Positions 1-64,000 of a DNA stretch of 64,000 nucleotides are shown in pieces. A program made the position numbers and the translations under genes. The DNA lies in the NCBI GenBank assembly GCA_947568835.1, contig OX387611.1, positions 7,692,001 to 7,756,000 on the forward strand. The letters are read 5' to 3'. Position 1 is the stretch's first letter. Every line of letters begins with the position of its first letter. This DNA comes from Protonemura montana. Taxonomy: Eukaryota; Arthropoda; Insecta; Plecoptera; Nemouridae. Under the pieces are notes generated by a model. It saw only the letters and a program-made list of their open reading frames with translations, was not told the DNA's origin and searched no databases.

Positions 1-26
1 TTAGTTACTTTGAAAAAAAAACTCAC

Positions 27-3000
27 AAGACTTGTAGAAGATGATGGACAAGCCAATCCCGCAACATCCCACCGCCCAAACAATGCGATGAAGTCCCGCA
101 TAGAGCGCTGCCTGTAGAAGGTCAAACTCCCAATTGGGGTTGTAGAACATGTAAGCCGGCAGCACAGAGGCGATGCCGATGAGTGAAGAGATCACCAACC
201 CAGCGCGCGACGTCCACTGGAACATTGGCCGCAGTGGAAGGCCTTTAGCAACAATGGAGGATATTTCGATTTATCTAGGTCATTTAATTGAGGCTGAAAG
301 TATTTCAGTAAGGATGATTGATGACTGGAGTTGACCGACGCACTGTTTTGAAAAATCGCCTTGTGGCACTTGTCTAATGACATCGGTGAATGAGTTGGTA
401 AAGATTATGATGATGATTTAACTAACTCCGCTTAGAAAAGAGGAAGGAAAATTCGGTGCCCGCACATATACTACTTCTTTGAAAGAGCACCAAGGGGACC
501 ACTGACTTAAAGTCCCTTCCAAAGAATGGTACAACGCGGATCATTGGATTCCTCAAAAAAGCCATGCTGTCGAGAGGTTGATCAGCAAGGGGAGTGAAGT
601 TGTTGAACTTACTTTCATACTTCAAACCTCTCTCCCGAACAGAACTGGTCATGTGTTTGATGATCACCCATCTAATACCTGACCCAACGCAGTGTTGCTT
701 AACTTCGGTAATCTCACTAAAACCGGTGTTTACAACACGCTCAACTTGATACGTACATCAACAACAGTTTAAGTACTGGTTTTACCTCGTAAGTCCTCTT
801 GAGCGAGCGATTGCGGTATATGAAGTATCCTGTTGCCACACCAACAAAATAAGGACTGGCACGTGCGTGCGATTTTGTATACAACATCTGGAATACTTCG
901 TGTGTTTTAGGGGCGGCGAAAAATCTGCAATCAAGCAATTAAACGTATGTAATTCGGTACCTGCACTTACCTTGCTTTTATCAAACATCATCAAGAGCCG
1001 GCCACCGCTTAGTTTTGTCCTTTTGCCACACTGTTTTGCCTGCTCCTGTCCAACAGCACCAAAGGCTTGCCAATGCTTGGTCTTGTTCTTTTAACACACT
1101 GTGTTGGCTGCTCCTGTCCAACAGCACCAAGGACCGGCCACCGCTTAGCCTTGTCACTTTGACACACTGTGTTGGCTGCTCCTGTCCAACAGCACCAAGG
1201 ACCGGCCACCGCTTCGCCTTGTCTCTTTGATACACTGTGTTTGCGCTGTCCCTGCGGCACTGGTGTATTGACTTACCCGGAGTAGAAGTAAAGTAAGGGT
1301 GCCTTCCTGCCGATGAAGGTGATGAGAAATGGTACCAATGCAGAGGCAAAGATCAACGCTGTCAAGATGCAGATGCCGGTTTTGGGGCGTTTGTGAAGCA
1401 CCAGGACCAAGAAGAGGGTGATGGCAAAGAAATGCGTGTCACAGGGCAGGTACCAACTGTGGATCATGCACTGAAAAGGAGGAGGCGAGACGTTAGGTCC
1501 ATGTGACAATTGTAAAACATATTATTATATGTTATTATTGTTATTAATAATAATATAATAATAATTATTATATGTTATGTTATTATTATATGTTATATGG
1601 TAATTTAATGCAATGTTAGCAGCTATTACATAAACTTCAACCGCTTTAAATCGGCGGCAAGTTTGAATTATTGAAATAGACACATTATTTCTATTGATGT
1701 GAATCATTTTCCTACATTTTTTTAAAATATTTAACATTATTTCTGACCCGATCCTTGCAAGGATCGAATAATTCGCACACCCCTATTTAACTGCAATTAA
1801 CCTCTTACCATTTCGTCGTCTTTGACGTAGTTGCTGATGTAAAGCAGGTTTGTCCACCAGTTCTCGACACACGCGTCTCGTTCGGGACCCATGAGGCGGT
1901 GCCACAACGGCCCGTCGTTCACGTGGTACATCAAGGTGGCGTAGAAAAAGACTACTAACATGTACACAGGGGTCAGTCTGCGAAGAAACCGACCACAGGG
2001 ATTACATACTAGGAGATAATTTTGTTTTATATTAGATTTGCGAACGTAATTTGAGTTGGGTTGTAGATGAGCTTCGTTAATAAGATTTCTTAAAAAGTGG
2101 GATTTAATAAGTGGATTTTATGGCTCCCAGCCGCCCAAGCCAATAGTTATTCACCACGTCTATTCACATTGCATGAAATTAGTATGAAAATATGTAATAT
2201 AACGTGTTTGCTCCGAATTTTAGCTGCTTTACCTGATAAATCGTAGAACGATTACCATCAGTGGGTTGACATTCCTCTTGTCAAGATTTAAACACAGGAT
2301 ATATGTGCAGAGGATACCGCCCAAGACAAAGAAGACGTCGACCAGTAGATCTCCTTTGTAGATGATTAGGATGTAGCCCCGAGTGTATTGCTGCAAAAAG
2401 GTAACATAAGAAAGTGTCAGCAAATATGTTATTGAAATTTCAGTGCCGCAGTTTCGTACTCAGAAATTCTTTTGTAATCAGTGTCGCTGTAAGTTGAACC
2501 AGCTTCGGTCCTCCTGCTAAGTAAGTGCACTGGAAGCGATCTGCGTTTTCGACTGCACGTGTGACTCTGCCCCAGTGCAACTTTCACGTGTTCGACTGGG
2601 CAGGAGACTCTGCCCTACTGCAACTTTCACGTGTTCGACTGGGCATGTGACTCTGCCCCAGTGCAACTTTCACGTGTTCGACTGGGCATGTCACTCTGTC
2701 CAAGTGCAACTTTCACGTGTTCGACTGGGCATGTGACTGCCCCAGTGCAACTTTCACGTGTTCGACTGGGCATGAGACTCTGCCCTACTGCAACTTTCAC
2801 GTATTCGACTGGGCATGTGACTCTGCCCCAGTGCAACTTTCACGTGTTCGACTGGCAGAGTTGCTCGCTCTCGAGTCACTCCCGGTGCACTTTTTTCTAT
2901 CCGAGAATTCAGACAACTGAAGCTGTTCAGACACCAAAGCTAGATTAAATGAAAAAGCTAACACGAAACTATTTATTTGATCGATTTACGTGTGATCGAT

Positions 3001-6000
3001 TTCGATTTCTCCTGATCAAATGCAAAGAAAGTTGCTTATTATGTACCTGCTCGATGTACTCGTAGTTCAGCACTGGTCTGGAGATGAAGTTACCGACACG
3101 GTGGCCGAAAATCATGATACACATGACCAGGAAACGAATTCCGTGTAAGAAATTGAGATCTGAATCCACGCGAAGACCCATTTCGGTCCAGTTCTTGCGC
3201 ATTGAGAAGCACAGCAGGTAGCCAATCGCGTTGTTCTCTGCAAGGGGGAAAAGACAGAAGATTTGCTAGAGCTCGTTAGATTTTTAGACTGCTGTAAGAA
3301 CCCTCGATTAACCCACCCGATGCCGGGCTCGGGTTATTTGATTCAGATTACCGTGACAAACCTTTTTAATGTTTTGGTAGAGGGGTTCAATAACGCACTG
3401 CTTTGACAACGGGACATGTGGCACTGGTAAAATGGCGTCGGTCAATGAGTGGATGATGACGAACCTAACCTAGCCAAGATGAAAGGAGGGGTGACCCTGT
3501 GCCATTACGTAGTCGTCGAAGGGAATCACCAGCTTAACGTCCCTCTTGAAGGACGGTACAAAGCAGACATCATAATTCCTTCACAAATCCAAGCTGTCGA
3601 AAGGTTGATATGAAATGCGGATGAAATTTTTGTACGAACTTTTATCCCTCAAACCTCTCTAGAATAGAACTGATCATGAGAAAGGCTGCTACATACCGTT
3701 ATTACACCAGCCCATTGTTATTAATTATTACAATGTGAAAGATGATCGGGGTGGTCTGTCAAGGTGTAAATGTACCTGTGCCCATTGACACAGATAAATA
3801 GTTATGAAAATAATCATAGTCTCGTCAAAGTTCTGGTATAAAATGGTCTAGAGCAGTGTTTCCCAAACTTTTGACATCTGTGTATTCATTTTAAAAAAAG
3901 AAAAAACATATGGGTCGATTTATGTCAAATCAACACAAAAAATGTAAACCTAACCAAATTTAAACCTTAAAAACTGTAAGAAAAAAACAATTTTGGCCAA
4001 GGACAGTAAAATATAAATTTTCCAAACTTCTCTCTCGCACTGTTCATGCGCAGCAGCCGTCTTTACTTGAGCCATCGGGTAGAAGAGACAATTTGATTAG
4101 TTTCAGGTGACAAAAATGCATGAAATCACAGAAATTTAATTCATGGGATTGCTAGGTGCTTAATAATAATATGTTATTGTCTTATTATTTATTAATAGGT
4201 TCAGACATTTTATATTAAGGCCAACACCAATTCAGTCTCCTTTAGTGCCATTTATTTTATCTCCATTCCCACTCTTTCTCTTGGTGTCTTTTTTCCTTTC
4301 CAAAGTCATAATTTCACTCTTTTCATGATCTATTTTCAGCCCCATCTTCTCCGTCTCTTCACTCCACCTGTTTACTTTTCCTTGAATTTCTTCCCTACTA
4401 TTACCCCATAAAATTACATAATCTGCAGATACCAGTGTCCTTGAATCCACATATTTATTTTTCTCCACTGCCCTCAGCGACTCATCCTTCACTAACACAA
4501 AAAGTACGGCGATAATTCGCTTCCTTGTCTAACTCCTTCTCTCACAACAAATATGCTCAATTTAAAAAAAGTTTTGTGAAGCTCTCTAAATCTCGTACTC
4601 CCACTAAACTCTTTGCTTACCCCAGGGGGTATGCATACCATGCTTTGGGAAACACTGGTCTCGAGCAGTGGTTCGGCACGTTTGTGTCTTTAAGATATGC
4701 TTACGATTGTCGTCATTGTCGTCGCCGCTGCTGGAGTAGAAGTCGAAAAGTGTGCAACCGAAGACGAGGCTGACTATCAGACCCAAAACAATACTGAAAA
4801 AAAATGTCGAGCCTGCGTTTCACATAAAAATGTACCTAGAAAATGGCAGGCAGATAATGTGTTCAATTTGTATATATCTTGTCAGCTGTCTAAACTTTCA
4901 ACTCATCTCGAGCCGACCATCTGAGTTGTGTTGCCTACCCTTCCCGTCACTCTCAATGGAGTTCAATTTTTTTTTTAATCTAGATAAAGATAAAGATAAT
5001 TAGGAATTTTTTTATCTAGATAAGATAATAGATGATTCTCAAAAAAATCATCTAGCTAAAAGATAATAGATAAAATAAATTATCTAGATAATTTTTTTTA
5101 GATAAAAGATGATATTTTTTTGTTATTTGAAATGGATTTTAGAATATAGGAAAGTATTTACGTTGAATATCAATGCCGTAGGACTACATCCTGACTTCCA
5201 ATAGGTGGATGTTCTTACATAGAGGGTCCAGATTTACAAATCATTAGATCATCAAATCATTATCAAATCATAATCAAATCATTTACTCTCAAGACTTGAC
5301 AGAAGTAGAGGCCGTTCTGAAGCGGTGGATTTTGTCTTTTTGACACGCGAAATACGAACATTATTATTATGTATATAGATATATATTTTTGAACCTTGGT
5401 TGAAGTCTGACCTGTGATGACTTGAGTTATGTCTGGACAATCAAAGCTCAGAGGTATTCACTTACAATTACAAAAAATGTTATCTACTATCTTTTATCTA
5501 AACATAGCGTTTAGATAACTAATTTATTATCTAGATAAAGATAAAGATGACGACACAAAATATTATCTAGATAAAGATATTAGATGAAAAAAAATATCTA
5601 GATAATTATCTAGATAATTTTATCTAGATAAGTCACAACACTGCTGGAGTTATCCAAACTCACTGGGGTCACCGTCGGAAGGAGAAACATTCGACAAAGC
5701 AGCCCAATCAAACAATTCTTATAGCCAACATGTTTTGGAGGTTGATATTGAATAATAAAATGCACCTGGGTTTTTGGGATGCGCTTTATGTAAAGAGAGA
5801 TTTAATATCAAAAAACTTATCAAAAAAACAAAGTTAAGCGATCTACAACAACTGTTTTTGAAAGCCCTATTGATACACACTTTTAAAAATACTCAAGAAA
5901 CGATTAACGATTCAAAGTGCTAAACTAGAGCGCATAAACTAAATAAAATAAAAATACCGACAAAACTAACTTCCTTTGGCCAAAGAGAAGAAGACTTCAT

Positions 6001-9000
6001 TGGTCCTACAGTTTTTAACTGACTTCCGATTTACAAAAAACTTACCCCTTTCAACGAATTCAAAATAGCAATACAAAAATGGATCCATCACAATAATATT
6101 TATCTCATGTTCATTCAGATTTCTTCCGTCTTCTGAAACTCGTCTCATATACCAGCTGTCAATTTTGAATTTTGATTTTATTTACTTATTTTGATTTTCA
6201 TATATTTTCAGTATTATTATTTTGTAAGCATCTTGAAAAAAAAAAGTATAATTTCCTCTCCCACACACAAATTTGGATATTTGTGTATTCTTTTTAGTCT
6301 TTTATTTTTATTATTTATATCATTGTATTATTATTAATTTAATTTTAATTTTTTATATGTCCATGTATTGACACTGAGAATTAATGAACAGATGTCAAAA
6401 TTAAATGAATTAAAATTAAATAATTAATGATATTTTAATGTAATTTAGTAATATGTAATATATGTAACGTAAATATGTAATATATTTTAATGTAACGTAG
6501 AGGGCTCACATTCACACTGATTCGAGTGACGCTATACTACGTCACATCTTCCATGAACGCCAATCTGATGTTGGATGCATTTAATGTCGAATTTCTGATT
6601 TAATTTGCAAAAATTAGCAATTTAAATCATATTTCACGGTTTCTTTAAGTAGTAGTTATTCCAAAAACACAGTTACCAAAACGTGGTTGCGCCGGATGAC
6701 AGTCGCTCCTCCTGGCGTCCGGTCTGGCAAGCTCCGTCGTCAACCGTGACGTGCACTGAATTGTTTTTCCCGGTCGTCGCTAGATGGAGGTTGATTGCTT
6801 CCTCGATGTCGGCGTGCGAGCAGGAGGACGGCACGCACAGTGCCCAGTGGATCAAGTCACGACGGACTTTGGAGGGGTCGCCGTTGTACTATACAACAAG
6901 GAAGGGCGTTAGACAAGCATTAATTTGTATACAGTACAGAACGGTTTGGCGTGTTGGAAACACTGGTTTTCTTTAGATCATCAAAGTTAGACAACACCGC
7001 GCTGGATCAGGTTTTGGATGGGTGACCATCATATTAATGACCAGTTCTGTTCGGGAGAGAGGTTAAAGGGATGAACGTTAGTGCAGCAACTTCATTCGCC
7101 TTGCTGTTCTATCGGCTGGATGGATTTGTGAAGGTATCCTGTTTTTTTGCATTGTTTCATCCTGCTGAAGAGACGTTAGTTGGGTAGTACCCTTTGTCTT
7201 CAGCAGAAGTAGGTTGCTTATACTTATTTACAAATATATATTTTGCCCAAGAATAAGAAGGTTTGAGGTAGACATGAATAGTGTTAAGCTGAATTTTGTA
7301 GGATATGTTCCTTACACCTCGCCAAACTTAGGCCAGAAAGTTGATAAAAATCTAACCATGGCGTCATTGTTTTCCACCCCTATTTATGAGCGGCGTTGCT
7401 GAAATACGCTATTATTGGCGAAGATAAGGGAGGTATCAAAAAATTTTCAGTAAAAATGTTGTAGCTTATTAAATTACAAATCGAACAATATCAATTACAT
7501 TAGAAATCCATTCAGGGGTAACCAAGATATTGTAGTTTAAAGATGACGCATTTTTTTTGCATTTACTTTATCTGGGCTATCTCTTGGGTTTTGTGACTAA
7601 AATATTTTGAGTTCTATCGACGAGGAAAGCTTACTCAGTGTAAATAATAAGTATAAGTACATAGTTTCGGTGGATTAAATTTTAGTGGAGTATACAATAT
7701 TTGTCAATTATCATTAATTTCTCAGCATCAGATGGAGGAATCTTAAACTAACATAAGATTAAATGACGAAATGCTGATCGCTACGAGCCCATTCTGCTTG
7801 CATAGCATTTGCTATTTGGTAAACATTTTTGACTACGTAAGGGTAAAATTATGGTTCATGAATCAGTTCCAGCGAAGTTGGCCCAATGATCGGTTGTCAT
7901 TTGCATAGTTATGTATGCCAGATGTTTCTTTGGTTGTCCAAATGCTTTTTAACGAGATTTGATTTCGTTCATTAAAAAAATACGTGTTCTAGTGTCTGTT
8001 AGTGTATGCAATACTCAATATACAACTCGTTTGTACGAAAATAAATTCAATTGAAGGTGGTGGTGATCCCAGTGTTCCACGTTGTGTTCTCTGCGACTGC
8101 TCTCTCCATTTAAAGCCCTCTGTCGTTGTGTCCACCGAAACTATGTACTTATACTTATTATTTACACTGAGTAAGCTTTCCTCGTCGATAGAACTCAAAA
8201 TATTTTAGTCAAAACCTAAGAGATAGCCCAGATAAAGTAAATGCAAAAAAATGCGTCATCTTTAAACTGCAATATCTTGGCCACCCTTGAATATATTTGA
8301 AATTTGATTGACACTGTTCGATATGCAATTTAATAAGCTACAACATTGCCGTCGAAACTTTTTTGATACCTCCCTTATCTTCGCCAATAATAGCGTATTT
8401 CAGCAACGCCGCCCCTAAATAGACCCGGAAAACAATGATTCCATGGGTTGATTTTTATCAACTTTCTTGCCTAAGTTTGGGGAGGTGTAAGGAACATATC
8501 GTGCAAAATTCAGCTTGACGCTATTCATGTCTAGGTATGGCTCTAAAATTCGCTATTATTCTTGCTAGATAATAAACAAGGTCGGTTAAAAAAAACAACC
8601 TCGATTACTAGACGCTCGACGTCAATGGGTACAATAATAAAAAAATTCAGTGCGTCAATTTAGTGCGAATGCAACAATTACTCTCATAAAATTTAAATGC
8701 ATCTCAGCTTTTTAGATATCTACATGCTCTCAGTCGATTTCTTAGGTGCCAGTGAACCTTTGCACGCGGTTCACAATGGGACATGCTATTCACTTCAAGG
8801 TTGTTAGTTTTGTTTTTAAAATAGGAATTCGCCGATAGAGCGCGAACTAACACACAGAAATAAAAGCACGTGAACTCATTTTCTCTGGGTTAAGTAAAAT
8901 TGAAAATGTCCTCCACTCATTTCGCAGGCTAAGCTCTTAAAAAACAGTACTCACTTTGATCTTGTCCCAGACCGACCCCTCTGTTAAGTTGTGTTTGTTA

Positions 9001-10677
9001 TCTGCGCCTGCGTTTGGTGACAATGTCACTGTCACCAGACAATACTGCGCGCGCATCGGGTGCACCTGGGCCACACATTCGTCGAAGTTGCCCATCTGGT
9101 AGACGTTGCCCGCGAGCAGCCCGACCACACCCTTGGCGCTCGCGTCCCACACTGCAATGAAGAGGCGTTTATACTCTTATAGGGTAGAAGAGGCGTAAAT
9201 TCGTTATTTCTATCTAATTTATTATTTATTTTGTGGTGTTTAACGACGCACTGTTTTAACATCTGGCCATGCGGCACTGGTATAATGGCGTCGGTTAATG
9301 AGTGGATGATGATGATGAACCTAATTTAGCCTAGAAGGGAGGAGGGGAAACCCGGTGCCGGCACGTAGCCTACTCCTGTCGAACAGCACCAAGGGGACCA
9401 CCGACTTCACGTCCTTTCCGAAGGACGGTACAATTTGAACACACATCTAAGCTTCTACCATTGAGTTTTTATGTACCTATAGCCAGAGGACCAGCGTTTA
9501 TGTTAAACACTTTACTGAGCTAAAGAGCCGGCAGCTCGTGGTAATGGATGATGACGCACGATGACACTTGCAGCCGTCGTTTTTAGAAACCTTGCAATTA
9601 AATGATCAATAACTTATAAAGAATGATAATAATAAAACTAATTACAATAATTATAAATCATTTTTGTTGCGTGGTTGTTTTCAGAGCCGTGGTATGATTT
9701 TGAGATGTACTTTACGGTATTGCTCTGTGTTGAAGAGGTTTGCGGTCTTAAACCTAACGTCTTGACGTTTCAACGAGGCACGGCTCGTCATCTTCAGGAG
9801 AATGATGTTTTATGATGTGTTATGATGTTTTGTGTAATTAACTTTTAAGGACCGCAAACCTCGTCAACACAGAGCAAAATCGAAAAACGTAACTCAACAT
9901 AAATAATTCTAATGAACAAATGAATAAATGATGTATAAATATTGATATTTGTGTGTATAAATCATTAAATACGCCATTAAAATGATAAATTTATCAAGAA
10001 CCAACTCAAATTCCATTGATGAGAGAAATCCATTTGTTAAAAAGTTGGTGAATAAACCTGGATGAATTTGTCGCGGTAAAGTAGTCACTTGGTGGTCATT
10101 TTTCTTAAGTCTGAGTAACATTACTGCTATAAAAGAACAATTATATCTTTGCAGTGTTTTTTGTTTTTCTGGCATTTCCCATTAGGGAGCTTAAACCAGC
10201 AAGCGGATAATGGAAAGAAAGCTAAACTGGAAAAATGTGCGATCGAACCGGTATGCGAACCCGGGACCTCCCAATTGCAGGTCGGGTCCTCTACCAACTG
10301 AGCTATCCGGACACACATATTTCAGCTGTCGCGGAGGTCCCGGGTTCGTATCCCGGTTCGTTTGCACATTTTTCCAGTCTAGCTTCCTTTCCAATTATAT
10401 CTTTCTTGCTGAATTTTGTAAATTTGTAAATTTGTAAATATCTTTTCACTAAACTTTTGAAGAATAACCGAAACTTATCAAACATTAACTCACTTTTCGT
10501 CGCCCACAACGTCGAGTTGCTGAGATTGTCAAGCAGCGTCTGACTGTCTTCTCTGCACCGGGGGTTGTCTGACGAAACGGCAACAATAGGAAGCTGCGGG
10601 AAGATCTCCGTGGTGATGTCGGGCCCGGCAGCTGCAGCGCTGGCCAACGCCGACATCGCAAGCACGAGCCAGCGCAT
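27..10677 (-). CDS. NRF-6-type acyltransferase-3 membrane protein (3' end beyond window)
   Basis: Related to Caenorhabditis nrf-6 and many insect paralogs: a secreted N-terminal NRF domain followed by a multi-pass acyltransferase-3 domain; acyl substrate unknown. Exons on the minus strand, phases consistent throughout: 10677-10494, 9151-8955, 6888-6677, 4793-4705, 3237-3047, 2390-2233, 1977-1809, 1470-1277, 924-786, 216-27, about 574 residues visible. Residues 1-18 are a signal peptide (MRWLVLAMSALASAAAAG). The NRF part contains GNFDECV and the hallmark WALCVPSSCS. A membrane segment (IVLGLIVSLVFGC) precedes the acyltransferase domain, whose family signatures are LHGIRFL...FGHRVGN (His about 273), RLTPVYM, ENWWTNLLYISN, SWYLPCD and ASPYFVGVATGY. 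The last visible exon ends at a good donor (base 27), so the final membrane helices lie left of the window. Introns hold SINEs, a LINE fragment, minisatellites and a long inverted repeat. Start chosen at the signal-peptide Met; an upstream in-frame Met at 10701 is possible. Confidence 0.86.
334..748 (-). mobile_element. 5S-rRNA-headed SINE, near full length
   Basis: Reverse-oriented copy. The 5S-like head is at 640-748 and includes the complement of TTGGATGGGTGACC, slightly diverged. The core follows, and the 3' tail CAGTGCGTCGG lies at 334-345. Inside an intron of the acyltransferase gene. Confidence 0.8.
985..1255. repeat. 69-bp minisatellite, about 3.7 units
   Basis: The block TGCTCCTGTCCAACAGCACC recurs at 1041, 1109 and 1178, giving a period of 68-69 bp. 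It lies in the intron between acyltransferase exons 8 and 9 and ends about 20 bp from the exon 8 donor. Because 69 is a multiple of three, both strands show long open frames here, which I consider non-coding. Confidence 0.85.
1520..1600. repeat. TTA/ATT-rich microsatellite
   Basis: Imperfect run of TTATTA/ATAATA units in an intron of the acyltransferase gene. Confidence 0.7.
2540..2905 (+). repeat. 43-bp CACGTG minisatellite, locus A (about 7 units)
   Basis: Tandem units of 43 bp beginning GTGCAACTTTCACGTGTTCG and ending in GGGCATGTGACTCTGCCCCA. The array leads out through CTGGCAGAGTTGCTCGCTC into a short copy of the conserved 3' flank seen at the loci near 32.1 and 60.0 kb. Located in the intron between acyltransferase exons 5 and 6. 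One unit is shortened and one carries CACGTA. Confidence 0.9.
3388..3680 (-). mobile_element. 5S SINE, 5'-truncated copy
   Basis: Tail (complement of CAGTGCGTTAT) and core are present. The copy stops before the 5S control region. Diverged from the other copies; in an acyltransferase intron. Confidence 0.7.
4230..4560 (-). pseudogene. LINE reverse-transcriptase fragment, frameshifted
   Basis: On the minus strand the motif GVRQGSELSP is followed, after a frame break, by ADYVILWGNSREEIQ and GLKIDHEKSEIM. These match the palm and thumb signatures of non-LTR reverse transcriptases (GVRQGS, YADD-like box degraded to SADY, KSE). The frame break and the altered catalytic box show that it is dead. 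It sits in an intron of the acyltransferase gene on the same strand. Confidence 0.75.
4964..5643. mobile_element. AGATAA-rich hAT-like MITE
   Basis: A 680-bp element rich in ATCTAGATAA and AGATAAAGATA motifs at both ends. The right end reads GTCACAACACTG, the complement of CAGTGTTGTGAC, a typical hAT terminus. It is flanked by ATGGAGTT (4956-4963) and CTGGAGTT (5644-5651), a 7-of-8 match for a hAT target duplication. It appears to interrupt an older repeat whose uninterrupted relative lies near 55.41-55.60 kb. No transposase is visible. Confidence 0.6.
6495..6548. repeat. Fragment of hairpin MITE family
   Basis: Shares the TCACACTGATTCGAGTGACGC block with the full palindromic copy at 16525-16625 and the fragment at 19685. 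Confidence 0.5.
6934..7222 (+). mobile_element. 5S SINE, variant core, 3'-truncated
   Basis: The head keeps TTGGATGGGTGACC. The core is a variant (CATCCTGCTGAAG...CTTCAGCAGAAGTAGG) otherwise seen only in the copy at 62.06 kb. The copy ends where the long inverted-repeat element begins. Confidence 0.8.
7229..8575. mobile_element. Long inverted-repeat (fold-back) element, about 430-bp arms
   Basis: The left arm (about 7243-7680) is the diverged reverse complement of the right arm (about 8125-8560). Examples: CATGAATAGTGTTAAGC against GCTTGACGCTATTCATG, and TTATTGGCGAAGATAAGGGA against its complement at 8380. The loop is about 445 bp. No transposase frame. It lies in the large intron between acyltransferase exons 2 and 3. 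Confidence 0.8.
9233..9435 (-). mobile_element. 5S SINE, 5'-truncated copy
   Basis: Well-conserved tail and core (GGGGAAACCCGGTGCCGGCA, AAGGGGACCACCG). It breaks off before the 5S head. Confidence 0.85.
10197..10395 (-). mobile_element. tRNA-like fold-back element with 60-bp arms
   Basis: Arms 10212-10271 and 10333-10392 are nearly perfect reverse complements. Read on the minus strand, the loop and one arm form a tRNA-like module: TAGCTCAGTTGG (A box) and GGGTTCGCATACC (B box). The acceptor strands do not pair as in a real tRNA, so this is tRNA-derived and not a tRNA gene. The outer arm tail TCCAGTCTAGCTTCCTTTCC recurs at 54.47 kb. Confidence 0.75.
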
Positions 10678-10756
10678 AGCTTTGCGTTGGCTGGTGAACA
10701 AAAAATAAAAATAAATACTTCGTTTATTTAAGAGTTTCCTACGCTTATTTCAGATT

Positions 10757-11205
10757 GATTGCTTATTGTGTTTAACGACGCACTGTATTGCTTTGAGGCT
10801 CCAAGGGTGGAAAGGCCTTGCTATTTTTAGCAATGTGGCCACCGTGGTGGCAGGAATTCGTTCCCTATTTCCACTCAGACATGAAGGACATGAAGGTGTC
10901 CACCAGTTCTGCAGTGGTTATATAGATGGCTACCCGGCCCAGCGATAGCCTACACCCGAACCAAATATACTGGTTGATTAAAATCGCGTCTATGGACTGC
11001 AGCAGAAAAGCAGTCCAGTCTTTGGTCGGGAACTGGGGTTGCCTGGACGCCCTTGTCTCCTCGGCAGCCCTTGTGGTGGTTCACCTGTGGCCAGACACCG
11101 TGCCAGAACCAGAGGCGCTTGATAGCATTTGGGCCATGGTATTTTGTTCTGGGTGCAGGTCGAGAAAGGGTTACTCGTTGGTGGACGTTGTTGATTTGTC
11201 ATTTC
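10757..11205 (-). mobile_element. Second SINE-like family sharing the 5S-SINE 3' tail
   Basis: On the minus strand it ends in CAGTGCGTCGTTAAACACAA like the 5S SINEs, but its body (GGCCTTTCCACCC...) is unrelated. It lies just upstream of the acyltransferase start. Open frames across it look incidental. Confidence 0.55.
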
Positions 11206-11207
11206 AG

Positions 11208-11315
11208 ATTGATTGATTATTGTGTTTAACGACGCACTGTATTGCTTTGTGGCTCCGAGGGTGGAAAGGCCTTGCAGTTTTTAGCAACGTGGCCAGTTGG
11301 TGGACGTTGTTCTGC
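11208..11315 (-). mobile_element. Internally deleted copy of the second SINE-like family
   Basis: Repeats the tail block of the preceding element and then jumps to the GTTGGTGGACGTTGTT block found near 11180 in that element. This suggests an internal deletion. Confidence 0.5.
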
Positions 11316-11874
11316 TACAATAGGGATCTTTTTTGCGACATCACCGCGGGCTAGATTTTAGTTTTCCTGCGGCCTGTCCTAGGTTCAAGAGAACCCGTCG
11401 ATCTTGAGAAACGCCTGTCTAGGTTAGCCTTGACGGGCAAGATAGTTATTTCTCTAGTAACTGGCGGGCCCCTTTGACTGTTGAAATTGTGGTCGTTTTT
11501 GCGTTGCCTAGTCTAGGCTTTGTATTTCTCGGCATCGTTTAATCACACTGCGTACTTTAGGACGTTTATAAAGTTCACGAAGGCCACACAATTACGAGAG
11601 CGATCCAATTGATTGCTGTCCGTATACCTGGCCCTTCCGGGTCGGGTAATTGCTTAATCTACGAGTTGGGCTTCTCAAAATGATAAAATAATACACTATC
11701 TGGGTACCGAACTGTGTGGGTTTACACAGAGAATAACTTAAAAGTAAGCAAAATTAGAGAAATAATGAACCAAACAAAAATTCAAATAGTGGAAAATATA
11801 TATAATCTGATCTGTATTAGAATGAGACTACAAAAACACTGCGAAAATGTGCGTGTATGTTTTTATTTATTTAT

Positions 11875-12285
11875 TTGTGGTGTTTAGCGACGCACTGTTT
11901 TGACATCTGGCCATGCGGCACTGGTCTAATGGCGTCGGTGAATGAGTAGATGATGATGAGGATGATGATGAACCTAACCTAGTCTAGAAGAGAGGAGGGG
12001 AAACCCGGTGCTGGCACATAGCCTACTTCTGTCGGAGAGCACCAAGAGGACACCGGCTTAGAGTCCCTTTCGAAGGACGGTACAACGCGAACAACAGGAT
12101 TCCTCCACAAATCCATGCTGTCGAGAGGTTGAAAAGCAAGGCGAATGAAGTTGCTGTACTAACTTTCATCCCTCCAACCTCTCTCCCGAACAGAACTTGT
12201 CATGTGTATGATTGTCACCCATCCAATACCTATCTCAGCGCAGTGTTGCTTAACTTCGGTGATCTAACGAGAACCGGTCTTTCCA
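11875..12285 (-). mobile_element. 5S SINE, full-length copy
   Basis: Complete from head (complement of GGTTCTCGTTAGATCACCGA near 12260-12280) through the core to the tail CAGTGCGTCGCTAAACACCA. One of the best copies for deriving the consensus. Confidence 0.9.
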
Positions 12286-13324
12286 ACCATTTTTTATCTC
12301 ACTTAAATTTGTTCACTTCGACAGGCCCCTCTTGATCTCGTCTGTCTTCAATTTCCAGGACAAGCCTTAACACTCTAATTACAAATCAAATGTAACATAC
12401 AAATTGAGGCAATTTTTTTATGTTTTAATTTGGTTTTAATCTGGTTTTAATGTGTTGTAAGTTTTTGCCACAAGAAATTAATTGCCAGAAACGACGATAC
12501 GTTTTAAGGCTCAGGCGAAGCTTGTTATTACAAGAGACTCTATAGTTTTTGTTTGGCAAACGCTAGCATGCGCCTGAATGCAACATGAATTTTGTTTGTT
12601 ATGACCGAGCTATGACCAAAAGTTAATAAAAATTAAAACAAATATCTTACTTTAATTACCTACAAAATTATTATTTAATTGGAACTTTGGTCAGGGACCC
12701 GAACCGAAATGATTAAAGGTTCTGGTTCCGGTTCCGGTTCCTAATTTTTTCAAATTAGGGTTCTGGTTCTGGTTCCGGTTTTACGTTTTTAAAGGTTCCG
12801 GTTCCGGTTCCGGTTCCATATTGTGAAGAGGGGTTCCGGTTCCGGTTCCGGTTCCTAATTTTCTCAAATAAGGGTTCTGATTCCGGCTTTAATTATAAAA
12901 AGGTTCCGGTTCCACTTAATAAATAAAGCGTTATTTTTTTTTAATTTTGCTGTTGTACAGGTTCAAGTTTTAGTGGTTTTTAGTGACACTTAGTTTTGTT
13001 TTTCCATCTGCCAGGGACAGGTCTTTTACCTCACATTGGGTTTCAAAGCACACGAAGCCAGTTGCATAAAAGATAGGAGTGTAACGAAGTCGTAGTAATT
13101 TTTTTGATTCAATTTCTCTGCACCAGTAGAGGTACAGAGTACTACTAGTACGGAGTAAAAAAAGGCAGGCTAGTCCATCTCTATAAGACAAAGCATGCTC
13201 GACAAGGGGTTAGTTTGTTTGAGGCTATCAAGTAAAAAATGTAAAGAAATGGATTTACGGTTACACTCTGATGGGGACAGGCAAAGGGTTATTTAACACT
13301 AGACATAAAATTAACTATAAACTG

Positions 13325-13860
13325 GATATTATCGGAAAATTGTCAGGACTGCTCAAACCTCTGAAGAAGTAACTAGTATATGTTGCGAAACGTCGGGAAA
13401 TTTAGTAGCCCTTTACTTAGCATTCAAAACCCAGTTCAAATAGTTTTTCTAAAAACTTGTGCTAAGGATAAATTAAATAGACATGAGTCTAAAAACCATG
13501 GATAAACCAACTTTTCAAAATTATAAAAGGGGGCCCACCTATGCGGGTTGTGAGCTTTATAGGGCATTGCCGGCGGATCTTCAAATCAAAAAGGACAAGA
13601 AATTCAAAATTGTGCTCAAGAATTTTCTACTTAAAAAATGTTTTTATACTATAAAAGATTTTTTATTGTATAAGGTAGAGACAATGAAAAATTGTAGTGT
13701 AAATGTAAATATTATAGTACCTAAAAATGTTGCTATGGATACATAAGACGTATATGTTGTTTAATTGTTGGTCACCTAAATGTAATACTTTGAACTTTCC
13801 AAATGGCACGATGTGTTTAAACGGAATAAAAAACATTATTATTATAATTATTATTGTAAC
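13325..13860 (+). pseudogene. LINE 3'-end fragment with AT-rich tail
   Basis: A frame at 13483-13690 encodes CELYRALPADLQ and FLLKKCFYTIKDFL, resembling the extreme C-terminus of non-LTR reverse-transcriptase proteins (LPxxI...FK..L..YLL...FYS.EEFL). It is followed by an untranslated stretch and an ATTATTATAATT tail. Upstream is a GAAACGTCGGGAAATTTAG block also found at 55.79 kb. Only the 3' end survives. Confidence 0.6.
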
Positions 13861-14495
13861 CACGATTTCGCCAACACTGAGCTAAAGTCTCAACGAGTAT
13901 GATTTGCATCCCTCCTTTCATAGTTGGGGAAGGATCTTTTAAAAGGATCGCGATCGTGCGATCGCGATCCTTTTTTAAGTGATCTTCGAACTGATCGCGA
14001 TCTCTTTTGTGTAACACGATCTTTTAATTTGATCGCGATCGAATTTTTTACGATCTTTCAAAAGATCATTTTAAAAGATCGTTTTAAAAGATCAAGATCG
14101 TTTGCACAGTCGTTCCTTTTTTATGTTTATAGTTGAACAACACTTGGCAATTGAAATTTGAGCACGATCGTTTCATTTCCATAATCATTTCTTGCTGGGT
14201 TGTTGGACAAAAATGTACGCTGGAAACCCATTAGCCTCAACTCTCTCATCCTTTCCATGTAAATCGTAGGCGACGATCGAAAATATTGAGTCTAGCAGTT
14301 CTTATTTCGAAAAGATACTAACACGGGTATTAGCACTTAGCAGTAAGAGATGTGTTTGCATTTTCGAATCGAGCTTTAGCTGGATATTGGTGATTGACTC
14401 ATTCGGAATGAGCTGTGTGTGCGCTCAGGGGCGGATCTAAGACTCAAAAGGCTGTCAGCAAACCTTTCCAATGGGCCCTTGTTGGTAGGCGGTGA

Positions 14496-14515
14496 GGGGG
14501 GGGGGGGGGGGGGGG
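14496..14515 (+). repeat. Run of 20 guanines
   Basis: Uninterrupted G20 inside the nested transposon, following a GGGCGGATCTAAG stretch. Confidence 0.9.
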
Positions 14516-15046
14516 ATTTTATGCCAAAAATCCTAAACGGCAATACATTCCATCAAGCATAAAATTCGTCGTAAATGTTCTATTTTGCCTACAATTTCTC
14601 ATTCAGTAACTAGAAAAAATCCACCCTATACGTAGTTGTCTTTGTTCCATACTGTCGCGTTGCTTTGTCGGCGCTGACCGACAAAGGGTAGAAGCGCGAT
14701 AAGCGAGTCGATGGTACTCCGAGTTCAATGGATATTCAAGAGAACCTACGAATACGCTGCTAGCCAAGCTAACGACCTAACGTTACAAGTTACAGTTCGC
14801 AGGTTGAGCTTTCTGCTGAAATTTCATAACATTTCTCTATCACCGATGTCAACCATAGATAATATTTCTCACATTTTTCGTATATAAGGTGTTCTTAACT
14901 TACTTTTAATTTCATCGAATAAGGCACGGTTGTACCACTGAGAATTTCCACCCACTCGTTGCTCCCGCTTGGTCGAAGCAAGCCGTGTTTATTTATTTAT
15001 TTTTTAATTTAATGAGTTCGATTGATTCGGGTGACGGAGACAATTA

Positions 15047-15246
15047 GTGGTCAATCACGATTTCGCGGCCACGGAGACCAATGCTCTGCCGTGGGAAAAT
15101 TTAAAGAAATTATTTTTTCTCCACGAGGGAAATGTTCCCGATCTCGAGGTGGTTTTCAAAGTAAAGTGTTTATTGTGGATGCCGGTGCATAAGGAAATTG
15201 CAGCTAACAGCACCAGCTCTTCAAATTTGAAAAGGTACATGAAGGT
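15047..15246 (+). pseudogene. Degraded BED zinc-finger fragment of a hAT transposase
   Basis: The frame contains CLLWMPVHKEIAANSTSSSNLKRYMKV. In BED fingers the pattern is C..C, then ssTsNLkrHl. Here the second Cys position is Trp and the His after NLKR is Tyr, so zinc binding is probably lost. No other transposase exons are seen. Confidence 0.45.
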
Positions 15247-16524
15247 AAGAGTGAATGGCCAGAGCATTTTAACAATACATCCTAAACTTTTTCCGATCAA
15301 CGGTAGGTAACGATATGAACATTATGAACTCTTCGTGGGACCCAATCGGTGTTTTCAACGTACCTTCTAGTTCCCCGAGGTTTGAAATAGTTTGACACTT
15401 ACAGCATTCGCGATTAAACGTAGGAAACACCATTGCACGCCGATATGCGTGCACAATCTCGCTTTTTAGACCTTACAAGCTCAAAAAAATCTTCATCAAT
15501 GTTTACCTCAACGATTGATATACATGTAACGATATTAAAAAGCGAGTAACCACGATAAATATCGAAATGAAATTTCATACGACAGTGGCTCCACTTAACG
15601 TGATGTTCCGATAATCTGCATTTTTGTCGGTAAGGTGGCCATTTGGCGGCCATCTTTCACGCAGAGACTGTAACATTAACTTTGTTTCTCTACCTAATTG
15701 ATCACAAGATTTTTTTTCGAAAACGATCTTGATCTTTTATAGAAACGAATTTGAATTTGATCGTAAAAAAAAAACGATCGCGAACTTCGATCTTCGATCG
15801 CGATCGTTTTTTGACGACGATCTTGATCTTTTTAAAAGATCGATTTCAAAACGATCTTCCCCAACTATGCCTTCTTTATGAGGTCTCTTATGAGTTAAGA
15901 CACATCTTACGGACATTATGAAACAGGACAAATTCCAGAAATAGCGGAAACTCGACCAAACTGGCTGGTCGCTCGGATCTGTTCGTTATACAATCTAACA
16001 TACGCTAGCATATTATGAAACAAGCTATTACCCGCGCTGGCCCACGAGTGAGTCGAGTCGGCAGGATACGAGGATTATAGCTTATCAGATATAAAACAAA
16101 GTAGCTGGCTGCTAGGGCACCACCAAAGAACGCTTCTCAGAGCGGTGTGGTCATTTATAAAGAAATACTCTCGAAAATGCCTTGTGTTTTCCCCAAACAA
16201 AATTGTGGATACAAGATGAGTCAATGGATGTTTTCGGAACAAACCAGTGAAACATTTTTTTTTCGTGTGGAAAAATTAAAAACAAAAAAGTTGTAAACAT
16301 AATAAGCAAATAATTTTAATCTGAATTTCTGAAATCTCAATATAACTTCGGAACCTTTATGGAACCTTTAAGGAACCGAAAAGAACCCATGATTTAATAA
16401 GGGTTCCGGTTCCGGTTCCGGTTCTTGGAAATTAATAATAACGGTTCTGGTTCCGGTTTCGGTTCCAAGAAAATACGGGTTTTTTCGGGTTTCGGTTCCG
16501 GTTCGGGTCCCTGACTTTGGTACT

Positions 16525-16625
16525 CTAGGCTGTAAATACTCACAGTCACTCTGATTCCAGTGGCGCTTTACTCCAGTGACGCTGCGTCACTGGAATCAGA
16601 GTGACTGTGACTATTCACAGCCTAG
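16525..16625. mobile_element. Palindromic hairpin MITE
   Basis: Arms 16525-16561 and 16589-16625 match at 35 of 37 positions as reverse complements (outer CTAGGCTGT, inner GATTCCAGT) around a 27-bp loop. It starts 4 bp after the target duplication of the neighbouring hAT element. Fragments of the same family lie near 6500 and 19690. Confidence 0.75.
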
Positions 16626-18285
16626 TGGCTCTACTCCTTGGAGATCTGTCATTCTCATCAAATACACTGAATTCCTTTTATAAAGGTTATATCCGATTAG
16701 CTCAAATGGTAAGAGCAACGCTCGCGACAGGCAGAGATCTGGTCTCCAGCCCCCAGTTGGTCCCGGTTGGTCGCCGGGGTTACAAAAGGTTTGAGGCAAG
16801 TTATTATTTCTACACAAGGGCACCAAATAACCAATTATCTAAAAAAAAAAAAAACAAGATGTATGTTGCATTCAGGTGTACCTACGCTAGCGTTGGCCAA
16901 ATAAAAACTAAAAATTAGATTATAAGAAGCTTAGTCTGTGCTGATGAGCCTTACAACGTACGTCACCCATGGCAATTACCTGTGGCAAAAACTTACAACA
17001 CTTAAAACCACTCAGTTTGTCTCAGATTGAGACAGTTGTTTTGCTACATGTGCTTTGTAATCGACGTGTTTAGGCTTGTCCGGGAGATTGAAGGCAGACG
17101 AGATCAAGAGTGGTTCAGTGTCACACGAGCAGCGTCGAACTCCGTCTCTCCGTCATTCCGTCGAAGTGAGAAAACATTACCGATGTAAGTGGCATTTTTT
17201 GAGACTTCCAATCTTTAGATAAACGGTCTGTGTTTGTTAATTTAACCGGTTTTCTACGAAAATTGACCATACCCGATGAGCGAAGCGGTATCTTCAATAC
17301 CAATTACTCCAAAAAAGTCACTTCAGTTTCTTTGATTATTTTATTTTATTTTATTTTGTCTGTTTCTTTGATCTAGCACTAGTGGCTAAATTCCTGCTCC
17401 TATTTGAACCAAATCAAGCAACCCTCTCCCCTCCACCCCTTCCACTCAAACCCATCATTGCAGGCAAAAAAATACCCACACACACAAAAGTGATATTTTT
17501 ACGGGGAAAATTCGCTACTCTAATGAAGAATAGTTCGCATTTTTGACAAACATTTTAATAATCTTCAAAGAAAAAAAAACATTCAGCTGGTTATTACAAC
17601 AACAAAAAATGAAGTAAGGGAAGGTAGTACATAGTGGGTCGGATTTTAGTTTTTTTGAGTTTTCTCATTCACAGTAGCTGTAAATGAAGGAAAATTTTTA
17701 CTATACATGCATGACAGTAATTAGAACAATATATGTTTTTTCTAGAATTATGCAAGCATTTGTGGCTGAAATATCTGAAGTGACCCACTATATTACCAGT
17801 TGACTTGCCATGTACCAACCCATATAGCAGGTTATATTTGCCATGACTGAATATCTCCAATTTCTTCAATACAAGCACCACTTAAAAACTCTACAAGAAT
17901 GTAGCTTACATCAACAAAAAAACACTGTAATTTTTTGAAAATTTTCTTTCCAGTCAGGTGGCAGAACAGTTTGATAACTCACTATAGACCGTGACCCACT
18001 CTGTACCATCTTCCCCTAGATATAAAACTAGATACCCCAAAGATGTCCTTTAAATGTCGTTGAAGTAAGTCTTACCAGTTTGGAAACAAACATAAGAATT
18101 TGACACTTAATTTTTTCTCGAGTTTTAGCTACGCTCATTCTGTTTGTTATGTGATGAAATATAAGCGACAGCTATGAATCACCTTCCTCAACATCTATTA
18201 AATGTAACAAATTAAAACAGGCGTCTCTTACCTGATTTCAAGTGCCTGTAATAATAACTTAACTTGAAACTTCTCATCACGTTTT
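16626..18285. other. Intergenic stretch; one degenerate tRNA-like block
   Basis: Around 16690-16790 a TAGCTCAAATGGTAAGAGC block followed by GGTCTCCAGCCCC resembles a decayed tRNA-derived SINE head. The rest is A+T-rich, with no gene-like frame or splice-bounded exon that I can support. Confidence 0.5.
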
Positions 18286-19243
18286 TACGGAGCGGTTAGT
18301 CGTTTTGGAAAACCGGTTCCCGTGAGATCACCGAAGTTCAGCAATACTGCGCTGGGGGTCGATTTAACTATACGCCGTTTAAAACGATTTTAAACGCCGT
18401 TTACGTGGGATTTTTACTGGTAGAGTAATTTGCTTTAAAACAAGAATATTTTAATAATTGTAAACCAAAAAATCAAGACAACACTCGAAGAACAAGAAAG
18501 AAATTGTTGAATGCAATGTGTTTGCTTCAAAACGGAATATTTGGTGACTTGGAAATACAGAAAAAATATCAATGGGACTTCTTACGTTGACCTCCAAATG
18601 ACAGTTAAAAAAGTGGATCCCCATCCTTCGAGGTTCAAATATTAAACGACGATTACCTAGAGCAGAGAGAAAATAGTGACGGCTGCGGAATAAAATTGAT
18701 TTTATGTGACAGGACAAAGCCTCCCTGAATCATCACCAAATTCAGATTTAAATTTAAATTTCTTTGTGTATTTATCTGAACACTTTTAAATCTTTCAAAA
18801 TGCCGGCTAAACGGAAAAAATCAATTTTTGCCTAGAACACCCAATGAACGCCATTTCTGCAAGATTTAAACGGCGTTGACGAAATCGGTCCTGGGTCAAG
18901 TACTGGATGAGTGGCCATCATGCAAATGTTCAGTTCTGTTTCGGGAGCGAGGTTGGAGGGAATGTTAGTTGTACATCAACTTCATTCGCCTTGCTTATCA
19001 ACCTTTCGACATCATGGCTATTCATCGCGTTGTCGCGTCCTTCGGAAGATATGTTTAGCCGGTGGGGCCCTTCGACAGGAGTAGCATACGTTCCGACACC
19101 GGATTGCTTCTCAATCCTTCTAGGTAAGTTGAGGTTTATTATCATCCCCTTCATAATCAATTTATTTACTGACACTATTAGACCAGTGCCACAGGACCCG
19201 TTGTCTAAACAGTGCGTCGTTAAGAACTGCTTATCAATCAATT
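18286..19243 (+). mobile_element. 5S SINE split by a MITE
   Basis: The head (GGTTCCCGTGAGATCACCGA) runs to 18355 and the same copy resumes at 18892 (TGGGTCAAGTACTGGATG) through core and tail to 19243. The 536 bp between are a separate element. Confidence 0.88.
18356..18891. mobile_element. 536-bp MITE inserted in a SINE
   Basis: Terminal inverted repeats: GGGTCGATTTAACTATACGC and, at the other end, the complement of GGACCGATTTCGTCAACGCC; both continue into CGTTTAAA. It is flanked by TGG on both sides, a 3-bp target duplication within the SINE sequence CTGGGTCAGG. No coding capacity. A 3-bp duplication suggests PIF/Harbinger-like mobilisation, but the superfamily is uncertain. Confidence 0.8.
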
Positions 19244-19564
19244 ACCTTCATAAATATGCATTACATAATCATTATATTAGAATAATATATAATATTTAAT
19301 ACTAATTATTCACATAACTCTTATGGCATTCGGAAGCGTGCAGATTCTCAGATGTGATAAAATCTTGACCTGACAACATTTCCTAGCTAAACCTTGTCCA
19401 ATGCCTTCAGTCATGTTAAAACAGCGCAAGACAAATTTAAGTTGATGATCGAAATCGTTAAATTTTACCTTCTCAAATTCTAGGTCAAACCGATTTACAT
19501 ATTAAGAGCCAATGACTACAAACAACATCGCACATGCTATTATTAAGAACATTTATAATCTCTA

Positions 19565-19640
19565 GAGATTGGTGCCGAAGCGGGGATTTAAACTCTATTA
19601 CCTGTCGTGGGTTTTGCTCTAAACAGTTAAGTCATTTTGA
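19565..19640 (-). repeat. Decayed tRNA-like SINE head
   Basis: The minus strand keeps TAGAGCAAAACCCACGACAGG and GTTTAAATCCCCGC, related to the tRNA-like modules near 34.7 and 46.0 kb. Confidence 0.45.
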
Positions 19641-19684
19641 GAGAATTTTAGTGAATTCGATACGAATGATCATGGGGGACGTGA

Positions 19685-19728
19685 ATATTCACAATCACTC
19701 TGATACCAGTGACGCTGTCTAGTGTCAT
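19685..19728. repeat. Fragment of hairpin MITE family
   Basis: TATTCACAATCACTCTGATACCAGTGACGC matches an arm plus loop of the palindrome at 16525-16625 with few changes (positions 19686-19715). Confidence 0.55.
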
Positions 19729-19786
19729 ATACAGTCAATATCGAGTAACTCTAATTTTACTTTGGAGACGCTTTATGTATAGATTG

Positions 19787-20005
19787 ATTTGTGGTGTTTA
19801 ACGACGCACTGTTTTGACATCTGGCCATGCGGCACTGGTCTAATGGCGTCGATGAATGAGTGGATGATGATGATGAACCTAAAATAGACTAGAAGGGAGG
19901 AGGGGAAACCCGGTGCCAGCACGTCTACTCCTGTGGAAGAGCACCAAGGGGACCACCGGCTTAACGTCCCTTCCGAAGGACGATACAACTCGAACAGCAG
20001 AATTG
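19787..20005 (-). mobile_element. 5S SINE, 5'-truncated copy
   Basis: Tail and core closely match the copies at 9233 and 11875. The 5S head is absent. Confidence 0.85.
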
Positions 20006-20324
20006 ACATGGTGTTTTATTATTAGAAAAAATATTAACCTCACAAATATTTGTGCCCAGGGAAATATATTAAAATCATCATTGGACAGCTACTGACTCCT
20101 CGCGGAGTCGCTCACCTTGCCGTTGGGTCATTAGCATAGATAACAACGATTTCTGTCGAATTAATTATACTTTAAACAAAATTTGATTTAACAAGCGTAG
20201 GCAAGCACCTCAAGCATAGATCCCATAAGAAATAATTTCAAAAACTCAACGACAACTCCCAATTTGTATGTTTTTGGACTCATATCTACTTTATCTAATG
20301 GGTCATTCCATGTCAAAACAACCG

Positions 20325-21812
20325 ACCAAAAAACCGTCACCTTTCAGAAATCAATCAAACTTGGTAGGATGATGACCACATCATTTCTATTGTTGACATA
20401 ATTTGTTTTGCCTCTTAGTCAAATGGTTCGCCCGGTACGGCCCCGAAACAGCGGGACGGCACTGAATTTTGGAGTACACTCGTCTTTTTTCTTTCTCAAA
20501 TTGCGTCGGCTGTAGATAAGATGGATCAATGAAAAAAAAAAAAACTTGACAGGTATTGAAATGTTTTTTTATAAAACATACATTTCGTTTGTTAAAAAAA
20601 TAAAAAATCCTCCCCCTTCCCCCTTTTTATTTTTTCTACCCCTATTATCTTTCAAAGCGGTATTTTTACATTCATGAAAAGTTCAATTTGATAGCCATAA
20701 GTATCAACTCCATTTTTTTTTTAATTCAGAGTGGGATAGCGAGGAAATTTTGAGATAAAAATTAAAAAGTATCGCCGTGTGCAAAAAAATAGTATGTTTT
20801 TACATATGTTTAAGCGTAGGTACGCGTAGAGTTGGTCCACAGAAAATCAACACATCATTAAACCTAACCAAATTTTATTTGAAATAAAAGTATGCTTACG
20901 CATAAATCAGGCTTAGAGCAGACTTTTACTAATTTTTTCACAATTTTGTTCCGCACCGTTCATGCGCAAGAGCAGTCCAAACTTTAGCACTTTTCAGTGT
21001 TTTGTTACTCCATCAACGACGTTTGGGCTCCTAGCTAACGACCCGTTAAAGATAACGAAAAAATAAAAATAAAACCAATAGAAAGCTAAGAAAATATAAG
21101 TTATGTGAAATTAAAAATAAACATGCAACTATAAAAACTACCCTTAATGTACAAACATCCCCTAAATTAAGAGAAGAAAAACTATTTACCCTACCTATAA
21201 CTTAGCGAAATTTAATAAAACATCACCAAAAAACTGGTCAAGCTTATCTGAAAGTTTCGTGATAGGATGCGCGAAAGTTCTTGAGACATTTCTTTTATGA
21301 TTTCGGAATCAGATCGGAGTATCAAAATTTTATGAGATGTGTTAATTTACCTTCTACATTTAATCGAGAAAAACAATTTTATCTCAAAAACTTGACTAAA
21401 GTTAAATTCCGATCCCAATTCTCTATATTGTCAATCCTACAATTCTCTATATAAAAATATATATTAAATATATTATTATATATTATATTATATATTATAT
21501 ATATTATAATATTATAATATATTATATTATAATAATATATTTTTAATAAACGAAATATATGTTTTACGAAACATCATTTCAATACCTGCCAAGTTATTTT
21601 TTTTTCATTAATCTATCTTAACTGCAGCCGTCGCAATTTGAGAAAGAAAAGCGGCGCGTGTACCCCAAAATTCAGTGCCGTCCCGCAGTTTTCGAGCCGT
21701 ACCGGGCGAACCATTTGATTTAGAGGCAAGAAAAAAACGGTCAACAATAGAAATGATGTTGTCAACATCCTACCAAGTTTGGTCAATGTCTACAAGGTAA
21801 CGGTCAATTTAA
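20325..21812. mobile_element. Long inverted-repeat element, about 280-bp arms
   Basis: The left arm (20325-20605) and right arm (21540-21812) are diverged reverse complements. Matching blocks include CAAACTTGGTAGGATG against CATCCTACCAAGTTTG, AAATGGTTCGCCCGGTACGG, and ACGGCACTGAATTTTGG. The interior is A+T-rich with an (AT)n tract at 21455-21545. No transposase frame. Confidence 0.8.
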
Positions 21813-23080
21813 AAAAAAAAAAAAATAATAAAAAAAAAAGTTTGCCTAAAACTATTATGAAGCAGTCTACGAATTCAAAATTTTTTTTCAGAGCGACTGT
21901 CAAATTATTTCTTGAAATACGGTGAAAGCACCTCTTACCCAATAATAATTGTAAACAATCAAAAGAATGCCACTCACCTTAGCTTAGGCCGAGAAACGTT
22001 TGCTAAGCACGGATGACACTATTTGTTGCACTGCAGGGCTGCAAGTCCTGTTAGCTACGAGGTGTCTTGATCTTAATTCCTCAATAAACTAACCACCACC
22101 ATCTATCAACAGACAAAATCGCATAACTCCTGCCAGGTAGTCAGTGTGAAGTCGATCACCTTGTCGATAGCCCCTAAATATAATTTCTAGACGAATCAGA
22201 TATTTTGTACTTAAATCGTTATTCACAAATCCTTGACGTGCCATTTCCTAGAGGTGAACCCTGTGGGTACAAATCTGATGGATACTTACCACCGGTAATA
22301 AAAGATTTTTTATTTTATCTTGAAGTGAATTTCTACACAAGCCCCAAGCACAAACCAACTCATGAATTGTTTAAAAATAAAAGATAGCTGGTTTCACTTT
22401 AAAAAATTTTTTATGAATTTTTCTATAAATAGGTATATAAATATTTTTTTAAGTTTATTTTTTGTATTTATATTTAAAGGACATAGTTGTTTTTGGAATT
22501 CAACAAATCGAATTTTTTAATTTTTTTAATTAGGGTTGAGTGCCAGTTTTGGATAGGGTTGGGAATTTAATTAATTTAACTCAGTAAATATCATTTTTAA
22601 AATCCAAAAAAAATTTATCTTTAACAATGCAGACGAAGCAACAGAATATCAAGATTTGTGATTTTTTAGAACTTTTAAGTACCTACTTAAAAAAAAAATA
22701 TTGAAAAAACCCTGTTATTATCCATACCTGGGCACTGGCGCCAGTTTTGGATAAAAATTAATTTTCAATCAGAATTATAATACATCATTGCTCCGTGTAT
22801 TTGAAACATATATATGAAAGGCGCATAAAGATATAAAAAAAAAAACGCAAAAGTTATTAATATTTAAGTACATGGTAGTTTAGTGCCAGTTTTGGATCAA
22901 CAAATAAAATTAGGCTTATTTACACTGCAAACAGAATATCTGCTTCCTCTTTGAAAAATTTGGGAGCCCTTGGCAGGTCAGGTGGTACACACTTTACATT
23001 TCACTCATGAGAACCAATTCTCTCCATAACAGTCCATGTCAAATGTTTTGTTACACTCGCCACAGGGCGTCGCAAGATCT
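21813..23080. other. A+T-rich intergenic stretch with a recurring 14-mer
   Basis: No gene seen. GCCAGTTTTGGAT occurs three times (about 22541, 22741, 22894) in the same orientation within roughly 360 bp, which suggests the remains of a repeat. Confidence 0.5.
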
Positions 23081-23815
23081 TAAAATTAGCAAAATTAGTG
23101 TAAAATTGCGTAAATGTCCTGCCTTGCTGGTAATTCTTCCTAACGTTTTTTTTTTTATAATAAAAGCTGCCTGCCCTGAAGGACTTGGAGCTAGAAAAAA
23201 AAACATCTTGGGGCATCTATTGTAATCAGTACCTACATGTAGGTATGTAATTTTAGCAATTAGCTAAAAGATACAAGTGCGTATGATAGTTGCATCAGTA
23301 AATAATGAAATCCATTCCAAGGAACGGTAGATATTCGCCGATTTCTGTGCAAATTAAATCTAGGTGGGGAGAAGGGGGAACTTTTCAAGACAGGGTGCTT
23401 GTTTCGCTCCACGCAAAGAAACGGACACTTGCCATCGCCTCTGTGATGGACATTCCGTAACAGGGTGCTTGTTTCGCTCCACGCAAATAAACGGACACTT
23501 GCCATCGCCTCTGTGATGGACATTCCGTGACAGGGGGCTTGTTTCGCTCCACGCAAAGGAGCGGACACTCGCCGTCGCCTCTGTGCTGGACATTCCGTGA
23601 CAGAGTGCTTGTTTCGTTCCACGCAAAGGAGCGAACACTCAACGTCGCCTCTGTGCTGGACATTCCGTGACAGAGTGCTTGTTTCGTTCCACGCAAAGGA
23701 GCGAACACTCAACGTCGCCTCTGTGCTGGACATTCTGTGACAGTAAGCTAGTTTTGCTTTCCACAAAAGAGAAGACTCGCCATCGTAACTGTGATAAAGT
23801 TATTGCTTCTTAGTT
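23080..23815 (-). repeat. Composite repeat with 70-bp minisatellite (5 units), copy 1
   Basis: CAGGGTGCTTGTTTCGCTCC-type units start at 23391, 23461, 23531, 23601 and 23671, period exactly 70 bp. The units are flanked on the left by about 300 bp also present at 27335-27625, and on the right by CAGTAAGCTAGTTTTGCTTT. It runs directly into a fragment of 5S SINE core. Long open frames across the array are artefacts of the repeat. Confidence 0.85.
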
Positions 23816-23865
23816 TTTAGAGAAACCTCATTCGCATTGCTCATCGACCTCTCGAGAGCAATATA
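23815..23865 (+). mobile_element. 5S SINE core remnant
   Basis: CATTCGCATTGCTCATCGACCTCTCGAGAGC is SINE core (23830-23860) abutting the 70-bp composite; it stops at a TA microsatellite. Confidence 0.6.
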
Positions 23866-23935
23866 TAATATATATATGTGTATATATATAATCAATTTTT
23901 GAGATGGTTATTGTGATTATAATAATATATTACCC
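23864..23935. repeat. TA/TATATG microsatellite
   Basis: Alternating TA run. A further TA-rich tract lies at 23985-24040. Confidence 0.7.
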
Positions 23936-24355
23936 CGCGCATTGCAAGCGTTTGCAATTTAAATAAGATTTCAACTTATTCATAGATATATATATATAAA
24001 TATTCATATTTTTATTTTCGTATATTATATATATTCAAATACACACTTTATATGATAATTACTAGGTACAGTTTAAAGCACCTAGAATTTATATTTCAAT
24101 TTTGTAAAATGTTTGGGACACCGACGTCTGCCAATGCTCAAAGTCATGTACCCCCATAGCTCACCACAGCTCACCATAGCTATCAAATGATTATATCTGG
24201 TCATGTTTCCACTTTTTTGTTCAGCCGTGCTTTATTCGCTGGCGATGCGAGCGGCAAAAAAATTCCATCCCTAATAAGGGCAGTTACATTGCTTCGTTAA
24301 ACCCAAAAAACTAATCATATACAATGCGATGAGAACACTAATTTTAAATAATTGA

Positions 24356-24552
24356 TTTGTGATGTCTAACGACGCACTCTTTTAACAGCTGGACATGTAG
24401 ATTTAATCAAGGGTATTTAAGAGCTTTCAAAGAAATCAAAGGCATTGTTGAATAATTTGGTGATGATGATAAAGATAAACCTAGCCAGTCAAGAAATGCG
24501 GAGGTCATACCCGATGTCGGAACGTTGCCAACCCCTGCTGAAGGTGAATTAT
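24356..24552 (-). mobile_element. Diverged 5S SINE tail fragment
   Basis: Complement of the tail (CTAACGACGCACTCTTTTAAC) and part of the core, strongly diverged. Confidence 0.55.
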
Positions 24553-27330
24553 CGGTGAATTTTTACTGTAATCGGTGCTGTTTCTATTTCCAATGAAAGC
24601 CAAAAAGCATTTGAAATATTTTGACAATTTCCCGCCACAGCTTTGAATATTTAGTTCATTACTTGTTTAGAGACGCATCCGGGGTAGTGATTGATCATGA
24701 TAAACGCATCCGGGGTAGTGATTCGGGACGCGGTGTGCATTTTCCCTTACCACACATTTTCTACCGCGGCAAAAGCGGAGTGTATCACGTGGTTGTCTGG
24801 CTATGAGACTGGAGATTTGATCAAAGAACAAAACACTACTGAATGTCTAAGCCGATTTGCGATAAAAATGTTCCGAGAATCGCTAATACCAGAGCCATTT
24901 AACGAAAAAATACATCTGATGCTAGTAATTGAATTTCGAACATTTTTAAAGCGCCATTACATTCGGCTTTGAGACCTGATTTCAAATCAGTTTTAACTTT
25001 TGTTCCAATGTTGAAACTACCCTCTCTAGCATCAATTTACCGTGATCAACCAGCAAGGTTACTGGAACACCTGCTCCGTTTCGCCAAACCGTCGTAATCG
25101 CCTGGCGATATTTTTATAAAACCTAGCAATGCATCAATTCCAAGAAAATCAACATAGAGATAAGCACCCGCCAAGTCAAAGTACCTATCATTTGATCGAT
25201 TTCCAAAATTTGGAACAACCCACATTACTTTCCGAAATTTTCCATGCAGAAATCTTTTTTGAACGACATCCTAGCCCCAGATTTAGCGGTTTGACATAAT
25301 TTCTCACCCAACAATTTCAATGTGACATGGTCATTATCGTGAATGCACGGTATGAGAGGCTCACAGCGACTTCCAAATTTGTTTATATAAGCAATATCAA
25401 CCGAGTTTATCGGGCTGCAATATGGTATCACAATTTAGTTCAGTAGCAAGCATTTTACATGGCGAAATTAGCAGCCGACTAGATTTGACATATAGCGTGT
25501 AAGATTTATAGCTAAGAAAAAGGAATGGTTGTCGACACTGTGTCTGCAGTGTTTTTTAAACTCGTTCATGATATCGCTGTGAGTTGCATTGTTACAATAT
25601 TCTTTCTGTACCGAACTGAACTTTTCGGTGCAATATATTGAACTAATTAACGGTGAGACTAATAAATAAAATATACCACAAAGCAGGGAACAAGAATGTA
25701 CTTATTACTATTTCTTATTGATTTCTTATTGAACCACGCAGCACCAAAACTGTCGGCACATGGCGCTAATGAAAGACCGGCAATTTGAATAGTCTAACAG
25801 GCCGAAAGTACAAACGTTTTTATTGGATTTTACGTATCACGACGACTTAGTCATAAAGTTAGTAATTGAACAGACCACTGCCATCCCATTCTGCCGCACA
25901 AGTTGACGCTAAATTTTGCCGATGATATTTCTCAAGACTCGGGCAGCCTCTGAATCTGGAAGGATTGAATGTGTTGCTCGCTCAGTCACTGCAGTCGCTA
26001 GTCAATTATTATAATCCCGAGCTATTTCCGTCGTGCGCTAGGAATTAGAATGCGATAACGCTGCTTCGACAGCCGCGAGAGGGAAAAACTAGCAGTTTTT
26101 AGACAGAGAATTGCATCGATTCACCTCTGTGTTTACAATTAGGTATAACACGTGTACCGCCTAGCTCATTAACGATATAGCGTTCGGGATTTTTTTATAA
26201 CAAAGATTTAAATTATCTAGTTGCTAATGCTAGTTTCAATACAAAGTTTGCACTCCAAAAAAATATATCAGCAATTTAAATAAAAAAAAAAAAACAAAAA
26301 AAAATGCATTTACGTGTGAACCAAATCAAATTTCGAAAAAGTCGTGGATGAGCAACATAGTTTTTGTGTCAACACAAAAATTTCAAGTTTGCAGCTCAAG
26401 TCGTTTCGTGGCAATCTTTGATTGAGCTGAAAAACAGTCCCTTCTTCTTTGGTCAATTGCATAACGAATATTGATTTGAATCGATTGAAATGTACAGGAT
26501 GGTTGGAGAGCACATGCACCTACCCAAAGAATTTTGAATCATATTTTTAGGCCAACCGATACGGCAGCTATTAACAAAAGAAGTGAAATTGTAGTGAAAT
26601 GTTGCATTGTAAATCGACGGAGAGGATTAGATGATTATAAAAAAATAATAATCGCTGTAGCGTATCCTTACGAGCGAAGAGTTTGCAATATTTTGTGCGT
26701 ATCCAGTTCCAGTACTTTACTGCAGAGCTATATAGTAAAGTACCTTGCTGGTGAAAAGAATATGTTCTTGGTAAGAATTATAAACCATTACCTACACTTG
26801 GCAAAATAATAAATAACTGATCCTTGTGGGTCTAACTGATTTTTTCGACCCGTTTTTAATAATTAAGGCAAAGCTTGAGCTTACTTATTTTACACATTCG
26901 ATATGGCATTCATTCTGCTAAATTATCAATTACATTTTTTTTACAACGGCCATCTTTGACTTAACTTAAGCTGGACTTAAGCTTAACTGACGCTTAAATT
27001 ATACTTTACAGAAGCTTATCTGAGGCTTAACTCAGAATGAACTCATGTGTAATTGTCTTAAATGTGGTTTAACTTCAGACTCAATAAGGCTTAACTCAGG
27101 CATAATCTGGGCTGAAATAAGGCTGCATTTACATTTAACTGAGCTTTAACCTAGGCTTAACTGACGCGATACTGAGAGCACCAATAAGATCCCGAATAAT
27201 AATGTCTATGATAAAAAGTTACCACACGTCTAAATTAAACATTTATCTGATTGGCAGTGACCATGGCAATTTAACTGGCAGATATTATTTTCTTCTGACC
27301 ATATATTATTGTATTAGTCAATTAAGACAT
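24553..27330. other. Gene-free intergenic stretch
   Basis: No splice-bounded exon or family match found. A short direct duplication (GCATCCGGGGTAGTGATT) occurs at 24676 and 24707. From about 26955 to 27180 the sequence is a degenerate run of GGCTTAACTxAG-like motifs. Confidence 0.5.
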
Positions 27331-27334
27331 AATT

Positions 27335-27842
27335 TCCGAAATTTTTGTAAAGTTGCGTAAATGACCCGCCTTGCTGGTAATTATTCCTATCGTTTTTTGT
27401 TATAATAAAAGCTGCCTGCCCTGAAAAACTCAGAGATAGACAGAAAAAACACCTTGGGACATCTATTTTAATCAGTAATCGTATGTAATTACAGCAATTA
27501 GCTAAAAGATACAAGTTTATAAGTTAGCTGCAAAGGTAAAAAATGAATTTCAATCCAAGAAACGGTAGATATTCGCCGATTTCTGTACAAATTAAATCTA
27601 GGTGGGGAGAAGAGGGAACTTTCCAAGGCAGGTTGTTTGTTTCGCTCCACGGAAAGGAGTGGACACTCGCCGTCGCCTCTGTGATGGACATTCCGTGACT
27701 GACTGTTTATTTCGCTCCACGCAAAGAAACGAACACTCGCCGTCGCCTCCGTGCTGGAAATTCCGTGACAGTAAGCTAGTTTTGCTTTTCACAATAGAAA
27801 AGACTCTCGCCATCGTTACTGTGATACAGTTATTGTTTCTTA
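27335..27842 (-). repeat. Composite repeat with 70-bp minisatellite, copy 2 (about 2 units)
   Basis: Shares left flank, 70-bp units and right flank (CAGTAAGCTAGTTTTGCTTT) with 23080-23815 but holds only about two units. It also runs straight into SINE core at the same point. Confidence 0.85.
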
Positions 27843-28118
27843 GTTATTAGAGAAACCTCAATCGCATTGCTCATCAACCTCTCGAGAGCAATATGTGAAG
27901 GAACCCTGTTCTCCGTGTTGTAGGCCGGTGGGCCGGTAGTCCACTTGGTGCTCTTTGACAGGTGTAGGGTACGAGCCGTCACGGGGTTATCCCTCATCCT
28001 TTCTAGACTAGTTCAAGTTTATCATCATCAAACTCATTCACCGACGCCATTTGACCAGCGTCACAGGGCCCATTATTGAAGAGTGCGTCGTTAAACTCCT
28101 CTTATCAATCAATTAATT
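27842..28118 (+). mobile_element. 5S SINE core and tail fused to the composite repeat
   Basis: Core from AACCTCAATCGCATTGCTC to the tail GAGTGCGTCGTTAAAC. The SINE head is replaced by the 70-bp composite. Confidence 0.8.
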
Positions 28119-28868
28119 ACTGGGACCTATCGACACGATATTCAGCTAGATTACAGGAGCGGTTACTGTGATTTACAACATATAATTTACAGCCTTTTTG
28201 CAATACTGTTAACTGACGTGTGGTACCGATGGTGCTAGGATCTTGAAGGTGTTTTTTTATTGCCAATGTCCGCTCACTTTTGATACCGAATTATGTTATT
28301 ATTAAACACCAGAGAGGCACAAGAAGTGGATTGCTCGCGTTACAGTGCATGTGATTTACATAAATTAGCACACGTTTACATAATTGCTTATTACTTTCTT
28401 TAACGTTATTTGTTCCAAATAATACTCGTGTGTTACTTGTTGACAAGCATTCTTTGAAGGCTTGTTAAAATTTAAGGACTATGCACACTGTGACATTTTA
28501 TGTTCTTATTTAGTAATTTTTAGCATTTCGCTAAAAAACAAATAAAATTTAGGGATTCAAATTTGACTTAAATATTGAATGATTTGTCTCCAAAAACTCT
28601 ACTACAAAGATTTTTAAAGTTTTTCAAGTGGCCATTAGAGTATTTGTTCAATTCTAGTTTATCCTGTCAGGTGTCAACGTTATGTCCCAATTAAGTAGTT
28701 GTAAAGTTTTTGAGCCCAAACGTGTCTTGTTTTGTCTTTGAATTCATGACTTAATTTAGTAAATTTTGGCTGTCTTGCTTTGATATTTGCAATGGAGCAG
28801 CTTTAAATTTGATCACCCCTAAATATCGCTGCGCTCATTCAACACTGCGTTCGCGAAGCCCAAGTAGG
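28119..28868. other. Upstream region of the acyl-CoA reductase gene
   Basis: A+T-rich; no repeat family recognised and no coding signal. Contains the presumptive promoter of the downstream gene. Confidence 0.4.
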
Positions 28869-28876
28869 TATATAAG
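28869..28876 (+). promoter_or_regulatory. Possible TATA box of the acyl-CoA reductase gene
   Basis: TATATAAG lies 46 bp before the ATG at 28922. If used, the 5' leader is very short. Alternatively the TTCCAG just before the ATG is a splice acceptor and the promoter lies further upstream. Confidence 0.4.
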
Positions 28877-28921
28877 AAAAAATCACCGCATATCTAAAAA
28901 GTTTCCCCATCTTGATTCCAG

Positions 28922-31900
28922 ATGACAGTCCTAGCAGAAGTTCCTATCGACATGGCTGCCCCTGCAATTGCCACAGACGGCTCGTTAGTGCGAAAATTCT
29001 ACGCAGGCGCTAGCGTTCTAGTAACAGGTGGCACTGGCTTCCTGGGCAAAGTGCTGATCGAAAAGCTGTTGTGGGCGTGTCCTGATGTCAGCACCATCTA
29101 TGTTCTGGCTCGCGAGAAAAAGGGTCAAACAGCAGAGGAGCGAATATGCACTCTTCTGAGCTCGCAGGTTTGTAGGTCAATGTCAATATACTGTTCATTA
29201 ACCATGACTGATTCGAAGATAGAGATGGGTAAGGTGAATCAAGTTTGAATCAGTATTTGGGGTAATTGATTAATAAGTGGTGTTTTACGACGCAAAGTAT
29301 TTGACAACGGGCAAATGGCGTAGGCGAATAAGTGAATTATGATGTAAATGATGCTAAACTTAACCTAGATTTACTAAAGGGTGGCCTTTTATTAATAAAG
29401 AGTTGGTCTACAAAGCTCTTGAATGATTTTGTCCAGTGCTTCGATCGTCTCCGGCAGTCGCGTGGTCCCGGGTTCGGCTCCAAGTTGATCGCAGTCCAAG
29501 GAGACATTTCTAAAGAGTGTCTTGGTCTCAATGACCTAGATCGCACCCTGCTGGCCACCCACGTGTCCGTAGTGTTTCATGTTGCCGCCTCGATACGGTT
29601 TGACGAACCGTTCCACGTGGCTGTGACGCAGAACGTGCGGGGAACGAAGGAACTGGTGCTACTGTGCAGAACAATTACAAAACTAAAGGTATCAAAGAAA
29701 ATCAAGGTGACTTGTTGATGCAATAACAGCAAACTGGTTTTCAAATAGTGTAATTTTTTAATTTTTTAATTTAAAATTTATTAACTTTTGACACGATTAA
29801 TTTTTCGTCTAAATTTATCGATCGACTTAAACCAGCCGTAAACACTAAAGAAGAAATTTGGTTATTTCACTTTTTTTTTGACAATTAAGTTCCGATAAAA
29901 TTTACAAAGAAAAACATTGCATACTTTTTGTAACACATCCAACGATTTTTGTAAGTTTCCTTCTTTTATCGAAGGCGCTGGTTCACGTCTCTACAGCCTA
30001 CGCCCACTGCCCACACCCGAAGATAGAGGAGCGATTCTACGATCCTCCAATGGACTGTGACCTTGCTCTCAAAATGGCGGCCGCGGGCGAGATCACGCCG
30101 GCCATGACAGAAAAGTGAGACTCGAAAAGTATAGCGAAAGTTTTTCGGTTCCAGTGCGCTTTTTACTATGGGGCACCATGTTGTCAGTACTCGTACCATG
30201 TAGTCAGTACAGGGGTACCTTTTGACAAATGGCTCTTACTGCAAGCCTTTGAATTTCCAATCGAGCCACTTGCACAAAATTGACCAGAGCAGCACTTACG
30301 ACAAGTTTATTTAAAGGTTCGAGTGCCCGTTTGAACAAACATTTTTGAGAAGTTGTTAGTGTTCCTAATAATAATACATTCTTTGCGCATTGCAAGAGTT
30401 TGCAATTTAAATAAGCTTTCAAAGAATGATAAATATTTCTGAACTCAATAATAATGCCAATGATACCTCTTTTAATTTAAGACCACATGTTCCTATCTTG
30501 ACATTGTTTAACCCCTTCCAGCCGACGATTCGGATGCACGGATAAAAGAACGATCAAAAAATCTACTTCGTTAATCAAAACCATGATTTTTTCACACAGG
30601 CTGCTGGGTGGGTGGCCGAACACGTACACGTTTACGAAGGCTTTGGCGGAAGAAATCGTTCGGAGGTACGGGTCAGGACTTCCGGTGTGTATCTTCCGCC
30701 CAGCGATTGTCATATCGTCCCTGAGCGAGCCGATCGAAGGGTGAGATACCTGATCCTGAGATACTTGCCGACCCCGGATCTACCACTAGGGATTTGTACA
30801 AAAGCTTAATACGTCACCGAAGTTAAGGAACACTGCGCTGAGTCAGGTATTGGATGGGTGGCCATCATACACATGACCAGTTCTGTTCGGGAGAGAGGTT
30901 GGAGGGATGAAAGTTAAGCAACACTGCGCTGAGTCAGGTATTGGATGGGTGACCATCATACACACGACCAGTTCTGCTTCGGAGAGAGGTTGGAAGGAAG
31001 ATAATTAATAAAGCAACTTCATTCGCCTTGCTTATCAACATCTCGACAGCATGAATTTGTAGAGAAATCCTGCTGTTAGTTTAGTACCGTCATTTGGAAG
31101 GGACGTTAAGCCCGTGGTCCCCTTGGTGCTCTTCGACAGGAGTAGGCTACGTGCCGGCACCGGGTTTCCCCTCCTACCCTCTAGACTAAGTTAGGTTCAT
31201 CATTCTCATAATCATCTACTCATTCACCGACGACATTAGACCAGTGCCGCATGGCCAGATGTCAAAACATTCCATCGTTAAACCCCAATAATCAATCAAT
31301 CATTAGTAAATAATATATTGTAAGTCTAGAACTGTACAAATATCGAATCAAATAAAGAAAAAAAATGCATAGATTCTTCCCATCAGCGGGAATTATAATT
31401 CTGTGAACACAGATAGAATTTTTTCAAGTAAACTTAACCTGACGAAACTTCAAATCTTTCAAACATTATTTTTGCAATAATAAAACTGTCGACAATTTTG
31501 CACCAGATGGGTGGACAACTTCGCGGGCCCGGGAGTCGCTTTGGCTGGAATTTTGACTGGGTATCTCCGGGTAATGCCAGCCGATCGCCGGTTGGATGCT
31601 GCTTTGGTACCGTGTGACATGGTGGTTGACGGAATTATGGTGGCCGCTTGGGACTGTTCCCGGAATACGTGAGTTATTTTATATCTGAATTAAACATTCG
31701 CTTTCTACCAACTAAAAGAAGAACTAGTTTTGGGGAGAATTATTATTATGTGTATTTTTTTTATCGAAACTTATGTCGTATTAACTGGCTGCCCCGGTGC
31801 GCTCAAGGAGTACACTTGGAGCGATTTTTTTTTGACTGGGCATGTAAATCTGCCCCAGTGCAACTTTCACGTGTTCGACTGGGCATATGACTCTGCCCCA

Positions 31901-34900
31901 GTGCAACTTTCACGTGTTCGACTGGGCATGTGACTCTGTCCCAGTGCAACTTTCACGTGTTCGACTGGGCATATGACTCTGGCCCAGTGCAAATTTCACG
32001 TGTTCGACTGGGCATGTGACTCTGTCCCAGTGCAACTTTCACGTGTTCGACTGGGCATGTGACTCTGCCCCAGTGCAACTTTCACGTGTTCGACTGGGCA
32101 TGTGACTCAGCCCCAGTGCAACTTTCACTTGATCAACTGGCAGAGTTGCTCGCTTTTGGGTCACTCCTGGTGAAATTGTTTTGGAATTTGGAAGATTCTT
32201 ATGGAAAACAAATAAATCCACTGACAACTAGTGATCATGTGTTTGGGTGGGAGTACTCTCGCTCGGAGCTGGCGAAAATCCAGTGGAGAGCATGGCGGTT
32301 TAGAGCGATCTCAAATTAACCGTTATCTGCAACACACACATATTATAAAACAAATTACCATTTAATTGCAGAGACAACAGCGAGATCCCCATCTACAACT
32401 TCACCCCGTCACCAAGCAATCAGATTTCTTGGAAGAGGTTCTTCACCGAGTATGCTGACCTAGTCAAAGACATGCCTTCAAGCTACGCTATCTGGACTCC
32501 CGGCTGTCTTGATTTTACCAATCGTTCGGTCATCTTCCTGTGCCGTCTACTGACCCAAACACTTCCTGCGGGAATCACTGACATTGGGCTACTGCTGGCT
32601 GGAAGGAAACCTTTGTACGTATATAAGCTGTTAATGGGTTACTGTGGCTTCTTCCAACAACGAAAATTGTTTTGCAATTTTCGGCTATTTGCAGAAGTTT
32701 GCTTGAGCGAACTCAAAATTGGTATTTACTGTTCAAATAAAATCATCTCAGTTGGGTTTGTAGGTTGAGTCTCGAGTTACCAAATGGTATTGAGTGACCG
32801 TCTTTAAGAATAAGGAATTACATTTTTATAATATTTCTTCTCAACTCGAAATTTCAACTAATGCATATTATTTAAAAATAACTTTTAAGTCCAAAGTCTA
32901 ACTTTTCCAAAGATAATCTGGCCGAAAAGTTGGCGTTAGAATTATAATTTTTTAAATATTTTCTCTCCTTGCCAAAATAACACCTACAAATGTATCTTGA
33001 CCTAAGTTCAGGACAACGTATCTAAAAAATTAGTACACATGACCAGTTTTGTTCGGGAGAGAGGTTGGAGGGATGAAAGTTGGTACAGCAACTTCATTCG
33101 CCTTGCTTATCAATCTCTCGACAGCATCGATTTGTGGAGGAATACTGCTGTTCGCGTTGTACTGTCTTTCGGAAGGGAAATTCAACCGGTGGTCACCTTA
33201 ATGCTTACAGGAGAAGATTACATGCCGGCACCCGGTTTCCCCTCCTCCCTTCTAGGCTAAGTTAGGTTCATCATAATTATTATCATCATCCACTCCAATA
33301 GACCAGTGCCACATGGCCAGATGTCAAAACATTGCGTCTTTAAACACAATAATCAGTCAATCTCTGGAAATTTGAAGTGAGCACTTTTTTTACTCCTTTA
33401 CTATGATGTTGTGATTAAAATCTCCATGAGAAACTCAAATACCTTGATAGAGCATAGCATCCAGCCAGTTGGTAAAAATTGAAGTCAGGCAATCCATTGT
33501 TTTCTCAAAGTTAGAATCAAATTAACAAAAAAATATAAAACTGCGGAAAGCTTTCTACTAAAACCTTTTAACAACACACCCCAGCAGTAAAATATCCTTT
33601 TTAGCGATACTGCATACCTACATAACCAAATATTTTTCATTTTCCAGCGCCAGGCGTCTTTTTCAGAAGATCAACAATGGACTGGATATCTGTTCTTACT
33701 TCACCACACGAGAGTGGGGCTTCCAGGAGAAGAATGTGCCTGCCCTTTGGGATAAACTCTGTCATCAGGACCAGGCGATCTTCAACTTTGACATGAGATC
33801 CTTGGACTGGAAAATGTACGCGACGAAGACGAGTCCTGGCATCAGAAAGTTCATCCTCAAGGAAGATCCGGCGACCATACCGAAGGCAGTGGTTAGGTAT
33901 CAAAGGTAGGAAGTTGTTAAGCTAGGTTAAGTTGAGTCAGGCCTTATTGGGTGACCGAATTTCAAAACAAATCTATGGCCATTCTGGTTTTGAGTATTTC
34001 TTCACGGAACTAATCGCTTTTATTTTTAACAAGCCTTTCACAATAGAAAAAAAAAATACAATGCTTGTTTAAATGACTTTTTTTATTACATGAAAAATTA
34101 CTACCCTATCTAAAATGCATTCCAAAACGGGAACTCAAACCTCGAACTCCACCTATCGTGGGTGTTGCTCTAACTTGCTCTAATCTGAAGATCTAACTGA
34201 AAACATAATTTTTGAGGTTAATTTAGTGCATTTGATGAGAACGACGCATCTCCAAAGAGTTTTAGTGTTCCTAATAATAAAATTAATCGTGCATTGCAAG
34301 AGCTGGCCATTAAAATCAAATCGACAACCCAGATAAGGATTTTTTGTTTACTTTTGTAGATATAAACGTAAACATCTCCAGTCAAATTAAGTATTAAGTT
34401 ATATAAATTTTAATACGAAACGGATTGGCGGTTGGTAATACCGGTTTTGCGTGACATAACCGAAATTAAGCAACACTGCGTTAGGTTAGGTATTTGATGG
34501 GTCACCATTATACACATGACTAGTGAACCAGAAACCAAAATCTAGTTTGTGTAAAACCAATGGAATTTGTTTTTAATTAATATGTGTTGTGTGGATAAAA
34601 AGAAATCTTCTTCAAAGTCAATAAGCGATCATTGGGAAAAAAAACATGATATTGTTATTGTTACGAACACTAAACCGTCTAAAAATTGATGGCCAAACGG
34701 GGACACAGCAACACCCGCGATAGGTGGAGATCGGGGTTCGAGTCCTCGTTTGGGATCAATTTTTGCGACGGTTGCAGTGTTCATAATAATAAAATACCCC
34801 GCGCATTGCAAGCGTTTGCAATTTAAATGAGATTTCATCTAATCTTTATGTTTTTCATCGCTAAATCTAAAATTCTGTTTTCAATCCGCGCAAATGTTTA

Positions 34901-35077
34901 ATATTCTTTGTTAGGTTCTTCTCATTTTTTTTCTGTGTTATATTGATCAACAATTGTGTTGGTGTGGTTTTTTTTTTCAGGATCTTGCAGGCCACTGTCA
35001 TCTTGCCGGCACTTACTTCTCTGCTGGCAATATATGCGCTATTATCGAGATTGGTTGGACTAGTAAATTACATGTAA
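28922..35077 (+). CDS. Fatty acyl-CoA reductase, alcohol-forming, 512 aa
   Basis: Reduces fatty acyl-CoA with NADPH to a fatty alcohol, feeding wax, cuticular-lipid or pheromone synthesis; membrane-associated. Exons: 28922-29167, 29437-29688, 29975-30114, 30600-30740, 31507-31668, 32372-32614, 33648-33905, 34981-35077. Phases join exactly and total 513 codons with stop, the normal family length. The Rossmann fold has TGGTGFLG (residues 35-42). VVFHVAASIRFDEP and ALVHVSTAY follow, then the catalytic YTFTK (Tyr222, Lys226) in WPNTYTFTKALAEE, VCIFRPAIV, and WVDNFAGPG. The C-terminal sterile/FAR_C domain starts about residue 395 (FARRLFQKINNGLD). A hydrophobic tail, residues 482-508, is a likely membrane anchor. 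Introns hold SINEs and a 43-bp minisatellite between exons 5 and 6. No disabling changes seen. The specific paralog and chain-length preference cannot be told. Confidence 0.94.
29270..29368 (-). mobile_element. 5S SINE tail fragment in intron
   Basis: Complement of the SINE tail and neighbouring core (GTTTTACGACGCAAAG, AATGGCGTAGGCGAATAAGTG), between reductase exons 1 and 2. Confidence 0.55.
30355..30425 (+). repeat. GCATTGCAAG tail of a tRNA-like fold-back element
   Basis: GTGTTCCTAATAATAATAC followed by GCGCATTGCAAGAGTTTGC and AATTTAAATAAG, the 3' tail seen at 34.78 and 46.05 kb. Related solo tails lie at 23925, 34262, 44155 and 44640. Confidence 0.65.
30806..31298 (+). mobile_element. 5S SINE with duplicated 5S head
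   Basis: Full core and tail. The 5S-derived segment from AGTTAAGG to the GGAGGGATGAA junction is present twice, period 91 bp (30821 and 30912). The duplication has the same period and junction as in the copy at 62.06-62.55 kb. In the intron between reductase exons 4 and 5. Confidence 0.9.
31783..32310 (+). mobile_element. 43-bp CACGTG minisatellite unit, locus B (about 7 repeats)
   Basis: Left end GGCTGCCCCGGTGCGC, seven 43-bp repeats (31857-32140), then the conserved right module: CTGGCAGAGTTGCTCGC, GTGATCATGTGTTTGGGTGG and CTCGCTCGGAGCTGG. It sits in the intron between reductase exons 5 and 6. Confidence 0.88.
33034..33355 (+). mobile_element. 5S SINE, 5'-truncated copy
   Basis: Starts just after the 5S control region (ACACATGACCAGTTTTG) and keeps core and tail. 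In the intron between reductase exons 6 and 7. Confidence 0.85.
34130..34330 (-). repeat. Decayed tRNA-like SINE and tail
   Basis: The complement shows GTTAGAGCAACACCCACGATAGG-like sequence (34149-34176) and a CATTGCAAGAG tail near 34292. Related to the fold-back copy 500 bp downstream. Confidence 0.5.
34423..34525 (+). mobile_element. 5S SINE head fragment
   Basis: Only the 5S-derived head survives (CCGAAATTAAGCAACACTGCG, TTTGATGGGTCACC at about 34460-34510). Confidence 0.75.
34664..34850 (+). mobile_element. tRNA-like fold-back element
   Basis: Imperfect 35-bp inverted arms 34665-34699 and 34747-34782 enclose a tRNA-like core (ACACCCGCGATAGGTGGAG, GGGGTTCGAGTCC). It is followed by the GCGCATTGCAAGCGTTTGC tail. 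Between reductase exons 7 and 8. Confidence 0.75.
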
Positions 35078-36035
35078 ATTTGGTCAGAACGCAAATGATA
35101 TTAATATTATTACTTTCATAAAGTGGGTTTGAGGCAACCTTGAGGTCGTTTTCTAGCTAAGATTATGTGTTTAGTACTTTAGTAGTCACATTTTGATACC
35201 ATTTAACGTAGGACAAAAAAAAAGTACATTAACAAAAAATACACCAAAACTAAAGATAAAGTTACAATATTTTTGTTTAATATAGATTTAGTTATTTTTT
35301 TTTAGTTAATGAAACAAAACTACAATTTCTGTTTTCTTGGTTATATTCTTTTTTCATATATATTTTTAGATTAAATTTAAATTACACCCACTACAACACA
35401 CGGACATAATAAGCCGAACTTTTTGTAATTCATTTTCAAGTCTCATTTGAATTTCCTCTGGTATTTAAGAATGCATCCTGTAACAATGCGCCTTTTACTG
35501 GTTAAAAATCAGTTTTAAAATTTCCAGCTCAAAAGATAACCAGACGTTATCATAACCAGATATAACCAGATATAACCAGATATAATTTCGATTTATAAGT
35601 AATAAATAAATGTATTTAGTACTATTTCAAAAAATGTTTAATAGTCGTTCTATTTTTTTCACAAAGCCCTTAGAGATCATCTGTGGGTTAAATAAAATAA
35701 AGTTAGATTGTTTGACTACCTATGGTCAGAAGGATTTTTATCAATTTCATTATTTGACATGAAAAAGAATATTTAATATTATTACATTGTTATTATTTTA
35801 TTTTTTATATTTTATTTTAAATAGCTTGTATTATTATTTTTTTTTTATTATAACAGCATTATTTTTTATATATATACAATAAGTATTTAGTATTTTGAAG
35901 TACAGAAGTCGAAGTAGAATCTAGAAGTATTAATTATTTAGAACGCTACTTTCTTTACATTCCGCAGTATTGTTACTTGATTATTATTATAGTACAAATT
36001 AAAAAACACTGACAAAAGAAATAAATAAAATCCTT
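35078..36035 (+). other. 3' flank of the acyl-CoA reductase gene
   Basis: A+T-rich and probably contains the 3' untranslated region; AATAAA-type signals occur near 35600 and 35690. A small ATAACCAGAT tandem lies at 35555-35583. No further gene seen. Confidence 0.4.
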
Positions 36036-36039
36036 CTAA

Positions 36040-37215
36040 GAGTGCTTTCCTTTATTTACAATATATTAAGTTATGATATGTATTTGTCAAGGAGTCAATA
36101 TTTTGTTGGTAATTTTCTTTGCTTAAAGTTCTCTAAATTTCGAATTTCAGATGTGAAGTTGTTGAATAGACGAGGTACGATTTATTCAATCAGTCTTTCG
36201 CAGTTCTTTTTTTTTCAAATGTTGGCACCACATACGGCTGCACATTTCTAAGTCTAGCCTTCATTGTGATTTCTGATTTCAGTTCTTTACATTTACAATC
36301 AAAGAAATACTTTTAATAAAATCTAAACTCGTACAATTTTTGGACAGGTAACACTTGAAGTTCCTGGTTCATCGAGTTGACATTCTGGTTTCTGTTACTG
36401 TTACTGTAGACAAAGGGGCGATGTTAATTTCAATAATCGATTTTGAGTTGTAGCTATTTTGTTACTGATGAAATCAGAGGCGTTTCCCCGTGCTAGTAAT
36501 CCATACATTCTATTATTCTACTACCATTCCACTAACTATCCATTACTATCTACTATCCGCTACTATCCATTATTCTACTAAGGCCAGATGAACTGTTCTC
36601 AAAAGGTAGTACGGCAACTTGAATGATCTTAACTTGTAAATACTGAACGCAGCAGAATTTAGTTGTTTACAAAGTCAATCAACGTGTGGTTTCGATGAGA
36701 AAAATCTATCGGCTAAAATACCTAAGTACAGATAGGTGTCAGTCTCACCTACAACTGTACGGCAATTGCCTGGCGAAACATTAGATTTGTGTAAACATTC
36801 GTTCTAATGTTAAATCACATTAACCCTTCCTGTTTGCTTCTTGGTTGAGCGGTGAACAGAAAGAAGTGCATTATTTTGGTTTTTTAAAGCGTTGCATATT
36901 AAATTGTTATCGTGTCTCCAACGTAGGACTGCCGAAAATTCTTTCTGTAGAATATTTTCCGCACTCGTGAAATCTCTGTAAGAGGCTACTGACGCAGTGT
37001 CATCTGCATGCATTCAGATTTTACAGTCATCCACACTTTTGAACATATCTTTTACATACATTAAATATAGTGATGTACCTAATATTGAACTTTGAGGTAC
37101 ACCTGTCTTGACATGTTCCACCTCACTGATTGTGCCATTAATTTTGACTTTCATTTGACGTTCATCCATGAATCTAACAAACCACTGGAGTAGTGGTCCT
37201 CTAACTCCAACATTA
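36040..37215 (-). pseudogene. LINE reverse-transcriptase fragment, about 1.15 kb
   Basis: On the minus strand, in broken frames: LLQWFVRFMDERQMKVKING, VKTGVPQSSILGTSLYLMYV, a stop, HADDTASVAS (the YADD box), RWRHDNNLICN, TYLYLGILADR, and near the end VPRLFNNFTSEIRNLENFK. This is the palm-thumb-C-terminus order of a jockey/CR1-like non-LTR element. In-frame stops and shifts make it dead. Confidence 0.82.
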
Positions 37216-37390
37216 TCTTAAGATTGTAGTAATTTTGTGTGCCATAGCGAGGCTACAAGTTATTGTAAACTTTCAAAAAATATAAGTTGGAAGGTACAAC
37301 AAATAAATATAAGCATAATTAGCGGAGGGGTGCGTGGTTATCTATTTTGAAATTTTAGGGCTTAAGTAATAAGTTATTTTCTACTATATT

Positions 37391-37832
37391 TAGACCGAAT
37401 GGTTTGACATGTTGGAAAGACCGGTTCTCGTTAGATCACCGAAGTTGAGCAACACTGCGCTGGGTCAGGTATTTGATGGGTGACCAACATACACATGACC
37501 AGTTCAGTTCGGGAGAGAGGTTGGAGGGATGAAATTTAGTACAGCAACTTCATTCGCCTTGCTTATCAACCTCTCGACAGCATGGATTTGTGGAGGAATC
37601 CTGTTGTTCGAGTTGTACCGTCCTTCGGAAGGGACTTTAAGCCGGTGGTCTCTTGGTGCTCTTTGACAGGAGTAGGCTACGTGCCGGCACCGGGTTTAAC
37701 CTCCTACCTTCTAGGCTAGGTTAGGTTCATCGTCATCCTCATCATCATCCACTCATTCACCGACGCCATTAGACCAGTGCTGCATGCCCAGATGTCAAAA
37801 CAGTGCGTCGTTAAACACCACGAATAATAAAA
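37391..37832 (+). mobile_element. 5S SINE, full-length copy
   Basis: Complete head (GGTTCTCGTTAGATCACCGA), core and tail (CAGTGCGTCGTTAAACACCA). One of the best-preserved copies. Confidence 0.92.
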
Positions 37833-38396
37833 TCTACTACATTAGAAAACACAGTGTAAATTTAGCAGTTTTCAAGATTAAAAAAAATATCGAGGCAAAT
37901 TGTCTTCAATGCTATATTAGCATGTCTCATCCTTAGGATAGTTACATCCTAGTTACTATTCTAAGGATAGTTACAAACGCGTAGGATAGTTACATCGAAA
38001 TTGGGAATGCTAAGCGAGACAGTCGACGGTTTTATAAAGAGCAATTAAACCAAATTATCTCTGATTCGGGTTACAATAATGCGCAATGTTCTGCGTGATG
38101 TGTGGTGTGTGGTCAGTGTTGACAAGAAACAATCACATTCCCGTCATATGAAAAAAAAACCATCGCTCAGAGACAGCGAGCTCTTACATCAGACACCGGA
38201 AATCTGCGGACGCCATATCTTCAAGACCGTGATTGCGTCTGTGTGGATCTTGCCGATCGTGCAGAATGACCAAGCAGTGTCCAGTCGCGTCTAGCACGCT
38301 CAGGAAAGAAACCGACAACTGTCCAAGAATTTATTTAGTGATAAATAGGACAAAACATCTGTAATATTTTAATTTGTCAACATCTCAAGATTAATA

Positions 38397-41300
38397 ATGA
38401 CAGCTTTATGCGAGCGATTCGTTTGTGTTTTCGTGCTTTCGCTGTGTTTTCGAACAGGTACGTTGGATTTTCATTGCAATAATATTTAAATCATGTCACA
38501 GACATGCTTTGCTTGGGAGTAGTACCGAACAGTTTGACGTGTTAGAATCACCGGTTCTCGTGTGATCACCGAGGTTAAGCAACACTGCGCTGGGTCTTGC
38601 ATTGGATGGGTGACCGTCATCCATATGACCAGTTCTGTTTGGGAAAGAGGTTGGAGGGATGAATGGTAGTACAGCAGCTTCATTTGCCTTGCTTATCAAC
38701 TAACCGACAGCATGGCTGTCGGAGAATCTTGCGAACAAACACGTCGTAATTGATTGGAGAAGAGGACTGCACCAGTGCACTTTTTTGGTACATTTTCCTG
38801 AACTGAGAATGTTAACGGGTTAAACGGTAAACGGTTTGCTATTTAGGTGTTCGTAACATTACTAGCAAGACGAAATTTGTAGGAGTAGAAAATAAAGAAA
38901 ATGATTATGTGATTTAAATGTCGAATTACGAAATTACATGTGAATGATCGTACTAGAATGTTTACTGATATCTGTCTGTGTGGATTTCTTGTTGCAGTGG
39001 CCGCTTTAACTAATCAAGAAGTCTTGAACGTCGCCGGAGTGTTGCTTTTTGTACTTGGGATCGTTTTGCTCATCGTCTTTCTCAGTTTCCTGGCCAAGGA
39101 GTGTGTCAGAAAAATGAACCTCTTCAAAAGTGAGTATAGCTAAACTTTGCACTTGGAAGAAAGTTTCTGTAATTCGGGATATTTTGTTCGAAATCTTTTA
39201 AATCAACTATAGGTTTTTTTAAGATGGGTATTTACGAAAAGATCTCACTTAATACGATAAAACTTTTGGGTAAAAAGTTCATATTTTTTTATAACTCTTG
39301 ACAAAAGTATCGCAATTAAATTTTTGCGTTGCGCTTCATGGGTCTTCCCCATGGGGTCTCCCCACTCAGCTGTTAGGAGGATCTACTGACAGCGCGTCTG
39401 AGCGACTTGCCCGGACTCGCTGTCGGTAGCTACTGGACGTAATTTGGCGCCGCGCGCCGACTTACTCGGACTTCTGTTTCATTGATACTATTTGTCTGAT
39501 CGAGTTTAGACTAAAATTTTTGAAATCTTCATGCTTTACGCAATATGTTAGCAATTTATCGCAACCAAAATTGTATGGTGTGGTTTTGGCGTTGAAACAC
39601 TGTGGATTTTTTTACTCATTTTAATACCAATAAAAACAATAATTTAATTGAGAATGAGATAAGTACGATGTCTGAAAACTTGTCATTCTCTCAAGATAAG
39701 TATTTTAGATGTAAGAAAAAATTACGAATCACTCAACTCTATTACTTAATTCCCGGAAAACCAAAGGCGACAGCAAAAAGTTTGTTTTTCCGGTTTTCTC
39801 ACAAATTTCTCGCAGAATAATTTTTTGAGTACCTATCTTATTAGTGAAAGCCATGCAAAAAGATTTGCTCTTATGTCAATTTTTACATTCCGTAAGAATT
39901 CCCTTTAGAATTGTTGTTACAATAAAGCTTGCTGAGAGTTTGTTTCACTTGCACTACTGTCACAGTTTGGTTATACCAATTAAATACTTCCTGAAGCTCA
40001 CTTTGTCTAAGAAACCCATTGTCTAAGCCAAGCTAATTAATCAACTAAACAATTTCGCAGGCAGAAGCGACGAGTCCAAACCATATCCGGACTACGACGA
40101 GGTAGACGAAGGTGAGAGAATTTAGAACCTTTGTGACTTTCATGTGACCACTCTGTGGAGATTTAACCTAACACTTTTTTATTTATTTATTTTATAATAA
40201 AAGTATTATTACAAGTTGATTTAAAAATGCATGTTTCCATTTAGAATTTGACTGCCGTTCTGTTGTTGGCACATTTGTCCATATATGTATCAATTGTTAA
40301 AAAAAACCAAGCACATTTTCAATGCTTACCTTCAAATTTACAAGCAGTATACGGTAAAATACTATACTGCAGAGTCTTATTTTTGTATCTATTTTTGAAT
40401 TAATTTTGTATTATGTAAGTCATAAAAATTCCGATTTGGTGTGGAACAGTGAAATGTACAGACTGTTAAAACTAATTTAAAAAATAATGCTGTAGTTAAT
40501 AATTTATAGTGGTAATCTATAGTTAATGTAAATAAAACCAAACTAATTTGCAATGCTTACCGTTAAATTTACAGAACAGTAGGTACCTATAATTTGAAAT
40601 ACTATACCTTAGAATCTTACCTGATGGCGTTGCACCTAAAAGCGGTGTTTTTGCTCTAAAGAATTTATGAAACTAATTTTATTAGACCTTGTCTATGAAA
40701 AATAATTTTGTTCCGAAATTTATAGCAAAATAAATGTACTTTAAACCAAGCAAAATCTACGCAATCCAAGATTTTGTAACCTCACCCGTTCACAACACAA
40801 TTATTAAACATACAAAAAATTGGCTCGAGGTTCGTTGGGCAAGCCAGTTTTGTTCTAAAAATATAGTTTTGTCAAATAATTTTTTGAATACCCATATTTT
40901 TTTTTATTTTATTTTTTTTTTATGCGTGTGTTTTTTTTTATCAGCACTGAGACAAAGAACATTGCCACCGCCTTCTCTGCCCAAACGCCCTGCTGCAAAT
41001 AACGTGAAACAGCTGAATGCGCCAGCAGAGTACGCTCCTCCGCGACCAGAGGAACCGGAATACATAATTCCAGAAGCTTCTTCAGGTGAATAGCAAATGG
41101 CACATCCAACTGGCTGCCTCGGTGTAGGGGCTTTTCACATGCTCGACTGGGCATGTGAATTTGTTCCAGTACAAATTTCAGTTGTTCGAATGAGCATGTG
41201 AATCTGCTCCAGTGCAACTCCACTCCAGTCCAAAATGTACACTGGGGCAGAGTCGCATGCCCAGTCAAACACGTGAAAGTTGAACTGGGACAGAGTCACA

Positions 41301-42046
41301 TGCCCAGTCGAACACGTGTAAGTTGCACTGGGACAGAGTCACATGCCCAGTCGAACACGTGAAAGTTGCACTGGGACAGAGTCACATGCCCACTCAAACA
41401 CGTGTAAGTTGCAGTGGGGCAGAGTCACATGCCCAGTCGAACATGCAGATCGCCCCCAGTGCATACTCGGGGCAGCCAATCAAATACTTTTTAAGTCGAT
41501 GATTTCAGAAGCTAGAAGCTTCTAGAGAGACACTTGATCAAGCGAACTGCCTTGTTATAGATTTGCATTGAATTAAAAGATCATTTTTTTATTACTAGAA
41601 CTGGCGTTGGAACCGTTGAAGTCATCTTGTCCACCGAAAGAAAAGGATGTGAAAATGTCGACTACTTTACCAGAAGAACCGGAGTACATATATCCTGAGG
41701 AACCTGATAGTAAGTGGGTAGCTGGAGTTTAGTCACTCTATCACTCCGGCTCTAGTCACTCACTGAACTTTGCAGTCCTCTTAAAAGTGTGTCCAAGAGT
41801 TGCACACACTTGCACACACGAGTTGGACACAAGATTTGCACAAGAAGCAAGAGTTGTGGAAAAAGGACTTGACCAGTGCAGTTGCATTAGCTGTGAGAAA
41901 TTAATTTTCTTTGGGTTGCCTATCTGATTTCCGCTGTGTTATTCTTTGATTGTAGATTTTCTTCTTCGTTCCATTCGTGATACTATTTTTGTTTGTGCTT
42001 TTCAGATTCGCTTAATCCCGATGGCTACTTAAGACCTATAATGTGA
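38397..42046 (+). CDS. Small single-pass membrane protein with repeated YxxP motifs, 178 aa
   Basis: Not recognised. Exons 38397-38457, 38998-39129, 40061-40111, 40945-41085, 41599-41709, 42006-42046 total 179 codons with stop, and every intron is phase 1. Residues 1-20 look like a signal peptide (VCVFVLSLCF). A short outside segment (AALTNQEVLNVAG) is followed by a membrane helix of about 24 residues (VLLFVLGIVLLIVFLSFLA). A basic stop (KECVRKMNLFK) precedes an acidic, proline-rich tail. The tail holds YPDYDEVDE, EYAPPRPEEPEYIIPE, EEPEYIYPEEPD and GYLRP, so YxxP tetrads occur three or four times. YxxP is the known binding consensus of Crk-type SH2 domains when phosphorylated; a phosphotyrosine docking role is my inference. 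Exons 4 and 5 end in near-identical EEPEYI.PE motifs, suggesting exon duplication. Splice sites are all canonical; no EST support can be seen. Confidence 0.76.
38524..38745 (+). mobile_element. 5S SINE head and partial core
   Basis: Head (CCGGTTCTCGTGTGATCACC) and first part of the core, lost after CTGTCGGAGAATCTTGC. Lies in intron 1 of the YxxP protein gene. Confidence 0.85.
39335..39830 (+). repeat. Dispersed repeat, copy 1 (inverted relative at 62.85-63.31 kb)
   Basis: A G+C-rich block (GTCGGTAGCTACTGGACGTA, GGCGCCGCGCGCCGACTTA) and a downstream GGAAAACCAAAGGCGACAGC block both recur in inverted order at 62.85-63.31 kb. In intron 2 of the YxxP protein gene; open frames across it are not convincing. 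Confidence 0.65.
40308..40625 (+). repeat. Local duplication, period about 228 bp
   Basis: The blocks CAATGCTTACCTTCAAATTT (40320) and CAATGCTTACCGTTAAATTT (40550) with following sequence are two diverged copies, in intron 3 of the YxxP protein gene. Confidence 0.5.
41107..41487. mobile_element. 43-bp CACGTG minisatellite unit, locus C, inverted arrangement
   Basis: Both ends carry the same terminus in opposite orientation: GGCTGCCTCGGTG at the left, and the complement CGGGGCAGCC at the right. Degenerate repeats read plus up to about 41220; about five good repeats from 41245 read minus. The array therefore flips orientation inside one unit. In the intron between YxxP protein exons 4 and 5. 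Confidence 0.8.
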
Positions 42047-42394
42047 CGTGTTTCACTCCTGAAGAACATACAACTAGTTTGAAAAATGTATGGTCTATTA
42101 GTTTGTGTGAGCTTGACTACAGCTGGACATTTTTTTTTATAAAGAACTATTACAAACAGCTATTATTTATGAACGAAAAAATTTGTTGCAAAAAAATATG
42201 TAGGTTTTGAATTTTTGTCATTTTTAAAGCAACTTATAAAAATTAAGAAAAAACATTCTTGTGATGAAACTGTAGTACGTTTTAGGCATAAACAGAGATT
42301 TTTATATTTGTGGAACAAAGACCATTTCAGTATTCAACTGAAACTAGGTGAAATAATTTAGAGAAAACAATTCAATCAATTAATGCAAGGTAGT

Positions 42395-42400
42395 TTTATT
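42395..42400 (-). terminator. Polyadenylation signal of the minus-strand secreted-protein gene
   Basis: AATAAA on the minus strand, 47 bases after the TAA stop. The gene converges on the YxxP protein gene, with only about 400 bp between the two stops. Confidence 0.6.
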
Positions 42401-42446
42401 TGCCGACATGGTTCGTACAGTTGATTACCACAAAGACGTCGACTGT

Positions 42447-45400
42447 TTAACAGCACGCCAACCAGGGGCTGGCCGTGAAGAACACGTGGATGGACACGAG
42501 TCCGTAGTTGGAGGCCCATGTGTTTAGGCAGGTCGGGGCAGACGTAGCCAGAGATTGCTGGAACCAGAGGGACAGCGTGATCAGAAAAAGTCTGGCGAGT
42601 GAAGGACTTGTTTAAAACATTTCGTTGCCTTAACACAACTTTAAAAAAATACGTTTGATTTTCAAATTTGCTTTTAACAAAATAATATTTTAACTAAAAA
42701 AAAATGCGTTAAATTTGCTTTTTAATTATCAATCTTATGTTTTTGATACCAGATATTGCTTTTCTTTACTCTATTCCAGCTAGCGAGACACATTTTTTTA
42801 CTTAAATATGCACCAGTAGTCGTTTAGGGTTGACTTACGGCCTAACTGATAATTTTAAATACATTACAAATTATTTTTATTTTGTTCGAAAGCTTTTTCG
42901 TTCCAAAATGTTTTGTTTTTCAAAATCCTATTGCATTTGTCCAATAACGTTATTGGAAATTATCCAATAACTTTACTGGGAATTATTTTGAGGATTTAAT
43001 ATCTTTCTTGAAATCTAAAGAACTGACATTTTATGAACGAGGAAACATTTTTAAAATGTACCCTCTATTATTCACTAACATTTCCACAAAATACTCAGGA
43101 ATAATTATTCCAACCTCAACAATGCAGACATGGCTTGAATCAAGAACATGATGTGTTCCAAATACCTGGTAGGCGGCCGCAGACAAAGTCTCGTAGTATC
43201 TGGAGCCCTTGGGCGTCGTCCTTCCGAAGGACTGGAAAGCGAAGCCGATGAGGGTGCCAGCGTTGTAGATGCCAACAATGGGCGTGGTGTTATCGCATGT
43301 CGTAGCAGTAACTGTGCTGTACAGGTACTTGACACCTGGCGGCAGGGGATGAAATTTCTTAAAATACATATTTACATTTACATAAAATCAGTTTTTACCG
43401 AACGGTTTGGCGTGCCGAAAACACCGGTTCTCGTGAGATCACAGAAAGTAAGATATACTGCGCTGAGTCAGGTATTGGATGGGGGACTATCATACACATG
43501 ACCTGTTCTGTTCGGGAGAGAGGTTGAAGGGATGAAAGTTAATACAGCTACTTTATTCTCCTTGCTTATCAACTTCAAAACAACATGCATTTGTGGAGGA
43601 ATTCTGCTGGTACCGAAAGGAACATTGAGCAGGCGGTCCCCTTGGTGCTCTTCGGCAGGAGAAGGCTACGTGTGCCGGAACTAGGTTTCTCCTACTTCAG
43701 TTTAGGCTATGGAAAATTCATCGTCGTCCTTATCATCATCCACGCGTTCACCGACGCCATTAGACCATTGCCTAATAGCCTGTTGTCAAAACAGGGCGTC
43801 GTTACGCCCCACTTATTAGTCAAGCAACGACGCATAGTTGCACTAGTGCAACTCTTGCAAGATATAGTGAAAAGGAGAAAAGAATTACCTTGTCCGGCAG
43901 TGCAGACTTGCTTGGTGAACAGAGACCCGGTAGCGTTGGCAACTTTCTCGTCGACAGGCACGACCAGCTGCGTGTTACGTCCGTTCTGCACCCAGACACC
44001 GGTGCCGGTCTCGGCAACGCTGGTTCGACCGCCGTTGTTCAGGGTGGCTGTGGAGAGGACATCGAAATAAGACCGCGAGCGTCATTGAAATCATCGGTGT
44101 CATCAGTTTCATTATTTGGAATACTAATTACATATTTTGAGAGATAATTAGTGTTTCTAATAAATAAATAGTTTGCGCATTGCAAGCATTTGCAATTTAA
44201 ATGAGATTTCACTGTATCTGCAATGGTTTATATTCCTTTTACTGTTATCGCTAGATAGCCAATGCAAAGTAAAGCTGATTACAGCTTTCTTGGCTTGGAG
44301 CGACGAGTTAACTGAATGAATGATAACTATGATAACTATGATAATCATGCGCGTAATGTAATATTTTCCAACAGAATGGTAGTAAATGATGTATAGAGAA
44401 ATTATGAACTTTAGTCCAAAAGGTGAAAATTGCCATTTCTTATTTTACAAAGAACTTCAGACATATGTGCTCCAAAATAATAATGTACTTCTAAAAAACT
44501 GATTGACTTGCGTGTGTTGCTCCAACCATTTAAGCTTATTGGACATGTTGAGAAAATTTGAGTGCAATTTTGAGAAGGTGGAGATTGTAATTCAAGTCTC
44601 CGGCTGGGCACCTATTTTAGAGAGGTTTATACTGTTTCTAATAATAAAAGGTACTGGGCATTGCAAGCATTTACAATTTGCATCTTTTGCATTTTTGCAT
44701 TTGCAATTTAAATCAGATTTCAAAGCAACTAAAATGTGTGTTTTTTTCTGGAGAAGTAGTAAAAAACGTAGTAGAACACTATCATTTTTTTTTTTTTATT
44801 TTAATGCGTGCAGAGAATTATTGGTGTGTGCCAAGTATCGTTTTCATTTTGCGTGAGAGTTGAAATGTGTTTCTTTATTTTGGCACGTGGATAACAGCAT
44901 TACTTTTAGTACAACTCACCCTGGTCGACGAAGAACGTGGTGAAAATCCAGGAGTCGTAGCCGAAACGTTTCTTGCTGGTGAAGAAGGCCTTGCTGGCGA
45001 AGGGGTAGGCGGCGGCGGCGTTGGACTTCACGATCTGTTAGCACCAAAAGTTCGATTGTTATTGTCTCCTCAATGCATCAATTTGCTTTTTAAGCCTAGC
45101 ATATGAGGTTCAAATGGAGGTTCAAATAGTATAGTAGGTTTGGTAGCCGTAGAGATGCTGATATAGCCTGACAGAGCTTCTAAGATCTGCTATCTTATGT
45201 TGCCACGGGTATATCATGGCCAAGCATAGGAGGTTCAATGGTAGATTCAACGTTTGGTAGCCATGGAGATGCTGAGATCGCCTGACAGAGCTTCTCAATT
45301 CTGCTATCTTATGTTACCACGGGTATATCATGGCCTAGCATAGGAGGTTCAATGGTAGATTCAACGTTTGATAGCCAGTGAGATGCTGAGATCGCCTGAC

Positions 45401-46653
45401 AGAGCTTCACAATTCTGCTATCTTATGTTGCCACGGGTAAATCATGGCCAAGCATAGGAGGTTCAATGGTATATTCAACGTTTGGTAGATGAGGAGATGA
45501 TGAGATAGCCTGACTGATGTTTTCAATTCAGCTGTCCTATGCTTCACGGGTAAATCATGGCAAAGAATACCATAATTTTATCTCATCGCATACCACTTTT
45601 TTTAACAATACTTTGCCCGGATCTGTTTTGAACTAACACAGTTTTAAAATCTATTTGACTGAGATAACTTATTTCTTACCCCGAACTCGGCACCAGCAAT
45701 GTAGCCGGCCTGGTCGAAGAGCAGACACAGTGATGGGTCAGTGTCGGCGCAGAGGATCGTGTACGGCAGGCTACATGTGACAGAGTCACGGCTCTCTTCC
45801 GGAGGCGAAACCCATCTAGCGGAAAACATTCAAGACCTCGAGGTGCGCTCTTTTTAACGAGTTATAATTTGTCAAGCTAGTTATTTTATAATTAACAACA
45901 CTATAACCGTCTCAAAAATTGATGCCCAAACTAAAATCGTCTCAAGATGCCAGTGTCCAAATAGCTCAATGGTTCAAAGCAACACCCGCGATAGGTGGAG
46001 ATCGGGATTCGAGTCCGCGTTTGGGCATCAATTTTTGAGACGGTTATAGTGTTGATAATAATAAAATACCCACGCATCGCAAGCGTTTGCAATTTAAATA
46101 AGATTTCATCCTAATGTCGAGCTAGTTCACCCTTGCGACGCAGTTGACTAGTTTGTTAAACATCTTTATTTTTTGTATGTCTCTTAAACGCTCATCCTTT
46201 AAATCGATACTTATTGCACAGCGTTTGTCTAGCAAGACTGTGAGACAATATAATTGACATGCTTTCCAACTGGCATTTATGATTTATCATTAATATTATA
46301 CACTTGTGTCCATCGAGAGACTTGTTTAGATTTGCATAAACTGTATTTCTGAAAGTTACCCCTGTTCGTTGGCGTCGTTGAGCGTGCGCGGCAGCTGCTT
46401 GTAAAGATAGTTGGCCGAGCCGGCGTTGGATCCCACGGAGTGAGCTCGCAAGTCCGTCCACGACGGGACAGCTATTGGATCGAAATAAAAGACATGTTAT
46501 CTTTTTGCATTGTAAAAAAATGCAATGTACCAGATTATGGTCTAAACAAAAATAGTGTAGTAAGTAAAAGAGTGGTTATCTAATTTTGTTAATGCACTTA
46601 CCAGCAGCGACCGCAGCACACGCAACAACCATTAGAACCTTAAGTGCCACCAT
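42447..46653 (-). CDS. Secreted cysteine-containing protein, paralog 1, 284 aa
   Basis: Family not recognised. Exons 46653-46602, 46471-46360, 45815-45680, 45034-44920, 44047-43889, 43335-43166, 42557-42447 total 285 codons with stop. A signal peptide (VALKVLMVVACAAVAA) is followed by a soluble chain without further membrane segments. Landmarks shared with the divergent neighbour at 47852: PSW.D / TPWVDF, DPSLCLLFD..GYIAG, NAAAYPF.SK, RFG.DSW.F, ALVF-free linker ending GVWVQ, Q.C.AG, GFAFQ.FG...P.G, and a short final exon with conserved Cys. Six or more cysteines are conserved between the two, consistent with disulphides outside the cell. The exons of 115 and 170 nt are the same length in both paralogs; the 112+136 nt pair corresponds to one 248-nt exon in the partner. 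Intron 3 holds a tandem repeat and intron 5 a full-length SINE. Function unknown; secretion is inferred from the signal peptide. Confidence 0.88.
43396..43825 (+). mobile_element. 5S SINE, full-length copy
   Basis: Begins ACCGAACGGTTTGGCGTGCC, retains GGTTCTCGTGAGATCAC and the core. The tail reads CAGGGCGTCGTTACGCCCCA. In an intron of the minus-strand secreted-protein gene. Confidence 0.9.
44150..44212 (+). repeat. GCATTGCAAG tail fragment
   Basis: GTTTGCGCATTGCAAGCATT with AATTTAAATGAG. A second, partly duplicated tail follows at 44640-44720. Both are remnants of the tRNA-like fold-back family. Confidence 0.6.
45095..45580. repeat. Tandem repeat, about 115-bp period, about 4 units
   Basis: TCTTATGTTGCCACGGGTA recurs near 45192, 45308 and 45421, and once more diverged near 45535, with intervening AGGTTCAATGGTAGATTCAACG blocks. 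In the intron between exons 3 and 4 of the minus-strand secreted-protein gene. Confidence 0.85.
45897..46108 (+). mobile_element. tRNA-like fold-back element with perfect 35-bp arms
   Basis: Arms 45897-45931 and 46019-46053 are exact reverse complements over 35 bp. Between them is a tRNA-like module: CCAAATAGCTCAATGG (acceptor strand plus A box), GATTCGAGTCC (B box) and GTTTGGG. It is followed by the CGCATCGCAAGCGTTTGC tail. In an intron of the minus-strand secreted-protein gene. Confidence 0.85.
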
Positions 46654-46710
46654 CTTGATATTCTTTTCTACCGGAGACTAGAATGTGCTTTCTTCGACCG
46701 AACACTGCCC

Positions 46711-46718
46711 CTTTTATA
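46711..46718 (-). promoter_or_regulatory. TATA box, minus-strand secreted-protein gene
   Basis: TATAAAAG on the minus strand, 58 bp before the ATG at 46653. This places transcription start about 30 bp before the start codon region. Confidence 0.65.
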
Positions 46719-46739
46719 CCTCGTACAGTTCTTTTGTTT

Positions 46740-47785
46740 AAAAAGATGGCCCCGGGTTGTTAATCCTTAAAACCATTCGAGTTGCATTTTTAATCAGAAT
46801 AGTTAATTGCATAGTGATAGGTGGACCGTTTCGCTTCTGTCTGGCATTAGCACTTGTGTAAACATTTGATTTTCGGCTATACAATTGGCTGTTCATGTGG
46901 CGTTGAGATCTGCACCTGTGTTTTTAGACAAGGCCATTGTTGGTTTGTTTCAAGTACGACGCACACAGAAGCGTCTGGTGATTTTAATAAAAAATATTTA
47001 CTTTCCACTATGATGGAAATAAATAATGTTTATTATTAAACTTCTTTATAAATTATTTTAACAACAGTCATCGCATTTATCTTTAGAAATGTAAAAAAAG
47101 CACCAATTGAAAACTTTGACAGGACTTATTTGGACAAATCTGAATTTTGAGTTTATTTAAATAATTGAGTTTATAAGTATAGTCAGAGGGTAAGCGTTAA
47201 TTTAAACTTTTTGACTAGCTGGAAACATAAACGATACCGGTTGGTGCCCCCCGATGACGCTTATGGCGAAGCCGCCATATTCAACAAACATTTACAATTT
47301 AATAATTGTTACTCAAAATATTGATACACCCTATATCTATTGTTGAGATACGTATTGATAAAGATTAATCAATCGCAAACTAGTTCTAAATGCCAGTAAT
47401 CACTGAGAGATATCGAAATGAAATGTCTCAACATTTTATTTTTTCACTGTATAGGTAAAACCGTAATAGTTCCTTCTAGTTGTAAGTATTTGTTTTTTTT
47501 TACTTTACCTACTTGCCGCACTTTGCATAGCAAGTGGTCCACATGATATCAAAATTGTGTCTCCCACTTGACGGTGTTGTAAAATTTAATTAACATCCCA
47601 ATTAATGGATCTACCATAAAAAAAAAACTCGTATAAAGTTGATAAAATTCAAACATTTACACAACTGCACCGTACGTGAACCGAAGACTAAAAAAACAAC
47701 CGAACAATTAATCAAGGTTGTCAATTTGCAAAATCAACATGGCGCGAAGCAACAACACAAAATAATTAGTTCAATCTTGTCGTGG
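46740..47785. promoter_or_regulatory. Shared intergenic region of the divergent secreted-protein pair
   Basis: About 1.1 kb between two head-to-head paralogs, A+T-rich, without SINE or satellite insertions. In this window that absence is unusual and may reflect selection on regulatory sequence. No specific binding sites can be assigned. Confidence 0.45.
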
Positions 47786-47789
47786 CGCC

Positions 47790-47796
47790 TATAAAG
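47790..47796 (+). promoter_or_regulatory. TATA box, plus-strand secreted-protein gene
   Basis: TATAAAG in a GCGCCTATAAAGAC context, 62 bp before the ATG at 47852. Confidence 0.65.
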
Positions 47797-47851
47797 ACAA
47801 AAAACCAGCAGGCTGGGGGCACATTTCCAGCGCTAGCGCCGCCCGAGGAAG

Positions 47852-50800
47852 ATGTCTCTGCTCGCTACCGTCTTGTTGCTGGTGTCGGCAGGTGGAGCTT
47901 ATGCTGCCACCACAACTTACACGATAAGTGAGTGAACCACAAAGAAATTACTGGTTGTTCTTGAGTGGCGTTTGGAGAGCCAGTATCGAAATAGCTTTAA
48001 TGCTAAACTTTCTTCGAGAAACGTGGCCGCCAAGTTACTTATGAAGTGCCAAAAATTGAAGATGCCTCTAGGTGGAGTCACCGTCGTTTCTTGTGTTAAG
48101 AAATTTAGTCTAGTTATTTTTTGCAGATTAATCTTATTTGAGACTAGTAAATGCTCAGTTGATCTGGTACTTAAGCTGTTATTTCCTTTCACAGACTAGA
48201 TTGAAGGTTGATATTGTTAAGATAATCTTTTGGGAAGTAGGGCCCTGTGAAGCTTACGTCATTCCCTTAAATTAGTCTAAGATAATTCAGAACTCTTCCG
48301 ATAGGTGGCATTGTTTCCCATTTAGATAAGTTTTAAGTGCGCTGCTGAAAAATCAAACGTTTTCCCTCTTATGTTTCCCATAAAACTTGATTATACGAAA
48401 TATTTGTAAGCTTAGCTGCGACTTTTGCGTAGAACACATTTTAGTATGCGGGCTTTTTTCGACAAAAATAAAAAGTTGAGTGGAAAACACTTCTAGAAAA
48501 GATATATATGTCTATATATAGTTCCTCCCCAAATCACTTCAATCTTTGTCTCGCGTTTCACCTTTCCAGCGACCCCCTGGGTGGACTTCCGTGGCCATCT
48601 CGCGCCATCTCTTGGTGTCCTTGACACATACCAGTACACGCAGTTGCCGAAAACGGCTAACGATGCCACCGACAAAGGCTACGTCGCACCACCTGAAGAG
48701 AACAGTGATGCATGCGCGGATGCGGGCCATGCGCTAACTACTCTGTGCCCCACCGATGACCCGTCGCTGTGTCTGCTTTACGACGCCAATGGTAACATAG
48801 CCGGTATGGAGTGGGCGGTAAGTGTTACATGAGAAATCTTTTGAAGAGACAAGTTGCATTTTTGAAATGGCGGAGTGGTTCAGAGGCGCAGTCTCATATT
48901 TATGTAGTTGACGGGTTTGCTCTTTTTTTTTCTGGCTTTTGGTTCTAAAAAGGGCCTCATGGTCAACGTTTTGTCGGCGTCGACGCCGAAATCTTCAGGA
49001 CCATATCGGCCCTGAAGTCCTGAAAATGTTGGTGCCAACGCCAAAGAAACGTCGACTCACATAATTTTTAGGACCAAAAATCCATCATCAAAGAGCATAA
49101 CGCGAAAACTTTTCTACCATGAGATCTAAAGGAAATAAGTACCAGAATGGGAAAAAGGGAGTATCACTAGAATATAAATACATTTTGAAAGGACTACGTA
49201 TTGTCCGCTTAAAAACTGATTTTCACACACCGTATGTACTAAAAATAAAAAGAGTGCGCGTGTTTTTTTTGTAGGTTGTGAAATTCAACGCAGCAAGCGC
49301 CTATCCATTCGCTAAGAAGCCGTTCTTCGTCAGTAAGACCCGGTTTGGACTTGACTCGTGGGTGTTCACCGTCTACCTGGTCGAACAGAGTAAGCTCAAG
49401 GGAGATACGTTAAGCATTACAAGCGTATGCTTTAAGCTTAACAGTAAACGTAATACTTCTTTTATCACTCAGTGCATTGTCGCTCATATTGCATACCTGG
49501 AGAACGTGAACGTTAAGTTTGCAAACTACAAAATGTGCTGCTACGTTTTGGGTCAAACCTAAAGGTTCATCCATAACATACTAAGCAGCAACAGTAACGA
49601 ACGCTCAAATGCAAAATCAGATTTTTCACATGAAACTTAAGCAGTAAATCATTATCCAAATGAAATCATCGCCAGCGGCGCCAGTTGGTTGAAAGAATAG
49701 GACATTGCACTACAGCAGACGAAGTTTTCCTCTAAAATCCTTAACAACAGAATTTTTGGTTTCAAGAAAAGTTGAACGACCAGACTGACCCGAGAGCGAG
49801 CAACTCTGCCAGTCGAACACGTCAAAGTTGCACTGGGACAGAGTCACATGCCCAGTCGAACACGTGAAAGTTGCACTGGGACAGAGTCACATGCTCAGTC
49901 GAACACGGGAAAGTTGCACTGGGGCAGAGTCACAAGCCCAGTCGAACACGTGAAAGTTGCACTGGGACAGAGTCACATGCCCAGTCGAACACGTGAAAGT
50001 TGCACTGGGACAGACTCACATGCCCAGTCGAACACGTGAAAGTTGCACTGGGGCAGAGTCACATGCCCAGTCGAACACGTGAAAGTTGCACTGGGACAGA
50101 GTCACATGCCCAGTCGAACACGTCAAAGTTGCACTGGGACAGAGTCACATGCCCAGTCAAACACGTGAAAGTTGCACTGGGACACAGTCAAATGCCCAGT
50201 CGAACACGTCAAAGTTGCACTGGGACACAGTCAAATGCTCAGTCGAACACGGGAAAGTTGCACTGGGACACAGTCAAATGCTCAGTCGAACACGGGAAAG
50301 TTGCACTGGGGCAGAGTCAAATGCTCAGTCGAACACGTGAAAGTTGCACTGAAACAGAGTCACATGCCCAGTCGAACACCTCTCCCAGTGCGCACCCAGG
50401 GCGCACCGGGGCAGCCATTCGGCTACGTCATAAGGTTTCCACGTTATAGGTGTCATCAATGGCCGCGGCCGCAATACGACTACACCAACGGGTGACGGCG
50501 CCTGGGTTCAAAGTGGTTTCAACAACGTCATCACGATCCCTCGGTTCGAGGGTCAGATTTCCGGTACTCCATGGGTCAAACAGGCATGCTCTGCAGGAAC
50601 AGGTGAGAACAGTATTCGTGAAGTGCCCGCCTATTTATGTTCCACAGCTTTACATTTGGAAGTTTTTAAACCGTTCTTTGTCAGTACAGCCCAGATCCGG
50701 AATTAATAAGTGCCAGTTATACAATGTCCGTTTAAAAAGATAACTATCAGTGCTGAGGCTATCATACACTTCAAGACACCTGGGGTGCACCATGTTAACA

Positions 50801-51988
50801 TGTCAAAAAAATTGTTATTTATCACATGGTTTACATGTTTTTAGCATTATTAAAGCTAACGTGTGTTCCTCTTACCACTTCAACACAGGAATAATCTACC
50901 AGTACGCGATGAACTCCACGCTGGCGTGCACAGACATCTTCCCTTTGTCCGTCTACTACGCTGCAGGACAACTCCATGGATTCGCATTCCAGGCATTTGG
51001 AACCAACACTCCGGCAGGAAAAACTTACATGGAATCTATATCAGCTGGAAATATGAAAGTAGGTTTAATCAGCGTTATTTTAAAAATAGTTTTTCCACAC
51101 CAGGTTTTTTTCCTTTTTTTTTCGCAAAATCTGATTTGATATCGCTTCCTTTGGCGACATTTTAAATACATCTTGGATGTTCACACTCGCTAAAATTTTT
51201 TTAACATTTTCAAGGCACGTTCATCTAAATGGCAGACTTTTAGAACAGTCTTGCCTTATTTTGTCTATTTACAGACAGACCTGTGCCGCAGGGCCAGTTG
51301 TCAAAACAGTGCGTCGTTAAACACCACAAATAATAATAATAGTTTGTTAGAGAAGATTCCCACCAAAAGGACCACGACCACCCCTAGTAATGCTACCAAA
51401 TCATTAATTAAATAATTGCAGGATTGAAAAAAAAGTTTTATCTGCGACATATTTATAATAGCTTGAAATACAAAATATCTTGGCACGAAAAAATATTTAG
51501 AGCAAAAGTAAATCAACGTACATCAGCGGAGAAGGTTTGTGGTCTTCTAATAATTACAGTTGGCCCGTATGTCACCCCCAAAACGACCTGTGGCGTCTCT
51601 GCAGGAAAAACATGTTCTCTCGCTTAGCGGACTCAGGTATAAAAAAAATATATATACTGCCAAAAGCGTAGTTGAAATTTTAATCCGCACAGAACTAAAT
51701 CGTGTCTGGGAGGTGCCAGGCTTGATTCAAACCTAAAAAAGGAAAAGGAAAAAAAAAGTTTAATTGCAAAAAATTGCTATGTCACTCTAAGTAACTCAAA
51801 TTTCATGAAGCTGAATGCCTGGTAGTAAGAATATCTACAAACCCTATAATTTAGAATTTGACCAGTATTTTTTTTTCTTGCAGACATGGACACCGACAGC
51901 GCCTGCGTGCTTGGCCACCTTTATGACGTATGGCCTAGTTTCTTTCCACACATACTTCACCGCAAACCCCTGGTTTATTCCCTGTTAA
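47852..51988 (+). CDS. Secreted cysteine-containing protein, paralog 2, 288 aa
   Basis: Family not recognised; clear paralog of the minus-strand gene starting at 46653. Exons 47852-47927, 48570-48817, 49275-49389, 50450-50602, 50889-51058, 51884-51988, all with GT-AG borders, 289 codons with stop. Signal peptide of about 18 residues (MSLLATVLLLVSAGGAYA). Shared landmarks: TPWVDFRGHLAPS, DPSLCLLYDANGNIAG, NAASAYPF, RFGLDSWVF, GAWVQSG, GFAFQAFGTNTPAG and a C-terminal NPWFIPC. The second exon equals two exons of the paralog, so one intron was gained or lost after duplication. Intron 3 contains a 13-unit 43-bp minisatellite that stops about 30 bp before the exon 4 acceptor. The two genes presumably arose by inverted duplication and may be co-expressed from the shared 1.2-kb region. 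Function unknown. Confidence 0.89.
49790..50420 (-). mobile_element. 43-bp CACGTG minisatellite unit, locus D (about 13 repeats)
   Basis: Read on the minus strand: terminus GGCTGCCCCGGTGCGCC, about 13 repeats of 43 bp, then CTGGCAGAGTTGCTCGCTC. Several units have lost the central CACGTG (CACGTC, CACGGG). Long frames of up to 149 codons exist here only because they run through repeats. It lies in intron 3 of the plus-strand secreted-protein gene, ending about 30 bp from the next exon. Confidence 0.92.
51262..51335 (+). mobile_element. 5S SINE tail fragment
   Basis: CAGTGCGTCGTTAAACACCA with AATAATAATAAT after it; in the last intron of the plus-strand secreted-protein gene. Confidence 0.8.
51465..51640 (+). 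repeat. Dispersed repeat, copy 1 (relative at 58.33 kb)
   Basis: Shares ATCTTGGCACGA, CATCAGCGGAGAAGGTTTG and CCCCCAAAACGACCTGTGGC with 58330-58495, both in plus orientation. Confidence 0.65.
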
Positions 51989-52127
51989 TAGCGATCACGT
52001 TCAGTGTTGTACAAAGTCTTGCCACGACGATTCGCACAGTAACACATTTGATTCGGTTTACCATGAGTACATTTAGCGTTTGAAGCGTCTAAAAAGTGAT
52101 TTTTTCTTCTATTAAGCTTCTGTTGTT

Positions 52128-52830
52128 TTCGACCAGCCTGCACCAGGGCGGGATAGAACTTGCTTGACGACGTCATGCTCGTCGTCGGGTTTGCACAAGC
52201 TCAGAGCGAAAGCGTTCCCACTCGAACAAGTGCTCACTAGCTGTCAGAGCATCAATTTGTTTTCTTATTGCATTCTCGGAGCAAACCCAATAAACATGCC
52301 CAGTCGAACACGTGAAAGTTGCACTGAGGCTGAGTCACATGCCCAGTCGAACACGTGAAAGTTGCACTGGGGCAGAGTCACATGCCCAGTCGAACACGTG
52401 AAAGTTGCACTGGGGCAGAGTCACATCCCCAGTCGAACACGTGAAAGTTGCACTGGGGCAGAGTCACATGTCCAGTCGAACACGTGAAAGTTGCACTGGG
52501 GCAGAGTCACATGCCCAGTCGAACACGTGAAAGTTGCACTGAGGCTGAGTCACATGCCCAGTCGAACACGTGAAAGTTGCACTGGGGCAGAGTCACATGC
52601 CCAGTCGAACACGTGAAAGTTGCACTGGGGCAGAGTCACATGCCCAGTCGAACACGTGAAAGTTGCACTGGGGCAGAGTCACATGCCCAGTCGGACACGT
52701 GAAAGTTGCACTGGGGCAGAGTCACATGCCCAGTCGAACACGTGAAAGTTGCACTGAGGCAGAGTCACATGCCCAGTTTAACATGCAGATCCCTCCTAGT
52801 GCACACCCGCGGCGCACGGGGGCAGCTAGT
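52128..52830 (-). mobile_element. 43-bp CACGTG minisatellite unit, locus E (about 11 repeats), most complete
   Basis: Read on the minus strand: terminus near 52830 (GCTGCCCCCGTGCGCC), about 11 nearly identical repeats (52295-52780), then the long module down to 52128. That module includes GCTCCGAGAATGCAATAAG, GAGTGGGAACGCTTTCGC and CATGACGTCGTCAAGCAAG. It lies directly downstream of the plus-strand secreted-protein gene. Confidence 0.9.
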
Positions 52831-54125
52831 TATGAATACACATAGTAAGTGTACATCTGACTGTTTTATTTGGCCTCCATAATTTTAGTCTTTATTCAAA
52901 CAATTCTACAACTATACAATATTCTTCTTCTCTACAGCCATGTGTGGCTGGATCGTTTGCAGGCTTGGTAACGTGAATACAGAGCATATATAATAAGACA
53001 TGGATTATGTTTATAATAGCAATATAAAAAGTGTTTTGAAATTTGCTTTAATTTATTGAACTGCATTGATAGAATAAAGATTATTTAGAACACAAATTTA
53101 CTTGTAGCTTATGATTAGGAATATTTTAGTCACAATAAAATGGTTTGTAATGCAATATGGTGAATGTTGGAGAAGTTGAATGCTGTTTGCTATGATATCT
53201 AAAGTACCTACAGTAGAGTACCAGTTTCATTGAAATAGAATTACCAAGGTAGAAACGATTTTCATTATTTTCATTATTATTTTATTGTAATCAATTATTT
53301 TCTCTGGTGGTTTTTGGATAAGAACATAAATGCATTTTTTTTTTGTATTTTTACTGTCATTTTCCATTTTAACAAACAGGTAACGATTGAAACTTTTAGA
53401 CTGCCTTCAACATTATAACAATTTACCAGCACTGTTAATTTAATATATTTACTATAACTTTTCGCATCTTCTTTTAATACTTCTCAATCCATTCTCTGTT
53501 TGCAATTGATTTCCATATTTCTTCTAAGTTTATTTTCTCCTAGTTATCTCCTTTTTCTTTATATCTCTTCTCACATTTTGTATCCCTCTCTTCTGTAGTA
53601 TTTCTCCTTCCCTAATTTATTTAACTTGAACCATTTTCCTCAGTAATTTATCACCAAAGTTTTAATTACGTTTTTTATAATACAATAAACAAAAATAATT
53701 GTAGGAATTTATTTGAATTCTGGAAAATAGACGTGGCATGATGATGATAAAATTCTTTTATTTCCTTTTTTCGACATCAGTGGATTGAGATTGATAAACT
53801 ATATGTGGTGTAGAACTTATTTTTCTTTTGGAGATGGTTCACGTTAATAAATCAAACAAAAAACACTTTCAAAACGGTCGTATCCAATTAGCATTAAGCA
53901 TTGAAATGTGTTTAATATAGCTAAATCAAAGTAATCGGTCTCCCCCAATACCAGGTAGTTCAACGTTCGTTACTGGCGGAGGTAAAAATTCACATTTCTT
54001 GAGATGGTAGAAGCTTAGGTAGAAGTATTTATAATAATAAAATACTCTGCCAACAAAGAGCGTTCGAAGCTTGAACAAGAACGATCATACCAAAAAGCTA
54101 TTGCTGTTTATAATATTTGTGGTCT
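52831..54125. other. Region between convergent genes
   Basis: A+T-rich; it separates the secreted-protein gene (plus) from the odorant receptor (minus). Around 53460-53690 the minus strand has lysine-rich broken frames that could be old LINE sequence, too weak to call. Confidence 0.35.
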
Positions 54126-54130
54126 TGATA

Positions 54131-57100
54131 CTAGATCACATCGGGCATTGACAGATAAAGAAACTGTTCGGAGATGGCCGTTTTTTTGACAGTAGTCATT
54201 GCAGCCATGTAGTAAGAATACGTCAGCTTCATGACCTTGAAAAAGAAAGATATATTGGTTTTGCATGGTTTTATATTAGTTTTATGCTCATAATTGGTTT
54301 TATTCAAGATTTTCTACAAGCACTTTCATGTACACTACGTGACCAGGAACTTCAAGAGAGGAATAGCACAAATGCAAGCTGCAATATGTATATTCGGGTA
54401 GCTTAGTTGGTAGTGTCCAGCGACTGAGAAGGCCCGGGTTCGTATGCCGATTCAATAGCAATTTTTTCCAGTCTAGCTTCCTTTCCTGTGTTAATTATGT
54501 TATGTTTGTACATGAATCTGTCAGCGGATTTTTTTTAAGAAAATTAAGAACCGAGGGCCGTTATTGCTTTGCTTACTTTTTCTTGCTTTTGACTGTAAAT
54601 TCAATCAATTTAGGGTAAAACGGATAAAACAACTATTATCTTAGGTCCGATTCTACAATTTCCATCAAGTGTACACTGGAACTCAGAAAAATAAAAATAA
54701 AAAAATGACTTCAAATATTTTTTCGAGATCCCCCCAAAAGGCTTGTTGGGATAAGCAATTACTAAATCTTTGTTTTGTTTTGTTTTAAAGTTGTTCATTT
54801 AGCTTAAGAAAAAGCTATTTACAGAACATTATAACATTTTTGTAATTCTTAGCTTAAATTTTTACTTAAATACTAACATGTGGCTTTCTAATTTTCTACT
54901 TAACTTAACAAAGTCTTCCTCACCTTTAATATTTGCAGGAAGTGCATAGTATTTTCTTACTCCTCCATAAAATATACTTTTACTAGCCTTGCCTTCTACA
55001 CACGAATCTATTTCCGATCTAATTTTAAATTTGTGGTCTTTAAAATTAAGTTTTTTTTCTAAGTCCTACTTTAGCTTCTTGACAAAGTACTAAGTGCTAA
55101 AGTTTCTTGTATTTTTTTTTAATTTTTTTATTTTAGACTCTCAGGGGCAACTTTGAACGACAGATTTGAACTCACCGCCAAAAAAGTCTCCAATGACATA
55201 TTGAAATTCCCGGCCACTTTCATTACCAAAGGTTTGTTAGACATCAGGATCATCATACGCATGTTCCGTTTGAAACCATCCGATGCAGAGAGCCACTCGC
55301 AGCCAAACACGGCGTCCTTCACTAAAAGGCTCTGCGTACAGAAAACTCGTGTGGAAGTAAGAAGAGTTTTTGAGCGATTCGCATCCATCTTGTCGTATGG
55401 CAACATGTCAACCCGTCTCGACTTGAAGATCTAGGCTGTGTTACCAACTCACATAACGACCCTCGCCCCTGTCCACCAGTAAAACCAGTAATCTTTGAAA
55501 TAAACTTAAAAGCACTAGGGTTACCCTCGATAAGAGAAAAATTCGAAAAAGCAGCCCAATCAATCAATTGACCATGTTTTAGAGGTAAATCGTGGCATCT
55601 TCAAATGTGTGGAGGAAAATCCACGCACCTGCCCAATACTCTGTCTTACACAAAGTGCTAAACTAGGTTCAGAATGGGCATTTTAATGAGACATTGAATT
55701 ATGATGGTTTATAGACTCATGTCTATTTGTTTTAACAAAAACTATTTGAAATGGGTTTGAAATGGCTTCAACCCTTGAAGAAGTAACTAGTACCTACAAG
55801 CTAAGAAACGTCGGGAAATTTAGTTGTCCTTATCTTAGCATTCAAAACCAACTTCAAATAGTTTTTGTAAAGACATTGATTTATTCCGAAGTGGAAAAAA
55901 AACACAAAGGCTCTTTTCGGCGGAAATTTCATTATTTGTAAAAAAAGTTTCTGAAATAATGTTGCTTTTTTCCTAACCGTTTCTACTCGACAGTGGTATT
56001 TCTAAAATAAATCGTTTGTTTGTCACAATCACCAGGAAACTATCCTCCGTGCGTTTCAAAAATATCTTCCGCTAAAACTTAGCTCGTACCTGATTTGTTA
56101 ACTCGTTTGCCAAAAATGAGAAGGCGGCTAGAGACACGTTGCACAATATGATGAGCGCTATGAAAAATAAGATGAGCATGTCCAGTTTTGACTACAAAAA
56201 AAAAAGAAGCAAAGATTAATATTTTGAATTGGTAGCGTTTTAGAAGTTGTGTTGTAAATAGGCTTTTCTTTTTCCTTTTTTTATATTTTCCGATTTTTTT
56301 GTGGCTGCGCTTACACACCTTTTCGACAATCGTTAAGTATTTTGGTTCAACAAATATGTTTCCAATTTGGTGCTGTCATAAAAAATCTGTCAAAATATAT
56401 TTCTCATTAAATAATTACTGTGAATTTGAGCCCAAAAATTTGTCTGAATTTGCATCCTCGACCAGAGAGTAAAATTTTGCAATTTTGCAATTTATTGCAC
56501 ATGTGTTTTTCTGTTTTTAAACTTTGATTGCACATCTTAACGCATCTTTTATGTAACAGTATTAACTAAAACGGACAAATGTGCTTAAAACTTCATCATT
56601 AAGAAATATTCCCAGCCAAATTTTTTAAAAATAAAAGCAGGGGGTAGAAAAAGTATCGTGTAAATAAAATCTGAATTTTGACAGCCGTTTGAAGAAAACA
56701 AATAACATATCAAAAAAGAACACTATAGACAAGTGCTTTTGTAGCTCTGTTATTTCAGTTTGATTTCGAAACCTGGAATTCTTCAGCGCACTTCTTTTGC
56801 ATAGCCGTTACCAAGATTCAAAATATATCCTATTAATGTCTTTTTGGTTGTGCAAATTGATCTTGTGCCTCACGTGGATGACGAGTACGATCGCGATGAA
56901 GGTTGGTACCACCGAACAGACGTACTGGATGACGATAATTGGCCAGTATACGCGATTCACTGTTTCCACAAAACTGTAAAAGAAAAAGTATTAAAAAAAT
57001 GTTCTGTGTAAACGTGAAAATTTCTGTACAATTACTTCTGGCGTTTTCGACTGGCCAACACAAGAATGGGTTTGAAACTTGCTCGACGACGTCATGCTCA

Positions 57101-60100
57101 CCAAGGGGCTTGCACCAGCCGGTTAGCCAGCCGAATACGTCAAAAGAGAAAAAAGCGCACTTATTAATTCCTTTCTCTTTACTATTGTACATTTTTTAAA
57201 GAAGAGTGTACCTGACTATGGCCTGATGGTGCTTTGCACAATTTCTGAATGCCAGTTCCATTTCAAAGTGTCCGTCACATTTTTTTCTGTCGACCACAAA
57301 ATGTGAGGTTACGAAGTGATGAGGACGCTGCTGGTGCCTAAAAAAACATTCTTGAATTGCCTGTTTCAACTCATCAATTTGGGTCTTGTGGTTCATCGGT
57401 TAATGCTCATATACCAACGGTTCTCAAAAACTCAAAGAAAACATCTAATATTGCAGCTAATATGGATATTTGTACATGCCGTTTTAGTTACAGTGTCTAG
57501 CTTTAAGATTTACCCACAACTGACATCGGACGAAGCACAAGCTTCGGCGCACAAGAATTTTAAAATTAAAAAAGCATACATAACTATCATAAACCCCTTT
57601 AAGTATTCATGATTTCAATTCGTCATAACGTTTCTTTGAAAGACCTTTTTAGCAAGTTGTGTTATTGTAATTCGACCTTTTCTTACTTGTTTCTACGGCA
57701 ACGAAACGTTGGTCGCATCTGCAGTAAGTTGTATTTGAGTATTTCTAGCTGTCTGATAGCCTGTACCATCAACGCCATGAAGAAAGAGTTGACAAGACCG
57801 ATTACAAAGCCACCTGTAAAAATTAGGCATGCCCAGCCTAGCAGGGTGATCTCGAAGTAGGGTGTGGCAAAACCATCGTAAGGATACCACAACCTAGAAC
57901 GATAATTAACATTTAAAATATTAAAGAAACATTTAGCAATCCTAATTTGTGCGTTACTTTGTAAGTTCAACAAATTGTGATACATATTGAAATATATCTG
58001 AACTTTAAAAACACAGCAGTGTTTTCTGTATTTTTCATTTTGAGAACATTTTTAATATATATTTTCTTTGTTTTCAACCATTTTATCCAACCAATTGCCA
58101 AAAGACTTGTTGAAAATACGGAAAGTATACAAAAAAATCCGTCTACCTATATACAGCCCAGCCCGCGAGGTAAGACCAGCACAAGGTCTGTTCCTAAGCA
58201 CTGCTTCCAGCACAACAACGCAATTTCATTAATGATTATTTATTAGCAAAATTTCAAAGTGCTTATTATATTTGCAAAAAAAAAGGCTTTAGGTTGTTGT
58301 TATTAATATAAAAAATATTTTAAACGCTAGAAAAACAAAACATCTTGGCGCGACAAGAGCTTTGGAGAGAAAAAAATTGCGGACATCGGCGGAGATGATT
58401 TGTTGTGTCTTTAAAAATGACAGTCGGCCCACATGTCATCCCAAAACGACTGGTGGCGCCTGTGACGGAAAAGTATGTGCTCTCGCTGAACGGAGTATAA
58501 TTTTATTAAAAATGTTATAAACCATTCAAACAAATTAGAATGTATGAACGTGCAGTAAGCGGCAGGAAACTGAGTGAATCGTAACTTTCACATACTTTGT
58601 AAAATGTCTTCTAATCGTATACAGGAATACTGCCAGCCCAAAGCCAAAGAGCGCCGCACAAAACATGCAGCCTCCCGAGTAGAAAAGCACCAACATCGAC
58701 AGGTTTCTGCTTCGCCTTGTGATGGCCCTGGGGGGCTGTGGTGAGACTGCACCGTAGTCTCTTGCCGTTTGAAGCGATAGCAGCGTCCTTCTGAAGTCGG
58801 CACTGTTTTTCGTGAAGCAGAACAGCTGCACGCAGAGCATTACGTTCAGAAACCTGAAAAAATGCTTCGGTAGTCAACCGTACTTGAGTCGACTTTTGGC
58901 AGTAAATTTGACACTTGAGTAAAAGTAGCCTGTTCAAGACCTTTTGCCGGTATGAGATCTAAGTTGGCGTTGCAGCTGTGGATACCAAATTTTGTCAATC
59001 CATTGACACTACCGAACTGTACATAATAAAAGAGACATGAGCGAACAGTTAAGAAAAGTCTCCCTTTTGAGTTTTATCATGTGCTAGAAAATGTTTAAAC
59101 ATTTTCCGAAAAAAACCACTAAAATACTGTTTTTAGGTTGATTAATCAGTTCATACCAACTTCAAATAAAGAATAAAAAATATAATTTCCTTGCCTCGAT
59201 CCCTCAAAGGAAAAAATGAAGCCACTTCAACCCAATGCTGGTAGAGCTAAATTGAAATTGCAACATTAAATAATAAAGTATCTTACGAGAAGGCGATGGG
59301 TTCAAGGAAGGCGATGAGCTCGTCGTTGCGTGCTTCATACGTGGTGATTGGCATGGACACGACTAGCAGGAAAGAAGATGTGGTGAAAGCCAGTCGTGGG
59401 TTGCAATAGCGGAACCAGTAGCCTCGACGGGTAGGGTGGTCGTCAACTGGCCACAGGCCTGAGGGTAGGAAGAAGTTAATTAAAATGTTCTATTTTTCCT
59501 CGAATTTGAGCAACATTTATCTTATGAAGTAATTGACTGGCTACCCCGCTGTGCGCAAGAGAAGCAATTTGCGTTTTCGACTGGGCATGTGACTCTGCCC
59601 CAGTGCAACTTTCACGTGTTCAACTGGGCACGTGACTCTGTCCCAGTGCAACTTTCACGTGTTCGACTGGGCTTGTGACTCTGTCCCAGTGCAACTTTCA
59701 CGTGTTCGACTGGGCATATGACTCTGCCCCAGTGCAACTTTCACGTGTTCGACTGGGCATGTGACTCTGCCCCAGTGCAACTTTCACGTGTTCGACTGGG
59801 CATGTGACTCTGTCCCAGTGCAACTTTCACGTGTTCGACTGGGCATATGACTCTGCCCCAGTGCAACTTTCACGTGTTCGACTGGGCATGTGACTCTACC
59901 CCAGTGCAACTTTCAAGTGTTCGACTGGGCATGTGACTCTGCCCCAGTGCAACTTTCACGTGTTCGACTGGGCATGTGACTCTGTCCCAGTGCAACTTTC
60001 ACGTGTTCGACTGGCAGAGTTACTCGCTCCCAGTGCACTTTTTTGCACCGAAAATTTCGACGGTGCAATAAGAAAACAAATAATTACACTGACAACAAGT

Positions 60101-60846
60101 GATCACGTGTTTGGGTGGGAGAGATCTCGCTCGGAGCTGGTGTAAGCTCGGTAGAGGGCAAGCAAGTTTGAAACCCCTTTCTAGTGCTGAGCAATCGAAA
60201 AAGGCCAATAGATGACGTTTCTTGGCTCATGGGTGCTTAGAAAAAAGAATAACTCTGAAAAGCGCTATGGCTGTGAACGACTTGAAAAAAAATATATATA
60301 TATTTTTAGTATGAAATTTGCGTTCGAAATATACACCAGAGTTTTTATTCAGAAACCACAGCTCACTAACCATAGCGATGCGTTTGGTTTTGCAGTTATT
60401 CCAGTGCCTTTGGGTGTACCTTTGGATCGATGGAGATGTCTTCCAGCACATTATCATCGGATCGATGAAGGTGAAACTGATTTTTTTTAATACATTTTTT
60501 ACAAATTGCAATGGAGGCACTTTTTTGAATGCAAATTAATAAGTAAAACCCCTTCTAAAATGTGTCAATACATTACAGTTCACTTAATTATATTCTAGAT
60601 CCCCACCTCGAAAAGAACGTCTACTAAAAAATATCCAAAATACCTTTGTAGATGAAATACTATGAAAAAAGAATAAATCAGTTGCAAGATACCTTTATAG
60701 AAGAACAGCGACTTGAAGAAGGTTATGCAGAACATGTCGTCCCTCCATATTCTGACCAAAAGCGCCGAGATGATTTTTTTCACCGTTTTTACAGCAGACC
60801 TTTTTGGTTGCGCTCGATTATTATGACCATAATACGGCCTTGCCAT
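54131..60846 (-). CDS. Odorant receptor (7tm_6 family), 459 aa
   Basis: Ligand-gated cation-channel subunit of insect olfactory neurons, normally paired with Orco; this is a tuning receptor, not Orco itself. Exons on the minus strand: 60846-60693, 59458-59287, 58853-58596, 57893-57687, 57337-57212, 56973-56874, 56191-56090, 55331-55176, 54235-54131; phases agree and total 460 codons with stop. Family landmarks in order: FFKSLFFYKG/LWPVDD near the N-terminus, LWYPYD before helix 4, FRNCAKHHQAIVR, the FLANELTNQ segment, SLLVKDAVFGCEW, NKPLVMKVAGNFNMSLETFL, and the terminal VMKLTYSYY. Seven hydrophobic segments can be traced. The first Met used gives a 36-residue extension; an alternative start is DDM at residue 37. 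Intron 1 contains a 10-unit 43-bp minisatellite. Another receptor's last exon lies 2.5 kb upstream in the same orientation. Confidence 0.89.
54395..54500 (+). repeat. tRNA-derived SINE fragment
   Basis: GTAGCTTAGTTGGTAGTGTC (A-box-like) and CCCGGGTTCGTATGCCG (B-box-like), followed by TCCAGTCTAGCTTCCTTTCC, the same tail as the fold-back element at 10.2-10.4 kb. Confidence 0.7.
54840..55085 (-). pseudogene. LINE 3'-end coding fragment
   Basis: The minus strand encodes FYGGVRKYYALPANIKGEED and FVKLSRKLESHMLVFK followed by a stop, the usual C-terminal pattern of non-LTR elements. It lies in the last intron of the odorant receptor. Confidence 0.65.
55410..55890 (+). repeat. Dispersed repeat related to 4.9 and 13.3 kb
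   Basis: The left part (GTGTTACCAACTC to AAAAAGCAGCCCAATCAATC) matches sequences flanking the MITE at 4964-5643. The right part (GAAGAAGTAACTAGTACC to GAAACGTCGGGAAATTTAG) matches 13360-13410. In an odorant receptor intron. Confidence 0.6.
57040..57125 (-). mobile_element. Solo end module of the 43-bp minisatellite unit
   Basis: Contains GCGTTTTCGACTGGCC, TGGGTTTGAAACTTGCTCG and CGACGTCATGCTC, the outermost part of the right module seen at loci E and F, with no 43-bp repeats attached. Confidence 0.65.
58330..58495 (+). repeat. Dispersed repeat, copy 2 (relative at 51.47 kb)
   Basis: Shares CCCAAAACGACTGGTGGCGC and TGTGCTCTCGCTGAACGG with the copy at 51465. In an intron of the odorant receptor. 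Confidence 0.65.
59531..60195 (+). mobile_element. 43-bp CACGTG minisatellite unit, locus F (about 10 repeats)
   Basis: Left end GGCTACCCCGCTGTGCGC, about 10 repeats of 43 bp (59592-60012), then the right module CTGGCAGAGTTACTCGCTC, GTGATCACGTGTTTGGGTGG and CTCGCTCGGAGCTGG, ending around GCAAGCAAGTTTGAAACCCC. In intron 1 of the odorant receptor. Confidence 0.92.
60394..60470 (+). other. Splice-bounded hydrophobic segment, possible orphan exon
   Basis: Between TTTTGCAG and ATGAAG|GTGAAA the plus strand encodes LFQCLWVYLWIDGDVFQHII. It reads opposite to the receptor gene whose first intron contains it. The minus strand across it is also open and splice-bounded, so coding strand and reality are uncertain. 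Confidence 0.25.
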
Positions 60847-60849
60847 TTT

Positions 60850-62055
60850 AAACTAGATCGATTTTAAATAAAAACATGCACTAGTGTTAAACAAAGACAG
60901 TGTTTTTTGTTTTTTAATAAAGATAAAAGTTGCCTGGAACAAGAACAGAATAAGGGAAGCTTGTCCGCAAAAACTTTTCTGTTGTAAAATTGTTATTTCT
61001 CTAGAATAAAAGAACAAACTTAAAGGCCAAATATTTAGTTTCATTAAATTTAAAAATAGAGCTTTTAAAATTGACTGCAATATAAAATTGAACATTTTGC
61101 ATGTGTGCTAAATCAGTTGTCGATGTACAAATCGACGCTTGCCACGTCACCACTTCCACGAAACTGGGTCTGAAAGGTGTTTTAAAGAAGTTTCTTCGTT
61201 GCACGAATTGGGCTTGTAAATCATACGACGACAATAGTGCTTTAATATTTAACAACAACAAAAAAAAATCTGTCGACTTGGCATCCAAGTGGCCGTGAAC
61301 TGCGACAGGTCGAAGAAAAATATTTTATTCATTCATTGCCATCTTGATGTTTGACAATCGATCGAACATTTAAATATTTTATGCGTTGTCATGGAGAAAT
61401 TTCTGTTTTGAAGGTAAAATTACTGGTATTTAAAAAGTATTGCGCAAAATTTGGTATACACCAGGCTCGTTCGGTTTACACGTAGATTTTTAAAATAAAT
61501 TCAAAGATTAAATTTTATCACCTTTTCATGTTCTATAGTTTTGTGAAAATTATTACGTTTCTACGATACCAAAACAAAATAAATTAAGTCTGCGTTTCTA
61601 TGGCTTAGCAATTAAAAAAAAAAAAAAATATCTCTGGCACCTTGTTCAACAGATAGGTGGATGCCAAAAAAACTTGTAAACTAATCTCAATGCAGTTGTG
61701 TCGCTCAAGTTTTCCAATACAGTCTTATCGAACATTTTGTCACATGAGAATAATAGGATCAAATTCCCTTAAGACAAAAACTAGACACATTTAGCAACAA
61801 GCACGTTTTTCGTTATAAACATTTTATTGTTATTCATTTTGGATTACACTTACAGGTTAATACAGATACTATAGATACAGATGACACCGATATTTAATCG
61901 ATCGGTTAAAATTGCTTGGAGGATATTTGGGGACAAGCAAGCCCTTAGAAGTGTGACGGCATTGTTATCGTTCACAAGTTAAAAAGTTTGGCCCCATTAC
62001 ATAATGATGTTGTTTGTTTTTTAGCATTGTCTTAATCGTACTGTTGTTGATTAGT
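60850..62055. other. 5' flank of the odorant receptor
   Basis: A+T-rich; short open frames without recognisable domains. The promoter of the receptor should be here, but no element can be assigned. Confidence 0.4.
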
Positions 62056-62063
62056 TGAGAATT

Positions 62064-62548
62064 GGTGTTTAACGACGCACTGTTTTGACATCTGGCCATG
62101 CGGCACTGGTCTAATGGCGTCTGTGAATGAGTGAATGATGATGAGGATGATGATGAACTTTATTAAACCTAGAATGTAGAGGGAAAAACCAGTGCTGGAA
62201 CGCAACCTACTTCTGCTGAAGACAAAGGGGACCTCCCACCCAACGTCCCTTCAGCAGGATGATACCTTCACAAATCCATCCAGCCGATAGGTTTAAAAGC
62301 AAGGCCAATGAAGTAACTGCACTAACTTTCATTCCTTCAATCTCTCTCCCGAAAAGAACTGGTCATGTGTATGATGGTCACCCATCCAATACCTGACCCA
62401 GCGCAGTGTTGCTTAACTTTCATCCCTCCAACCTCTCTCCCGAAAAGAACTGGTCATGTGTATGATGGTCACCCATCCAATACCTGACTCAGCGCAGTGT
62501 TGCTTAACTTTGTTGATCTCACTAGGACCAGTGTCTACAAAACGCCAA
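62064..62548 (-). mobile_element. 5S SINE with duplicated 5S head and variant core
   Basis: The 5S-derived segment is present twice at a 91-bp period (GCTTAAC at 62411 and 62502). The core is the CTTCAGCAGGATG variant otherwise seen at 7100-7220. Tail CAGTGCGTCGTTAAACACCA is intact. Confidence 0.9.
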
Positions 62549-62849
62549 ATTGTTCGATTGCTCTGTTGTTTTCCTTGCAATTTTTGCTGATATTATACCC
62601 TATGCATCTCATACAATCACGAAGCTAGCATGCTGCTTCAGCAGATTTATGAAATTCTCTTAAATATTACACAGGTAGTTTCTTTATATTCTTCATAAAA
62701 ATTGTTTCCCTCTTTCAGGTGGTTCATATGGAACTTGAAATTCGACATAAGAGAAAATCTGTTCACATGGTTTTATTCTTACGTGTTGCTGAGTCACTTA
62801 AACATGACTCAAAAAATTATTCTGTGAGAAATTTGTGAGGATCTCGGAA

Positions 62850-63306
62850 AAACATACTTATTGCTGTCGCCGTCGGTTTCCCAAGAAGTAATAGGGTTGC
62901 GTTATTCGCAATTTTCCAGTACATCTAAAATAAAAATCTTGAGAGAGTAAAAAGTTTTCAGAAATCTTACTTATCTGATTCCAAATAGTATCATTGTTTT
63001 TAATTGTGTTACAATTAGTAAAAAGCTCCGCCCGTGTTTCAACACCGAAACCGCGCCAGTAAATACAATTTTAATAGCGATTATTTGTTATAATAAACCA
63101 CAAAGCATGATAATTCTAGAAATATTAGTCTTATCTCGATCAGACCAATAGTGTCAATGAAACCGAAGTCCGCGTAAGTCGGCGCGCGGCGCCAAATTAC
63201 GTCCAGTAGCTACCGACAGCGAGTCCGGGCGTGTTGCTGGGGCTCGTTGTTTGTAGCTACTTATTACACCTGCTGACAGTGGAGCGGGGAGACCCATGAA
63301 TCGGCA
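62850..63306 (-). repeat. Dispersed repeat, copy 2 (inverted relative of 39.34-39.83 kb)
   Basis: Complementary order of the GGCGCGCGGCGCC block and the GGAAACCGACGGCGACAGC block. It ends about 35 bp short of the stop codon of the neighbouring receptor exon. Confidence 0.65.
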
Positions 63307-63340
63307 TAAGCGCTTTCTGTGGTTTGCCTTTTCGCTAAAG

Positions 63341-63445
63341 CTAAAGCATATCCGGCATAGCAATAATCGATATCTTGTCAGAGATGTTCGACCTTCGAAC
63401 GGTCGCTACGGCGGTCATGTAGTATGAGTACGTCAGCTTCATGGC
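63341..63445 (-). CDS. Terminal exon of a second odorant receptor (rest beyond window)
   Basis: Read on the minus strand after a TTCAAG acceptor, the exon encodes AMKLTYSYYMTAVATVRR and ends MPDML-stop, 35 codons including stop. The last exon of the receptor downstream (54235-54131) has exactly the same length and begins VMKLTYSYYMAAM. This is the conserved C-terminal motif of 7tm_6 receptors. The preceding exons must lie right of 64000, because 63450-64000 holds only repeats. It implies a head-to-tail receptor cluster on the minus strand. Confidence 0.78.
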   Translation of the reverse strand, partial: AMKLTYSYYMTAVATVRRSNISDKISIIAMPDML

Positions 63446-63529
63446 CTTGAACATTTTACACAAGAAAAGTATTAATTGTTGATCATTGACTAGATTTTTT
63501 CAACATATGAACTGAATTTCGACGAACAT

Positions 63530-64000
63530 CAGGCCCGCCCACACAACACAGTGATGTTGTCACGATTGGACAGTGATACCATTTAATGTTTTTAATGACA
63601 TCCTCAGGAACTTGCCCACGTCACATTATTATACCATTGTGATGTTGTCACAAAGATCATTTGTCTCAGAATTCTTTACACATTCATATGCTTTTTGATA
63701 CCATTAATGGTATCCTCAGGATGTGTTTTGGGAATCGGAAAGGAACAAAGGAATTGAAAACAAAATACTTTTTCGATTTTCCATACCATTGCATATTAAT
63801 TCGTAGGCAAACATATGATAAAGAAACACAAATTATATATATCCAATATAAATTAGTTAATGTGGCAATAGCGATATCCTCAGAAGCTTGCAGACATAGC
63901 ATTATTACATCATTGTGATGTTGCTTAAATATTCGCTCCACTTTTTGTTACATATTTGTATACATTTTGGTACCATTAATGGTATGCTAATGATGTGTTC
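63530..64000. repeat. Diverged long-period tandem repeat
   Basis: The blocks GTGATGTTGTC or GTGATGTTGCT and GATACCATTAATGGTATCC-like palindromes alternate with CCTCAGGA at least three times to the window end, spacing irregular. Confidence 0.6.

Follow-up and report, generated by a model that had tools for sequence, protein, structure and literature searches.

The 43-bp minisatellite near 31.8 kb in the window (the whole 64-kb stretch of DNA analysed here) probably belongs to a MITE-type family of DNA transposons, non-autonomous elements that would be moved by a PHIS-type transposase acting in trans, whose repeat unit seems to have come from the element's own tip and whose arrays seem to exchange sequence with one another. 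The repeat is not a product of chance, as an exact 28-base core, CACGTGTTCGACTGGGCATGTGACTCTG, occurs 4,275 times in the 258.5-Mb genome and not once when read backwards. Exact tips number 70 (reversed control 0) and exact right junctions 174, and pairing both ends yielded 26 non-redundant complete copies (295-1474 bp). These bear 17-bp terminal inverted repeats (TIRs), TGGCGTWTTCGACTGGC, which enclose a left module of ~58 bp, the 43-bp units and a right module of ~218 bp; short TIRs bounding each of many dispersed copies are a hallmark of MITE-type elements. The number of units ranges from 0 to 28 among the complete copies and reaches 35 in arrays elsewhere. Fifteen complete copies hold 0-2 units and eleven hold 8-28, a bimodality that is weaker among 80 arrays (1-35 units). 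The proposal, made from the sequence of the window, of a mobile unit with constant ends carrying its own satellite is thus backed by tips, junctions and complete copies across the genome. A literature search found no description of this element family, which does not prove that none exists.

Within the window all six arrays of the one 43-bp repeat were recovered as previously described (2544-2855, 31834-32140, 41240-41443, 49809-50379, 52294-52777 and 59572-60041), with 55 units at up to 14 mismatches (26 on the plus strand, 29 on the minus strand) and 56 occurrences of CACGTG. Copy B, the feature under study (31774..32297, plus strand), starts with the left tip TGTCGTATTAACTGGC at 31774, preceded by CTTA, followed by an array of seven units and by the right module (32137-32297), the right tip being lost. 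Copy G (59525..60206, plus strand) has both ends, with CTTA before its left tip TGAAGTAATTGACTGGC at 59525, an array of 10-11 units, a right module from 60011 and a diverged right tip at 60206. Copy D (49763..50430, minus strand) has its left tip at 50430, 13 units and the first 47 positions of the right module (49812-49763), its right tip also being lost. Copy E (52121..52842, minus strand) runs from a left tip near 52842 through 11 units and a right module to a tip near 52121, its outermost bases being extrapolated from the alignment. Copy A (2525..2909, plus strand) is truncated at both ends, with a left-module remnant (2525-2555), about seven units and the first 58 bp of the right module (2852-2909). 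Copy C (41098..41489, strands mixed) is inverted and of foldback type: on the plus strand a left tip at 41098 (a weak match over 41098-41124, E 0.035) precedes two degenerate units (41138, 41181), and on the minus strand five units (41231-41445) adjoin a second left module (41473-41433) with a degenerate outer tip, the outer limit of 41489 having been set by eye.

The sequence-only reading gave all six loci the same flanks, and this holds for several of them as exact or near matches. The right junction word CTGGCAGAGTTGCTCGC is exact at 2852, 32137 and 49796 (minus strand) and has one mismatch at 60011; the left word GGCTGCCCCGGTGCGC is exact in only two window copies (31787 and, on the minus strand, 50401), with two mismatches at 52812 (minus strand), three at 59539 and four at 41112. 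However, Copy A has lost its left, GGCTGCCCCGGTGCGC end, Copy E lacks the right junction word CTGGCAGAGTTGC and Copy C is inverted. The true ends lie outward of GGCTGCCCCGGTGCGC, at TGGCGT, and the right module, put at roughly 170 bp, is ~218 bp long when measured from CTGGCAG to the tip. What had been taken for a solo end module at 57.04 kb is present, but is really Copy F (57039..57142, minus strand), a 104-bp copy with an internal deletion, which keeps both tips but has no array.

Copy C is the only inverted arrangement recognised in the window, and the complete copies read left-array-right, so that a foldback element with long inverted repeats of tandem units does not describe them. Automated labelling made inverted pairs of 28 of 93 left-end matches, with nine right-right pairs among those listed; most such pairs are taken to reflect the shared 17-bp tip. 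Eighteen facing tip pairs lie within 15 kb of each other and only one is more than 1.3 kb apart; this pair, 10.9 kb apart on C12, was rejected as a long element, since its two tips bracket a 1,002-bp copy together with another tip.

Among 45 copies the flanks favour C-TNA on the left and TNA-G on the right: TNA adjoins the left end in 26 and the right end in 27, against a background of 0.100, and CTNA and TNAG occur in 14 and 15 copies, respectively. A preference for TWA or C|TNA|G targets is present, as a feature of the flanks only. Duplication of the target in each copy is weakly supported: identical 3-bp flank pairs were found in six of the 26 complete copies (permutation mean 3.25, p 0.08) and in eight of the 16 copies flanked by TNA at both ends (p 0.13 against a permutation mean of 5.5), and matching over lengths of 1 to 11 bp in the 45 copies peaked at 3 bp (z 1.89). 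A less refined list of 75 rows, in which many copies appear twice, once per orientation, gave nine identical pairs (p 0.35; for matched letters, p 0.02); among the closest tips of that list the figure was three of 31 (p 0.61). As the per-copy duplications are not significant, TNA could belong to the element itself. No empty sites were found when left and right flanks were searched separately against the fetched loci, the first 80 matches listed being to the same position within another locus, to another repeat, or of one flank inside another copy. Palindromic, copy-specific flanks, which a few copies seemed to have, were discarded (z no higher than 1.72 at offsets of -4 to 4 in the 45 copies).

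Taken with the 17-bp inverted repeats, these flanks indicate a non-autonomous DNA transposon and, judged by sequence, point to the PIF/Harbinger-type (PHIS) superfamily as the closest. A trans-supplied transposase, probably of this type, would move the entire unit into C-TNA-G sites by cut-and-paste. Genes for PHIS-type transposases do exist here, since the genome has at least 154 matches to DDE_Tnp_4 (PF13359); none of the 101 that were compared comes within 85 kb of an exact tip, and no autonomous partner with the same tips was found among the loci compared. In eight transposase loci (L089-L096), of ~3.5 kb each and probably too short to reach the ends, no tip had fewer than four mismatches, and the tip-like matches, at four or more mismatches and with no TIR with TSD, were rejected. 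Also rejected as autonomous ends were the TCGCGTTTTCGACTGGC matches on C5 and C11, where the tip match is internal to a long open frame; the two candidates are near-identical copies of one frame which, by eye, resembles a retroelement polyprotein.

It is unlikely, though conceivable, that the element belongs to another TIR superfamily or is of ISL2EU type with an AT duplication. The AT adjoining the tips is nearly constant, and defining the target as AT gives matches in 13 of 26 copies, but near-constant bases match trivially. The ISL2EU target as given in the source cited is A|AT|T (PMC4482050), against the C-TNA / TNA-G flanks found here. Direct flank matching, moreover, peaks at 3 bp, as above. 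Helitrons are not known to carry inverted repeats at their extreme termini or to make target duplications. The Helitron-like nature suggested by the sequence-only reading, and with it the spread by rolling circle of a non-autonomous Helitron/Helentron-type element with a central array, is thus very improbable for an element with 17-bp inverted repeats at its very ends and TNA flanks. Such elements often do carry satellite-like arrays between conserved ends, and resemble ours in that a tandem array of variable size lies between constant ends (PMC12628747); Helitron_like_N matches in the genome also number at least 150, and their open frames span 797 to 2061 aa. However, none of the 70 exact tips lies on C7, C8 or C33, contigs with clusters of many of the Helitron matches. 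An ordinary minisatellite dispersed by segmental duplication with its flanks as passengers is very improbable, because the ends are constant amid flanks that, by eye and in the flank table, are unlike one another right up to the tips, although one pair on C5 (13047483 and 13081356; 1291 and 1290 bp) shares its six flank letters on either side and does look like a segmental duplicate; copies without constant ends, or arrays confined to segmental duplications, were named in the sequence-only reading as evidence against a mobile unit, and neither situation holds.

Within this PHIS-like family the element's own end is probably the source of the minisatellite, as the unit and the left tip are identical at 23 of 25 bases once a 10-bp insert is omitted, with an alignment score of 26 that none of 2000 dinucleotide shuffles equalled. 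The unit would have arisen when the left tip was duplicated internally (CGTATTCGACTGG/CTGCCCCGGTGC) and the duplicate gained the 10-bp insert, and the one-unit form, bounded by a 13-bp direct repeat, CGTGTTCGACTGG, could then add or remove units by slippage or unequal exchange. On a tree of right modules from 46 copies, in which bootstrapping had not settled and no branch was starred, unit number is not clustered (15 changes; shuffled mean 15.2, and 293 of 500 shuffles gave no more changes). Copies with long arrays are slightly younger (median end branch 0.094 vs 0.13, p 0.04), a weak effect.

The arrays are more uniform than the elements that carry them. In 27 array copies the units diverge by 4.2% and the right module by 11.5% (3.5% and 10.3% at non-CpG sites), the units being lower in 26 of the 27 and the right module on average about threefold more diverged than units of the same copy. 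The array consensus equals the global consensus in 44 of 48 arrays (42 sites, position 27 omitted). Together these values suggest exchange between dispersed arrays, which may trade sequence between loci through ectopic gene conversion or recombination. The units could instead be kept alike by purifying selection, if they serve a function such as factor binding, and their non-CpG divergence of ~3.5% regardless of copy divergence (rho 0.15, p 0.47) would agree with this; we consider it improbable, as lone units are unprotected (13.5% diverged in 16 single units), although selection acting solely on arrays is conceivable. In 18 one-or-two-unit copies, under a looser filter, the unit is even more diverged than the module (21.2% vs 13.4%; lower in seven of 18). 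CACGTG, moreover, is no better conserved than most of the unit, its window ranking 25th of 43, and the regulatory E-box role raised earlier is without support. More speculatively, and with little expectation that it is right, each array may be a row of degenerate tips that is active as a set, its motif engaged by transposase or host repair proteins so that breaks or pairing drive exchange across hundreds of loci; if so, thousands of units would be held at one consensus while their carrier elements decay, and the arrays would form a dispersed recombination hub.

Copy B sits between same-strand fatty-acyl-CoA-reductase exons (Pfam PF07993 at 30502-30744 and PF03015 at 33562-33909), so the intronic position ascribed to most copies is supported for this one; at the others no Pfam match fixed a gene, and 'most' stays unproved. 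The hairpin noted near the left end does fold, but is unexceptional (z -1.42; 17 of 200 shuffles equally good), and DNA hairpins in the unit (z -0.82) and right end (z -0.45) likewise do not stand out.

The origin proposed here bears comparison with Tetris, a foldback transposon of Drosophila virilis, whose tandem repeats, its authors suggest, came from its own terminal inverted repeat, the two being ~80% alike over a 37-bp stretch (PMC4079207). Both appear, from the account cited, to be non-autonomous, with tip-derived internal repeats in variable number, whereas the Tetris repeats are ~220 bp long and lie within its TIRs, its tips are unlike ours, and here a single 43-bp array lies between short TIRs with just one inverted copy recognised in the window (PMC4079207). 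The Xenopus MITEs miDNA4 and Xstir also enclose a satellite unit, repeated a variable number of times; however, according to the source cited, miDNA4 is of Tc1/mariner type and thought to have captured an existing repeat, and the Xstir repeats may come from internal sequence, whilst here the unit matches the tip (PMC12628747). PIF/Harbinger and NuwaII (PHIS) elements share the TWA or C|TNA|G preference and short TIRs, but our family differs from these groups, as far as the cited account describes them, in its large internal minisatellite, weakly supported target duplication and the autonomous element with these tips not having been found (PMC4482050).

This family offers a clear case of a satellite seemingly born from a transposon's own tip. 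As zero-, one- and many-unit copies occur side by side, they allow the stages by which a satellite arises to be compared, and the combination of decaying ends with near-uniform arrays makes exchange between small dispersed arrays testable.

The arrays of 43-bp units claimed by the sequence-only reading were all six present, near 2.5, 31.8, 41.1, 49.8, 52.1 and 59.5 kb, and the window holds 55 units when up to 14 mismatches are allowed. The window has seven copies, A to G. The supposed solo end module at 57.04 kb is instead a 104-bp deletion copy, F (57039-57142), which carries both tips; copy C is inverted and has a left end at either side, one of the two matching weakly. Across the genome (34 contigs, 258.5 Mb in total, the window being 7692001-7756000 of C14), CTGGCAGAGTTGCTCGC occurs exactly 174 times, GGCTGCCCCGGTGCGC 30 times and a 28-base core of the unit 4,275 times, 17 of these in the window; the same words read backward gave no occurrences. 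Among the first 100 of the 4,275 core places, in contig order, none fell on C1 or C3 (60 Mb in all), and C4:1273302-1276726 resembles a single long array of about 80 units.

The ends are conserved on both sides, as had been proposed, but inspection of the sequence around right junctions and around left ends placed the true limits further out, where they form inverted repeats (left TGGCGTATTCGACTGGC; right, read inward, TGGCGTTTTCGACTGGC). When both tips were paired by BLAST in 88 loci and the window, 26 unique copies proved complete, with lengths of 295-1474 bp. Exact tips, 70 in the genome, are unevenly spread over the contigs (chi-square p 7e-26). Contigs C14 and C15, each 13 Mb long, have 1.53 and 1.08 per Mb respectively, the density on C1-C5 (21-33 Mb each) is 0.04-0.19 per Mb, and C16 and the other contigs have none.

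Flanks were analysed in 45 copies, including 19 which had been added manually. TNA, whose background rate is 0.100, stands in the left flank of 26 of the 45 (CTNA in 14) and in the right flank of 27 (TNAG in 15), a pattern which resembles the C|TNA|G preference of NuwaII and overlaps the TWA of PIF/Harbinger, as described in PMC4482050. Direct flank matching gave 3 bp as the best length (z 1.89; 45 copies), and identical triplets flank 6/26 complete copies (p 0.08) and 8/16 copies with TNA on both sides (p 0.13); the figures were 9/75 (p 0.35) in a list which counts many copies twice, and 3/31 (p 0.61) for the closest tips of that list. As many copies are diverged, mutation may have blurred any signal of a 3-bp duplication.

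The unit itself matches the left tip at 23 of 25 bases with a single 10-bp gap, bracketed here (CGTGTTCGACTGG-(GCATGTGACT)-CTGCCCCAGTGC against CGTATTCGACTGG-CTGCCCCGGTGC), a score reached by none of 2000 shuffles; with the right tip it has CGTNTTCGACTGG alone in common, and 25/2000 shuffles did equally well. We counted 820 units in 80 arrays in the loci and the window, and the 26 complete copies have 0, 1, 2 or 8 to 28. In a one-unit copy, the unit is flanked on either side by the 13-bp repeat CGTGTTCGACTGG, from which slippage could naturally start. On a tree of the right modules of 46 copies, unit number is scattered, changing 15 times against a mean of 15.2 in shuffles. The tree is star-like, its end branches having a median of 0.12 and a minimum of 0.0043, with no inner branch starred and a bootstrap that had yet to settle.

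In 27 copies, each of five units or more, mean divergence from consensus is 4.2% for the units and 11.5% for the right modules of those copies, and the units are the less diverged in 26 (Wilcoxon p 2e-7); the exception, L088, has the least diverged module, and L065 is almost equal. These distances leave out unit position 27, a C/T polymorphism (411 to 364), and the 17-bp junction by which many copies were found; with CpG sites excluded the values are 3.5% and 10.3%. Unit divergence does not track module divergence (rho 0.16, p 0.43). Lone units have no such protection: 16 single units are 13.5% diverged, and in 18 copies of one or two units, taken with a looser filter, divergence is 21.2% in the unit and 13.4% in the module, the unit being the less diverged in seven. 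Of the 48 arrays with six or more units, 44 have a consensus identical to the global one across the 42 sites scored, and identity is almost the same within arrays (0.926) as between them (0.919). Our preferred reading of this uniformity is exchange between arrays, since turnover in isolated arrays should fix array-specific changes and exchange would not. The main alternative is that selection acting on the arrays keeps their units uniform. Within arrays, 707 variant cells are common to at least two units and 431 are private, the shared ones suggesting local copying or shared ancestry.

The E-box pointed out in the sequence-only reading shows no sign of special conservation: CACGTG lies across the junction of adjacent units, its mean divergence is 0.039 against 0.048 elsewhere, and its six-base window ranks 25th of 43.

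Copy B lies between two same-strand exons of a fatty-acyl-CoA reductase (30502-30744 and 33562-33909; Pfam PF07993, PF03015), and two further frames, one at 31484-31672 and one beginning near 32372, their splice sites judged by eye, are probably part of that gene. An odorant-receptor-like frame, also judged by eye, had no Pfam match; together with the reductase exons it suggests that the DNA is from an insect. Four 5S-rRNA matches (RF00001, 38-46 bits; 642-746 on the minus strand, 6936-7056, 37394-37514 and 38524-38644) and tandem duplications of a 91-bp piece, 5S-like by eye (30820-30998, 62323-62511), are perhaps 5S-derived short interspersed elements, and a tRNA-like match at 10240-10312 on the minus strand (RF00005, 32.7 bits; gathering score 29) is possibly a tRNA-derived repeat. 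Further tandem arrays, with units of 68 bp, 70 bp (two places) and 114 bp, lie at 984-1241, 23389-23743, 27634-27815 and 45138-45569. Elsewhere in the genome, Helitron_like_N matches which closely resemble one another number at least 150; they lie in open frames 797 to 2061 aa long, often spaced about 10-20 kb apart, and occur on C7, C8 and C33 and in clusters on C4, C11, C12 and C15; C7 and C8 may be largely made of Helitron copies.

The genome has at least 154 matches to DDE_Tnp_4, a PHIS-type transposase domain, and none of the 101 compared with the 70 exact tips lay near one, the closest being 85,144 bases away. A search allowing one mismatch listed 100 of 162 left-type and 100 of 193 right-type places; among these were 18 facing pairs no more than 15 kb apart, 17 of them 116-1,291 bp long and one of 10.9 kb, which is an outer pair enclosing a 1,002-bp copy. 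The partner element may be extinct, may have diverged tips or may be among the further one-mismatch places. Of known elements, Tetris is nearest in logic, its tandem repeats being, as its authors suggest, TIR-derived (PMC4079207); PMC12628747 deals with miDNA4, Xstir and the arrays of Helitrons. We place the family, as a new addition, in a known class, the tandem-repeat-bearing MITEs, and it probably belongs to the PHIS superfamily.
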